Of a stretch of DNA of 64,000 nt, positions 1 to 64,000 are shown piece by piece (position 1 is the stretch's first letter; each line of letters starts with the position of its first letter). Below the pieces are notes generated by a model. The model was given only the letters and a program-made list of their open reading frames with translations, was not told the origin of the DNA and did not search any database. Position numbers and translations under genes: made by a program. The stretch comes from Antedon mediterranea. Lineage: Eukaryota > Echinodermata > Crinoidea > Comatulida > Antedonidae. The DNA lies in contig NC_092678.1 of NCBI RefSeq assembly GCF_964355755.1, positions 12,992,922 through 13,056,921 of the forward strand, read 5' to 3'.

Positions 1-111
1 CTTAAAGATTAGTTAAATGAAACAGAGTAATATATTATAAGCATGTATTCATGTTAGTTCTACTGTCACAGTGCCTTAGATAAGCACTTTCACGATAATA
101 AAGATATATAC

Positions 112-266
112 CTCCATATTTTCAGCTGTAAGGGTGACTGTAAAGTCTGTTCCGGATGTCAATCCAGTAGTATTGATGAAGAAGTCCGTCTTCACTTTGT
201 CTCCTGCTCCATAGTAGAATTTTGAATCGTTAACATTTATGCTCACATCCATGACGGTATCAATAA
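112..266 (-). CDS. Exon 6 of the discoidin gene: unidentified extracellular domain
   Basis: The acceptor has a T-rich tract upstream and the donor is GTATAT. The exon enters in phase 1 and leaves in phase 0. The encoded segment is rich in Asn, Thr and Asp (sequence around SINVNDSKFYYGAGDKV, then GLTSGTDFTVTLTAENM). It resembles the beta-sandwich repeats found after lectin or adhesion domains, but I cannot name the family. The next exon lies outside the window. Confidence 0.7.
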
Positions 267-3200
267 CTTAAGTTAACAGTAAAAAAAAATCAAATGGTTT
301 ACGATTAGCTAGAAAAATATATGATTTTATTTACGATACTTTATCGTGATTTTTGGAAAGCGAAGAATATTCCACTGTGTTTAAATCGGCAAATTACAAC
401 ATACATGTAATGCTTTTTGCGGATTTTAAGATAAAGTTTAACAAATAATTACCTGGACAACCGTACAGTTCCATTCTTAAACTTGGCCATCCACGTGCCT
501 TATATGGATAAATTCGAATGTATCGAGCATTTACAGGAGAATTAAAAGAATTGATAACGACACTGTATTTATCAAAATTTCCCGGAAACCGCTACAAATA
601 AGATGTACAGATATCAATTTTTGATGATCTATTTTGTTTTCTCTTTTGTGGGGGCAGTCCACTATTATTGCACATATGAAAAACAATATGATAAAAGTTA
701 GATAGATATCTGTCTATCTGTCTGAGAAAATTTATATTACAGAGCTAAAACGATATAAAGATTGAAATTCAGTATTGAGATTCGGTATAATAATGATAAA
801 ATGATATATTGCACTATAGGCTAAGATTGTGGTTTGTGTAAATACTTTGATAAAATTGTATATTTTTACATTGATAAATAAAGACATTTCGAACATAATA
901 TTGCTTTAAAGGTTTACATAAATTATATGATAAAATAAACTAATATACATTGCAAAGCTAAACCCAATTTTAAGCTACAATTACCTTTTTAATAATATTA
1001 CGATAATTTAATAATTCATGGCTTTTATCTTGCTTGAATAAAATTGATAATAGTCAGACACTTGACTGCCTGTTACTGCCATATATCTAGTCTTGAAAAT
1101 AAAAAAAATGCTAAGAGTAAAATTACTTACTCCACCTTCTTCAGCAGTTATTTCCCAAAAAGTAGTTCCATTTGTGCTGTATTTGACCCTGTATTCCTCA
1201 ACATATTTTTTTTTGGTATTTCCTTGAGTGGCGACTTTAGTTACTTTGGTAATGTTACCAAGATCAACTTGAATCCAATGATTTTTGGGATTACCTGTTG
1301 CAGATGCCCAACACGATCTACCATGAAGTCTTCCCTTATACGGTTGAAAGTAATTAAGAGAACTATCAGCCGTCATCTGATTATCAGAAATTGCACCACT
1401 CTCAATTCCCAGAGCTGTATTGCACGATTCTATGAGTAAAATCTTGCTTACCAATTCAATTCATTATCATTTAATATTATGTTTTAGCAATCAATCAATC
1501 AAAGAAAATATAGACTTGGGTTTTTATGGAATAAACACTGCCAAATTTATTATTTGAACATTATTGTAAATATATATGTAAATGTATATAGTTCTGTTGA
1601 GTTTTCTCTATCTCTCATACGTGGTGTACCGAAAACTTCATAATAATCCACATATTTGAACCTTATTATGTAATTACCTGCACAGCTGTAAAGTTCTATT
1701 CTCAAACTTGGCCAATCAACCCAGGCTTTTAGATAAATACGAATATATTGAGCGTTTACAGGAGAGGAAAACGAATTAATAACAACACTGTTTTCATCAA
1801 CATTTCCGATAAACATCTAGAATTTAGGAAATAAACATATCATTATTATATTATTAAATTATGTAAGATTTTGCCGATTATTCATTAATTTTAATATTTA
1901 TGAATATCGTCCCAATGATTGTTCCTTTGAGTTATTAGAGTGATGTTAGGCCAGAACCACCGGTAGATGGCGCTGTACATGACCAGAACTTTAACGGAAC
2001 ACACTGAATACTTTCGTAGAAAAAAATCAGGTAATGACTTAAATGCCCTAGATATGTATGTTGTAGCTATCATTTTGACATTGTATCACATGGAACGCCT
2101 TATAATGGTTTCAAGAAACGCAGAAAACGTACGAAACAGTATATATCTGTGCCAACAAGTGAATTTTATAATTTTATTTAAAATACCTGTGACGTCACAA
2201 AGAACGTCATCTTCGGCATATATTCTGACGCAACGTCTTTGGAAGCATAGGGATGTTCGGAAATATCACCCAAACAAATTTAAAAATAATCATGCTGATT
2301 GGTGGATTAAAATAAATTTCTTTTAACAATTTCAACAAATTTTCGAGTGGGGATTATTATTCAAAGTGATTTTTTTATTGGGGAGGTTTTGGGCGTTATT
2401 CAAATAAATACCATCCTAATAATTAATACATTATTTAATTTAAACATCTTTTGAAACTAACTTCCGCGCCGTTTCTGCCCAAGAAGAAAGACGTTGTAGA
2501 CGGCTTGCAACATGGGCAGACGTATCCTGGTCCTAACTGGACACAGATAGCCCACAGTTATCCCTGCCAGCTTACTCAATAAAACTCGGCTATCGGGATT
2601 CACTCGATTTTAAACAAAAGGTCTTATCATCAGATCTCCCTATCTAATGTTATAATACTATTCCCCATAATATACTCCGATGCTTTATTGCGTATATTTA
2701 ATTTTATCTTTATTAATTTGCAGTACCATTTAATTTTTCAACTACTATACCTTCACGCGCGCGGTTCGATCCCAAAGTAAACAAAAAAACTAAAATGGCT
2801 ATAGCTACTAACGTCCAAATTAATAGAAACCAGGATGTTGCAAGGTGAACCTGGAAATTACTTGGACCGCGTAAAATTGAATTTGAATTGAAAATCTACT
2901 GATGAAATCAGAAACTTGGTGTTAAACCCTTTATAATACCTTCCTAATAACTATGGAACAATATCGTAAAAGTGGAAAATAATGTTATCAAATCTACGTT
3001 TTGCGTTACATCTGAGATAGATAAGGTAGGTAACCAAGGCGGAGATTTGTCCCAAAGTTTTCCAATGTGCTCGCCTATGTCAGAATTAACCATAATTTAT
3101 ATATAGATACGAAGGATCAATAGTTTGGAAGTAATCAGTAATAGAATGTGGTGTTCGGTTGTGATAAATATCATAAACAAATTTAAGAAAATATAATTCA

Positions 3201-6200
3201 TTTCATTTATAAATATCAAGAATTTTAAGTTTATAGAACAATGGCGGTATATGATCTCTGAAATGAGAAAAAGAAATACATCTGACAATCATTTTTTAAA
3301 GAAAATACGTTCCATATGTTAACATAGGAAATATAAATGGGTTATAAAGTGTAACTAAATTATCTCTAAAAAATGCTTTAATTTAGATAGAAATCCAGCC
3401 TTTTTTCTAGCTCTTTTCACAAACATCATCAATGTGGAGTTTCCAAGATAAGTGTTTGTCAAAGTTAATTCTAACAAATTTAATAAATGAACTACCTTTA
3501 ATTAAAACATTGTTAATAGTTGAATAACATTGAATTCCAATAACTTAATTTTTAGAATGAAAAATCATATAATTAGTTGCAATTTTAAAGGAAGAAGGAA
3601 ATATTGAAATGAGATATTTAATATATAGCATAGAGGCAAATATATAAATGGTGTTGAAATTGAAATTAATTTTACGGGTAGATTATCATAAACTGTAGCT
3701 TTTTTCTTGACAAAAGAAGAAAGTAAATTAAAAACCTCAACTGGTGAAACAGTGAATTAATAGATGGTTGGACAAGAAAAGAAAAATTTATTAGGTCATC
3801 ATTGCGAATATCTTTAGCTAACTCAGAACCGACATTAGTAAAGAAATGATTAAATTCATTAACAATTGCATTACCATCCATAACATTAACATCAACGTCC
3901 GGTTTAGAGACTGTGATTTTGTCTGGTAGTTTGGTTGGCGATATCAAGTACCGTAGGTTATTTACTATCTGCCATGTTTTTGTGGAATCGTTTTTGTTAT
4001 TTGAAATTAAATCGTTATAAAAAATGTCTTTCAGCAGTTCTGAGTATTTTGGTTAAAGTATTTCTGTATCGATTATAATGCCAAAAAAAAAGAAGATTAT
4101 TGTGTTGGCTACGTTTTGGGTAAATCCCAAAAATGGGTATGTCGGTAGAAAATTGTTTTTTTTTTTTCAGACCAAAAATGTGTTGGCGGGAAAAAAATAA
4201 ACAATTTACACAAATGATACAAAAAGACTTTTACACATATTTCATAGCACCCTAGGCTCACGGACGCTAGCTATAAATATTGTTTCGAAAATAGTTTTAA
4301 AAAGGTTTATTAAACATCGGCCTAGCATTTTTAGGCATCCGGGCCTAGAGGGCTGCTAGGCCTAACTACCATTTTGAAAGCCAAAAACAATCAAGATCGA
4401 AATAAACTATTTCCGCGCTATATGCCACCTTACGCGAGTTAACATATGATATTATATCAGATCATAGAGATATTATGTTCACTATAATATCTCTATGATC
4501 AGATGAAAAATATTGAGTTTTATCTATACGTAATTACACTGGCATTAAAGATATAACATTAAAATGTTGGCCGTTATGGGCCATATTTCGCCGATTTCTT
4601 ATCGCGGGAAAAATCCCACCACCAGAGACATCGATCGATTGAGGCCTAGGCTAGAGGCATTATGTGCATGTCGGAACGGTTGGATTATCGCTATATAAAT
4701 ATTAACAAGTTTGAACAAAAGAGCTTACAACAATCTTAGGTAAATTTTTATTAAAGGTATAGGCCTACTTGCTTTGCGAACAGTTCGAAATCGGATCGTG
4801 GTAGTAGTCATTATACAGTAAAACCTCGTGCGATGACAATGACAATGACAATGACAATGATTCTTTATTTCTTTATCGACCCTTTTTCAGGGTATGAAAG
4901 AACATTCTTTCAATCTTATACAGAAACAAACTAAACACTTCCAGATATAAATATTTGGTCTTATACATAATTAATATATCGAAAAGCAACATCGCCTGAA
5001 CAACCTCGTGCGATGTGCGATCTGTTGTTCTTTGCAGCAGATCAACATTAACTCTAGTAGTTCATGGGCTGTAGGGGTTACCATGCACCCCCTCCCCCTC
5101 CCACCAACAGGTAAACTTCTTCTGAAACAAAATGATGTTAACAAGAAAAATATAATAATAAAATAGTTCATTCTTATATTGCGTTCTACAAGCAAACTTC
5201 TCTACGCTGATTATTATTATTATTATTATTAACATTGTTACCCCAGTAATTTTTCGTATGGAAACATACTCCCATAATACAGGTAGTAATCAGAGCAAAG
5301 TTGTGTCTTGATCTAACCGGGTTCCCATTTATACACCTGGGTGGAGAGGAAAACGTAAGTAAAGTATCTTGCCTAAGGATACAAGCAATGTGGCGAGAGT
5401 TAGATTCGAACCTCGGTCTCACGATCAGTAGTCCAACGTCCAACACCCTGCGCCACATGCCCTCACGTATATAGATATATTAAAAATTGTTAGTTACCGT
5501 GTAAATAATACAATACTAAGAAGAAAGGAATAGTGTTGTGGGATCATGGACTAAAGATAAAAAAAAAATGAAGGTTTCAGGTGACAAGACTTATACTGAT
5601 ATCAAAGGGCGAGTTATATCATTTCAACGGTTTTTGAAAATGTTTGGAAAACAAAACTACTAATTAATTGTTTATCCTGATACGATGTAAAAATGTACAT
5701 ACCCCACCACCTTCAGCGTCAATAAAGTTAGTGCCATCGATGCCATATTTGATGCTGTATTTCGAGACTGAACCTCGACTACCTCCTTGAGTCGCCACTT
5801 GGGTTATATACGTTATGTTACCAAGATCTACTTGAATCCATTGACTGACATTGGCGGTAGCGGGTGACCAAGACTTATTGCCATGTAGCCTTCCATGATG
5901 GGCTGAAACATTATCGTAGGAACTTGATGCATTCATCTGGTTATCAGGGATGTCACCACTCTCAATTCCTAGATCCCTATCGCATGATTCTTTAAATAAA
6001 ATAGTAACTTTATAAAGTCTTCATTCTCTTAGTCTCACAAAATATTTTTCATGATTAACATTTTTAATGTAAACATTATTGAAGTAATCAGATAATAGTG
6101 AAAATTTTCTATAAATAAATTTTAAAAAGATCAGTCTTGTAAAAGGTTTTTTTTTTTTAAATAAAATTGCTATTCGTTCAGGTGAATTAAAACTAAAACC

Positions 6201-6834
6201 GCAAAAGTCGTATCGTCTTGGTAATAAATGCAATATTGAAACATAACTTTCTCCAATATTTTAAATTTAGGTCTATTAAGATGAGCATTGTTTGGCATTT
6301 TTCCTCTCCATATCAACAGTATGGAACATACTTGTGGGTACAAACACAAACAGGCGTTATGAATAGCTAAAATCACTCAAAGCCAAGAATGTAAATGTCA
6401 TATAAATTACTACTGAATGAAACTTAGGCCTACTGCTATTTCTTAAACTTTTAATTTAAATTAAATCTTTAATGGGTTATAATATGCCTATAATTTTACA
6501 TTTAATTATAAAAATTCAGGTTAAATTTGATTCAGATCTAAAAAGTTTGACTTTTCAATGGCTTAAACTATTAAGAGACACACAACAACATTTAAAGATA
6601 AATGTGAAGATAAAGATAAACCATAAAATAGCAAAATATATTTAAATATTTTCTAATTCATTTTGTTCTACAGGAAAATGTATATTTATAGTGGATCGTT
6701 ATCGTCCTAATAACAAATGAAATTTTATTTTGTTTCAGCATTTATTAATCTAAAATATAACAGAAGGCCCTCATACCTTTACTCATATGCAGTATTATCC
6801 AAAGAAAAACACAGACAATTGTCCAACAAGCCAT
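112..6834 (-). CDS. Secreted F5/8 type C (discoidin) domain protein, 5' part
   Basis: Six exons read on the minus strand: 6834-6777, 5989-5703, 1816-1678, 1429-1131, 591-453, 266-112. All have AG acceptors and GT donors, and the phases join without a break (359 codons). Exon 1 starts at an ATG and codes a hydrophobic signal peptide (MACWTIVCVFLWII). Residues ~20-161 and ~162-307 are two F5/8C domains, each split by an intron at the same place. Each starts with ESC, has W-(I)-QVDLGNIT and ATQG, and ends with SPVNA-YIRIY and W-PSLR-ELY-C, the usual paired cysteines. Exon 6 begins another extracellular domain (DVSINVNDSKFYYGAGDKV) that I do not recognise. The gene continues past the left edge, so total size and function are unknown. 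F5/8C domains typically bind glycans or phospholipids in adhesion, coagulation-like or immune proteins. The identical domain architecture of the two repeats points to an internal duplication. Confidence 0.88.
2839..3112. mobile_element. Small nonautonomous element with a single 40-bp core unit
   Basis: This stretch matches 61188-61410 plus 62781-62845 along its whole length: it begins TGCAAGGTGAAC, contains GAACAATATCGTAA, and ends GTCAGAATTAACCATAATTT. In the middle (3008-3047) it has one copy of the 40-bp unit ACATCTGAGATAGAT...GGAGATT that is repeated about 35 times in the right-hand copy. A third copy of only the terminal part lies near 21159. No ORF or clear terminal inverted repeat was seen. 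It lies in intron 2 of the discoidin gene. Confidence 0.75.
3405..4085 (-). mobile_element. Decayed LINE fragment (non-LTR reverse transcriptase)
   Basis: Read on the minus strand, 4085-3672 codes for the linker before a LINE reverse transcriptase: NDSTKTWQIVNNLRYL, then NEFNHFFTNVGSELAK. 3660-3410 codes for a typical RT carboxy-terminal region (around FVRINFDKHLSWKLHIDDVC). Stops and frame changes interrupt it, and the catalytic palm between the two parts is missing, so this is an internally deleted relic. The family is CR1/L2/Rex1-like by pattern, not proven. It lies inside intron 2 of the discoidin gene in the same orientation. Confidence 0.7.
4460..4500. repeat. Perfect 17-bp hairpin
   Basis: GATCATAGAGATATTAT at 4460-4476 is followed by a 7-nt loop and its exact reverse complement at 4484-4500. 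No larger element boundary is visible around it. It could be the remnant of a foldback element. Confidence 0.8.
4833..4960 (-). mobile_element. LINE 3' tail with (CATTGT)n repeat
   Basis: The plus strand has four to five GACAAT units (about 4833-4861) followed by TTCTTTATTTCTTTATCGACCC. On the minus strand this reads as ...AATAAAGAATCATTGTCATTGTC, the usual 3' end of CR1-like LINEs that terminate in short tandem repeats. There is no coding sequence next to it, so it is a severely 5'-truncated insertion. Family assignment is from the pattern only. Confidence 0.55.
5211..5466 (-). mobile_element. tRNA-derived SINE, full length, with (ATT)n tail
   Basis: On the minus strand the element starts near 5466 (GAGGGCATGTGGCGCAGG). 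It has a pol III box A-like TGGCGCAGGGTGTTGG (5455-5440) and a box B GGTTCGAATCT (5412-5402), then a non-tRNA body and an (ATT)n tail at 5232-5211. The spacing of the boxes fits a tRNA head. A shorter relative lies at 14942-15066. An ORF read through it is not a gene. Confidence 0.85.
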
Positions 6835-7252
6835 TATGAAGTTATCAAAACAATCCGCAGTTAATCGACATTGTCCAATCCGTCGAAAAAAAAAAACCCG
6901 AATGCTTTACGTCTATAACAATTTCGCTTTGACACACGTAATGATTTGTGTCGATATTTTAACTTATAACAGTTATAGTGTTAAGTGTGAATAAGAAATG
7001 TCATATTCTTAATGAATTTTAATTATTATTCAAGGTTAAATGTGGCAATTGTATTATTAATAAATTAAATCAATATTAAATAAAAATAGATAATTTATTC
7101 AGAGTCACACAATTTCAATAAAACGATACTTTTAATTCATAACACACCCTATAATCATATTTCATAGTTTTTAATTTAATGCCATGTGGGAGTCAGAATA
7201 ATACTTATATTGTACTATGTTGAATAATGAGTTGATGTTGTTTTGATATTTT

Positions 7253-7292
7253 CATGAAAGTATAATTATTTAAAAATAATTATACTTTCATG
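7253..7292. repeat. Near-perfect palindrome, 19-bp arms
   Basis: CATGAAAGTATAATTATTT, a 2-nt spacer, then its exact reverse complement. Such long perfect palindromes form cruciforms and are often the ends of small foldback elements. No surrounding target-site duplication was identified. Confidence 0.85.
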
Positions 7293-7440
7293 AGAGCGGC
7301 ATTAAACTTGCTCATAAAACCAAAACGTGCAAGGTAATACAGAATTTTGTATTATCCATTGTCACAGGTTAAATGGATGGCAACCCTTTTCTTCTAATAC
7401 GAATATTGACAATGTAATATTAGCTAAAGCTTGGTTTCCT

Positions 7441-7555
7441 CTAGAGACGCAATGCAAGGAGCGAGTTGACCAATGGCAAGCGATAGTTTGAATAACCCAT
7501 TGCTTGTGATTGGTCAAATCACGTTGCATTACGTCATTATGGCGCGTCTCTCTAT
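7441..7555. mobile_element. Small foldback (MITE-like) element
   Basis: AGAGACGC...AATGCAA...TTGACCAATGGCAAGC at the left is mirrored by GCTTGTGATTGGTCAA...TTGCATTACG...GCGTCTCT at the right, leaving a loop of about 20 nt. The arms are imperfect, as in an old MITE. No ORF. Confidence 0.6.
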
Positions 7556-9449
7556 TAAGATTGATGTGTACGTGTGTCGTTACATCATAATAATTGGAAT
7601 TTACCACGTATAGAAAATAAAAACCTTGTTTTTAAATTGTTATATATGTGGATAATTTTAAAATGCTTAAAACATTCTCTAAATTTGCTCTAAATTAATT
7701 AGAACAGTATTTCCTGAATTTATATTTTTTTTTAAAATGTTATTGTTTCTATATTTTATTCAGTTGACAACCAACAGCGATGAAACCGCCACTAACAGGT
7801 TGAATCTAAACATAATAAACTATAATAAAACCAAATAAGCAACAACAACAAAGATTGGGATAGAGGTTTAACAATTTTCAATACATTTAAAATATCATAA
7901 AATAAATCAATATCCAAACAAGTAATAATCACACTATTAAATTTGTTAGGTAACCGCTAATGCACATGAAAGAAGGTATAATACTTTTGTTAAATTTCAT
8001 CGAAGATTGTAATTATTTATGATCAAAATTAGAATGTTGTAAATGTAAGACAAATAAGTTTCTCAGTGATTGGCGGTATAAATTTGCCACACAAAGAAAT
8101 ACATAGAAAAATAATGTTCATTATTATATTTATTTTCAAAGTTCATAGCATTCTTTACAGTAATGAGATTTTAAACGCGATACATACGAAATGTAATTAT
8201 AATAATTGTTATATCCCACTACATAAATCCGAGTACAAATAAATTATTTAAATAATATATCTATAAAACAGATAATAAAGTGTTTATCTTAATAAGCAAG
8301 TTTTGTGAAATCCAAAGTTAAATGTCAAATAAACAGAACAAAAATAATAATTAAAAAAAAACATTTTTAAAGTCACATATTATTTACTTTAACCAACAGT
8401 TGGATACTTGAAAACTTAAATTTAACAGTTTATTTTGTCTCTTTTTGTACTGAATATGTTTGGGATTTTTATTCTACGGAAGTGAATGCCATTTTGCAAA
8501 ATGATCTATTCAGCCATTAATTTGATTAATTTTCATGTTTTTGGGTGACATTGCATTTTTAAGTTTTGAGTACATTAATTCTTAAGGTTATACACTCTTT
8601 TATTGTTACAGTACTTTATGATATTCAAATTGTACGCATTTACAGAGGAAAGGTTGGACTTGTCCAAAATTTGGAGTTTTTTCTTTTTTATATACTGTAG
8701 TTCACCAGTCGGCATTTCGATGTTACGAGCTCAAATAGGATACGTATAAGACGCCATATGTGCCAAAACATTGATCTTTTTACTAATAATAAGTCAAAAC
8801 TCTGTCTAGAACCCAGACTAAGGAAAGATTAGCATACTGTAGTAAAACTAGTGCATTGAACTTATAAACATGAAAAGTAGATATACCTCCTGGTGACTTT
8901 CACGTTTTTGTTGGTCAATGCTATTAAATTATATCATATATAAATAATGTTAAACCATGTTTATTCATGTAACAGTAACAAATATCATGAGTGAATATTG
9001 TATTGAACTGTATTACGCACTTTAAGATGCAAACAATAAAAAGACGTTTATTCGAATAAATACGGTACTTAAATACTGTGAAAAGGGTAATTAAGTAATG
9101 CAATCAAATGCTATCGCAGTTGCATGCCCATAACAATTTTATAGACACATCGTTAACATTACGTTAAATTGTTAAAATTTATTAAAATTTGCTAAAAATA
9201 CACAAATTAGAGACTGCTCGCTGCTTTGCTCCACTCAAGCAAATAATAACAGATATTTGGTGACAATTTCGTGCTGCAAATGATACTGTTTTTATCTTTT
9301 TGTGATTGTACTTTTTGTTGACATTTTGTTTTAATCACATAAACCTAAATAGTAAACAACTTAATAGTGATCTAGTTAATACATGTGACCTGAATATATA
9401 AACAAGATGGGCATTCCATGTAAACATGAAGAGCGATATTGCAGCCATT

Positions 9450-9800
9450 GCAAACTAACCAAATATCGACAATCTAGTCATTACGTACATGTAACTGAAT
9501 ATCGACAACCTAGTCACTACATGTGACCAAATATCGATAGTGACTACGTGTGGCCAAATGTCGCTAGTCACTACGGGTGACCAAATATCGCTAGTCGCTA
9601 CATTTGACCAAATATCGCTACTCACTAAAAGTGACCAAATATCGCTAGTCACTACATGAGACTAAATATTGACATTTTAGTCATTAGATATAACCTGAGT
9701 GACATGTAACTTAAATACCAATCTAGTTATTATATATGTGACAAAATATCAACAATCTAGTTTATGAAATGCGATTGAATATCAATGACCCAGTCATCAT
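9450..9800. repeat. Degenerate ~30-bp minisatellite
   Basis: Diverged tandem units of about 30 bp built on CTAGTCACTACATGTGACCA and AATATCG, at least nine between 9450 and 9680, fading out to ~9800. Because the period is divisible by three, a spurious repeat ORF (TSDIW...) appears on the minus strand. This is not evidence for a protein. Confidence 0.8.
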
Positions 9801-10085
9801 ATGACACCAATTATCCACAATCTAAACCAAGTACACAGCCTACAACTGCTGTGATTTTCGGTCAACATTTTCTGTTCCACCTTTCGGTTGTGATCTAGTT
9901 TTTGACAGAAAGCAACATAATAACATTTAGGAAAGCAGGGTTAAACAAAATAAGGAATGTATTCTGTATTCTTTTTAATGTGATTGATTGACTTGAACCT
10001 TCGTTATTTGTTTACTTTACAATGGACATGGTTAGTTCAGTGTGTTAATGAAGTATTTGGCCAATAAACATCTTTTTTAATATTG

Positions 10086-13000
10086 TTATTCTAGTTTCAT
10101 GTCTTCAACCTTGGCAGAGACATCTTCTGTTTTTCCTTTTTTCTTTCCTCCTTCTTTTTGTTTCTTCTGTTTCTTTCCTTGTTGTTCTTCAATTGGTGCT
10201 GGTTTAGTGAATTTAATTAATTCTTTCAAGCCTGCAATGAACACAACATATACATGAGCTACATATACAGTATTTATTATTATTATTACATATACAGTAT
10301 TTTTATACAAACAAGGCCATATAGATGGCTGCTGTCGTGTGCTCATTAGTGTTTACCGACCGACCGACCAACCTACCAACTGACCGAAATTACTGAACAT
10401 GTTTAAAAATGTTGAAATGTTTAAAAACATTTATATTTTTTTAATTTACACGTGCGTAGCCTGTCACTTTTGACGTGCTCGTATAATATAATTTTGAGTT
10501 GAAAAGTAAGTCAAGAAAACAGAAATCGGGCAAAAAGAGTGCGCACGCAAAAATCTCCGCACTCATGGCAATTTTGTAAACGCTTAAAATTGCCTGAAAC
10601 GTACTCTTATTTCATAGAAAATAAATTTTGAAAATTTTAAGCGCGAGTACGCATGCGTTACATGCGCTACGCACGTAATTGTATTTCCATATGATGATTT
10701 ATGCCCTGAAATTTATGAGTACCAAATTTTATTTAATTAATAAATTTTGAAAATTTTATGCGCGCGTACGCATGCGTTACATGCGCTACGCATGTAATTG
10801 TATTGCCATATGATGATTTATGCCCTGAAATTTATGAATACCAAATTTTATTTAATTGTGATTCATGGTTGTGAAGATATGATTACAAACGTGATTTCGT
10901 TAAATCGTGCATAGACCGCATAATTTTTTATTGCACACCGTGAAAACATAACCACATCGATTCCTGGCCATAAGGAATATACTGTGAAAAATTGAATTAG
11001 CTAGTTATAGTGACATAGTGAACTATAGAGTCGCGTCCATGCGGCTAAAAACAAATTATCTTAGTTTCACACATAAAAGCTCTTGAAGAATAACAAGCAG
11101 TACACTCTACAAAGTGCTGAATTCAAACTAAATGATTAATCATCTTAACCATACATGGCTAATCAACACCTCAACATATGCAAACAAAAAGTCTTTAGAT
11201 GGTTTGTTTTTATTTTACTTAAACAAAATTAATTTTTGACTTACCTTCAGGCATAAATGGTCTTAGAACTTCAGGAACAACAATGCCCTCTTCAGTTTGA
11301 TTATTTTCAAGTATACAGCAGATGACACGTGTGGTAGCGCACATTGTAGCATTTAACATGTGCACATACTCAGCCTGTTACCCAGGTATATAAAAAACAA
11401 CAATTCAAATTTAAAATTGTGATAAACACCCCTCTGGTATAATGGACAGGTCAGCTATTTTGCATATGTCTATTAGTTTACATGCAGCTGTGTCTAGAGC
11501 TTTTTAAAATATACCAGCCACCAGAGATTATTTCTTTTCTTTAAACTAACAAAAAGTAGTGGTATTGGTCAACATATTTTTTGAAATAAAGACTTTTTTT
11601 GTATTTGTTGTGTTATTTTATGTCTTATCTGAAAAAACAACCTACTCATGTAATAAACCCGTAAAACACCCAAACATTTATTAGCTGTTTAGATAATTTG
11701 TAACATAGAATATTTTAAATAGCACATACTACAATGCTTATCTTATTATGACTGACAAATGTATATTTTTTTCTAATAATGATACAAATTATTAAGAGTT
11801 TGTTGATAAATATTGTTACATCTGGTACATCATATTGGTGAGAATACAATATAGCACAGTTGCTTACCATGCTAGTTGTGGATTATTACTGTACCAAGAC
11901 AACTCATAGCAAATAACAATGATTTGTATTCAGTACAAGATATGATGTAAGCAAAAGCACATTGTAACTCTGATTTACCTGTGTATTCATTTTTTTAACC
12001 TGTCCATATCGTACTAGGAGTCTTCTTGATTGGTAGTCGGTACAATTTGAGCATGACACTAATTCTCGGAAAGCGCCACCACCTGGAAACCATGCTTCTA
12101 CGTCCAATTTTTTTGATGCTGCATTATTAAGAGCGCCTGTTAAATAAATTAGATAAACTGTAAATTAAAAAATTAGATGATTGTTTGAGGCTACTTTGCA
12201 TCAATTCAAATAGATTCCAAATCCAACTCTACAGCAACTTGTGGTGGTCTACGGTCTTGAATACCGCTACCGCATGGTATTTTATACTGTTAGAACCAAA
12301 ATAAGGCCAAAAATCACAATAATGACAAGCAAGGTTTCCACAACAATTTTCTTTTTACAGCAGCCATCTTTACAGTATATCAGGTGCTGTATATTACAAC
12401 CTCTGACTAGACCCACTACCAATAACAAATTTCCTCACACAAATGGAACATTTTCTTGTTACTGTAATAACTAGCAACTGTCATGTACTGTGTAAATATA
12501 TTACAGTACTTTCAAACTTCCAGAAACAGTAATATAATAGATTCTAGTATAAAACAGTATCTTTAGATTCGATACACATCATATAGTTAAGGCTCAGAGT
12601 ACTCTCATAACCAATTCTCTGATTCCTTTCCTCACCAGAAGCTTCACATGACTCCACCATACTAAGCAATCACACTCCAGATACAACCAACACCAGACTC
12701 CGAAGTTACATTTACACACCACTAGACACTAGGTACAGCATCACCTCTACATCATCCTTCAACCACCAACACCACTACCAAGTGTCTTACCTGACACAAT
12801 ATTGACCACACGGTATGGCAGTCCAAGCGATTGGCAGAACTCCTCAGCGTTGGCAATCATCATATCAAACATTTCCCAGGATTTATTGTCATGAGGAGAA
12901 GTAATGCAGAATTGCTCCACCTTAAAAACAAAACGAATAAAACTAAGAATGGATGCGTTATTCACTGTGTTGGGGGTTTTTGTGGACAGATTCAATCATT

Positions 13001-16000
13001 GTTCCAATTATAGTACTAAAAGTATTAAAACTGTAATTTTTTAAAATTGTAATACTATTTTAATAATTCATATGATCTGTTGTAATTTGGTTTTGTTTAT
13101 ATTTGTTAAATTGCCAAGAATAACCATAAGTGAATTTTTAAAATTGTAATACTATTTTAATAATTCATATGATCTGTTGTAATTTGGTTTTGTTTATATT
13201 TGTTAAATTGCCAAGAATAACCATAAGTGAATCATCATTCACTGTCCTTCTTAAAGGTGGCAATCCTGTTCACAAGCCAAATAAACACAAGATCTTCTAC
13301 ATAGACAAAGTCTTATTCTATGTCTTTGGGAATGGAATGGAATATCCTGACAACGCAGGACTTGAACCAAGGACAATTGGACTGGTAGCCAAGCATCAAA
13401 TCCACCAAGCCATAACTCTACTATGGTGAATTGACAAACCATAAGCATCATACACAAACCTTTTCAAACTGATGAACACGAAATATCCCTCTCGTGTCTC
13501 TTCCGTGTGACCCGACTTCTTGTCTAAAGCAGGTAGAGAAGCCAGCGTACATTTTGGGTAAGTCACTAACTGCCATCCACTCATCTTTATGGTAAGCTGC
13601 GATTGGCTGCTCAGAAGTTGCAATCAGGTACTTTTCTTCATAGACCGTTTCTTCAGCCTTCTCACTGCCTTTTCCAATAACCTGATATTGATATTGAAAT
13701 TTGATGCGAAAATTATTTTCGCGTTTGGAAAATATTTCTACCTTTGCTTTTGAAATACAACAGCGCCATCTATTTTGTACCTTCGCCACGAATATTATTG
13801 TTGTGACTGGTTTCGTAAGTACATTTTTGGAGAGATATATACTGTATCTACTAATTTAGATCAAAAAGGCATTTAAATTTATTTTAGGATTTTAAATAAA
13901 TAATGGGAACATCTTTACAAGATGTGGAATCGTTGGAAAAAAAATAATTAGCCTAGATGAGTTCCAGTTGCCTATCGTATTGTTGCCTTTCAGCCTAGCT
14001 AGGTCTGTTAGTATTAGGCTAGGCCTCTAATCGTTCTAGCCTTTGTAGGCCTAGGATTGTTTGGTCGTTTGTTGACATAATTAACACTACAGTAGGTGCG
14101 TTTATAAAATCCATATAAATAATAATATTTAATATAAATATTAAAAACCAAATATTACTATTTTATTCAATTTGAATCAAATGTAGGCCTTCGCTAGGCC
14201 TACTTTTTGTTTGATTCAAATGACAGGAATCTATTTAGATGTTATATTATAAAACAAATAATGAATGTTTTATATGCGTGTAATGGTAAAACAAATTGCA
14301 TTTGGTGAATGATGAAAGGTTATATATCCTTTATAAAACATAACCTCTCATCATTCAGCTCATGCCATTCATTTAAATTTATCAATCAATTATATACTAA
14401 AGTATCATTATTTTGCAATTTTCAAAATAACAAATTGTAAAAAACCTTGTAAAGTTCCTCATCAAACTGGCTAAGTTGGGCAACCTCCTGCATGACTTGT
14501 TTGTTCATGAAGAATGGGGTATATAGGGCCTCATAGCCCTTCTTGTAAAGAGATTGCAAGCCATGCTGAATAATAGCTTGCGACAGAAACACTGCTGGAC
14601 CCTAAAGATACAAAGTAAAAGTAAGTATTTATTTATAATATCTTTATTGATTATACAATTTTAAATAACATGCATTTTAATTTAATATTGATAAGTCTGC
14701 AGCTTTATACTCTAACTCTGACAATCATATAAAGTCTATAAAGTACATTGAGAACATGTGAGAAGTTGTTAAGTTTTGCAAATGTCAAAAGGTTATAAGA
14801 TAGGAATAAAAAACGTCCAGATCACTAGCCTGTAGGCGTTCCTATATGGGACTTGAGCTCATGTCTAGGGTTAGATTCAAGCCCAAGGAATCAGTGAGTA
14901 CTGTACAGACATATTAGTATTATTAATTGTAGTAACTGAACTGTAGAGGCATGTAGTGCAGTGTGTTGGACATTGGACTACTGAACGTAACGTTCGCCGC
15001 ATTGCTTGTAAGACACTTTACATACGTTTACTAGCTGCATTATGGGAGGACGCTTCCATACGTGTTTGATCCAAAAATGATCAATACCTTTAGATAGTAG
15101 CCTCTGCTTCCAGCCGTTACAGCGCCTTTTTCACATTCAACTCCGTCTATCATGTGGATGAGGTCAACGTGGGAGTATTTCTTTCTAGTTGATGAATCTC
15201 CAAACGTTCTTTCAACTCTATTTTCATCCTTAAAGAATAAAAAATAAACTCTTTTAATGTTTGAAATAAATCGAATTTAATATTAAGTGCAATCATCTAA
15301 AAATAATGCATTACATTAAAGCAGGGCCCAGCCAGCTCGGGCCCTCTCTAAATTTCGGAAATTGTAATCAGGGCATTCAAAATACTTTACTACAAGGTTT
15401 ATACACTTTCTTAAGAGTTCACTTCCATAACATTTGAACAGTTTTACAGGTTAAAATGTCACCGTAAAGCAAAAATAATTATATAAATGGTGTTCAATTA
15501 GAAAACAATTGTTCTTCATTTTATATATCCATGGATTTTTCCACAAAAAGAGCTTCCAAATATTATGGAAGCTCTATAAAAAGTTGATTGCAGGAGAAAT
15601 AGTTGAAAATATACTACAGGCTAGCCTATGAGTTAGTGTGGCCAATCGATTAAGACAGTGGAACCGAAATTCATAGTCATAACATTGGCAAGGGTTAGAG
15701 GCTCACTTGCTCCATGGTTCTGGTGGTAGAACAAGTCTTCTTGGAAAAGGACTATAAACCGTAGGTCCAGTGTACATCTGGCTCATGTGCACTTTAAAGA
15801 ACCTAGTACATCTTTCGAGACGAGTAGGGGGTTACCCCGGTGTACTAGTTTATTCATACACACACACTGTCGTGGACAGACGTATTAGCGCCATTGGCTA
15901 CCGATGACATAATGGGATCCTTAGTGGAGCAGTAGCCTTTAACTATGAAGTTTGCTCCTTAAAAATAGAAGAAGAAGAAATAACCAATCAGATGGCAACA

Positions 16001-19000
16001 CTTTAAAACATGTGGTATATAATATCCAATCATACCTCATCATTGCTGACAGGCACAGAGTCATGCACAAAGTTGCCAATTTCCCACAGACTATCTTTTC
16101 GTATCCTTTCTACCTCTATTCTATCTTCATCACACTTGACCATAGCATCGCTGATAAGTTGCCGCACTTTCTTTATTTGATTTACTGTTAAAACCTGAAT
16201 AATTAGAAAGAAATTTACAAATCTATATTTAAGATGCATGTAAATCTTGATATAAAATTAAAAACAATCTTATTTCCCACATGGGCAGATCCAAGCGTAA
16301 GAAAAGGGGTAGGGGCACAGTTTGTAATGAATTTCAAACAATCGGTGGCGAGAGCAAACCACAGTACCTACCTCCTATTGTTTACGTCGTGCTGTTTATT
16401 TTATCTAAGAGAGAAAGCCAACACAAGTGCTATTTATTGGAAATTTAGATTCCTAAATGAGATTATCTTTTATTTTTTCTTTTATTTGACTGAGGTAAAA
16501 TAAAAGTGAAATAAAAAATAGCAAGCAGCTACTACTCTTTTTTCTATCTGTTGCTTTTGTACTGTACAGTATAGTTTGTGTTTTTATATGAAGACATATT
16601 TGCATCATGATGCATTGTTACCTGTACCTTAAGTATATCATCTGACAGAGAATCCAATTTTGCCACCACATCTTCAGGGATGGCTGAATCATCACCTACA
16701 GGCTCTTTTTTCTGAATAATAAAAAAAAGGTAAATTCGTAATATACTGTACGTACCGTATAGTAGTACAGTAAGCCCTGGAGGAGAAAAGGGAACCTTGA
16801 CATTTCTCAAGTGTGATTTAGTTGCTTCTAAAGATACAGATGGTGTTTGTATCAGCTTGATACCAGCAATACAAACTAATCCAAGTAACTAAAGCTTTGT
16901 CTATACTATCATCAAACTAGTTTGACAAAAAAGTGTGATGTACCCAAATAATGGTAGTGATATTCCCAAATATGGTAGTGATATGACATCATCATGTCCA
17001 TATATGGGCATATTCACATTTATTCATAAAGTTTGATAGTATAGACAGAGCTTAATGGTATGGATGTAAAACTAGGGGCTATCTGAGAGTCATGTACGGA
17101 AGAAGAAATGAAATAATACCAACATTTTAACATACAGAATTTAAATACAAATCATGTTTTCCTTGACAAACATGGTAAAATCTCTCTAACTGGGGTTACA
17201 TTTTCTGGCCCCTGTCAGTGGTTGAGTCTATGAAAAATAATTTTTCATTGAGTTGTTTTATAAACATCACTTTCAGTCTACCAGACTTTACTATGTGCAC
17301 AGTATTGTTGAAAACTCTTTATGCAAAGGATGTCTTTTATCAGCCAATTATCAACTTTCTTATAACACAATCATAAACACATATCATCTAAAGTTAATTA
17401 AGGTTATGGTTTTTTTTGGCCATTTCCGCAACACTATTCAGTTTATTGTATGAGTCTGATATAAAGACTATCAGTAATGTTGTATGACGCCTACACCATA
17501 CTACTAGGTACATTTTGAGTTAAGGTTGGTTAATTCTTAAATGTAATAATAAGGCCTAGGCCTACATTACCTTCATTTTTTCGCCAATTATTTTACTACA
17601 TAGATTCTTTTGCTTGTTCCAGTTGTCTGCCTGGTAACGAACTAAAAAAGAATAACAAATTATAAGGCCAGTGAGTGAGTGGTGGCAATATGTCAATTGG
17701 CAGATCTATCGCAAAATGTATAAAGGCCAATTTACACAGAACGCGGAGCGGACGGGCGAATCTGTTCAAGGATAAAAAGATTCAATTTTGTGAAAATACT
17801 GCACGGTAAATGTGGATTCTGGCCAAACAACGACATGATTGATTTAACGTCATCAATGAACATTTTGTTTGCGCAAGTCCGTCAAGTCCAACATGACAAT
17901 AAATACCACAGTAAGTGCAGCGGCAGTAGGCCTAGCCTAGTTTCGGAACTTCTTATTACTGTATTCAGAATACGAAAAACGTCGTGGTTAGGATTCCGGC
18001 ACTGGAACTCAACTGCCCACCGTTAGGGAATCCGACAAACGCATGCCCAGAGCGAAGTAATTATAGCTTGCACTAGTGCCACAGACCGCGCATGTCACCA
18101 CACCACACCACCAAGAGTCCGAGTGTTACAACTAGGGATTTACTGTAGCCTAGTTAATCGTCGCGCGGGAGAGAGAGCGATGGATGAAACTTGGCCTAGG
18201 CCATACATGAATTAATAATTAAAATACGACTACGCTACGCATTAAAATAATTATTATGATATTGATAAGAATCAGTGCGCGGCAGCTGCTGTCAATTAAA
18301 TCAACTTGGTTGTATACGATTGCATGTTATGTACAGTATAATGCGTTTTATGAAATATTTTATTTTGTACTTGGAAAATCATAAAACTAGTCATGTAAAT
18401 TATAATTATTCATAATTCTACAAACTTTATATATAAAGCTGGAGGCATCGAGGCTAGTTCGCCGTCGCGCAGCTATTAAATGATCCATCGTTGTTAGTCT
18501 GGTAGAGTATAGAGTCGCTGATTACCTCGCTCTGGGCATGCGCAATAGCGTGTCGGATTCCCTAACGCTGGGCAGTTGAGTTCCGGTGCCGGAATCATAG
18601 ATTCCAACTGTCCCGCTTTCGGCGGGATTGTCCCGCTTTTTGATGTTGTGTCCTGCTGTCCCGCCCGACCCCTGAATTGTCCCACTTTCAAAATATTTAA
18701 TAAGTAAACAAAAATAACGAAACAATATTTTTGGAAACTACGATTAAAAGACGATACGCCTTTATATTTCATAACCAATCAAATATGAACGAGTACGATT
18801 GTTCCTTATCTGCAGTCATAACTCACTTGCATCGCATCATAGTCCATGCTCGCATGTAAGACGTCGGTGGTCCAGGTAGAAGGGAACCCAGCCGACTCTA
18901 CGCGCGCTAAGACAAAAATGTACATGTAACGGCAGGGAGATCTGTAGTATTGTGGTACATTCTACTTACGACAAGCTGCAGAGCCGGCCCAGCCTGGTGT

Positions 19001-20913
19001 CTGTGACTTACCACAACAACCGTTCGGCTCGCACGATAAATACACGTGGTGATTTTTACAAGAGGGGTATAGTGCGTGTACATTAAATGGAATTTCCATT
19101 TTTTTGCTTTTTTGGAATGTCTGCGGAATCCTAACCACGGCGTACAAAAAACTATGACGTGACTATGAATATTTGTATAAGGATAGATGATAGTGTAAAG
19201 AAAAGATACATTTGTGACGTTATTAGTCAACAAGTCCCTCTTAAATCAAGGCCTAGCCTAAAAGCCTGTAACACACTAACTTTGGCAGGCTACTGTTGGG
19301 ATGCATACAGATACAGCAATGATGATAAGTCAGTTATAATACGTCTAGCCTAGTCCATCAGTGCCTCCTTTTAGGTGCGAAACTGCAGTGCCACGTAGGC
19401 TACGTTCGAATACAGATCACTCCGGCCGCGCTTCAATCCGGCCGCGATTCATTTCGGCCGCAGCTATGGAGCGCCCAATGAGTCTTTTACAACTGAGACA
19501 CGTTTTTTTGTAGAGAATCAAAATAAATATTTGTAATCATACAGTATATTTTTTCTCTTTCAGGATCACAACAACATCGCAAGTGTTTTAAATTAGGTCT
19601 AATGCTAAAACAAAATAATTTATGTGTTGTATCCAATTAAATGTAATAGGCTAGTATATTAATTGTAATGTGATTAATTAATGTAATTTATTGCAATGTA
19701 CCCTAGGCCTATGTCATAATTATTATTGTTATCATATATAAATTAAAATATAAAATCATTGTAAATTGGACTGTACAAAAATAATATGTTATTTCTTGAT
19801 ACAATTCCAGGTAACATTAATTACACGGATTTGATTATTTGAAATAAATTAATATTGTAAATATTGTTATTAACTATAACAAACATCAATAAAAATTGAT
19901 TATTTGAAATAAATAAATTAATATTTTACATATTGTTATTAATAACTATAATTAGTAAGTATGGGTACTGGCAAGATAAAGTGTTATAAAAATAAAGGTT
20001 TTAACAAATTTTTAATGTTAATAAATGTAAAGCTATAAAAATAAATGTACATAGAAAGAAATTAAATAGTGTTATTCAAGCATTAATTAGACGGGTATTT
20101 GATTATTATTTTATTATTGAATTTAATTAAGTTTAGTTTGAAAGAAAAAGCAGTTCCAACTTCTTTGAATGTTATTGTTAATGAAAAAAGTAAAATTGTT
20201 GCTAATAAATATTCAACTAGTTCCATTTAAATTCACCAAGAATTTGTTATAACACTGAACAGTATAGAAAACGTAGATATGGGCGCTCCATACTAACGGC
20301 CCCTTTGCACAGGAAGTCGAATTGAATAGCGGCCGGAGTGCATACCATCGCGCTAAACTGATACGGCGGCCGGAGTGATCGGCTACCCTACGTTCCACCC
20401 TACTACTACTACTAGCCTAGCTACTAGTAGTAGTACTAGGCTAGGCCTAGTAGTAGGGCCTACGCTAGTCTAACCTAGCTAGGGTCTAACTTATACTACT
20501 GTAGGCCTAATTTAAACTATCTATAGTAATATATCTAGTTATTTATAGGCCTACCTACTCTACTGATTACTATAGGCTCCCTACTAGATAGCATGCAGAC
20601 CAAGCCTAGTCCTCTAGTAAGCTACTAAGTAAAAACCTTGGCTGAGGCGGCTGTCAGCCGGATAGTATTATGTATGTAGGCCTGCACTACTAGGCTAGGC
20701 CTAGGCCTTATAGGCTGAGATAGGCCTAGGATCAGGCCGCGAACCGGGGCCGGCCATGCGTGTGCATCAGAACTTACGCTTTCGCCATTTTGTGTCGGCT
20801 TCTACAACCTTATCAACGAGAGTGGCATCTTTGTAACGTTTTGCCTGATTTGCTCGTATTTTATCGGGATTTCCTCCCTTGTCTTCACGGAATAAATCAA
20901 GATCTAAAACCAT
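10086..20913 (-). CDS. SARS1: Seryl-tRNA synthetase, cytosolic
   Basis: Class II aminoacyl-tRNA synthetase that charges tRNA-Ser (and tRNA-Sec) with serine in the cytosol. Eleven exons on the minus strand: 20913-20778, 17641-17571, 16711-16628, 16194-16036, 15228-15088, 14601-14446, 13681-13460, 12920-12791, 12136-11979, 11374-11245, 10231-10086. All junctions are GT-AG, the phases join exactly, and 510 codons plus stop result, close to human (514). The N-terminal ~150 residues form the coiled-coil tRNA-binding arm. The serine-binding TSEQP is at 271-275; motif 2 ([21 protein letters not shown]) starts at residue 301; motif 3 has ATTR around 432-435. [12 protein letters not shown] and [10 protein letters not shown] lie between. 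The C-terminus is lysine-rich ([15 protein letters not shown]), like the tail that carries the nuclear localisation signal of human SerRS. The start ATG matches the family's MVLDLDLFR. No broken residue is seen, so this is a functional housekeeping gene. Confidence 0.97.
10313..11052 (-). mobile_element. MITE family with GGTC ladder, long copy
   Basis: Lies in the last intron of SARS1. The left part has a ladder of GACC/GACCAACC units (10355-10385) beside TAGTGTTTAC; the right end is GAGTCGCGTCCATGCGGCTAAAAA. The same blocks in the opposite orientation form 24229-24790; shorter copies lie at 22860-22992 and 39615-39715. Inside, a ~118-bp segment (first copy from ~10620, second from ~10739) is duplicated in tandem; it contains ACGCATGCGTTACATGCGC. 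No ORF. Confidence 0.75.
13038..13232. repeat. 97-bp tandem duplication
   Basis: Two virtually identical copies of a 97-bp segment (13043-13139 and 13140-13232, beginning AAAATTGTAATACTATTTT). The near absence of differences means the duplication is recent. It lies in a SARS1 intron and touches no exon. Confidence 0.9.
13300..13440 (-). mobile_element. tRNA-like SINE fragment
   Basis: The minus strand reads TTATGGCTTGGTGGATTTG and, about 40 nt on, box B-like GGTTCAAGTCC, as in the head of a tRNA-derived SINE. Its sequence differs from the other SINEs in the window. It does not fold as a complete tRNA by eye, and it sits in a SARS1 intron. Confidence 0.5.
14307..14357. repeat. Short hairpin in SARS1 intron
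   Basis: GAATGATGAAAGGTTATA and the nearly complementary TAACCTCTCATCATTC form a stem of about 16 bp with one mismatch around a loop of ~17 nt. It looks like a tiny foldback element. Confidence 0.6.
14942..15066 (+). mobile_element. Internally deleted SINE related to 5211-5466
   Basis: Begins AGAGGCATGTAGTGCAGTGT, continues with TTGGACTACTGA, then CGCCGCATTGCTTGTAAG and ends with GGGAGGACGCTTCCATACG. These are the same blocks in the same order as the minus-strand SINE at 5211-5466, but with the box B part and some body sequence lost or changed. It lies in a SARS1 intron. Confidence 0.7.
15635..15982 (+). mobile_element. tRNA-derived SINE, copy 1 (Leu/Ser-like head)
   Basis: Shares about 230 bp with 59644-59880: the tRNA head (box A GTGGCCAATCGATTAAG, decayed relative to the other copy), GGAACCG, box B region, then a body with GGACTATAAACCGTAGGTCC and CATCTTTCGAGACGAGTAGG. 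The tail is (AGA)n near 15967-15979. It lies in a SARS1 intron in antisense orientation to the gene. Confidence 0.85.
16890..17056. mobile_element. Short MITE with ~21-bp terminal inverted repeats
   Basis: AAGCTTTGTCTATACTATCA at the left is mirrored by TGATAGTATAGACAGAGCTT at the right (one mismatch), enclosing ~125 bp without an ORF. TAA-like bases flank it on both sides. It lies in a SARS1 intron. Confidence 0.8.
17970..18600. repeat. Inverted repeat pair (~80 bp arms)
   Basis: The segment 17988-18062 (GGCACTGGAACTCAACTGCC ... GCATGCCCAGAGCGA) is repeated in inverted orientation at ~18525-18597, with a spacer of ~460 bp. A short further piece (GTGGTTAGGATTCC) near 17978 is mirrored near 19135. 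It is probably a large foldback element or two opposed copies of one MITE in SARS1 intron 1. The spacer has no ORF that I trust. Confidence 0.65.
19415..20385. mobile_element. MITE with GC-rich ends and AT-rich interior
   Basis: Ends are GATCACTCCGGCCGC (left) and GCGGCCGGAGTGATC (right), followed inward by further CGGCCG blocks and by TATGGAGCGCCCA / TGGGCGCTCCATA. The interior 19500-20250 is strongly AT-rich without an ORF. CTACGTTC occurs just outside both ends and could be an 8-bp target duplication, although it is separated from the inverted repeats by about ten bases. It lies in SARS1 intron 1. Confidence 0.75.
20400..20730. repeat. CCTAG/TAGGCCTA-rich segment
   Basis: Dense in CTACTA, CTAGGCCTAG and TAGGCCTA words on both strands, including a palindromic run around 20400-20460. 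It lies just downstream of SARS1 exon 1, in intron 1. The same words are scattered throughout the window (for example 4250-4370, 13955-14070, 17550). They may be simple low-complexity sequence or a protein-binding palindrome. Confidence 0.6.
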
Positions 20914-22859
20914 GATTTTTGTAAACAGATGATGTGCCACGAGAACACAACCGGTAAAAACAAAAACGCAGGTGTGGTGGTGGTGTGTACAATTTTAAAC
21001 AGCGCCACCAATAAAATAATATAGCTTTTCTACAAAACTTTTAAGAATTACTTGTAGTGCGACCTCAATCAAGTGTTATTTACAAAAACAAAAATTACCA
21101 CAGATTGCGTCATAGTGTATTGCATCATCATTATTTTTTTTATATAAATAATAAAACTATGTCAGAATTAACCATAATTTATATATTGATGTGTGTATCA
21201 TAATTATAAAGGCAATCTAAATTATATTATTAATAGCGAGTAAAAAAACGCAGCATCTGATTTCTGGCGCGCTGTTGCAAAAGTCACAAATTGACATTGA
21301 ATGACCGTAGGCCTACTCTTAGATTGTTCAACTTAATTTATTTTGAGAAAAATTTAAACATAATGGTAGATTTGTAGTAATTTTTTCCGTTTTAGTTTAT
21401 GGTCCCTCCAATTAATTTTCAATACCGAGCTTTCGCATCTGGACGATAGACGAAATGGGACGGTACATAGGATTAGGATACGGTTATTTATAAAATTTAT
21501 ATTATAATTAATCATATCTGCGTATGCGTATATAGGCTGTGATTTCACTTTCATTCTTATAGACTCATAAAAAAAAAAAATAAGAATCTTCGTTCGCCTC
21601 TTGTAAGGTTTTAATTAGGTGTTTTTAGTTCATCCTTTGAACTTCGCAAATCTAAGTCTTAGTCGTCCAGGCTCTAACACAGAAACTTTTCCAAAACGCC
21701 CACTAAACCCGCGTCTGCATAGTCTGCGTTACGATCTGTTAATGATCCATTCGTTTACCGTCCCGATGCGAAAGCTCCCTATTGTCGAAAAAGGACTGCG
21801 GTTCCGTTATTCATTATTTATTTATTTTTAAATTGGAAATTTTAAATAATAATATTTTTATTATTATTATATTAGTGTTTTGCCAAATACCGGTAATGAA
21901 GATTAAATGAGTGAACATTAATTGCATTAAAACAAACATTTTACAATAAGCAGATCATTGCCTTTAGGATGCCTCACATAAAATAACTTTTATAATTCCA
22001 TATTCATATATTAATACAAGTAAACAAAATTTAAAAGAAAGAAAATATCTTAAAAATTAACCTATAAGAATCAAAAAGAACAAAAAAAAAAACAATAAAA
22101 AAGAACTTAACTAAAATAATTTAAACAAATAAACAAATTATTTACAGAGTAGGTCTATATTCACCTTGGAAAATAGGACCTCGAGTGAACGAATAGCCAA
22201 TTACAATAAATAAAATAGTCAAGAAAGTAAAGAGCGTACCACCAGTAGGGCCCAACCTCACTGTTAGTTCCAAATCTACATTATTATTAGATATTTTTTT
22301 TTTGCCAACTTTTTTTGAAAAACTTACTAATATTTCTATTTTGTTTATTCAATGCGAATTAGTAGGCCTATGTTGTAAACCATTCTTCATCCACCTGAAA
22401 ATAATTCCATATAAAACAAATAATAGGCCTACCAGAAATGTGAAACTTACTTTGACCTCTAACAATTTTCTTAGAAGGTTGCACAAAACTATTCTGGTTA
22501 ACTATAAGTACCCATTATAGTGCACTAAAAAGGATGTACTGGCATTAGATAAATTATATACGGAAACCAATTTTGCAAGAAAAAAGAAACCACTAGAAAT
22601 GTTTGCTTCCTAGAAAACGGTCAATACAAAACCTTTCGAGTAAATGCATATGATAGTAACCTAACGAACGGGAACGCACCATAAATGGAAAATATTAATG
22701 TGTTTTCCATTTTAAAATGTGTCCTTTCCATGAATGTGGCCATTTTAACAAAAATTGTCAATAGAAAGTGTGCAGCAGTGAATTCCAGTACCCACGTAAC
22801 TTTTTCAAACGATTACTAGAATTTAGTTTCACAAATTGCTAGTTTTTTTTTAATGTAAG

Positions 22860-22992
22860 TTTTTAGTCGCGTGCGAACGCGACTCTACAGCTCAATATGT
22901 CAGTCGGTTGGTCGGTTGGTTGGTCGGTAAACACTAACTCAAATTTGAGCACGTGACTGCAGCCATGTATATATGGCCTGGTTTTTATTGGT
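22860..22992 (+). mobile_element. MITE of the GGTC-ladder family, short copy
   Basis: TTTTTAGTCGCGTGCGAACG starts the element and CACGTGACTGCAGCC closes it, so the ends are imperfect inverted repeats built on AGTCGCGTG. Between them are TCAGTCGGTTGGTCGG repeats and GGTAAACACTAACT. No ORF; the internal domain of the long copies is missing. Confidence 0.75.
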
Positions 22993-23098
22993 TATGTTGA
23001 AAAACGGTCAATAGAACATGGTTTATATTTTTTCTCTCTTCGTTATTATTGTCCCATTTCTTTTATTGTGTGGTGGTTTGAAATGTTTTCGCTGTTAG

Positions 23099-23230
23099 AT
23101 TAAGTGTTATGCGTTGTAATACATGTAAACTGGTATCGTGCATTAAGTGTTATGCGTTGTAATACAGGTACATTGGTATCGTGCATTAAATGTTATGCGT
23201 TGTAATACAGGTACACTGGTATCGTGCATT
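23099..23230. repeat. Three tandem 43-bp units
   Basis: Units start at 23099, 23142 and 23185 (ATTAAGTGTTATGCGTTGTA ... GGTATCGTGC) with only a few differences. Nothing similar occurs elsewhere in the window. Confidence 0.9.
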
Positions 23231-24228
23231 ATACCCATAAAAAGCTTACATTATGTTATTAATGTGCTGATTCGAAAAGAAATGTTATCTCATAAAAAAA
23301 ATAATATATGACGACTGAACGTTTGGACTAAATAGTAAAATAATCTGCCCCTCCCCCTACTTTCAAAGTCAAGTTCTAATAATCGTTTGTTTTTCCCGTG
23401 ATTGCAATCACAATTGTATAACATTAACAAGTTGCTAAAGTTATAAACTCATTCTTTTTTATTGTCTTATAGTTTTAGTTATATTCTAGTTTTTTATTTT
23501 ATTTTGTTTTTACCTTAAATAAACGAAGTGTTGTACATTGTGCTAGTGGTGTACTGGGGCAGTAAAGATACATAAAAAAAAATTGTTGGTGTGAGAAAAT
23601 TATGCCGTTAGTGGTTAGCAACGAACGCGATTATGTAATGTAAGGAGATTTTGTTTATGTTATATTGTTTGTATCGAACTGTGTGGTTTCAAATATTTCC
23701 GTAGTCACAGGTTATTTGCATCATGAGATGCATCGGATAATTGTTATCGAAGATAAGATTACATCTTTTTAATGAGAAACTTACAGGATAGGCTTAAAAT
23801 AAAAATATATATATATACAGAACAATTTAGCCGATGCGGGAATTATTGTGCAAATCGAACGTTCGTTACAAATACATGCCCAACTATCATCATCTTTTAT
23901 TTGAGTCAGCTTTCTTCCTCTTCCAGGGAGTCACAGATAAATGCCTACATTCATTGTAAATATAATAGGGGCCTACATAATGTCATCTTGTAGTAATCAG
24001 TATTGCTTCAATGTTTAGTTTCTGTTTAACTTGCAAGTAGATTCATCTGCTTATAGGTAATAGTTGTTGAGTTGATTGACATATCGTCCTACAATCGATT
24101 CCATGAAAATCGTCCACAGGACCACAAGGAGGACCTTAAAGAGTCGAAGTTATCCACCATTCGGATTTAAATCGTAAAGTAACTGCATGTCAAGCTTAGG
24201 ATTCCTGGTTCAAATCTGGATTTGGTGT

Positions 24229-24790
24229 TTTTTAGTCGTATGCAACAGCTCACTATGTCGATCGGTTGGTCGGTCTGTAAACACTAACTTGTATATGGCC
24301 GTGTCTTGATATCAGTTTCATCTAGCTAAGTCAATTTTTCAGAGTATATTCCTTATGACCAGGACTCGATGTAGTTGTTTTTCACGGTGCGCAATCAAAA
24401 ATTACGCAATCTACGCAAGATTTAAATAAATCACGTTTGTAATCATATCTTCACAAGAAAGCATGAATCACAATTAAATAAAATTTGGTACTCATACATT
24501 CAAGGTCATATTGCACCATATGACAATACAATTACGTGCGTAGCGCATATAACACATGCGTACGCGCGCTTAAAATTAAAGTACGCACTCTTTCTTTCTT
24601 TAATAATGTCATCATATTTGATTCACTTTCCAACTCAAATTTACGTTATACGAGCACGTCAAAAGTGACAGGTTACGCACGTGTATATTAAAAAAATATA
24701 AATCTTTTTAAACATTTTTAAACATGTTCAGCAATTTTGGTTGGTTGGTCGGTCGGTAAACACTAACTTGAGCAGGCGACTTCAGTCATG
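24229..24790 (+). mobile_element. MITE of the GGTC-ladder family, long copy
   Basis: Starts TTTAGTCGTATGCAACAGC and ends GAGCAGGCGACTTCAGTCATG. It has a GGTTGGTCGGT ladder near both ends (24260-24290 and 24738-24765). The middle (CACGTTTGTAATCATATC, ACACATGCGTACGCGCG, TATACGAGCACGTCAAAAGT) matches the copy at 10313-11052 in opposite orientation. No ORF. Confidence 0.75.
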
Positions 24791-25126
24791 TATATGGCCT
24801 TATTTTCATTGATCTTACAATGTATACATTCTTTAAATATTCTTCCACATACGTACCGTATATATTAATAACGCTTAAATCGACATCGCGTTTTGAATCA
24901 GTTTTATAAAGCTATTTTAAAATGTTTTTTTTTCTTCATTTTTCTTTTCCCGTTCCATTAGGATCCCTTACTAAGGAACATTCAGTGGACCTATAATCAG
25001 ATGTTTGTACAAACGTGGTGAATTTAAGTAGGCATTTATGGTCGGAAGTAAACATTATAAACTGACAAGTTTCATAATTATTCACGGAGTTACCTTACCA
25101 TTTCCTAATTGTCATTGTCTAACGCT

Positions 25127-25221
25127 ATTGGCTAGTTACAAAAAATCAACTGTGAACTCTGCTATAAAATTGAAATGAATGAAATTTATTGACTGTCTAT
25201 TGGCTGCCTACTTCTTGAAAG
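25127..25221 (+). promoter_or_regulatory. ITIH-like gene promoter and noncoding exon 1
   Basis: An inverted CCAAT box (GCTATTGGCTA, 25125-25135) and a TATA box (TATAAAA, 25163-25169) stand 30-70 bp before a short exon ending at 25221 with AAAG|GTAAGT. Transcription should start near 25195. The same elements in the same order precede the second gene at 63741. The exon has no ATG in frame with the coding part, so translation starts in exon 2 at 25741. Confidence 0.8.
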
Positions 25222-25412
25222 GTAAGTGAGATTTTATAAAATTGATTGCTATACATACTATTCTATTATCTAAATAATAGTTGGCCTACGTCGATTATTT
25301 ATATTATTATTTTATATTTTTATATTTTTAAATAGGCTTAATAATTGAGAATGCCTTTTTCAACAGTATTTAAAATATAAATTAGTGTAGTTTAAACAAA
25401 ATCCAGTCTATT

Positions 25413-25625
25413 GCAGCCGGTTGAGCGGAGTGGTCATGCGTTAAGGCACCGCAACCATACCCATAAGATGGGCACAGGTTCAAGCCTCTTTTTTGAACAT
25501 TAGTTCTGGTGGTAGGAAACGGGAGGTTCAGTTTACGTATACGGCTCGTGAGCACGTTATTTAGGTGTCCAGTTCAGCTTTTTTCCGCGTTTGGCTGTCC
25601 AATACACACACACACAAAAGGAAAA
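25413..25625 (+). mobile_element. tRNA-derived SINE in 5' UTR intron
   Basis: GCAGCCGGTTGAGCGGAGTG carries a box A-like region and CAGGTTCAAGCC (25475-25486) a box B. The body has GTTCTGGTGGTAGG and CGGCTCGTGAGCACG, recalling the body of the 15635/59644 SINEs, and the end has (CA)n. It is diverged from those, so it is a separate subfamily. Confidence 0.7.
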
Positions 25626-25740
25626 ATAAATTTAGTTGTATTTTTAATTTCACCTATTTCGCGTAGTTAGTTACGATGCAAGATACAGAACATTCTCCAA
25701 ACATTTATATTGTTTGATAGTAAATTGTTTTCGTGTTTAG

Positions 25741-25872
25741 ATGGAAATGCATGCATATTTTCCTTTGGTGTTGGTACTGATCTCCAGCTGGTTAGTGAAT
25801 GATGCCAGTGCTGTGTCAGCCTTCCTTACCATGAAACGGAATTCTGTTAACGAAATAGATAAAACTCCAGAA
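25741..25872 (+). CDS. ITIH-like exon 2: start codon and signal peptide
   Basis: ATG follows directly after the AG acceptor. Hydrophobic core YFPLVLVLISSWLV, then a likely cleavage near NDASA. The next intron (25873-31597) contains the 4.5-kb DNA transposon. Confidence 0.9.
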
Positions 25873-28800
25873 GTAAGTAACGTTGTATACATCATTAGCA
25901 TTGTTACTTTGTTGATTTGATCAATGTTAAAACTAATATTAAACTGTACTACTTACTCGGTCTAATTTATTTATGTCAAATTCATTTATAATCAAACCTT
26001 TGTCGTAGATAAAAACATACTAGATAATATGTATTGACAGAGCAGATAAGTTAAGTGAGAGACGTCGTAATCCATTACTGCTCGAATGACATGGGTTCAC
26101 AAAACCAAATAATCGTCTCTGGCTAGTAGTCCAGTCAATCTAGCAAATATAAGGGGGTGACCCACCACTAATTGCAAAAGAATTTATTTCACTGCAGTGC
26201 ATTTCAGCATGGCTCCCTAATCAACATACTAAAAGTCCCCAAAAATCTAAGCATGGGAAATTTGCTAATTTGCATAATATGCAAATTAGCTTCCGCCATT
26301 AGAAAAAAATCAAAATATTGCCATAACTTTGGATTGGACTGTCCAATTGAAACAAATTAAGTGTTCAAAGGTATGTTGTCATGGTCAGTGAACAAGATAA
26401 ACATACTTTTAAATTAATTATTTGATTCTAATTTGCATAATATGCAAATTAGTTATTGAAATTGTGTAAAACAGATCAGAATTATGCTAAAACTTTAGTT
26501 TGGATGGTCTGATTTAAACAATTAAATGTTCAGAAGTATTAATGACCAATTACCATGATAGCCATATTTTTATTTCAATTCAGTATAATGCATATAATTT
26601 ACATAATATGCAAATTAGCTCATAAATAGAAGTACCTTTATTCTGGGTACAAACATTAGACTGGAAGCACCTAACTAAATAAGCAAGTACCGGTAAGGTT
26701 TTGGCAGAAAATATAAATGAACTAGAAGTCATATATCAGAAAGTCAGCAAAAGTATTCATAATATATAAACAAGACAGTCATACCCTTAATCAAATTACA
26801 GTTTATGAATATTTACAAAATATGCAAATTACCAATAGACTGGATACACAAATATACAACAAACAAGTGGGGTTTTCCTGAATACATGAACCATATAAAA
26901 AAGTCATCACATCTATGTGTGAATATTGTACATCATGAATTTCAGGTTTTACCATACACTGCATCCAGATTGTTAGGAATCAGTTATATAAATCATTTTG
27001 GAACATTTCATAGAATGGGACTCATTGCCACTTTTACACCAGAAAAATGTCTACATAAACCTGTACCTAGAATGTCAGTTACAACATCATCAAAGTAGGC
27101 AGGATTAACATCAAAACTTTCAAATCCCAGCACACAGGACTTCAATCAATGGAAGTGTATGATTCAACGTATCATGTTGATCTTCTGTGGGACGTTTGCT
27201 CTTCGCCCCAAAATGCCTGGGTGGTCAGGTCTAATGCAGGCCGTAAATCATGGTAATTATCCTGGAAAATCATCGATGCGATTCCTGCTCATGATAGATT
27301 TAAATCCATCTGACATGTCATGTATCTTCTCCACACTCTCGTATGTTTGTGAACAAGCTAAGTCATACAATGTCACACTGGTTATTACATTTGATCAACC
27401 ACTTTGGTGGAAAGCCATGATGATCATCGAATCAGAGCCAGATTGCAGTTATCTGAAGTCCATTGTTCTGAGACTAGGGGGCTTACATATGGAAATGAGC
27501 TTCTTGGGCTACATTGGTTATATTATGGCAGGAAGTGGTCTACAAGTGATCCTTGAAGTAGCATATGCAGAAAATGCCGTCAAGCATGCTGAGTGGAAAA
27601 GCAATCTCCAGAGCAGTCCGAGGACATCTCTTGGTTGATGCTGCCTTACATACCATATTACTAGCTAATGCATATAATCTTCCTATATCCCCTTTTCAAC
27701 CTGATCAACTACAACACAATCGAGACACGGAAACAACCTGTGAGAACGATCAAACAACAGAACATTCAGAAGAAGTGGAAATAGAAGTTGATGCTGACAT
27801 TATTCCAAACACACGGCCAGATCAAGATTTGCTCGAAGCCAGTAAGATTTTGGATAATCTAATAAATGATCCCGACGCTCATATTGACCTTTCCTCTTCA
27901 GATGTCCTTACAAGAATTACTCATAGATTGAAAGACGAGCGGAACTTACTTAGTGATAAAAGGACTGCCCAACTCTGGTTGCAATATTTGGACATGGTTG
28001 CTGTTTTAAAAAAATTCATAAAAGCTGAACGTGGGAATTGGACTTTACATCTTTCAGCAGTAAAGGATATGTTACCTTTTTTTGCTGCGGCTGGGCATAA
28101 CCTGTACACAAAATCTGCGTATCTGTACTTGCAAAAAATGTACCAACTCGAAAAGACTCACCCCAATGTCTGCACCAACTTCATAAATGGTTTTCATGTG
28201 ATTAGAAGAAGTGATCGGTACTGGGCAGGACTATCTACCGATCTTATTATTGAGCAAGTCCTAATGAGAAGTGTCAAAACAAGTGGTGGGTTAACGAGAG
28301 GTAGAAGCATGACAGAAGTTCATCGGTTGACCTGGGTACTGGGAATGCCTTCTTGTGCCGAGGTAAACTTTGCAATGCAAGAGCTCACCAGTGTTAACTA
28401 CAACACTAGGGAGCAACACAAAGACACATCACAATCTCGTCAAAAAAAAGACACAGAAGATACTTATAAACTAATCGAAGCATTCAAGGAGTGGGATCCA
28501 TTTGGTAGTGAGTCATCACTGCGTAGCATAGTAAGTGGTGTTGCTGCTACTGACAATGTAAATGTTGACCAGGCAAGGTCTGTGGGCCAGCGTATACTTG
28601 AATCGATGGTTGGAAAGAACATTGATGAGTTCTCTTTCCAAAGAAAAAAACAAGCAGTCACACTTGGATCCAAAACAGCTGTTGTCATTTGCGGAGATCC
28701 AGTCCCAGTTGATCCACAATTACTCTTTCAGCGATTAAGTGTTATCGCAACACGTGAAGAGGTGGGAGATCCCGCAAATTTATTTAAATATGAATTTTGC

Positions 28801-31800
28801 AGTCATCCAACTGCATTATTCGATAATGTTGGGCTTCCAAGGGAGGCAAATAAGGCGACACTAGCCGATGCCCTTTGGGAGATTGTAAAGCAGAATCAGA
28901 CAGACCCCCCCCCCCTAATGATCCACATTATGTGCTTGATTGTGGTGCCCTCTTGCAACGTTTATCATGGTCAAGAGGTCAAACATTTGACACTATTTGT
29001 CATAAATATGTATCATATGTGACAAGTCGGTATGGAATTCCAACTATTGTATTTGATGGTTATGAAGATGGACCTGCAATCAAAGATGCTACACACTGCA
29101 GACATACAGGCAGTTCCAATGGACCAAATTTTTTGTTTACAGGAGAGACTTTGCTAATTAAGAAGAAAAATGAATTTCTGACCAACAAAGTAAACAAGCA
29201 ACGATTTCTTCATTTGCTGAGTTTACATCTTGAAAAGGCAGGTTATACAACAATTCATGCCAAAGGAGATGCAGATATCCTAATTGTCAAGACAGCAGTT
29301 GAGTCAGCAAGGGAGTTCTTGTTGGTGACGATCTGATTTGCTAATCCTGCTTTGCTATTATGGAGATACAATTGAGAAGGACCTCTTTTTTATACCAGAA
29401 ATAAAGACCAACACCAAAAAGCACAAGGTATGGAACATACAGAAAACAGTGATGATCTTGGGGAATAAATTATGTTCCAGACTTTTCTTTGTGCATGCTT
29501 TACTTGGATGCGACACAACGTCGAGAGTATTTGGTATAGATCGGAAATGTAGCACTGAAGCAAGTCCAGAACAGTGTTGATTTCCAGCAATTTTCTGACC
29601 TGGTTACTAAAGAGGGTGCGACAAAGAAAGATATAATTGCAGCAGGAGAGGACTCTCTGATTCATCTCTATAAGGGCAAGTATGGTGAAAGTATATACGT
29701 TCTACGGTACAAGCGATTCTGTGAGAAGGTGGCAAAGAGTAGCACATGTGTTGAACCACAGACATTGCCTCCAACATCTGCAGCTACACAATACCATAGT
29801 CTGCGAGTATATTTTCAGATACAAAGAAAGAAACTGCTGCACAAATGAAAGCAGAAGAATGGAGATGGAAGGTAACTAATGGACAACTGCTGCACACACA
29901 TCTCCCGGCTGCACCTGAAAAGTTGATCAAGATAAATCAGATGTAACTGCAAAACTGGTTGCAGTACTTGCAGATGCACTTGTAAACTATATTCAATTAG
30001 TTGTACATGGATATGTGGGGTGTGCAAAGGTTCCAGTTGCACAAACTCTTCTTCAGTAGATATAGATGATCTCAGTGATAATGATTGATATGCTTTACAA
30101 CATTTGAAATTCCAGAATCATAAAGTTTTTTATTTTTCCCGATTATTTTTAAACAGGTAAAATCAAGAACAATATTACACTTTAGATGATCCGAGTTTGC
30201 CTAAATTATATGCAAATTTGATTTAAATTTTAAAATCAATGTGGTTCTTTAGACATTGTTTTATTGAATCCAAATTCAAGATCCTTGTTGCGTGATTACT
30301 GTATGAAGGAGCTAATTACAAATTATACATAATCCTATTAATGTTATTAATATGCATATTTTCATTTCGAAAATTCACTATTAAAACAAAAATACGACAT
30401 TTGCAATGTTAATTTTGAATAATATGCAAATTTATTCTAATTTATTCCTAACGCGTGTTTAATCTTTCTATTGACCATGAAAATGTGAGTTTTACTGCTT
30501 AGTTATATTGAATTGCAGCATTTTATGCACATTTATAAAGAAAATAGATTAATTCATCATGAAAAAATGCTAATTTGCATATTATGTAAATTAGACAAAT
30601 TTCCCATGTTGGGATTTTGGGGGACTTTTAGTATAGTGTTTAGGGGACCATACTAAAATGTATTGTAGTAAAAAAAATTCTTTTGCAATTAGTGGTGGGT
30701 GAAGGTACTATTTTGACTGGACTATAGGACTATATAAATTTGGTTCAGTGTACATAATTGGCTGCCATTTTGCATTTAAAACAAACGAGTACATTTTTCG
30801 AGACGACTGGATTCACACATTGGATGTGTTTTTGCTACCGTTTGAACCTATTTTTTAAAGGTTTTTTAAACATGCTGATATCTTCAGGATGTTTTGTACT
30901 AGACGGCAGTCTTTTTGATGGACCTTAATGTATACTATAATATTGGTGTTATCTAATTATTCATTAATGATGTTTTAAAGCTCAGGTACAGGCATGAATT
31001 TTAAATATAATATCTGGTTAATTGTACACAAAACAAATATTTGAAACAGAAATGAATTTTCCTTAATATGGTCAAATACAAAAAATTTTGCCATAAAAAC
31101 CAGGAAGACTTTTTTCAGTAGTTAGGTAGTTTAACCTAATGTAATAACATTTCTGGTGACTCCCTAGAAGGTAAAAAAAAGACGGTATATATACGGTGGA
31201 TAATTTTTGCTATAGCATGAAAAAAAAAACCTGAAGTTGAATAAAAATATCAGAAATGTAAAATTCAAGTTATATTACCTATATTTAGTCATCTGATAAC
31301 ATTTTTTTACCACACCGTTTATTATAAAATGCCTCTCTATTTACAAAATTTGTGTACAAAAAAAATAAAGATTTCACTGTGTAATTTGAACTATCCCCCC
31401 ACTGATAAGAAAGTGCTTATTTTCAACAAGCTCGTGTAACACAAATAAAATCCCAATAATTATGAAACATAGGGGAAACTATAGATCAATAATTATTTGA
31501 ATGTATGATCAATAGAAATTTTTTGCCCGCACCTGGCCTTTAAGAATTTAAAGAGCTTGCAGTAATAATTAATTAATTGAAACAAATTATATTACAGAGA
31601 GTGGAAAGAGATGTAGGCACTGCAGCACACGTAAGTTATAAATTGTGTATGATTACATCTGAAATTGTTGTGAACTTTTATATTTCTATATTCTCTTTTA
31701 TCATTAATTATAGTTTCCATTAAATGTAACTTAATTATTTACAATTGATATTCCATATCAGCACGCTAGACAAAAGTTTCCATGAGAAATTCTGCTGATT

Positions 31801-34800
31801 GTAAATGTAGAAATCGGATCATAAAGAAATTAATATATGAGTAAACGAATCGTCAATTATCTTTGCTGTTGTTTTTCTATAATTTTACTTAAATTTGAAA
31901 ATATTTAGTTTTAGTAGTTTATTATTTAGTATTATTTTATTCATAAAAGACAATTGGAAAAGGAGTCATTCATTAGGATTTATGATTTTTTTATTCTAAA
32001 TTTTAAAACGGCGGTTGGTTCACGAATTATTTCGGAAAGAAGATCGTTCTAACACCAAAAGGGTTATTGGTAGAGTTCAATTTTTTTTCAAGATAACAGT
32101 AGTTCATTTCTGATCTGTCTGAGACCTAAGACCCCTCTTACCGCAATTATAAACCTTTAAGCAAGTCTTTATATTATCTACTATGAAAGTAAAACACTTC
32201 TTTAAGTTCTTTCAAAGCTAAGTTAGTCATGTTGTATCCCTTTCACAGACGTGTATCGTATTTCCTCTTTAACCTGTGTTTACACAAAGAATATGTGTAA
32301 TACCGTACTCTATAATGTAACTCTTTTACAGATCAAACCAGAAATCACTAAATTAAATATAAAAAGTTCCGTGACGTCCAGATTTTCTAGCACCACAGTC
32401 ACCAGTGTTTTGATGAATCATGCCGACAACGCAGCGGAAGCTGTTTTCATTTTCACTCTACCAGAGGAAGCGTTCATTGCAAACTTTTCAATGTATGTTA
32501 CTTATAATACGAATAAAATAATAGCTCTTCAAGATGTAGCATAATTTAGGCCTAGTTTAATTCTTAAACCTATAACATGGTTGCCATCACTGTACTTCAA
32601 TACAACATTCGGTAAGACACAGTAATGCAATATACATTTCATGCACATTTAAGTACCTATTATTTTGTCTTTTTATTATTAGTTTTACAGGCACGAAATT
32701 AGAGAAATGTAGTTGGAATTTATACAACCTCGCATCTCTTTCTTATGATACTGTTAAGCATTATTACTGTTATTATTATTAACACATATGTAATCTAATT
32801 TTAAATAACTTTAAACATTTAAGAATTCTTAGTGTTATAATTCAATATTTTAAATATTAGTAATAATAGCAGTGTTATTATTCATTTACAACCACGACAC
32901 TCCTTTCACACAAGTCCCGTTTATCAATATACCATTTCTAATAATATAGTGCCTATCTTTATGTGTCAATGAAACAATAAAGTAGCTAATTAGAATTAGA
33001 AACTAACTAGTTTCTTAACAATAATTTTTTCCAATACATTATTCGTACTTTGTAATAAATGATTCAGATGAAATAAAGTATGATTATAGGCCTATCATTA
33101 TTATTCACATACTTTAGGGAAATAGACGACGTTACATATCCAGCAGAAATAAAAGAGAAAGAAGTAGCTACAAGAATGTATCAAGAAGCCAGGAGTAGAG
33201 GTCAAAGTGTAGCTCAAGTAAAGCAAAAGTAAGCAAAGTCTAAATCAATGGCGAAAAAACTAAAACCTATCTACATTTACAATTGATATATTTTTTATTT
33301 GAATTGTTTCTAAATAGTATAATATATATCTACAGTATGAGAGTATTATTTTATTGTAGATCGGAAAAGAATTTCACCGTATCCGTAAATGTAGCCAAGA
33401 AAAGCTATGTAACGTTTGAACTTATCTACCAAGAGATGCTGAGACGTAAGCGTGGTTATTTTGAGCATCGAACAAGTGTTCACCCGGGCCAGGTTAGGAT
33501 AATTCTTTTTTCTTATAATTAAATGTTGCATTTAATTCATCTCATTACATGATATTTATTCATGAAAATGGAGATTATATAAAACAGTTATGAAGATCCT
33601 ATAGTTTTATTACAAATATACTGTAGATCTATTAACAAAAATTGAAACAATTCAATTATTGAAATAGTTCAATTATTTTTCACTACAGGTCTCTCTCTAA
33701 TTATAGCCACTTTTGGACTCAGCTTTTTAATTTAGTGGTCTTTTGTAATGTCGATTCCCTTCAACTAAACACCGGCGATAAAAGTGTTCTTTAAGTTATC
33801 CTACATAAATGTTTACTTTTTCATATTCATAACTTTCATATCACCATAATGAACCGTTATAGGGAGAACCCATACAAAAGACAAAACAAAACCAAAAACA
33901 TAATATTCTATAATAATATCTTGAAACTTTAAAGATAAAACAAATCATGCTATTTGAAAATAATCGTGGCTTAGGTCAATTTTAAATTTTGATCAGAGGT
34001 GCTCAATCTCAATCTTTATCAAGGTAGAACTTAGCCTATGTAAAGGGCTTCAGAGTCCACTGCATTATTGAGCATTTCAATTATGAAGATAATCTGGAAA
34101 ACATTGTTTGCAAACTGTTACATTAGATTGTAAAGGAAATGAACATACAAATGGTGATTATTGAGGTACAAGGCTTGTTAGAAGTTAATTCTAGTTGGGT
34201 CGAACGTCGCAATAATGGAGACGAAGTAACAAAACACGATGTTGGCGAAATACAGCTTCAAGACAGAAATACCAAAGCTGTATTAAGATATGCACCGACC
34301 ATGGAAGAACAACGTCAGCAATCGAGAGGTGGAATTCACGGAGACTTTGTCATTCGGTACGACGTTGAACACCCAAAAAATGGAGGTGAACTACAGGTAA
34401 AGATACATTTTAATTACGTATGGTTAAAGGAAAAACTTATTGCATTACAAAGTTTTGAAAAATAGTAATTCGCACCTAAATAATTATTTTCACAGTTGAA
34501 ATTATTTAAAGCATTCAGATATATTTCTAAAATAAAATATTATAGTACAAATTCAAATTTACTCTATGAATTTCTTTCATTGCATTTATTATCAATTATA
34601 GTAACTGCACAGAACCAATTTATCAACCGAATACATTTTTATTTATTTATTTGACCAATACACAGATACAGAACAGAAACAAAGCACAAAGATGAGAGGC
34701 AACTAAAGCAAAACAATTACTATAACTCAAATTATTATTATTTTAATAATATATTAAAGAGAATCACATGTCATTTTTCCCAAATTTATTTCTTTCAGAT

Positions 34801-37800
34801 TGTGAATGGTTATTTTGTTCATTACTTTTCTCCTGAAGGCTTACCAGCGGTTCGTAAGAATGTTGTGTTTGTTATTGATGTCAGTGGTTCTATGTCTGGA
34901 CGGAAGCTTCAACAAACCAAGCAAGCTATGTACACGATATTGGATGACTTAAGAGAAATTGACTTCTTCAGTATTGTAACATTTAGCTGTAATATAAGAA
35001 AATGGAAAGATCATCTGAAACAAGCAAGCCCTGACAATATTAGAAGTGGAAAGAACTATATAGAGTCGTTACATGCCAAAGGAAGTGAGAATAATGAACT
35101 ATATATTAATGTAATGATGACGTTTAAAACACATTCATTTGATTCATTTATTTTACTTTGCTTTACTAATAAAATAAAATATAGTTGAGTGTAATTAATA
35201 GGCCCCTAAAAACATAAAAAGAAAAATATTATAACAGTATAAAATTTGAAAACAATTGAGAAGACTCTCATAATAGTAATAAAGAGGTTTTGTCTTTACT
35301 AATAATATTTAACACATTTTGAAAATAAAACAATTATTGATATATTAAAAACAATAACAAAGATTATCTATAAATATGTATATAAAAACAAATTACAAAG
35401 AACCTTCAACAATAAAATTTTAGGTTTACGTTTAATAAGAAGCAGTTATATGTAGTGAACTTTGTGTTGATGAATAGAAGATAATAGTAATAAACACGTA
35501 ATAATACTATGTACTAGAAAAAGTTATTTATATACTGTTAACAAACAATGATCATTTCAATTGTTGAAAGATTATTTTTGTATCTCAATCAATGTTGTAA
35601 GTTAGATAGAGTGCTGAACACTTGTTAAGGAAATGATACAGTAAGCATAACTTTATTTGTTTTACTATTAGTATTTTTTTAGTATCACTAATAGTAATTG
35701 TGTTTCTTTTTTTCAGGAACAAATTTGAATGGTGGTCTTATGGAAGGCATCAGATTACTACGTATTAGTGACAATAGTGGCGTATCTATGGTTGTCATGC
35801 TTACCGATGGCTTACCTACAAATGGAGTGACTTCATTTACAAGAATACAAACCAATATAAAACAAGCAATAAAAGGCAAATATTCTCTATTTAACATTGG
35901 ATTTGGAGATGATGTTGACTATTCATTTATTGAAAAGTTAGCGCTTCGAAACGACGGTCTGGCAAGGAAGATTTACGACGACTCATTTGCAAGCATTCAG
36001 TTGAAAGGATTCTTTGACGAAGTTTCAACTCCACTTCTCCATAACATTGTGTTTAACTACCCAGAAGATTTGATAGAACTTAACAGCGTAACGCAGACAA
36101 CGTTTCCTAATTACTTTCAAGGAACTGAGATTGTTGTAAGTGGAAAATTGAAAGCATCAAACAGCAACGACATTCTTGATGTAACGATTGCAGCAAACTC
36201 TTTAGAATTTCCACTTACAATTCACACAGAGGTGCGTTAGTATTATTTATCATTTATTTGTTATTATTGTTGTATTTACAAACAATTCACCGGTTTCTAT
36301 TGGAACTTTGAAACTGGTTTTTGTATTTTGTTTTATAACAAAGGTCGCGTTACAAGTCATTTCTACACAAATTAAAACTGGTTTGTTGTTTGTGGTTGTT
36401 TAATGGCATTATCATTATTACATGAGATAAGGTCAAGTTTAGACTACGATTACATTGCAGCAAAAGTGTTTTTAATTTAATTGAAATTAATTTAAACGTA
36501 TTTAATTTGACAAGAACATAACTTTGGGCCATTGGATTTAACAATACATTCTGTTGGCATGTACCTTAAATAATTGTTCATATCCTATCATAGGAAAACA
36601 GAGTTTCACATGTATCACTTTGTAACAGACCCTCAACTCTTGGCCTAACCTTACATAATATAGAAACCCCAAGTGAGATACAAAAGATGTTGTACCCGGA
36701 ATTTTTCTATGATACTGGACAAATATAGTGAAATGTTGAGATACAGCACTGAGAATCGGGTGATTAAAAGGCAATACAATATTACGAAAACAAAAAGAAA
36801 CGTACCATAGTTAGGTTATGTCGTACATTGATCAACTCATGTGCACGTGTAATTCTCAAATCGTATAATAATCTCGTAACATACGAGGTGAAATGAAATG
36901 TATGACACAGACACAACGAATAGAATATACTAAACAAATAAACTCTATTCTAATTCTTATCGATTGTGTCGTCAACAGAACTTGTGTATCAATATGCACC
37001 GGGCATCGTCTCTGTTTTTGGCGTATTTCTCATTGTTTTACATGACATGAACAATCCTTTCTTTACCGATTGTCTAGTATTGATAGGCTAATCCAGACAT
37101 AAAATATGGATGCCGCGTACAACGCGACGATTTGCTAGGTCTTAATCTCAATAGAAATTAAAGAGTATAATAAATGTTTTTGTATTACTATTATGACATT
37201 TTTTGAAAGATAATATAAATGCTACATAACATAGCTGATTTATGTTTTATTTCAGCCAAACGAAGAGCTTCTCGGTGAGGATACGGTTGATGATTTTGCT
37301 CAAAGGCTGTGGGCCTACCTGTCGATCAAAGAACTTCTGCAAAAACGAAATATAAGCGACAATCAATCAGAAAGAGATGATCTGAAAGAAAAAGCTTTGA
37401 AACTGTCATTAGAGTATCATTTTGTTACTCCATTAACATCGCTTATTGTTGTAAAGCCAGAAAATGGGAATTCATCTAAAATAACAAAACAACCTCAACA
37501 ACCAATACGTGAGATATGATTTTCGGTTTTACTTTTTGAAAATCTAAAAATTCTTGATATTACTGTTTACTGTCATACAATCATACATGTTTGCTGTGCT
37601 TACTTTCCTACTGGGCCTAAATATATATTACATACAATTAAAAAATATCACCGGTTTAATACTCATTTGGTAAAACATTAATATAATATAATTTGTGAGT
37701 CACTTTTGCCATAAAAAACTTATTGTAATACAATAATGCTTAGCTTTTGCATATCAATATAGACCAAGACATTGCTGCAAATCCTTTGTCATATCCAATC

Positions 37801-38816
37801 TTATATTGATGCGTCGAAAGCTTCATGATTTCATGTTTTGTGACAATATCCTGGGTTGTATTGACTAATTTCTTTCAGGTTAACAGCAAAATCCAATATC
37901 CGTGTGCGTGAATGTTTGACTATTCCGGGTCTCCTCCTCATAACTATGCTATTAAAATGTCTTTCTGTGTTACCTCCTTTCACAGTTATACAGACAGTAT
38001 ATCGATGAAACAACAACATTTCGTTCACTACGCTAAAGTTTTACTTTCTGGACAGGCACTTTTGTATACAAAAGGATAAACGTACCCAAATCCATAAAAA
38101 AACTACTAATAATAATGTTTAACGGTAGTAGTCCTATAATTAAAATGTAATTCTTTCTACTTTAGAGCGTAAAGCGATAGGACGAAAGGTAGAGGTTGAT
38201 TCTCATCCTACAAACAGTAAGAGTAAAGGTAATTTAATTAGGAGGGATACTCCGTTTCTGAAAATGCATTTAAATGGTTACACTATTATAAGTATTGTGC
38301 TATTTACACGCTAATTATAATATTACCACAAATTGGATTAAAAAACGACTTTCCGGAACAACTTTAATTGAAAGAAAACAATATTCAATTTGTCTGTCAG
38401 AAAATAGGTTTCGTTTTACCCGTTTGTTTTGTGTTTTTATAAGTAAAAATATAAACAAGTTAGTCTGATTTTATTATTCTTAATTTGTTCATGTTTTGTC
38501 GGTAACTGTATGTAGAAGTGAAAGCAGAACTGTTAAAAACGTTTATAGATCTACAGTACTCTGAGAGCTATATTATAACAAATTACTTGCTTTGAAAATA
38601 AAATTAAAGATTTCATGTGTTTTTTTCAAAAAATCGTGGCCTATCTATGTACATTAATACAGTCTTGTGAGTATGTACGTTTATGTCATCTTGACTGCAT
38701 TTCAGTTTATTACGTAGTCCTAAGCAAATTTCACTTTTTTGTCCTCAAATAGTCAAAACTGTTGATTAAAAAGTGTCAACATATTTAAGAACACTATAAT
38801 AAAACACTTTACTCTG

Positions 38817-38882
<66 letters not shown>

Positions 38883-41800
38883 GAAGGGATTTTAAAAAGT
38901 TTAAATTCTCTGAATAAAATATAGAGAGCTTATGGAATGTTTTGAATTTGTGATGGGTATTTTGCATATTCCGTTATTCGCAATTTTTACCGAATTTATA
39001 ATAATTAATAAATAAACACAATATTCATGTAAACCAACACTTTAATAATACGTATTGAATATTTACGTTTTACAGGAAGTTCTGGGTCTGTCTCATCCGG
39101 AAGTTTTCCTGTTAATAGTTACAAATCTGCACACCGTAAGTTTCAAATTTTAAATGTAATCTTTTTTTATTTTACTAGATGAAAACAAAATTGTTGAAAA
39201 TAACATCTCTAAAACATTAGCACCTCTTATTCTTTTAAAAATACATCATTTGCTCTCGTTATAATAGCTCCAGCTATATCTCCGCCTTGGGGTGGTTATT
39301 ATGGACGGCAACCTTATGGAAGAAGAGGGTTTTATGGAAATCAGTATAGGCCTAGAAGTAGATATTATTATGGAGGTACGTTCTACAAGACATACGTTTC
39401 AAATTAGGTAGGCCAGCATATTATAATCATAATACATTAGGCGGGAATAATACGAAAAATGGAAATATATCCGTCTCGGTTACTTACCTGAAACTATGCT
39501 TTCATATTTGTCTTTTAAAACGACAAAATAAATTGTTTTCGATACAAATCTTAAAACTTTGTGGTACAGTAAAATGTAACTAATCTACACACATGTAAAA
39601 ACTTCCGCAACATAATACAAATATAAACAAGGTCATTATACATGGCTGCAGTCGCATGATCAAGTTAGTGTTTACCGACCGACCGACCGACCGACCAGCA
39701 TATTGAGCTGTAAATGTTACCCGCAGTTAATAATAAAGTTAATAGCAAAAATTAACTATTTGATTACAAATGTCATCGTGGAACTTCATTTGTGTGATGT
39801 CACATACATTACTGTTTTGAATAAAATGAAAAATACTAAGGGAAAAACTCATAATTTTGTTATTTTGCATGCTGTTGTATTTCTCTTGTTAAAGTCACCG
39901 TACTGGTTCTTCTAACCCCACATTTATATTTGTGTATTATGTTAAATTGTTCAGTTGTTTTTTATTAAATACTTTAGGACGCAGATCCACACAATTAATG
40001 AACCGTGCATCAGTTCCTGGTAAGTTCAGCTGTACTTTTTTATATTTATTTTGTTCTAATGCAGCACCTGTTATAAAAATTGTATGGAAACAAAATTGTC
40101 TATTATTTTGATTTTCATACACAGTAGCACAAAGTTATGCTCCAGAAAATAAAAATATTTATGCTTCTAATATGCATTTTTATATTTAAATAAATATAAA
40201 TAAATACAGATTTAAAAAATGTTCATATTAAATGACTTGAAGCCGGCCAAGTTTGAATTCAATTTTCTTATAAACTTATAATACATACTTCTATAAATTT
40301 TCAGTACCAACACCTCAATCAAGCCCTAAAACAAGTAAGTTAATTTATGTCAATATTTATTTCATCTAAAATTATATACACAATTAATGATGAACTGATC
40401 ACCTTTCTTGATTCGAGATAATAAAATATAAATTAATATAGAAATTAAATTACAACATATCTTATCTAAATGTAAGAACAAATAAAACAAAACAGAGTTG
40501 TAAAATGAAAATAAACAATTTAAACAGCTGAAGAAATGTTGTTTAAAAGAAAAACTACCTAAATCGAAAATGGTTTACAATTATTATTTCTTCTTATTTT
40601 CTTTAAATAGATGTATTCGATTGCTTTATTGTTTAGGAATTTAAAATAAATTCAACAAAAGTTGTGAAAAGAATAGTATCGTTTAAAAATGAGTTTTTAA
40701 ATTGTATTCATAATTGAGTTGTCTGTTTCAGTTAAAAGGCAATGCTGCGGGTATTAGAGGCTGGATCTCAATGGATCTCAATTCTTCAAATAAACAAAAC
40801 GCTAAAAATAAAACAGCCGGAAAGAAATTGTATACCTTAGTCTTTCCTCTGTTACGTAACATTTTAGTTAGCCACTCGAGAGTAGTGTTCTTTTTTTTAT
40901 TTTGAATTTTAAAAATGCCCACAGAATGGTTTTTCTACTGATTTTGGCAATCAATTACCATAGACTGACAAACAACGTAATATATACATTATAAATGTTA
41001 TGCTGTTTAGACTTTATTTCAACAATGATGTTAATAAAAAACAATTACAATTACATATTTCTGTTCATTACTTTTTAGCTACCAGACCGACAAAAGCAAT
41101 TAGTAAGTTAATCCTTTTATTGGGTAATGAGAATAATAATAAAAAAAATGAAACATGATCATACATGGACATCGTGCTCATATAACAACTCTATAATAAA
41201 TAATTAATCTTGTAAAAAATCATTCATCATCATCAATGTTTATTTTAGTATTTGTTTTTTAATTTTTCAAAATAATGTTTTGATAACTGATTTTCAGCAA
41301 CCATACCAACAACTCAGGAAACGAGTAAGTTAACAGTGTTCTACTTTGTAATGTAATACTTTAGTGTTAATAAAAACATTATTCTATGAGTTTGTGGTGT
41401 TTTTTGCTTGTATAATAAAACGTATGACTTACATTATACTCTTTTTATTCAAATCACAATGTTAAATGATCATTTTTGTATCACTTCAGCAACCAGAAAG
41501 CCAGCATACAAAACTGGTAAGTTTTCTTTTATAAAGCAAATAAAAAATATATTTTTAGTACAACTTTACAACAAACAATAACAGCAACAACAACAACAGC
41601 AACAGTAACAACAACAGCGGCAACAACAACAACACTAATATATATATTTTTAAAGATTGTATTGTCTCTCTGATAAATATAATTTGTATATTATTTTGTT
41701 AGCCTATCATTATTATACATTTTTTTTTACATTATACAAGTTGTCTTTACTGATTTTCAAATTAATGACGTAAGCGATGTCGAAACCATCGATGTTAACT

Positions 41801-44800
41801 TCGAGAGATTTATGTAGTTTAACTCTTACCTCGTATTTGGAAACTAATTTGGTTCCGAACTTGTATAGGACATTTTTCCGTCTTCTGTAGTGTGGCAAAA
41901 CTTAAAAAAAAAAATAAATAATTCATGTAAATCAACAATAGTACTTAATACTTTGTTCTGTACAATTATGGTTTACATGAGGTTTTGGAACGGGCTCATC
42001 CGGAAGTTCCATAGTTGGACGCCGTAAGTTTTAAATAGTATCTAAGATAAGAAACATTACAAAGAAAACATGTTTGTACATTTTGCAAACAATTTGTTCG
42101 TAATTTGTTTTGTTAGCCTTCATAAATTAATAATATTTAGAATGTAATACTAATTATTCATTCCTGATAAAAAACAGCAAGTCGACATTTAGACTCATAT
42201 GGCGGTTTTCACCATTTTGTTTACGCCTTGAAAACCAGTTACCTTTATTTTATTTCACGAGGAAATACTTCTTGAAAATAAAGTATCTAAAACATTGAAA
42301 GTAGCAGTTCATATTAGTCATTTACCCTATCTACATATTACGTCTATTTTTATCGTTCTAACAGATAGCTTTTTGCAAGGGCAACGGGATATGTTATATG
42401 GACAACCAAATGTTAGAAGAAGCAGATACCATGAAAAAATTTATAGAGGTAACAGATATTTTCAAGGAACGTTCTGACATTTTAAAATAGTCTATAATGA
42501 TTTGGCATTATACTGAATTCTAAAATAGGCGGAAACAATACAAAAACATTTCTGGAAATATAACAGTCTTATCTGATATCTGAAAGTATTCTTTTATAAT
42601 AATTGTTTTTTAAAACTTAACGAAAAATTATTGGGTTTTCGGAAAGGTAAAAGTCTTTAGTTGGATCTCTAAAAGCTCAAATGGTAAAAACATAACAATT
42701 CACAATTATAAACAATAGGCCCACTATACATATAAAAACAAATGATCCGCGGGCAATTGTAAAAACAAAATACACATTTATCCGCATTATGAAAAAAAAC
42801 ATCAACATTAACATGAGATAAGGTAATACGATATATAAAGCGGACATAATCACAAAGTGCTCAAGGCGCTTGAGAAAACCACGAAAACTGCCAACATTAA
42901 AACTAAAAAACAACAGAAACAATTTGAATAAAAAAATTGGAATAAAAGTAGATCAATCAATGCCACGTCACTGCTTCCGTTTACCGGTAATTTGAGGTGC
43001 ACAGACCTGCTAGAACAGTAAAAGAGAAAACTATTTTGGATATTAAATCAGACATTATTTCAAATCAATTGTCATTGTGACTTCGTGGAGAGCGGACGCG
43101 TTTTGGATTCGCTCCGCTAAGCTGCTAACTCCATGTAAATTGAGCAGCGGGTAATATGAATACCTAAACCTCCACGCCCAGGTGAGGCATGCATGCAATA
43201 GTTACCGAGCACGCTAAACATACTGAAGATACAATTGTACTGAAGGATAACTAATCGAATACAATATGGCAACAAAAACTAGATCAAAAGCGGACAGTGA
43301 AGACAAGTTGGACACAATTATAGGGAAACTAAAGAAACTGGAAATACTCGACGCCATTAACGAAAGGCTTGTCATTTTGGAAGAGGACTTCAAAAACATG
43401 TGGCAGAAGGTTAGGGATATGGAAGCATCCCAAGAATCACTACAGGCTAATTTAGATGAAAAGGCAGACTCGCAGGATATGGAAGTACTACAAAATCGGG
43501 TAGACGAACTGGAAAATAGGCAACGGAGGAACAACATAGTTATTTTTGGCATTCCAGAGCAGTCGGAAGGTAATAACTGTTCAGATTATATTCTAGGATT
43601 CTTTAAAACATACCTGAAAGTGGATAGTAATAGGCCTATGGACATAGAACGAGCTCACCGTACCCCGACATTCCTGCCCACAGGTGGTAAACGAGCCAAG
43701 TATCCGAGGCCAATACATATTGCCTTCAATAAATTCACCGACAAAATTAAAGTAATGAAGGGAGCTGTAAACTTGAAAAACAGTCCCTTTTCTGGAAAAA
43801 AAGTTTGGATAACGGATGACTTTACCCCAAATCTGAGAATAAAGAGGAAGCGGTTGTGGGCCAAACGTAAGAGACTGTTAGAGGAGAAACCCGGCAGAAA
43901 AGTTTTCTTAAATTACCCGGCTGTATTAAGAATTGTAGAAGAAGACGGAAGTTCGAGACTAGTGCAGTAAATCTGTCTGTATAAGGCTGTAATTTAACTT
44001 TAAAAACATAACTCTGTGTCGCTATATGATATATTAATTTATCCAACAATGTACTGATATTGTATGTATGCCTGTTAGGGGTATATCAGTGATGATTGTA
44101 TTGATACTTATCTTTTTTCGCTACTTTTTTCGTTGCTTAAAAAAGAAAATTAGGCTATTATTATATTTGAAGAGAATTTATGTTTCGGGGGTATGGAAGG
44201 GGGAAGGATATACCGGGTTTTTTTATCCTTTGTTGGGTGGGTTTTCTTTGTTTCTCTTTTTTTATTTTATTTTATTTTTACTCTATAACAAAAAAAAACT
44301 GAACACATATGCTAATTTTAACACGAGGTATGATCGAACAATTGGTAATCTGAATACAAAAGTAATACGCATTGCCACAGCACAGGGCTATTTTGGACTG
44401 CGATTACATACAAATTTTACTTTACCTAATGATCTTGGAAAATGTAGTTGCCCACTGATAATTAATAATAAAAATTACTGGATACTTGAGGTTAATACTA
44501 ATTACGACTCTTTCATTTCGGCCGGAACATGGTGTATAGACATTGTTGGGCCCCTTAAAAACTTCAGAAAAAATACTGTTAAAATAAAAGAAAATATAGG
44601 AGAGCAATCAAGTAAACTTATAATCGTCTGTAATAAAAATTTAATTAACATAAAATGCAAATTTTACGAACGTAGTAAAATACAATGCAATAGAATCAGT
44701 CCGTTACTCATCGAAGCTAAAACAATTTTTGGACTGCTATGGTTTATGGTTGTTGCACAAAACAACCATTATGACACCATATATACCCTTGCTTTATTAT

Positions 44801-47800
44801 TTTATCTACCGTTATATATAAACAAAATAAGTAAAAAAATAACAATAAAAAATGTCTAATAATAATAATACGCTATCAATAGTTTCAATGAACTGTCGAG
44901 GTCTAGCAGAAAAATAAAAACGCAGAGATGTGTTACACTATCTAAAGTCAAAAAAATACAATATTATTTGCCTCCAAGATGTACACTTCTCGGCAGAAAC
45001 TGAGTCACTTGTTAGATTGGAGTGGGGCCTTGATTGTTTTTTTAGTTCATATCGTAGTAATGCAAGGGGAGTCGCAATCTTTTTCAATAATAACTTTCCC
45101 TACACTGTTACAAAGCATAAAAAAGATAATGATGGAAATATGTTAGCTTTGGAGGTAAAGGTTGACGATCTAAAATTTACGCTAATCTCAATTTATGGGC
45201 CCAACAACGACACCCCCGGTTTTTACGACAAAATGAGGGAAGTTGTTTTAGAATATGAAAACCCACATAATATCGTTTGCGGCGACTGGAACTGTATTTT
45301 GGACAAAAAATTAGACTGTAAAAATTACCTAAAACTTAATAATCCAAAGGCAAGAGAAAAGATAATAAATATTTGTAGTGAATTTAATCTTACAGATGTT
45401 TGGCGTGTTTACAACCGAGATGAACAAAAGTTTACCTGGAGACAGAATAAATTCAATAAACAAGCCAGGCTTGATTATTTCCTAATCTCATCTGAACTTA
45501 ACAGCAAAATGCTGGATTGTAATATAAAACCAGGTTACCGAACCGATCACTCACTCGTAGATATTAAAATGACGATGAACCAGATAAAATATGGGCCAGG
45601 ATACTGGAAATTTGACAATACCTTATTAAAAGATATTCAATACGTGCAACAAGTTAAAGAAACCATAAATAGAGTCCTAAAACAATATATAGTGCAAAAC
45701 GAAAAAGATAATAAAGATGCTAATAAAGCGCTGTTTAGCATCAGTGATCAACTTCTTTTAGAAATGATATTAATGGAAATTAGAGCAAAAACAATTTCTT
45801 ACGGGGCTTATAAGAAAAAGATTGAAAATAAAAAAGAAAAAGAATTAGAAAGGGAAATAGAAAAAATAACACTTGATATCAATAAGGGCGACGCCACGTT
45901 AAATGGTACACTAGAAATTAAGTCCGGCGAACTTATGAGTATCAGAAAAGTGAAGATGGAAAGAATAATGATGAAAACTAAACTTAAATGGATCGAAGAA
46001 GGCGAAAGGCCGACCAAATTTTTTCTTAATATGGAAAAGAAAAATTTTGTTGATAAAACTATAAATAAAATAGTAAAGGAAAGCAACAATAGTATTCTGC
46101 AAAACACAAATGAAATTCTTGTTGAGTCTAGACAATTTTATAAAAACCTTTATTCCTCAAACCACAATACAGATGATGAAAAAAATATTGTAAAACTTCT
46201 TAAAACTATGAATACATTACCAACATTAACAAAAGAACAACAAAATAAAATTGAAGGGCCAATTACTTATAACGAACTTTTAGTGGCTCTTAAGAGGTCA
46301 CAAAATGGAAAGTCACCTGGTATTGACGGCTTTAGCTATGAGTTTTTTAAGTTCTTTTTTGCGGATTTAGTTTACTATCTTTTGAGAGCTATTAACGAGT
46401 CGTATAACTCAGGTCAACTGTCAACTTCCCAAAAGTCAGGAATAATTACTTTACTCCCTAAGAGGGATAAACCCAGAGAGTATCTAAAAAACTGGAGACC
46501 TATTACCCTGTTAAGTGTCACTTATAAACTTGTTTCGTCATGCATTGCAGAACGAATAAAATCGGTCCTTGATATATTAATTAGTGAACAACAGAAAGGA
46601 TTTATTAATGGGAGATATATAGGCGAAAATACAAGACTTATGTATGATGTTATTCAAATTTGTGAAAAGAAGAAAATCCCTGGTCTGCTTTTACTGATAG
46701 ACTTTGAAAAAGCGTTCGACTGCATTTCTCACACATTTGTTAACTGCGTTCTTAAACATTTTAACTTCGGACAATCCATTCAAAAATGGGTGAAAGTACT
46801 ATATAAAGATGCAAGATCCTCAGTTCTTGTCAATGGCTTTCTCTCCGAATCATTCTTAATCGAAAGAGGATGTAGACAAGGGGATGGGCTGAGTCCATAC
46901 CTGTTTCTTCTGTGCGCAGAAATTTTATCCTCAATGATATCTGAAAATAAACAAATTAAAGGAATATCAATTGCAAATCATGAGTATCGATTATCTCAGT
47001 ATGCGGACGACACTGTATTGTTTCTTGACGGTAAAGAGAAGTCAATGCACGAAGCATTTAAGACTCTCGACGTATTTTCCAAAATTTCCGGGCTAAAAGT
47101 GAATGTGAACAAAACAAATGCTGTCTGGGTTGGCTCTTTTAAAGACCGAGGTGACTCAATATGCGAAAACTATAATATAAAATGGATCAAACATGGAGAA
47201 CCCTTTGAATCATTGGGTATTCGGTTCAGTACAAATTTAAATAAAATGGTAGATTTGAACTATGAAGACGTATATAAATCAATTAAAAATACAATGAGAC
47301 ATTGGTCAAAAAGAAACTTAACTGTTTTGGGAAGAATCACGGTAGTGAAGTCTTTATTACTGTCCAAACTTACCTATATCCTTTCGACATTACCCGATCC
47401 CCCTGAAAATGTAATAAAATCACTTAAGTCAGAACTATATCGTTTCATATGGAAAGGGGTGGATAGAATATCCAGAGATCAACTTATACAAGAAAATAAA
47501 TTTGGAGGCTTACGAATGGTCGATATAAACGCATATATTCAATCGGTAAAAATCACGTGGGTTAGACGGTTAGTAACGTCCAATGAGACGGGATGGGCTC
47601 TTTTAGTTCCACTCGTGTTGAATATTCATAAAACTTGGCTCATAGAAGGCGGATCATCGAAATTAATCAAATTAGCGAAGGTTAAGCCTTACAATGCATT
47701 TTGGCTGGATGTAATAAAGGCGTGGTGCGTATTTGTGAAACACAACACTCCTATGAGCACCGAATCGATATGTAGACAAACACTCTGGATGAATGATAAT

Positions 47801-50800
47801 ATTAAAGTCGGCGGAGAAAGTATCTATTATAAAAACTGGAGTAATCATGGGGTGAATTTTATAAATGATTTAGTTGATAGACATGGAATAACTCCATTAA
47901 AACAACTTAGTAAACGTCATAATCTTAACATCAACTTTCTTCAATATGAAGGCCTAATACATGCGGTCAGACAACATACGTCTTTATATCAAATTTCTCC
48001 AAAAGGAAAAATAAATAGCCCACTACTACCTTTTAACCTTAGCGTAGTAATAAAAAATAAAAAAGGATCAAAGCTAATTTATAATACTCTAATCAACTCT
48101 AGAAAAAAACAATCGAAAGCTAAAATTAAGTGGGAGAAGGCATTGGATACTTTATATGTTGATAAAGAGTGGGAAATTATTAATACCATGTTTTTCTCAC
48201 TTACTATGTCCACACCACTAATCTGGTTTCAATATAAAATTGTGCATAGAATTTTAGGTAATAACTCCTTTTTGTATAAAATTGGGAAAATTGACTCACC
48301 TTTATGTGCTTTATGTAAAGCAGAAACAGAAACCTTAATACATATTTTTGCACAATGCTGTGAAATTAAAATATTTTGGAGAAAGATTAAACAATGGTTG
48401 AAATCATATTTTAATATAAATGTAATTATCAACCCCGAATTATGCCTTTTTGGAGTTAGAAAAAAACCATTTAAAGCCCTAAATACTATTTTACTAATTT
48501 GTCGACACTACATATATAGCTGTAAAATGAGAAAAATTAAGCCCAATATTGTTCGATTCGTGAATGAGATTAAGTTACACGTTAAACAAGAAGAATTTAT
48601 TTTGAAAACCAAAGGGGAGCATCATACTTACTTAAACAAATGGAGTCCTTTCTTGGAAAAACATGAACTTATTGACTGGTAACTTTGCATTAAAAAAAAA
48701 AGGACTTAGTACTGTTTTTTATAATATGTTTTTTAATCCTGAATTATTTATACACTTTTATGATCTGTTTATTTAGTAAGTTATAACTATATATTTGAAT
48801 AAGAAAGTTTTATGTTTAATTAAATTATTTAGTTGAAATATGTTATAAAAAAAAAAATTTGACAACAAATTATTTATAGACTTTGTTTTTAAGAAAAAAG
48901 AAAAAGTAGATTTATATTTATTACATCATGAAATTATTTATAGTTTGTTCTTAAGAGAAATGTATATTATATATTATTATTATTTAAAAAGTGTTATTAT
49001 TTATATTGTGTATTACTATTAATAAGAAAGTGTTATTATTTTAAGCTATTTTTTAAATTTAAATATGAAAGTGTTCAATAAAAAAAAAAAAAAAAAAAAA
49101 AAAAAAAGATTAAAAATATACTTGTTATTTTGCTGTTGATATATAATTATCTTTTAACCTTTTTTTCCTCTTGTTAAAATTACCTTAATGCTTCCTATAT
49201 CCACAAATTTATATTGAGCATTGAGTGCATGCATTATTTTATGGAATTTATTGTTTTGTAGGACTCACATTCTCAGAATTAAAGAAACTTGTATTACTCT
49301 CTGGTAAGTTCAGCAGCTGCACTTTTTGAGATTTCCTTTTCAATCCAACTGTCATAAAAAATTGCATAGGGAGAATATTTTGTATTAGTTTTTCTCATAC
49401 ACTATGCCACAAAATAATGTTTCAACAAATTAAATACCTATGCTTCTAATATACATTTCTATTTTAAAATAAATAAACACATAGGCCTACTGATTAAAAC
49501 ATTTTAGATAAAATTAAATGAAGTTCGAATTAATTATTTTCTTTTAAATGGTAAAATAATTGTTTATTTTCAGCACCAACACCTCATTCAAAATTTAAAA
49601 GAAGTAAGTTTATATTATTATTATTTCATTTAAGATATACAAAGTCAATAGAAAATGTTAGGAAATTGGAGAAAAAAAAATATAAATAATATATTTGAGA
49701 CAATTACATTTATTAAAGTTATTCAAAGAGAAGACATTGCTGTTGATTTATATTGATCATTAAACCTTTTTATTCTCCTGTTAAACTAAACTGCTTCCTT
49801 ATTATCCACACATTGTGCATTGTATTAACATTGCTTTTGCGTTGTTTTTATTCATTTATTCTTTGAGGGCGCACACCCTCACAACACAGATGTACTTTCA
49901 TTAATTAACGTGTTGATATTTCACTAAACCTTTCTCTGTTAAAGTATAATAATATTATTGTACATAATAGGTAGCCAAACGAAAGTGAGATTCAAAAACA
50001 GCCACAGCATTACAACAAGTGGTCATTTTTTGTTGTTTTTTTATCATCCAAATAGAAATTTCGCCATAAATAAGAAAAGAATTTAAGACAAATTTGATTG
50101 ACAAACCACCTAATAATTATGAAAATGTTTCGTTTTTTTTACACTTCCTTTTAAAACAATTCCTTTCAACAAAAATGTTATTCAATAACAGATATTACAT
50201 ATCTATTAGGTTTTTGCATATAACATAATTATTAAATTTGTCATTTGACTCTGCTTCATTACTTAGCTAACAGACAGACAACACAAGCAACTAGTAAGTT
50301 AATCATTTATATTGGGTAATGAGAATAATAAAAATAATGTTATTAGTATTATAAATACATAACGCAACGTATCACGATGATTGTGTATTTGTCTTGAATA
50401 TACATACATGAACATCGTACTCATAACCACCACTAACCACAATGTTAGATTTACTTTGTTTTATAATGTTTTGATAATAATTGACTTTCAGCAACCAGAC
50501 AGACAACTCATGAACCCAGTAAGTTGTTCTATTTTGTATTACATGCAATGTAATACTTTCATGTTATTACAAACATTAATCCAAGAGTTCGTAGTGTTTC
50601 TAACTTGTATAAACAAACATTTTGTAAATATAACTTAATATGCCATTTTTAAAATCTTATAATCATACAATGCTAATTAATTTAAATCATTGACTATCAC
50701 TTCAGCAACTACAATATAGTCCAGCATGAGATTTAGGCAAACATTGGATATGTTGTAGAATAGACATCACTGAATCCAAAAATGATTTGCTCCATTTGTG

Positions 50801-53800
50801 TTTTCATGCGCAAGAGGGGTTGACTGCCATTTGATAGCCATTTCAAAAGGCCTCCATTTTGAACAAAATTGGTAACTGGTAACCAATTATCTACCAATGC
50901 TTATATTGCTGAATGTGAAAGGCTTCGCAGTATTCGTCACCAACAGAGTAGTTAAAACCTAATTATTTGAACATTTATTGTTACTTTTATAATTGAATTT
51001 CTATCTCCATAACATCTTTTAATGGCATAAACAAAATATTGTCAAAAAAGCTGCCATTCTTAAATGTCTGCCAACCCCCCCCCCCCCCCCCCCTCCCCCC
51101 TTTGCGTATGAACAAATGGAGTAAATACTTGTTGGATTCAGTGATGTCTATTCTACAACATATCACATTTTTACAAAATATATGTAAATAAAAGTTAAAG
51201 AAAAGTGTTTGATTGGTATGTGCCCATTTTAGATAAAATGGTGGTCATATTGGATAAAATGGCAGCCAGGTTTGGCATAATGGTGGCCATTTTAGTTTGT
51301 TCAGTTAGAAACATGATGTGAAATATTATTTGAATTTTTATTGTTACTTTTATGATTGAATCACTGAATCCAAAAATGATATGCGCAAGAGGGGTTGACA
51401 GACATTTGATAGCCATTTCAAAAGGCCTCCATTTTGAACAAAAATATTTATTTAAAAGTTTATTTTATTTATTTTTATTTTTCATTTTATTTCATCAAAA
51501 CCAACAGCAACGAAAGTTGCTACTTAAACTTATGGCATTAAAAGATGTTATCAAGAGAGAAATTCAATCATAAAAGTAACAATAAATGTTCAAATAATAA
51601 TTATTTCACATCATTTTTGTAACTGAACAAACCAAAATTGCCGCCATTATGCCCAAAATGGCTACCATTTTATCTAATATGGCCACCATTTTATCTAAAA
51701 TGGCCACATATTTCAATCAAATATTATATAATATATATAACATTTTATTTGCATTTGTATTTGGTAAAAATAGATAAATGTTGTAGAAGACATCACTGAA
51801 TCCAAAAAGTATTTGCTCCATTTGTGTTTTCACGCGTAAGGAGTTGGCAGCCATTTCAAAATGGCCTGCATTTTTGGACAAAATTGTTTAAAATATTGTA
51901 TGTTTATTTTATTTATTTTTATTTTTTATTTTATTTCATCATAACAAAAGTAAACTTATGAATTGGCTGACTCACCTTAAACACGTGGACGTCCAAAAAC
52001 TCCGTTATAAAGATGTTATTAAGCGTGATCTGTTTTCGTTTAATATTCCCACTGGTTCTTGGGAAAATCTTGCCTCCAACCGAACATCATGTCGTTCTAA
52101 ATTGGTAACTGGTAACCAATTATCTACCAATGCTTATATTGCTGAATGTGAAAGGTTTCGCAGTATTCGTCACCAACAGAGTAGTTAAAACCTAATTATT
52201 TGAACATTTATTGTTACTTTTATAATTGAATTTCTATCTATAACATCTTTTAATGCCATAAACAAAATATTGTCAGAATAGCTGCCATTTTTAAATGGCT
52301 GCCAACCCCTTTGCGTATGAACAAATGGAGTAAATACTTGTTGGATTCAGTGTGTCTATTCTACAACATATCAACTTTTTACAGAATATATGTGAATAAA
52401 AGTTAAAGAAAAGTATTTGATTGGTATGTGCCCATTTTAGATAAAATGGTGGTCATATTGGATAAATGGTAGCCATGTTGGGCATAATGGCGGCCATTTT
52501 AGTTTGTTCAGTTACAAACATGATGTGAAATATTATTTGAATTTTTATTGTTACTTTTATGATTGAATTGCTATCTCGATAACATCTTTTAATGTCATAA
52601 ACTTACAATATTTTAAACAATTTTGTCAAATATGACGGCAATTTTGAAATGGCTGCAAACCCCCCCTTGCGTCGTATGATAAAAAATGGAGCAAATACTT
52701 TTTTGGATTCAGTGATGTCTATTCTACAAGATATCCAAATTTTATCAAATATAGCAAAAAAAAAAAATGCAACCTTCCAAAATATCCTAGACTATAGACA
52801 GACAGCATAGGAAACGAAAGTTATATTTATAATACAAGTACAAAATAATCAATCATTCTCCCGGTACGCTATTATGTTGTTTTACTCATTACGTCAATCA
52901 TTAGTTAATCAGGCATAACGAAGTGTAACTAGTGCCATAAAAGTTTCAGAATAAAAGTTTCATTCATTAATACATGACTGCCTTACAGGCGTTGGTGATA
53001 TTCAATATCTTGTTAGAATACCGGATTCTAACGAATACGTTTGTTTCAACATTGAAGGCTACCCAGGCGATGTTTATAGTTTAATTCAAGATCCTAAACG
53101 AGGTATGTAACGTTTATAATATATTATATAATATCTATATCATAGTAGCATATCAGTCAATATGTGCTTTATTGATTCTACAAAGTTATGAAAAAATTGA
53201 ATTTTTACAAACTTGTATTATTGGTAAAATTTGTATCAATAATAGCATTTTATTGACATGGGATATGTTTACCATGGTTTCTGCTAAACGAATGCAACAC
53301 GTCTTTATTTATTAGCTTTCTTTGATTTTACAACGTTTTTTTTTAAAGCATTCATATGAACGGTCTTCAGAGATGTATTCGTTTATATGATAATTATTCC
53401 ACGTAAACTAGCATTGTTTGTTCTTATTTTGTCTTTTGTCCTTGCTATGAAAGGACATGGAGGTTTAGTGCACTATAAAAGTCAACATCAATAATTATTA
53501 AATTGGTAAACCTCATGTTTGTATGACCGTTTCAAATTTACCTCCAGGCATCAAAATGCACAATACGATTTGCTGTGAATGTTGGGGTTCATAAAGGCTA
53601 CTTTTATATATCTTATCTCGCTTTTTTGTTCTTAATTTATAATCCAGCGCGACTGTAAAGTCATATAACGAAGTTAAACAGTTTGAGATCAATCTTCTGA
53701 CAAAGTTATACAATCTTATGTTAACAAGAATTAGAGATTACATGCAAACAAAATTCGTTTGTTTATTCATTTAGCATCAATACAAATAAAAAAGACATAA

Positions 53801-55314
53801 CAATTGGAATATTAAAATTGAAAAAAAAAAACAAATTAAATGGATGGATGGACGACCATAAAATCGACATGTCAATTTATTTCCAATGGGGTCCATTGCA
53901 AGAGAAATCGGAGATGTGAAAGTGGACAATAACAATAGTTATCTGCCAAGTGCAGATAATTAAAAAACAAATTGTAAATTAATAAGTCTCCTTTTCAAAG
54001 AAAACACAAACTATGACGATGAATAGGCCTAATATTTCATTGGCGAGTGTGACCATCAATCGCAAAAATGTTAAAGAATTTGATTGTGATAAAACGAACT
54101 TGTGTTCTAACCAACATCAATATCTGTGGTGGTATGTTTTTTGTTAAAGTAAATTATCGAATTATAGCGTGATATGATATAAATTGTATGTTTTTACATT
54201 ATAAATTAAATTAATAAGTTATTATTATTTTTTTTCTTCATTTTTTAGGAATCAATATTTTTGGTAAAATTAGTGTTAAAACTTATTATCAAAATTCAGA
54301 GCACCAGAAACATCCCTTGTTAAGAAAAATAAACTTTGAGTATAGAAATGCAACGATAGTCGTAGCAACGTCATATATGAAAGTGGAAGACGCTGTCCTC
54401 AATTGGCAAGACATTCATTGGCGGGGTGACCAACATTTATCACTAACCGTAAAAAATGACCAAGTTCGGGTAATGATTGGTACAGATATTACCTTGGTTG
54501 TCATACGGTATAGGTATCCACGTGGAAGCTCTAATCAAGTGTATTACTTGGGATTTTATGTTGAAGTTGAAAGAGGTTTCTCCGATGAAGTACATGGCTT
54601 AATTGGTAAGAATTAATGTGTCACTCAGGACGTACGCTAAACGTTTCCGAGACAAGAAATATAAAGGCTGCTATACACTAGGACGTTTGACAATTAAAGA
54701 TAAATAGAAAATATACATTTTTCTTAAACAAACAAAATAAAATTAGAGAATTGTTTTATTCTAGAATTATTTTTATATAAATTATTAAAGCAAAGCAAAA
54801 TACGTCAATAAGAACAATAAATCATTGTATCGCCATGATATTGTTGCTCTTATTATCCTTTTATTGTAATATTATTATTACAAAGACAGCGCAAATGATT
54901 ATCCAAACGTTTTTGTTTGAGGAATTGATACATATGTATCTCGTTACCTTCTTGATAGTATCAAGTGGTGCTTTCGCGTACTTTAAATGATAATAATATA
55001 TTTATATTAATAAAACGCCAATTTTATATATAGAAGTAGGCCTACGTTATCAAACTTTTAATTAACTGTTTGTACTATTGTCATTCATAGGACAATTTTA
55101 TAGCAGAGATCACCGTATAACCCGTGACAAAATATACGCCGATAAATCTACTATCAAAACCACGCTAATTGTGAATTCTCGTCAAGTTCCCGTGACACTG
55201 AAACATGCTGACGAACCTGGGCCTGGTACAAAACAAATTCGTCAGTGCTGGTTTGCAGAAAACAATGGACTGGGCCTAATAGACGGCTTGCACGGAGACT
55301 ACCTGGATGTCTAA
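25741..55314 (+). CDS. Inter-alpha-trypsin inhibitor heavy chain-like protein
   Basis: Secreted ITIH-family protein (in vertebrates, hyaluronan-associated serum and matrix proteins). Coding exons: 25741-25872, 31598-31630, 32332-32492, 33118-33228, 33360-33492, 34127-34396, 34799-35084, 35717-36231, 37256-37508, 38166-38228, 39076-39135, 39268-39375, 39978-40019, 40305-40334, 41079-41102, 41298-41324, 41490-41516, 41982-42023, 42365-42448, 49262-49303, 49574-49603, 50267-50293, 50492-50518, 52989-53102, 54249-54605, 55091-55314. All are GT-AG and the phases join to 1,073 codons plus stop. Residues 1-25 are a signal peptide (LVLVLISSWLV); ~56-190 VIT domain; ~300-480 vWA with intact MIDAS (DVSGSMS at 307-313); 631-842 low-complexity linker; ~845-1073 ITIH C-terminal domain. 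I do not see the DPHF motif where vertebrate heavy chains are cleaved and bound to chondroitin sulphate, so it may be closer to ITIH4/ITIH5 in use. A tandem paralogue starts near 63770. Confidence 0.93.
26161..30699 (+). mobile_element. 4.5-kb DNA transposon with ~130-bp terminal inverted repeats
   Basis: Left end CCCACCACTAATTGCAAAAG, right end CTTTTGCAATTAGTGGTGGG. The inverted repeats continue for about 130 bp (26161-26292 against 30568-30699). TGA directly flanks both ends (26158-26160, 30700-30702) as a 3-bp target-site duplication. The subterminal regions carry several copies of the palindrome CTAATTTGCATAATATGC. The interior codes for a frame-shifted protein (27159-29580). Inserted in the large intron after the ITIH signal-peptide exon, same orientation as the gene. 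Confidence 0.85.
27159..29580 (+). pseudogene. Transposon-encoded protein, broken by frameshifts
   Basis: The reading runs through three or more frames: 27159-27590, 27565-28910, 28911-29330 and 29340-29560. Recognisable blocks are FDQPLWWKA, LRLGGLHMEMSFLGYIG, GKAISRAVRGHLLVDAAL, VIRRSDRYWAGLSTDL with SGGLTRGRSMTE, VFDGYEDGPAIKDATHCR, DADILIV, and FVHALLGCDTTSRVFG. I know this block order from multi-copy genes of marine invertebrates and fish. Frame changes lie near 27590, in a run of C at 28907-28916, and near 29330, where a GDD-DLLILL motif is split. The D-rich carboxy half resembles a PIN/FEN-type nuclease fold, by inference only. There is no DDE triad I can point to. Non-functional copy. 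Confidence 0.75.
32332..34396 (+). CDS. ITIH-like VIT domain exons
   Basis: Exons 32332-32492, 33118-33228, 33360-33492 and 34127-34396. The peptide has the family pattern: VTSVLMNHADNAAEAVF, FIANFSMEIDDVTYPAEIKE, TFELIYQEMLRRKRGYFEHR, then IVKEMNIQMVIIEVQG and DFVIRYDVEH. The third exon is joined in phase 2, the fourth in phase 0, which agrees with vertebrate ITIH alignments I know. Confidence 0.93.
34799..36231 (+). CDS. ITIH-like von Willebrand A domain exons
   Basis: Exons 34799-35084 and 35717-36231 joined in phase 1. MIDAS motif DVSGSMS, then the threonine region (GRTNLNGGL across the junction) and the aspartate of MLTDGLPT complete a metal-binding site. Followed by YSLFNIGFGDDVDYSFIEKL. 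Reading past the donor at 35084 gives a spurious ORF tail that is intronic. Confidence 0.93.
37256..37508 (+). CDS. ITIH-like post-vWA exon
   Basis: Codes for FAQRLWAYLSIKELLQKR and LSLEYHFVTPLTSLIVVKP, the conserved segment that follows the vWA domain in ITIH proteins. After it the sequence becomes low-complexity (KITKQPQQPI) and the linker exons begin. Confidence 0.92.
38819..38878. repeat. (TA)n microsatellite
   Basis: About 30 uninterrupted TA units in an intron of the ITIH-like gene. Confidence 0.97.
39076..41516 (+). CDS. ITIH-like linker block A, seven small phase-1 exons
   Basis: Exons 39076-39135, 39268-39375, 39978-40019, 40305-40334, 41079-41102, 41298-41324 and 41490-41516 (24-108 nt). 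Each starts and ends in phase 1, so any one can be skipped without breaking frame. The second codes a Gly/Tyr/Arg-rich segment (PPWGGYYGRQPYGRRGFYG). The last four code short Thr/Pro/Lys units such as TTRPTKAI, TTIPTTQET and TTRKPAYKT. Every donor is GTAAGT-like or GTACGT, which supports real use despite the small size. Confidence 0.85.
41570..41637. repeat. (CAA)n/(CAG) interrupted microsatellite
   Basis: CAACAA and CAGCAA units, intronic, between the last exon of linker block A and the first of block B. Confidence 0.9.
41982..50518 (+). CDS. ITIH-like linker block B, duplicated copy of block A
   Basis: Exons 41982-42023, 42365-42448, 49262-49303, 49574-49603, 50267-50293 and 50492-50518 match block A exons 1-6 in order, size class and phase. 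Introns match too (for example TTCATGTAAA before the first exon, GGCGG-AA-AATAC after the second, and CTCTTGTTAAA before the third). The unit offset is about 2.9 kb. The LINE was inserted later between exons 2 and 3. The counterpart of the seventh exon, near 50706, is decayed. Confidence 0.85.
42680..42905 (-). mobile_element. SINE/LINE tail fragment
   Basis: The minus strand contains CAAGCGCCTTGAGCACTTTG, TTATGTCCGCTTTATATATC and GTATTACC, a 3' tail type common in tRNA-SINEs and partner LINEs of marine invertebrates. No head with box A/B is visible. It is adjacent to the LINE at 43000-49107 and partly defines its 5' limit. Confidence 0.45.
43266..43970 (+). CDS. LINE ORF1 protein (L1 ORF1p-like)
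   Basis: 234 residues. N-terminal half is a heptad-rich coiled coil (about 12-90: KLDTIIGKLKKLEILDAINE to LQNRVDELENRQ). Next comes RRNNIVIFGIPEQ, the hallmark start of the L1 ORF1p RRM domain. RAHRTP, RPIHIAFNKF and GKKVWITDDFTPNLR follow, as in the RRM and C-terminal domain. ORF1p binds LINE RNA as a trimeric chaperone. No zinc knuckles. Intact reading frame with an ATG in good context. Confidence 0.9.
   Translation: MATKTRSKADSEDKLDTIIGKLKKLEILDAINERLVILEEDFKNMWQKVRDMEASQESLQANLDEKADSQDMEVLQNRVDELENRQRRNNIVIFGIPEQSEGNNCSDYILGFFKTYLKVDSNRPMDIERAHRTPTFLPTGGKRAKYPRPIHIAFNKFTDKIKVMKGAVNLKNSPFSGKKVWITDDFTPNLRIKRKRLWAKRKRLLEEKPGRKVFLNYPAVLRIVEEDGSSRLVQ
44068..44859 (+). CDS. Extra LINE ORF, predicted membrane protein
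   Basis: 263 codons open between ORF1 and ORF2 in AT-rich DNA, where a chance frame of this length is unlikely. Hydrophobic segments: residues ~8-22 (VMIVLILIFFRYFF), ~51-72 (inside a T-rich tract, FSLFLFFYFILFLLY), and ~219-254 (GLLWFMVV and LALLFYLPLYI). The 140 residues between are polar, with cysteines (KCSCP, GTWCIDIVG, IVCNK, KIQCN) and an N-F-T sequon. The stop lies within ATGTCTAA, so it overlaps the ORF2 ATG (44852) by 8 nt, which would suit termination-reinitiation. I recognise no domain family. The first 75 residues could be a by-product of the T-rich tract, but the middle is not low-complexity. Confidence 0.5.
   Translation: MPVRGISVMIVLILIFFRYFFRCLKKKIRLLLYLKRIYVSGVWKGEGYTGFFYPLLGGFSLFLFFYFILFLLYNKKKLNTYANFNTRYDRTIGNLNTKVIRIATAQGYFGLRLHTNFTLPNDLGKCSCPLIINNKNYWILEVNTNYDSFISAGTWCIDIVGPLKNFRKNTVKIKENIGEQSSKLIIVCNKNLINIKCKFYERSKIQCNRISPLLIEAKTIFGLLWFMVVAQNNHYDTIYTLALLFYLPLYINKISKKITIKNV
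44852..48682 (+). pseudogene. LINE ORF2 (endonuclease-reverse transcriptase), one nonsense codon
   Basis: Starts at ATG 44852 with SIVSMNCRGLAEK, then has a TAA at 44915-44917; past it the frame is open for 1,250 codons (44930-48682). The APE-type endonuclease has LQDVHFS (Asp where many have Glu), IYGPN, GDWNCIL, RLDYFLIS and RTDHSLVD. The reverse transcriptase has GKSPGIDGF, LLPK, NWRPITLL, QQKGFINGRY, DFEKAFDC, GCRQGDGLSPYLF, YADD (47000-47011) and a thumb with LTVLGRI. The end has a CCHC-like finger CALCKAETETL-H-IFAQC. This fits the L1/Tx1 clade. With one stop codon it is inactive or only partly translated, by downstream initiation or readthrough. Confidence 0.92.
50706..50736 (+). pseudogene. 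Decayed microexon (seventh exon of linker block B)
   Basis: After a good acceptor (TATCACTTCAG) the sequence CAACTACAATATAGTCCAGC corresponds to CAACCAGAAAGCCAGC of exon 41490-41516, but it has an in-frame TAG and no GT donor in the right place. It was therefore left out of the gene model. Confidence 0.75.
50746..52736. mobile_element. Composite foldback element with captured RT-tail fragment
   Basis: Outer ends GGATATGTTGTAGAATAGAC and its inverted counterpart (52700-52736), extended by ATCACTGAATCCAAAAA. Further copies of the same end lie at ~51130-51168 (inverted), 51358 (direct), 51775 (direct) and 52335-52375 (inverted). The element thus contains several units. AAAATGGC-GCCAT stretches recur (51240, 51640, 52440). 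At 51958-52188 a coding relic reads LRYKDVIKRDL, SWENLASNRTSCRSK and RFRSIRHQQSS, the usual carboxy tail seen after LINE reverse transcriptases. Partial copies of this relic are at 50870-50960 and 51500-51570. A run of C lies at 51069-51092. Intron of the ITIH-like gene, just after linker block B. Confidence 0.75.
52989..55314 (+). CDS. ITIH C-terminal domain exons
   Basis: Exons 52989-53102, 54249-54605 and 55091-55314, joined in phase 1. The peptide has the family features YVCFNIEG-PGDVYSLIQD, GKISVKTYYQ, a long beta-rich segment, and LIGQFYSR near the end, closing with CWFAENNGLGLIDGLHGDYL and a TAA stop. A polyadenylation signal candidate AATAAA lies at 55392. Confidence 0.92.
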
Positions 55315-55890
55315 AATGTAATCACACGACGTTTGACAGGTGTTTCTATATGATTCAATAGTAGGCTAGTTTTCAAATATAATATCTAGAAAATAAAAAT
55401 TGATTAACTTTAAATATAATTAATATATATCCACACTTACATTATTAAAAAAATAAACTTACTCTTAATGTAAAATAATAATACTGGCAATACCTTATAA
55501 AATACCATTCATTTTCTTGAATCCCAAAATTAAAGTTAGAACTGTTAATTTCAAAAGCTTTGTTTATTAGTATGATTACTTTTAATTGTTATATATGGTT
55601 AGATTTTATGATAATTGCGTTGTACAATCTAGTAAACATTTCCGTATAATAACCAAGCATTGTATACATCGAATTTTTTATATTATAGATGTTACGATAA
55701 ATAATATAGTAGGTCTAATAATATTGTCTTCATCCATAATTAGGTTTTAAAAAGTGCTATTCTTATACTACGGTCAAGCATAGGATATTCTGTAATGTAA
55801 TTACAGGGATAAAATAAATTAAAAAAACAATATCTTAATTTTTAAAACATACACATAATGAGTATTGTGATACAGTTTTAATAAGGTGTG
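55315..55890 (+). other. 3' UTR candidate and flank of the ITIH-like gene
   Basis: AT-rich sequence without ORFs after the TAA of the ITIH-like gene. AATAAA at 55392-55397 is the first polyadenylation signal candidate; others exist further on (for example AATAAA near 55815). Nothing else was recognised. Confidence 0.5.
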
Positions 55891-55894
55891 ATGC

Positions 55895-58800
55895 ACAACA
55901 AGTTTTTAATAAAAGTTGAAGGTTGACGTTGTAGCGTGTAGACGTGTGTCGCTGAGCTATCTGCAAGACACCTCTATTTTCCTTATTTTCGTTGTTTAAC
56001 TTGTTGATGTGTCTTATTTAGCGATTACTAAGTGTTGCTTGTTGGTTTAGATGATATTTTGATGAATTTTGATGGATTTTTGTGCTTGTACGTTCATAAT
56101 TTAGCCGTTTTTGTGCTTGTCGCCGGTTTGGTCTTGTTTTTTTTTTTTTGGACACGGCACGGTACGCAATGACAAAGGAACTGCATATACAGGTGGAGGT
56201 AAACAATAGACCGGCTTGTATGCATACCGGTAGCGATTCTCGGCCTAGAAAACGACCAAGAAGGAAACGCGGAGGTGTTAAGCTAAGAAGGAAAATTGAT
56301 ACAAGGGTAACTTTTCGTTCAGTAGGAAATAAGGTGACCCAAGGTCGTAATATTGGAAATTTGATCCCATGCATCACAGGGGATTTAGTTGCACCGACAA
56401 TTATGTATACGAATGCGTGGTCATTAAAGAATAAAGCAGACGAATTTCACTGTACCTTAAAGAAACATAATGTAGATGTAGCGATAGTCACTGAGACATG
56501 GCTAACAGAGGAAACACAAGGTATTGTTAACTTTTGCGATTATAAAGGCGTTTTTAAAAACAGAACTGATAAAATCGGCGGTGGCGTAGCATGCTTTGCA
56601 GCGGACCACCTGGAAATCCATCCGATTGTTACGCATACTGATTGCAAATTCGAATGCCTATGGTCAAAAATTAGCTATCGCTCTACACAGAACAGCAAAA
56701 CGCGTTCTATATATATCGGAGCTATTTACTACCCGCCGTCTGCCAACTACCCCAACCAACTTTTAGAGCATGTTGGAAATGTAATTGATAGTATTTATGG
56801 AATGGATAGATTGGCAAATATCATAGTACTTGGTGACTTCAACCATCTAAACACTACCTATATGCAATCTGAATTAGGTATGGAACAAATGATTGATTTT
56901 CCTACCCATAGGAAAAATAACATACTTGATAAAGTGTTCATGAATCGACCGGAGAGATACAGTAAAGCCACTAAGTTGGCCCCCTTAGGACGTAGCGACC
57001 ATTGTTGTATACTATTGAAACCAATCCATGTTATACCTACCTCTAACTACACCACTTGTACTATCCAACCGTATCGTAACTCGTCGGTTAGATCATTTGG
57101 ATCGTGGATCACTGCCCATGACTAGTGCCATGTTCTTGATAGCGAATCAACAAGTGTTAAAACAAATGAATTTCTTACTGTGCTTAATGGGAAATTTGCA
57201 GATTTTTTTCCCCGTGAAATCGATTTGCCATAAGAAAACCGATAAGCCGTGGATGACGCCGAGAATCAAGAGATTGATTGTAGAACGACAGTTGGCCTTT
57301 TCTAGTAACCATACCCAACAATGGCGAAGGATACGTAACTCCATACAAAGAGCAATTACGCACGCGAAGGAGAAGTTTTACGCGACCTCATTAAAGTGTC
57401 TAAAAAGCAATAGCCCTGCTAGATGGCACAAAGGAATTGTGAATCTCTGCAATCTAAAGAAAAAGGACACGTTTAACATCCCTGGTCTATCAACGCAAGT
57501 GGCTGTTGAAGTAATTAACCAACATTTTGCCACGATTTGTAGTGAACTTTCAGCACTTCACATTACAAAACTACCAAGTTACTTACCAGCATCGGAACCC
57601 CCACCCGTTATCTACCCAGGACAAGTGAAATCTGCAATCGATAAGTTAAACATACAAAAAGCAGGACACCCAGAAGATCTACCGATCAGATTAATTAAGG
57701 AATTCTCATTTGAACTCTCTTATCCATTAGCGGACATTTTTAATTCTTCTTTAAATGAAGGTAATTTTCCTGAACAATGGAAAAAGGCTACTATAATACC
57801 AGTTCCTAAGGTTCCAGATGCTAATAATTGTAATGACCTTCGGCCTATATCCCTAACACCCATTTTTTCTCGGATATTTGAAAGCTTTTTAGCGGAGTGG
57901 GTAACTAATGATATAAAAGATTCTTTAGATAGTAAGCAATTTGGTTGTCGTAGAGGCTCGTCAACTTCACACTACCTCGTAGACTTGATAAATTCTATTG
58001 TATCTGACCTGGAGGGGGGTAGCAAATATTTAAACTTATGTGCTGTAGACTTTACGAAGGCTTTCGATCGTGTGGATCATAATGTTGTCATAAATAAATT
58101 AATATCCATAGGAGTGAGGCCGTCCATTCTTCCTACCGTTTGTAGTTTCCTCTTAAATCGCACATGCAATACCAAAGTTAAGGGAGCCACCTCTTCAAAT
58201 TCTAATATTACTTGTGGGGTGCCCCAGGGCACGAAGTTGGGTCCCCTTCTCTTTTTGGTATTAGTCAATGATGTTGCTGAGGGAACTGACAGGCGGTAGA
58301 AATATGTGGACGACCTCACTCTTAGTGAAGTAGTTAGAAGTAGTGATAGCCAATTGTTGCAGGACACTTTAAATCAACTTGATGATTGGTGTTTGATAAA
58401 TAGAGTCCTCCCCAAGCCATCCAAGTGCAATGTGATGCGTATTTCCTTCCTAAAGTCCGACTGTCCTCCTCCCAGTTTCAATCTAAATGGCCATGATCTT
58501 AAATGTGTAAATCACATTAAACTGCTTGGTGTCACCTTGCAGGATAACCTTAAATGGGAGATGCATATTCATGATATCGTTGCTAAAGCATGTCGACGTT
58601 TGTACACTTTGATTATACTTAAGAAAGCCAAGGCGCCTTGTAAAGATTTACTACAAGTATATACTTGCTATATACGTCCTTTAGTTGAATATGCATGCCC
58701 TGTGTGGCACAGTTCAATTACGAAAGACCAAACTAAGTCAATAGAAAGAGTTCAAAAAAGAGCTCTACGAATCATTTATGGCATGAACTATGTATCCTAC

Positions 58801-59240
58801 GAGTCTGCTCTTCCATCGCTAGTTAACAGAAGAGTCCAACTCTTACTGAAATTTGGTAAAGGAATAATAAAGTCCGATACATTTAGAAGCATTCTTCCAC
58901 CTGTTCGTGACATTAGCAGAACCCTGAGGTCTGCGAGTAAGCCTCTACTCAAAATCCCGTTTGGTCGTACAGAAAGATTTAGATCTTCACCAGTCCCTTT
59001 TTTAGTCCAACTCATTAATGATGAATATTGAATAGGCTGGCACTATTTTAACTTACAGGTGGACCAATTTTAATGTGGTAAATTATTATTATTATTATTT
59101 TTTTTTTTTTTAAACTAGTTTTACCTTTTATACATAATGTATTTATATATTTTTATCAAATTTTGTAAAATACTACTTTTCAGCCTTTTGGCTGCCGTTG
59201 TATTTTGATGTCTTTTTATGAATAAATATACCTAAATGAA
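55895..59240 (+). mobile_element. CR1-type LINE, nearly full length, inactivated
   Basis: 5' UTR from about 55895, ORF2-like frame 56148-59031 with three lesions, and a 3' UTR ending in CTTTTCAGCCTTTTGGCTGC and TGAATAAATATACC, as in CR1 elements. The 3' UTR also has (ATT)n and a T-run near 59085-59112. No ORF1 is visible upstream. Same orientation as the ITIH genes and placed between them. Confidence 0.85.
56148..59031 (+). pseudogene. CR1 endonuclease-reverse transcriptase, three lesions
   Basis: Segment 1 (56148-57120): basic start (RPRKRPRRKR), then endonuclease with YTNAWSLKNKADEF, VTETWL, GGGVACF, GAIYYPPS, VLGDFNH and GRSDHCC. A TAG at 57123-57125 and a one-base shift in the T/C run near 57205-57215 separate it from segment 2 (57211-58299). 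That one has DKPWMTPRIK, FPEQWKKATIIPVPK, NDLRPISLTPI, QFGCRRGSSTSHYLV, DFTKAFDRVDHN and GVPQGTKLGPLLF. A TAG at 58297-58299 precedes segment 3 (58300-59031), which starts KYVDDLTL (active site YVDD) and ends with the CR1-type LLGVTLQDNLKWEMHI, YIRPLVEYACPVWH and RVQKRALRIIYG. Inactive copy. Confidence 0.88.
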
Positions 59241-59643
59241 AGGGTGTCAATAATCTAGTGTAGAGTGACCAAATCATTCAAACAATTAGTCGTCAGTGAA
59301 ATTACATCAACATAAAAAAAAGTAACTACATAATTATGCACAACATGAACCATCCAACGAAATCCCATTTTTCCAGTATCCACAAAAATAGAAGTTGGGA
59401 ATTGCAATGATGTCATTTTTGTCCGATAATAATTGCTGTTGTTGCCCTAGAGAAGAAGCACACATTCTGGTTAATCTTGAAGTTGTATACACAATTTATA
59501 ACGTCATATAACGCTTCACCTCATTACTGTTGTACTTCAATTGAATGTTTTTCTAACCTTTTTTGGCTTATTAGTTTTAAACTACACTGTTTTAACAAAG
59601 AATCCGATGATATCAATTTTTGTGAGTGTGATACATCTCGACC

Positions 59644-59940
59644 GAGTGAGTGGCCGAGCGGTTAAGACAGTGGAACCGTAATTACGTAGCCATAACATCG
59701 GCAGGGGTTCGAGGCTCACTCAATCCATGGTTCTGGTGATAGAACGAGTCTTCTCGGATAAGGACTATAAACCGTAGGTCCAGTGTACACATCTAGCTCG
59801 TGTGCACTTTAAAGAACCTAGTACATCTTTCGAGACGAGTAGGGGGTTACACCGGTGTATTAGTACATCACAGCCACTGATCACCAACTGGGCCCTCTTG
59901 GAGACCAGTCTTGACTGAAGAGGTTACCCAGTATAAGTAT
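59644..59940 (+). mobile_element. tRNA-derived SINE, copy 2 (Leu/Ser-like head)
   Basis: Box A GTGGCCGAGCGGTTAAGAC (59650-59668) and box B GGTTCGAGGC (59706-59715) are better kept than in the copy at 15635. The body is the same: GGACTATAAACCGTAGGTCC, TTTAAAGAACCTAGTACATC, TTCGAGACGAGTAGGGGGTT. The 3' ends of the two copies differ after CCGGTGTA, so they may be different subfamilies or truncations. Confidence 0.9.
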
Positions 59941-61187
59941 ATATTTCAATTTCAAATTTAAATCTTAAACATATACTTTAAACATTATCAGAGGTGTTTT
60001 GTGGACAAATCTGCATAGGCTTACTATAAGCTCTTGTGGTTTAATCTTGCCAAACATTTTAGTAAACATACCAAATATCATTGCTATGTGAGGCTAATTA
60101 CGTTTTTACGTTGTATGAATGCAAATTTTTAATCTAAACCGAAGTGATTTCATTGCCTTCAAAAGAGAAAAATAATTTCTCTCGATTTTAATTAAGTATT
60201 TTTTTACAGGAATGCAATGGGAAAGATTGTCAGATAAAGTAATAATATAATTCTCTACAAATGCACATAAGTTAGTACAAGCAAGAATGTTACGTATACT
60301 TACAGTAATAGGGTCGTTTACAGATAAACGCCAAGTTAGGTCTCAGTAAAGCCAATATCCTTATTAATCACAATAACGTTTTATCTACATTATATTTTCT
60401 CTCTTAATTTTTGTCCTTGGCACGATACTATATCCCTCAATAATACAACGGGTTAAAGGTTAAAATGATCCGATGATCATTAAGAACCGTTAAAGCTAAT
60501 TAAAAATTCGTGTAACGTGAATCCAGCCAAGGGGCATGTTGGAATCCTATATAAATAAATGCATTTATAATGTGATAATTGTAAAAAAGTTATGTTGTGG
60601 TGCTCTTGGATAGAGTGTATTAATGCCTGTGAGGTGTCTGAGATGGGGATTTGTTAGAAGACCAGGCCACGTTGTGTTGTGGTGCTCTTGGATAGAGTGT
60701 ACTATACTGCTTGTGAGGTGTCTGAGATGGGAATTTGTTAGAGGATCATGTCACGTTGATGCCTGGCATAATCTATTAATCCGCAGTTTGGGTAAACGGG
60801 CTCTGTGATGGATATACTAGTAACAATGAGAAGCAGCAATGTTGGAAATTATAACCAGACAATGTTGCGCCTCTCATTTCCTATGTTGCCATTCAATTCA
60901 ATGTATTCCAGATTTTACAATACAAACAATAACATACATCACATATGCTAGACCCGGGGGACTCCAGCAGCCGAACATTTTGGTTTATATTTTATTTTTT
61001 GTATTTTAAAACAAAAGAAATTAATTATACTAGAGGGTGAGCTCGATCTCCCTCTAGGAAGTGCATACGATAGTTCTCGGAATGATAATGAATCGGGTAA
61101 AAAGGTTTTAGAACGCCGTTCTCCTTGTACGTTTTCTGTCGGTTACCATTTGAAGAAGGTGCTTATTCGAGAGATATGTTTGTTTAT
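59941..61187. other. Intergenic, mostly unique
   Basis: AT-rich sequence with no coding signal. It holds an 82-bp tandem duplication (60593-60756), listed separately. The last part leads into the element that carries the minisatellite. Confidence 0.6.
60593..60756. repeat. 82-bp tandem duplication
   Basis: TGTTGTGGTGCTCTTGGATA starts at 60593 and again at 60675; GTGAGGTGTCTGAGATGGG follows in both, with a few differences between copies. No other copy in the window. Confidence 0.9.
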
Positions 61188-62845
61188 TGCAAGGTGAACT
61201 CATCGTGAACGCGGAAATTACTTTGACCGCGTAGAATTGAAATTGAGTTGAAAATCTACCGTTGAAATCATAAATTTTGTTAAAAACTCTTTATAATATC
61301 TTCCTAAGATAGAAATATGGAACAATATCGTAATAGTGAAAACTAATGTATCAAATTTACATTTCACGGTACATCTGAGATAGATCAGGTAGGTATCCAA
61401 GGCGGAGATTACATCTGAGATAGATCAGGTAGGTATCCAAGGCGGAGATTACATCTGAGATAGATCAGGTAGGTATCCAAGGCACAGATTACATCTGAGA
61501 TAGATCAGGTAGGTATCCAAGGCAGAGATTACATCTGAGATAGATCAGGTAGGTATCCAAGGCAGAGATTACATCGGAGATAGATCAGGTAGGTATCCAA
61601 GGCAGAGATTACATCTGAGATAGATCAGGTAGGTATCCAAGGCAGAGATTACATCTGAGATAGATCAGGTAGGTATCCAAGGCAGAGATTACATCTGAGA
61701 TAGATCAGGTAGGTATCCAAGGCAGAGATTACATCTGAGATAGATCAGGTAGGTATCCAAGGCAGAGATTACATCTGAGATAGATCAGGTAGGTATCCAA
61801 GGCAGAGATTACATCTGAGATAGATCAGGTAGGTATCCAAGGCAGAGATTACATCTGAGATAGATCAGGTAGGTATCCAAGGCAGAGATTACATCTGAGA
61901 TAGATCAGGTAGGTATCCAAGGCAGAGATTACATCTGAGATAGATCAGGTAGGTATCCAAGGCAGAGATTACATCTGAGATAGATCAGGTAGGTATCCAA
62001 GGCAGAGATTACATCTGAGATAGATCAGGTAGGTATCCAAGGCAGAGATTACATCTGAGATAGATCAGGTAGGTATCCAAGGCAGAGATTACATCTGAGA
62101 TAGATCAGGTAGGTATCCAAGGCAGAGATCAGGTAGGTATCCAAGGCAGAGATTACATCTGAGATAGATCAGGTAGGTATCCAAGGCAGAGATTACATCT
62201 GAGATAGATCAGGTAGGTATCCAAGGCAGAGATCAGGTAGGTATCCAAGGCAGAGATTACATCTGAGATAGATCAGGTAGGTATCCAAGGCAGAGATTAC
62301 ATCTGAGATAGATCAGGTAGGTATCCAAGGCAGAGATTACATCTGAGATAGATCAGGTAGGTATCCAAGGCAGAGATCAGGTAGGTATCCAAGGCAGAGA
62401 TTACATCTGAGATAGATCAGGTAGGTATCCAAGGCAGAGATTACATCTGAGATAGATCAGGTAGGTATCCAAGGCAGAGATTACATCTGAGATAGATCAG
62501 GTAGGTATCCAAGGCAGAGATCAGGTAGGTATCCAAGGCAGAGATTACATCTGAGATAGATCAGGTAGGTATCCAAGGCACAGATTACATCTGAGATAGA
62601 TCAGGTAGGTATCCAAGGCAGAGATTGAGATAGATCAGGTAGGTATCAAAGGCACAGATTACATCTGAGATAGATCAGGTAGGTATCCAAGGCAGAGATT
62701 ACATCTGAGATAGATCAGGTAGGTATCAAAGGCACAGATTACATCTGAGATAGATCAGGTAGGTATCCAAGGCAGAGATTTGTACCAAAGTTGTTCCATT
62801 GTGCTCGCCTATGTCAGAATTAACCATAATTTATAAATAGATGCG
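61188..62845. mobile_element. Element of the 2839-3112 family, swollen by a minisatellite
   Basis: Left part (61188-61370: TGCAAGGTGAACTC, GGAACAATATCGTAATAGTG) and right part (62781-62845: TGTGCTCGCCTATGTCAGAA, TTAACCATAATTTATAAATA) match the single-copy element in order and spacing. The 40-bp core between them is expanded to an array of about 1.4 kb. Confidence 0.85.
61371..62780. repeat. 40-bp minisatellite, about 35 units
   Basis: Unit ACATCTGAGATAGATCAGGT followed by AGGTATCCAAGGCAGAGATT. The first ~18 units are nearly identical. From ~62125 on, shortened units of 24 bp occur, lacking the 16 bases from TTACATC to ATAGA and joined at a shared AGAT; there are at least four. Variants with CACAGATT occur at 61485 and again near 62580-62750. 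Not coding: no frame stays open. Confidence 0.97.
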
Positions 62846-62904
62846 CTTAATGTGCTGTTGCGGCATTAATAAAACATACTTAAAGCAAACTGTCGTTGAA
62901 AAAA

Positions 62905-63740
62905 TAGTCAATTAAACCGTTAGTGGTTAGCAAAGAACAAATTATTCAATGCATAAGGACGTTTATTATTGTTTATATAACAATTTGTGGTTTCAAATAT
63001 TTCCTTTTTAGGTTATTTACATCAAGAGAGACCTACCACCACCGGCACAAGTGTTTTGTTTTATTAAGAGTTGTCACCATATACCAATGCAAGTACATCC
63101 TAGTAATGAGAAACTTATCGGTTTCGGACTAACAATAATATTTAACGGAAGTTATTCAGCACTGTTGTTCCATCGATATCGTTATTATTGTTAAAGTGGC
63201 GTTATCGTATCAATACAATAGCTGATAAATATTGTAAATATAATACATAATATCAACTTACAAGATTCGTACTGCTTGTTAATCATATGCCATATATGTA
63301 GTAGTTGAGGCGGAAGAATACATGTCGTACAATCGATGACTGGTTCACAGGACCACACTGAGAACCCTAACCTCATTCTATTCCTGATTGGAATTTTCCA
63401 CAATATACGTACGTTTTGATAACTCTTAAATCGATATTTGTTAGACACGTTACATAGTCTATATACTACTGATAATGTGTTTTTGATCAATTTTATAAAA
63501 TGATTAAATGATTGAATTGTTTTTTTGGTTACTTTTGTTTCCTTTTTTTTCCTTGCTCGGGAAAGTTGCGGATGTTTGCACAAACGTAGTTGAGTTCAAG
63601 TAGAAATTGTGGTCGGAAGTGAAAATGACAAACTGCCAAGTTTTAATTATTTCTGGACTTACCTTATCGCTTCCTAACAATACATTGGCATTTTCAAATG
63701 CTATTGGCTATTCAAAATAAATCTATAATCTGAACTTGGC
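62905..63740 (+). promoter_or_regulatory. Upstream region of a second ITIH-like gene
   Basis: Blocks in the same order as before the first gene: CCGTTAGTGGTTAGCAA (62917; 23603), TGTGGTTTCAAATATTTCC (62987; 23683), ATGAGAAACTTA (63108; 23772), TACAATCGAT and CACAGGACCACA (63330-63355; 24095-24120), GTCGGAAGT (63611; 25041), and GCTATTGGCTA (63700; 25125). The spacing is shorter because the first copy carries MITE insertions. Confidence 0.8.
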
Positions 63741-63795
63741 TATAAAACTAAAGATAGAGAAATGATTTGCTGTCTGTAGGCCTGCTTCTTAGAAG
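63741..63795 (+). promoter_or_regulatory. TATA box and noncoding exon 1 of a second ITIH-like gene
   Basis: TATAAAA at 63741-63747, then an exon that ends GCTTCTTAGAAG|GTAAGT at 63795, aligned base for base with the exon ending at 25221 of the first gene (CTACTTCTTGAAAG|GTAAGT). The coding part must lie beyond the right edge. 63796-64000 is then intron 1. Confidence 0.78.
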
Positions 63796-64000
63796 GTAAG
63801 TATGGTAACTGTCAACTTGCTTTATATCATTATTATCTTCTAATAAAAACTAGTCTACTTGTCTACAAGACGATTATTACTTATATTTGTAGCTCATAAT
63901 TTAGCAATAGTTAGGATTTAAGCTAGTGTTCTAAACGATAATATTTGCCCAGTATATAACCATTTGGTAATACAGCATCTTATGTGCATCATACGTGGCG

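Follow-up and report, generated by a model that had tools for sequence, protein, structure and literature searches.

The analysed window (64,000 nucleotides of Antedon mediterranea contig NC_092678.1) contains a copy of an L1-type LINE with three sense ORFs, ORF1, ORFx and ORF2, and the third ORF, ORFx, is well supported as genuine. The best explanation, which we favour with modest confidence, is a recently active LINE with a three-cistron RNA, in which ORFx would encode a lineage-specific, likely membrane-anchored protein that is reached by reinitiation and coupled to ORF2. Four features of ORFx were observed: an open frame beyond chance, retention in a young subfamily and one older copy, an overlap with ORF2 and a synonymous excess among shared substitutions.

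The whole LINE copy lies at 43069..49107 on the plus strand, as do all of its parts, and ends with a tail of 28 A residues (49080..49107). Its 5' boundary is placed within about 5 nt, on the basis of sister-copy matches that begin at 43064 (L004), 43067 (L002) and 43069 (L006). No target-site duplication was obvious by eye for the window copy, and 5'-truncated copies of the family are present (L003 and L010). ORF1 (43266..43970, 234 aa) is open and LINE-1 ORF1p-like. Its residues 76–226 match the LINE-1 ORF1p 2ykp with E=1.4e-4 by phmmer (2yko gives about 1.4e-4 too), and no Pfam family scored above its cut-off. ORF2 (44852..48682) is an endonuclease-reverse transcriptase with the Pfam domains PF00078 (E=9.9e-34) and PF03372 (E=1.1e-5), and its residues 3–873 match LINE-1 ORF2p among the PDB sequences (E=2.5e-87). 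The only nonsense codon in ORF2 is a TAA at 44915–44917. Position 44916 differs in all nine other ORFx-bearing copies, so the TAA is private to the window copy; in the five copies read letter by letter (L002, L003, L004, L005 and L010), this codon is a sense codon. The L1-type assignment comes from comparison with PDB sequences, and the endonuclease and RT of ORF2, the LINE-1-like ORF1p, the A tail and the 5'-truncated copies are features in common with LINE-1. The copy departs from the usual L1-type arrangement of two sense ORFs and a short gap, having an 881-bp gap with a third ORF.

This gap, from the ORF1 stop to the ORF2 ATG (43971..44851), is 71% AT. ORFx (44068..44859) has 263 codons from its first ATG, or 255 aa from Met9 (44092), and the 8-nt overlap ATGTCTAA (44852..44859) combines the ORF2 start with the ORFx stop. 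The earlier note on this DNA had described an open 263-codon frame reaching 8 nt into ORF2, a gap of about 880 bp, an intact ORF1 and a single nonsense codon in ORF2, and all of these hold on re-examination. The longest open stretch in the gap is 273 codons. Dinucleotide shuffles gave a mean of 57 and a maximum of 126 codons, and shuffles keeping the composition in 60-bp blocks gave a maximum of 167 codons; 0 of 2000 reached 273 in either case. With a Gumbel p of about 1e-9, the open length of ORFx is far beyond chance.

ORFx sequence of any length was found at 10 genomic loci. Five of them are open throughout, one (L006) is open from codon 4, one (L010) is 5'-truncated but open, and three are broken. 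The four C9 copies and C6 differ so little that their openness is uninformative. The young subfamily retains ORFx, and so does one complete member of an older subfamily, L006. Stops and frameshifts in other copies had been proposed as a check on the frame, and ORFx proved to be broken only in the older copies L007, L008 and L009, each of which has indels in ORF2 too. This pattern fits a protein gene of an active lineage, with small numbers. In L006, a 1-nt insertion creates a stop three codons past the first ATG. Because of this early stop and the G at −3 of Met9, Met9 is a likelier start of ORFx than the first ATG. A 16,073-codon frame was rejected as an artefact, since it spans a run of N (297 N in 1301 bases).

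Substitutions were counted from pairwise BLAST alignments, because the whole-family MAFFT alignment misaligned parts of L007 and L011. Among the substitutions shared by at least two copies, ORFx has 6 synonymous and 5 nonsynonymous changes (omega-like ratio 0.31, P=0.05), and the same sites read in either other frame give 3 versus 8. The shared substitutions of ORF2 are 11 synonymous and 7 nonsynonymous (0.22, P=0.0014). The private substitutions are 5 versus 20 in ORFx (1.49) and 6 versus 38 in ORF2 (2.15), as expected of dead copies. The difference between shared and private changes in ORFx has a Fisher P of 0.056. None of the 36 ORFx substitutions created a stop, where 4.7% (about 1.7) were expected. 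The comparison of synonymous and nonsynonymous changes suggested earlier thus finds them unequal in ORFx once scaled to expectation, at a P of only 0.05 and with a signal carried by 11 shared changes, one of which (44578) is found in L005 and L008 only and is probably recurrent. ORF1 showed no signal in the same test (0 synonymous and 2 nonsynonymous shared changes), and the test therefore has little power. ORFx looks mildly protected by selection.

Hydrophobic segments were defined by the Kyte-Doolittle scale (19 residues, threshold 1.6). ORFx has three of them, at residues 1–26, 50–74 and 212–231, together with 7 cysteines and one sequon, NFT at 116. The N- and C-terminal hydrophobic segments, cysteines and N-glycosylation sequon named in the earlier note are thus present as sequence features, and its doubt about residues 51–73 was justified, as the segment 50–74 is hydrophobic in all three frames. 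The segments 1–26 and 212–231 are hydrophobic in the ORF frame only. Random frames of ORFx composition have a mean of 2.15 hydrophobic segments versus the 3 seen (P(≥3)=0.34), and the 7 cysteines are fewer than the 9.7 expected from composition. From sequence, a membrane-anchored product is a plausible prediction. Of the proposed LINE with a membrane protein, the real third ORF stands, by its beyond-chance openness, its retention and the shared synonymous excess, whereas the membrane nature is the weaker part, a plausible reading with hydrophobicity at the level of composition. The AF2 model of ORFx, built from three near-identical rows, has low confidence (pLDDT 42.8), and the model of the gap frame of another family (L026) alone reaches 52.1. 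The ORFx model shows seven strands between helical ends, which was not counted as evidence.

In the favoured reading, the LINE RNA would hold three cistrons, for the LINE-1-like ORF1p, for ORFx and for the endonuclease-RT of ORF2. We infer translation of ORFx, its coupling to ORF2, and the membrane location and function of its product. Ribosomes would reach ORFx past ORF1 via reinitiation across 97–121 nt, and would then pass to ORF2 through the 8-nt overlap by stop-start coupling; ORFx would thus be both a gene and a route to ORF2. The product of about 255–263 aa would have an N-terminal basic-hydrophobic segment as membrane anchor, followed by a polar domain containing cysteines and by a C-terminal part that is hydrophobic. 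Its likeliest job would be to tether either the LINE RNA/ORF1p particle or the synthesis of ORF2 to a cell membrane. The stop of ORFx does overlap the downstream start (ATGTCTAA), and RNA folding at the overlap was not unusual (z = −0.23 for 44852–44980, 0.52 around the site and −1.51 for 44700–44840 upstream). According to excerpts of PMC2881922 and PMC5972666, the ORF2 start of the silkworm LINE SART1 is coupled, through a UAAUG stop-start, to the stop of the ORF before it, and reinitiation has been proposed for L1. As in SART1, ORF2 here starts across the stop of the preceding ORF; in SART1, however, it is ORF1 itself that meets ORF2, whereas here the junction is made by an extra ORF that overlaps ORF2 by 8 nt, and folding showed no RNA structure downstream.

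The leading alternative, which we consider doubtful, is that ORFx stays open only to carry ribosomes through the long gap to the coupled ORF2 start, its peptide being inert. The 8-nt stop-start geometry recurs in two other families, L026 (ATGGATAA) and L043 (ATGACTGA), and the gap frames have no clear common sequence, as compared between the window family and L026. Scanning through an untranslated gap would also be hard, because the stretch from the ORF1 stop through the ORF2 ATG inclusive contains 18 ATGs. However, if the peptide were inert, scaled synonymous and nonsynonymous rates should be equal, which the ratio of 0.31 for shared changes (P=0.05) does not match, and a short gap would serve equally, as in the loci of this genome with a CCHC-type ORF1, where gaps are 88–120 bp (7/7).

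Loci with a LINE-1-like ORF1 other than the window copy all have long gaps (173–1777 bp, 7/7). In L026, the gap holds a 156-codon frame, a length that 0 of 2000 shuffles reached (p 1.6e-5); its N-terminal segment fails the hydrophobicity threshold. A second copy of this family (L041) keeps most of the frame with a frameshift near the end, and its ORF1 and ORF2 are broken too. In L043, whose RT is near that of the window family (57%), the gap is 173 bp long and has a 103-codon open stretch reaching ORF2; this stretch was found in a single, decayed copy. By eye, ORFx (residues about 185–197) resembles the L026 frame, but 37–81 of 1000 shuffles reached the score, and homology is not claimed for this reason. 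The L020 frame did no worse (75–91 of 1000), and the scores were reached by 103–109 shuffles for the L048 piece, 715–842 for L012 and 917–927 for the L044 piece. Subfamily changes in the gap showed no third-position excess in the L020 and L044 families. Within the 94-codon frame of the L020 family, L046 and L058 have in common, against L019, changes at codon positions 1, 1, 2 and 1, and they also share a single 3-nt insertion (both by eye); the 53 diagnostic gap sites of the L044 family show no clear codon phase. By eye, L044 and its copies have a start resembling a signal peptide, sequons and a hydrophobic stretch at the C-terminus. We regard it as unlikely that the whole lineage of L1-type LINEs found here with a LINE-1-like ORF1 has an ancestral, fast-evolving third gene for a membrane-anchored, cysteine-bearing, possibly glycosylated protein of env-like plan, unalignable between families, which would be open in the window family and L026 and a relic in L044 and L012.

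Still less probable is the recent capture of a host or viral membrane-protein gene by the window family. The sister families examined lack an alignable counterpart, and LINE captures are on record, such as a helicase in TRAS (excerpts of PMC5563155) and extra ORFs recruited by L2 elements (excerpts of PMC7140322). However, no source was found. ORFx had no match in Pfam or PDB, nor in IMG/VR or prokaryote genomes by pattern scans, which reach close relatives only, and two weak PHROGs rows (E 0.014 and 0.071) were taken as chance. In tblastn against its own genome (E≤10), 14 of 20 rows are copies of the window LINE, and the other six are poor (E 0.09–0.96) with stops inside. An intron-rich or fast-evolving source could escape these searches. 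ORFx appears lineage-specific, as judged from these databases and from its own genome beyond the LINE copies. The least probable reading is a chance open frame in a non-coding spacer, hydrophobic as a by-product of T-rich DNA: the hydrophobic segments and cysteine count agree with composition and most intact copies are too young for stops to have built up, but 273 open codons in 71% AT DNA are unmatched under each of two nulls and the synonymous excess is seen in frame 0 only.

LINEs are generally regarded as RNPs that stay entirely inside the cell and contain one or two proteins. Mammalian L1 has two sense ORFs. Its inter-ORF spacer is 63 nt (excerpts of PMC5972666); here the gap measures 881 bp and holds a third sense ORF. 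The LINE protein of ZfL2-1, an esterase ORF1p, has likewise been proposed to bind membranes (excerpts of PMC3905857), but its esterase domain is inside ORF1p, whereas here a separate frame has hydrophobic segments and no recognisable domain. The nearest published plan to ORFx that we found, in excerpts of PMC5408684, is ORF3 of the Vesta4 retrotransposons of bdelloid rotifers (220–230 aa, no known homologue, two hydrophobic regions with cysteines between); these are LTR elements, with ORF3 added to gag and pol. No LINE carrying an additional ORF in the ORF1–ORF2 gap was found in excerpts of the open-licence literature (including PMC11203168, PMC2881922, PMC5972666, PMC3905857, PMC3849965, PMC3212995, PMC5408684, PMC5006619 and PMC7140322); a shrimp non-LTR sequence has further ORFs numbered ORF3 to ORF6, which may lie elsewhere (PMC3849965).

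If true, the presence of a third gene in a LINE, especially one for a membrane-anchored protein, would open the proposed connection of LINE particles with membranes (excerpts of PMC3905857) to testing, and would bear on the movement of LINEs from cell to cell or from species to species. The element would also be an animal example of a naturally occurring three-cistron mRNA, on which reinitiation after long ORFs could be studied.

The LINE copy in the window (about 43069–49107; window G000:C9:12992922-13056921, in a searched genome of 354 Mb and 18 contigs that, judging from its genes, is an animal's) is of the L1 type and departs from the two-ORF plan. ORF1 (43266–43970) matches LINE-1 ORF1p (E=1.4e-4), and ORF2 (44852–48682) matches LINE-1 ORF2p across query residues 3–873 (E=2.5e-87). 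The gap between them is 881 bp, and the 263-codon frame that the earlier note had described there (ORFx, 44068–44859) is present, with its stop 8 nt inside the ORF2 start. The nonsense codon in ORF2 is private to the window copy: 9/9 other ORFx-bearing copies differ at 44916, and the codon is a sense codon in the five copies read letter by letter (L002, L003, L004, L005 and L010). The LINE lies between exons of an inter-alpha-trypsin-inhibitor-heavy-chain-like gene (34655–36237 and 54218–54613, forward strand; VWA PF13768, E=2.7e-10; ITI_HC_C PF06668, E=1.6e-13), in the same orientation, and is probably intronic. A second LINE (56100–59028, forward strand) has endonuclease-like and RT stretches in separate frames (RT PF00078, E=1e-16; endonuclease-like PF14529 below its cut-off), and a 40-bp minisatellite of about 37 copies occupies 61370–62780.

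Chance opening of ORFx is rejected because its open length is beyond all shuffles. The stretch tested (43971–44860) is 70.6% AT, and 273 open codons were observed, versus a longest of 126 and a mean of 57 in 2000 dinucleotide shuffles and a longest of 167 in 2000 shuffles within 60-bp blocks (Gumbel fit, p about 1e-9). Stops number 17 in the antisense frame that mirrors ORFx, and 20 and 28 in the two remaining sense frames. A tblastn search of the genome with ORFx returned 14 rows at 10 loci. The frame is open end to end in five (the window, L002, L003, L004 and L005) and is also open in the 5'-truncated L010. It is broken by a large insertion in L007 and by indels in L008 and L009, and all three carry indels in ORF2 as well. 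Openness of the young copies is by itself hardly informative, because they are near-identical. L006, a copy of an older subfamily with 14 substitutions over 792 bases, is open from codon 4 onwards. Its frame from the first ATG is cut off after three codons by a 1-nt insertion. This suggests either that Met9 (44092, G at −3) is the functional start or that this copy has a minor defect.

For selection, substitutions found in at least two copies were classed as active-lineage changes and private ones as mostly post-insertion, and synonymous to nonsynonymous (S:N) expectations were derived from the observed mutation spectrum. Shared changes were 6S:5N in ORFx (omega-like 0.31, P=0.05), 11S:7N in ORF2 (44860–46498; 0.22, P=0.0014) and 0S:2N in ORF1. 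Private changes were 5S:20N in ORFx (1.49), 6S:38N in ORF2 (2.15) and 6S:6N in ORF1 (0.37), the ORF2 counts omitting two changes at the private stop codon itself. In ORFx, the frame for which the earlier note had asked for dN/dS, a synonymous excess is seen among shared and not among private changes. Read in either of the other two frames, the 11 sites of shared ORFx changes become 3S:8N, and 0/36 changes in ORFx create a stop (about 1.7 expected). One of the shared changes, at 44578 and confined to L005 and L008, has probably arisen more than once. ORFx thus resembles ORF2 in being under constraint within the lineage and free of it in dead copies, on small counts (Fisher test for ORFx, shared versus private, P=0.056).

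ORFx had been predicted to encode a membrane protein. Residues 1–26, 50–74 and 212–231 exceed the usual hydropathy threshold. The outer two segments are hydrophobic in the ORF frame only; the middle segment is so whichever of the three frames is read, which bears out the doubt already raised about its T-rich tract. Random frames built from the gap's own triplets have a mean of 2.15 segments, and 34% of them have at least three; with seven cysteines, ORFx lies below the 9.7 expected from such frames. Since this composition null gives similar segment counts, hydrophobicity is unusable as evidence for a selected membrane plan. If translated, ORFx would very probably meet a membrane. Its AF2 model (pLDDT 42.8; a helix at each end, seven strands between) is too weak to rely on.

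Long gaps occur in 7/7 loci with a LINE-1-like ORF1, from six families (L020 and L019 are one family): 881 (window), 671 (L026), 476 (L020), 480 (L019), 1157 (L044), 1777 (L012, containing by eye an antisense LINE fragment) and 173 bp (L043, decayed). Gap length was counted between the final ORF1 stop of each locus and the ATG of ORF2; decay has shortened several of these ORF1s. The gap is 88–120 bp in 7/7 loci with a CCHC-type ORF1, some of one family; this type was judged by eye, some of the ORF1 frames being fragmentary, and L031 was included because the end of its ORF1 resembles L030. Excluded from the counts were loci without a readable ORF1–ORF2 pair (L011, L013–L018, L021, L022, L027, L034–L037, L039, L040, L042, L045), extra copies of counted families (L041, L046–L049, short pieces L050–L060) and loci with ORF2 of another type (L023–L025). 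The L026 gap frame has 156 codons (reached in 0/2000 shuffles, p 1.6e-5) and overlaps ORF2 by 8 nt as in the window (ATGGATAA); that of L043 ends in ATGACTGA. The L020 frame has 94 codons, its open length being matched in 2/2000 dinucleotide and 21/2000 block shuffles and its ATG-ORF length reached in 10/2000. In L012, a 189-codon open stretch (0/1000 shuffles) ends short of ORF2. Shuffle-tested alignment of ORFx with the gap frames of other families gave nothing past borderline, and subfamily differences within the gaps of L020 and L044 showed no third-position excess, so a recurrent third gene across families is a lead, not a result.

In L044 and its copies L047–L049, an old family, the gap holds broken frames that by eye begin like a signal peptide, contain several sequons and include a hydrophobic stretch at the C-terminus. 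Many gap fragments of this family (84–93% identity) are clustered within 0.8 Mb at C9:17.04–17.84 Mb, as if through segmental duplication, and three diverged pieces lie at C3:35.43 Mb with roughly even spacing of about 2.1–2.2 kb. In L023, L024 and L025 the ORF1 is LINE-1-like, and the ORF2 after it has at most a weak match to L1 ORF2 and by eye resembles another LINE clade; this ORF1 type may be common to several clades. At G000:C6:1950400, an L1-type RT match lies within a 2322-codon open frame, longer than other ORF2 frames here, which may be an artefact because 89 N lie nearby in L040.

Translation, coupling and function of ORFx are inferred. A ribosome terminating on ORFx would land on the ORF2 ATG. 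A comparable stop-start junction is described for SART1, and reinitiation at ORF2 is proposed for L1 (PMC2881922 and PMC5972666). Eighteen ATGs lie between the ORF1 stop and the ORF2 ATG, the latter included, which would make scanning to ORF2 hard, so ORFx probably delivers the ribosomes. Fold z-scores revealed no unusual RNA fold at the junction. No relative of ORFx was found in Pfam, in PDB, in its own genome beyond copies of this LINE (tblastn), in IMG/VR or prokaryote genomes (scans sensitive only to close relatives) or in PHROGs (two weak rows, taken as chance), and no LINE with such a third ORF was found described in the open-licence literature searched. The closest published plan found is that of the short ORF3 in rotifer Vesta4 LTR elements, where two hydrophobic regions flank cysteines (PMC5408684). 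If the amino-acid constraint is confirmed, ORFx, besides probably delivering ribosomes, yields a needed protein. LINE particles have been proposed to use membranes (PMC3905857), and a membrane role of ORFx, if real, would tie in with that proposal.
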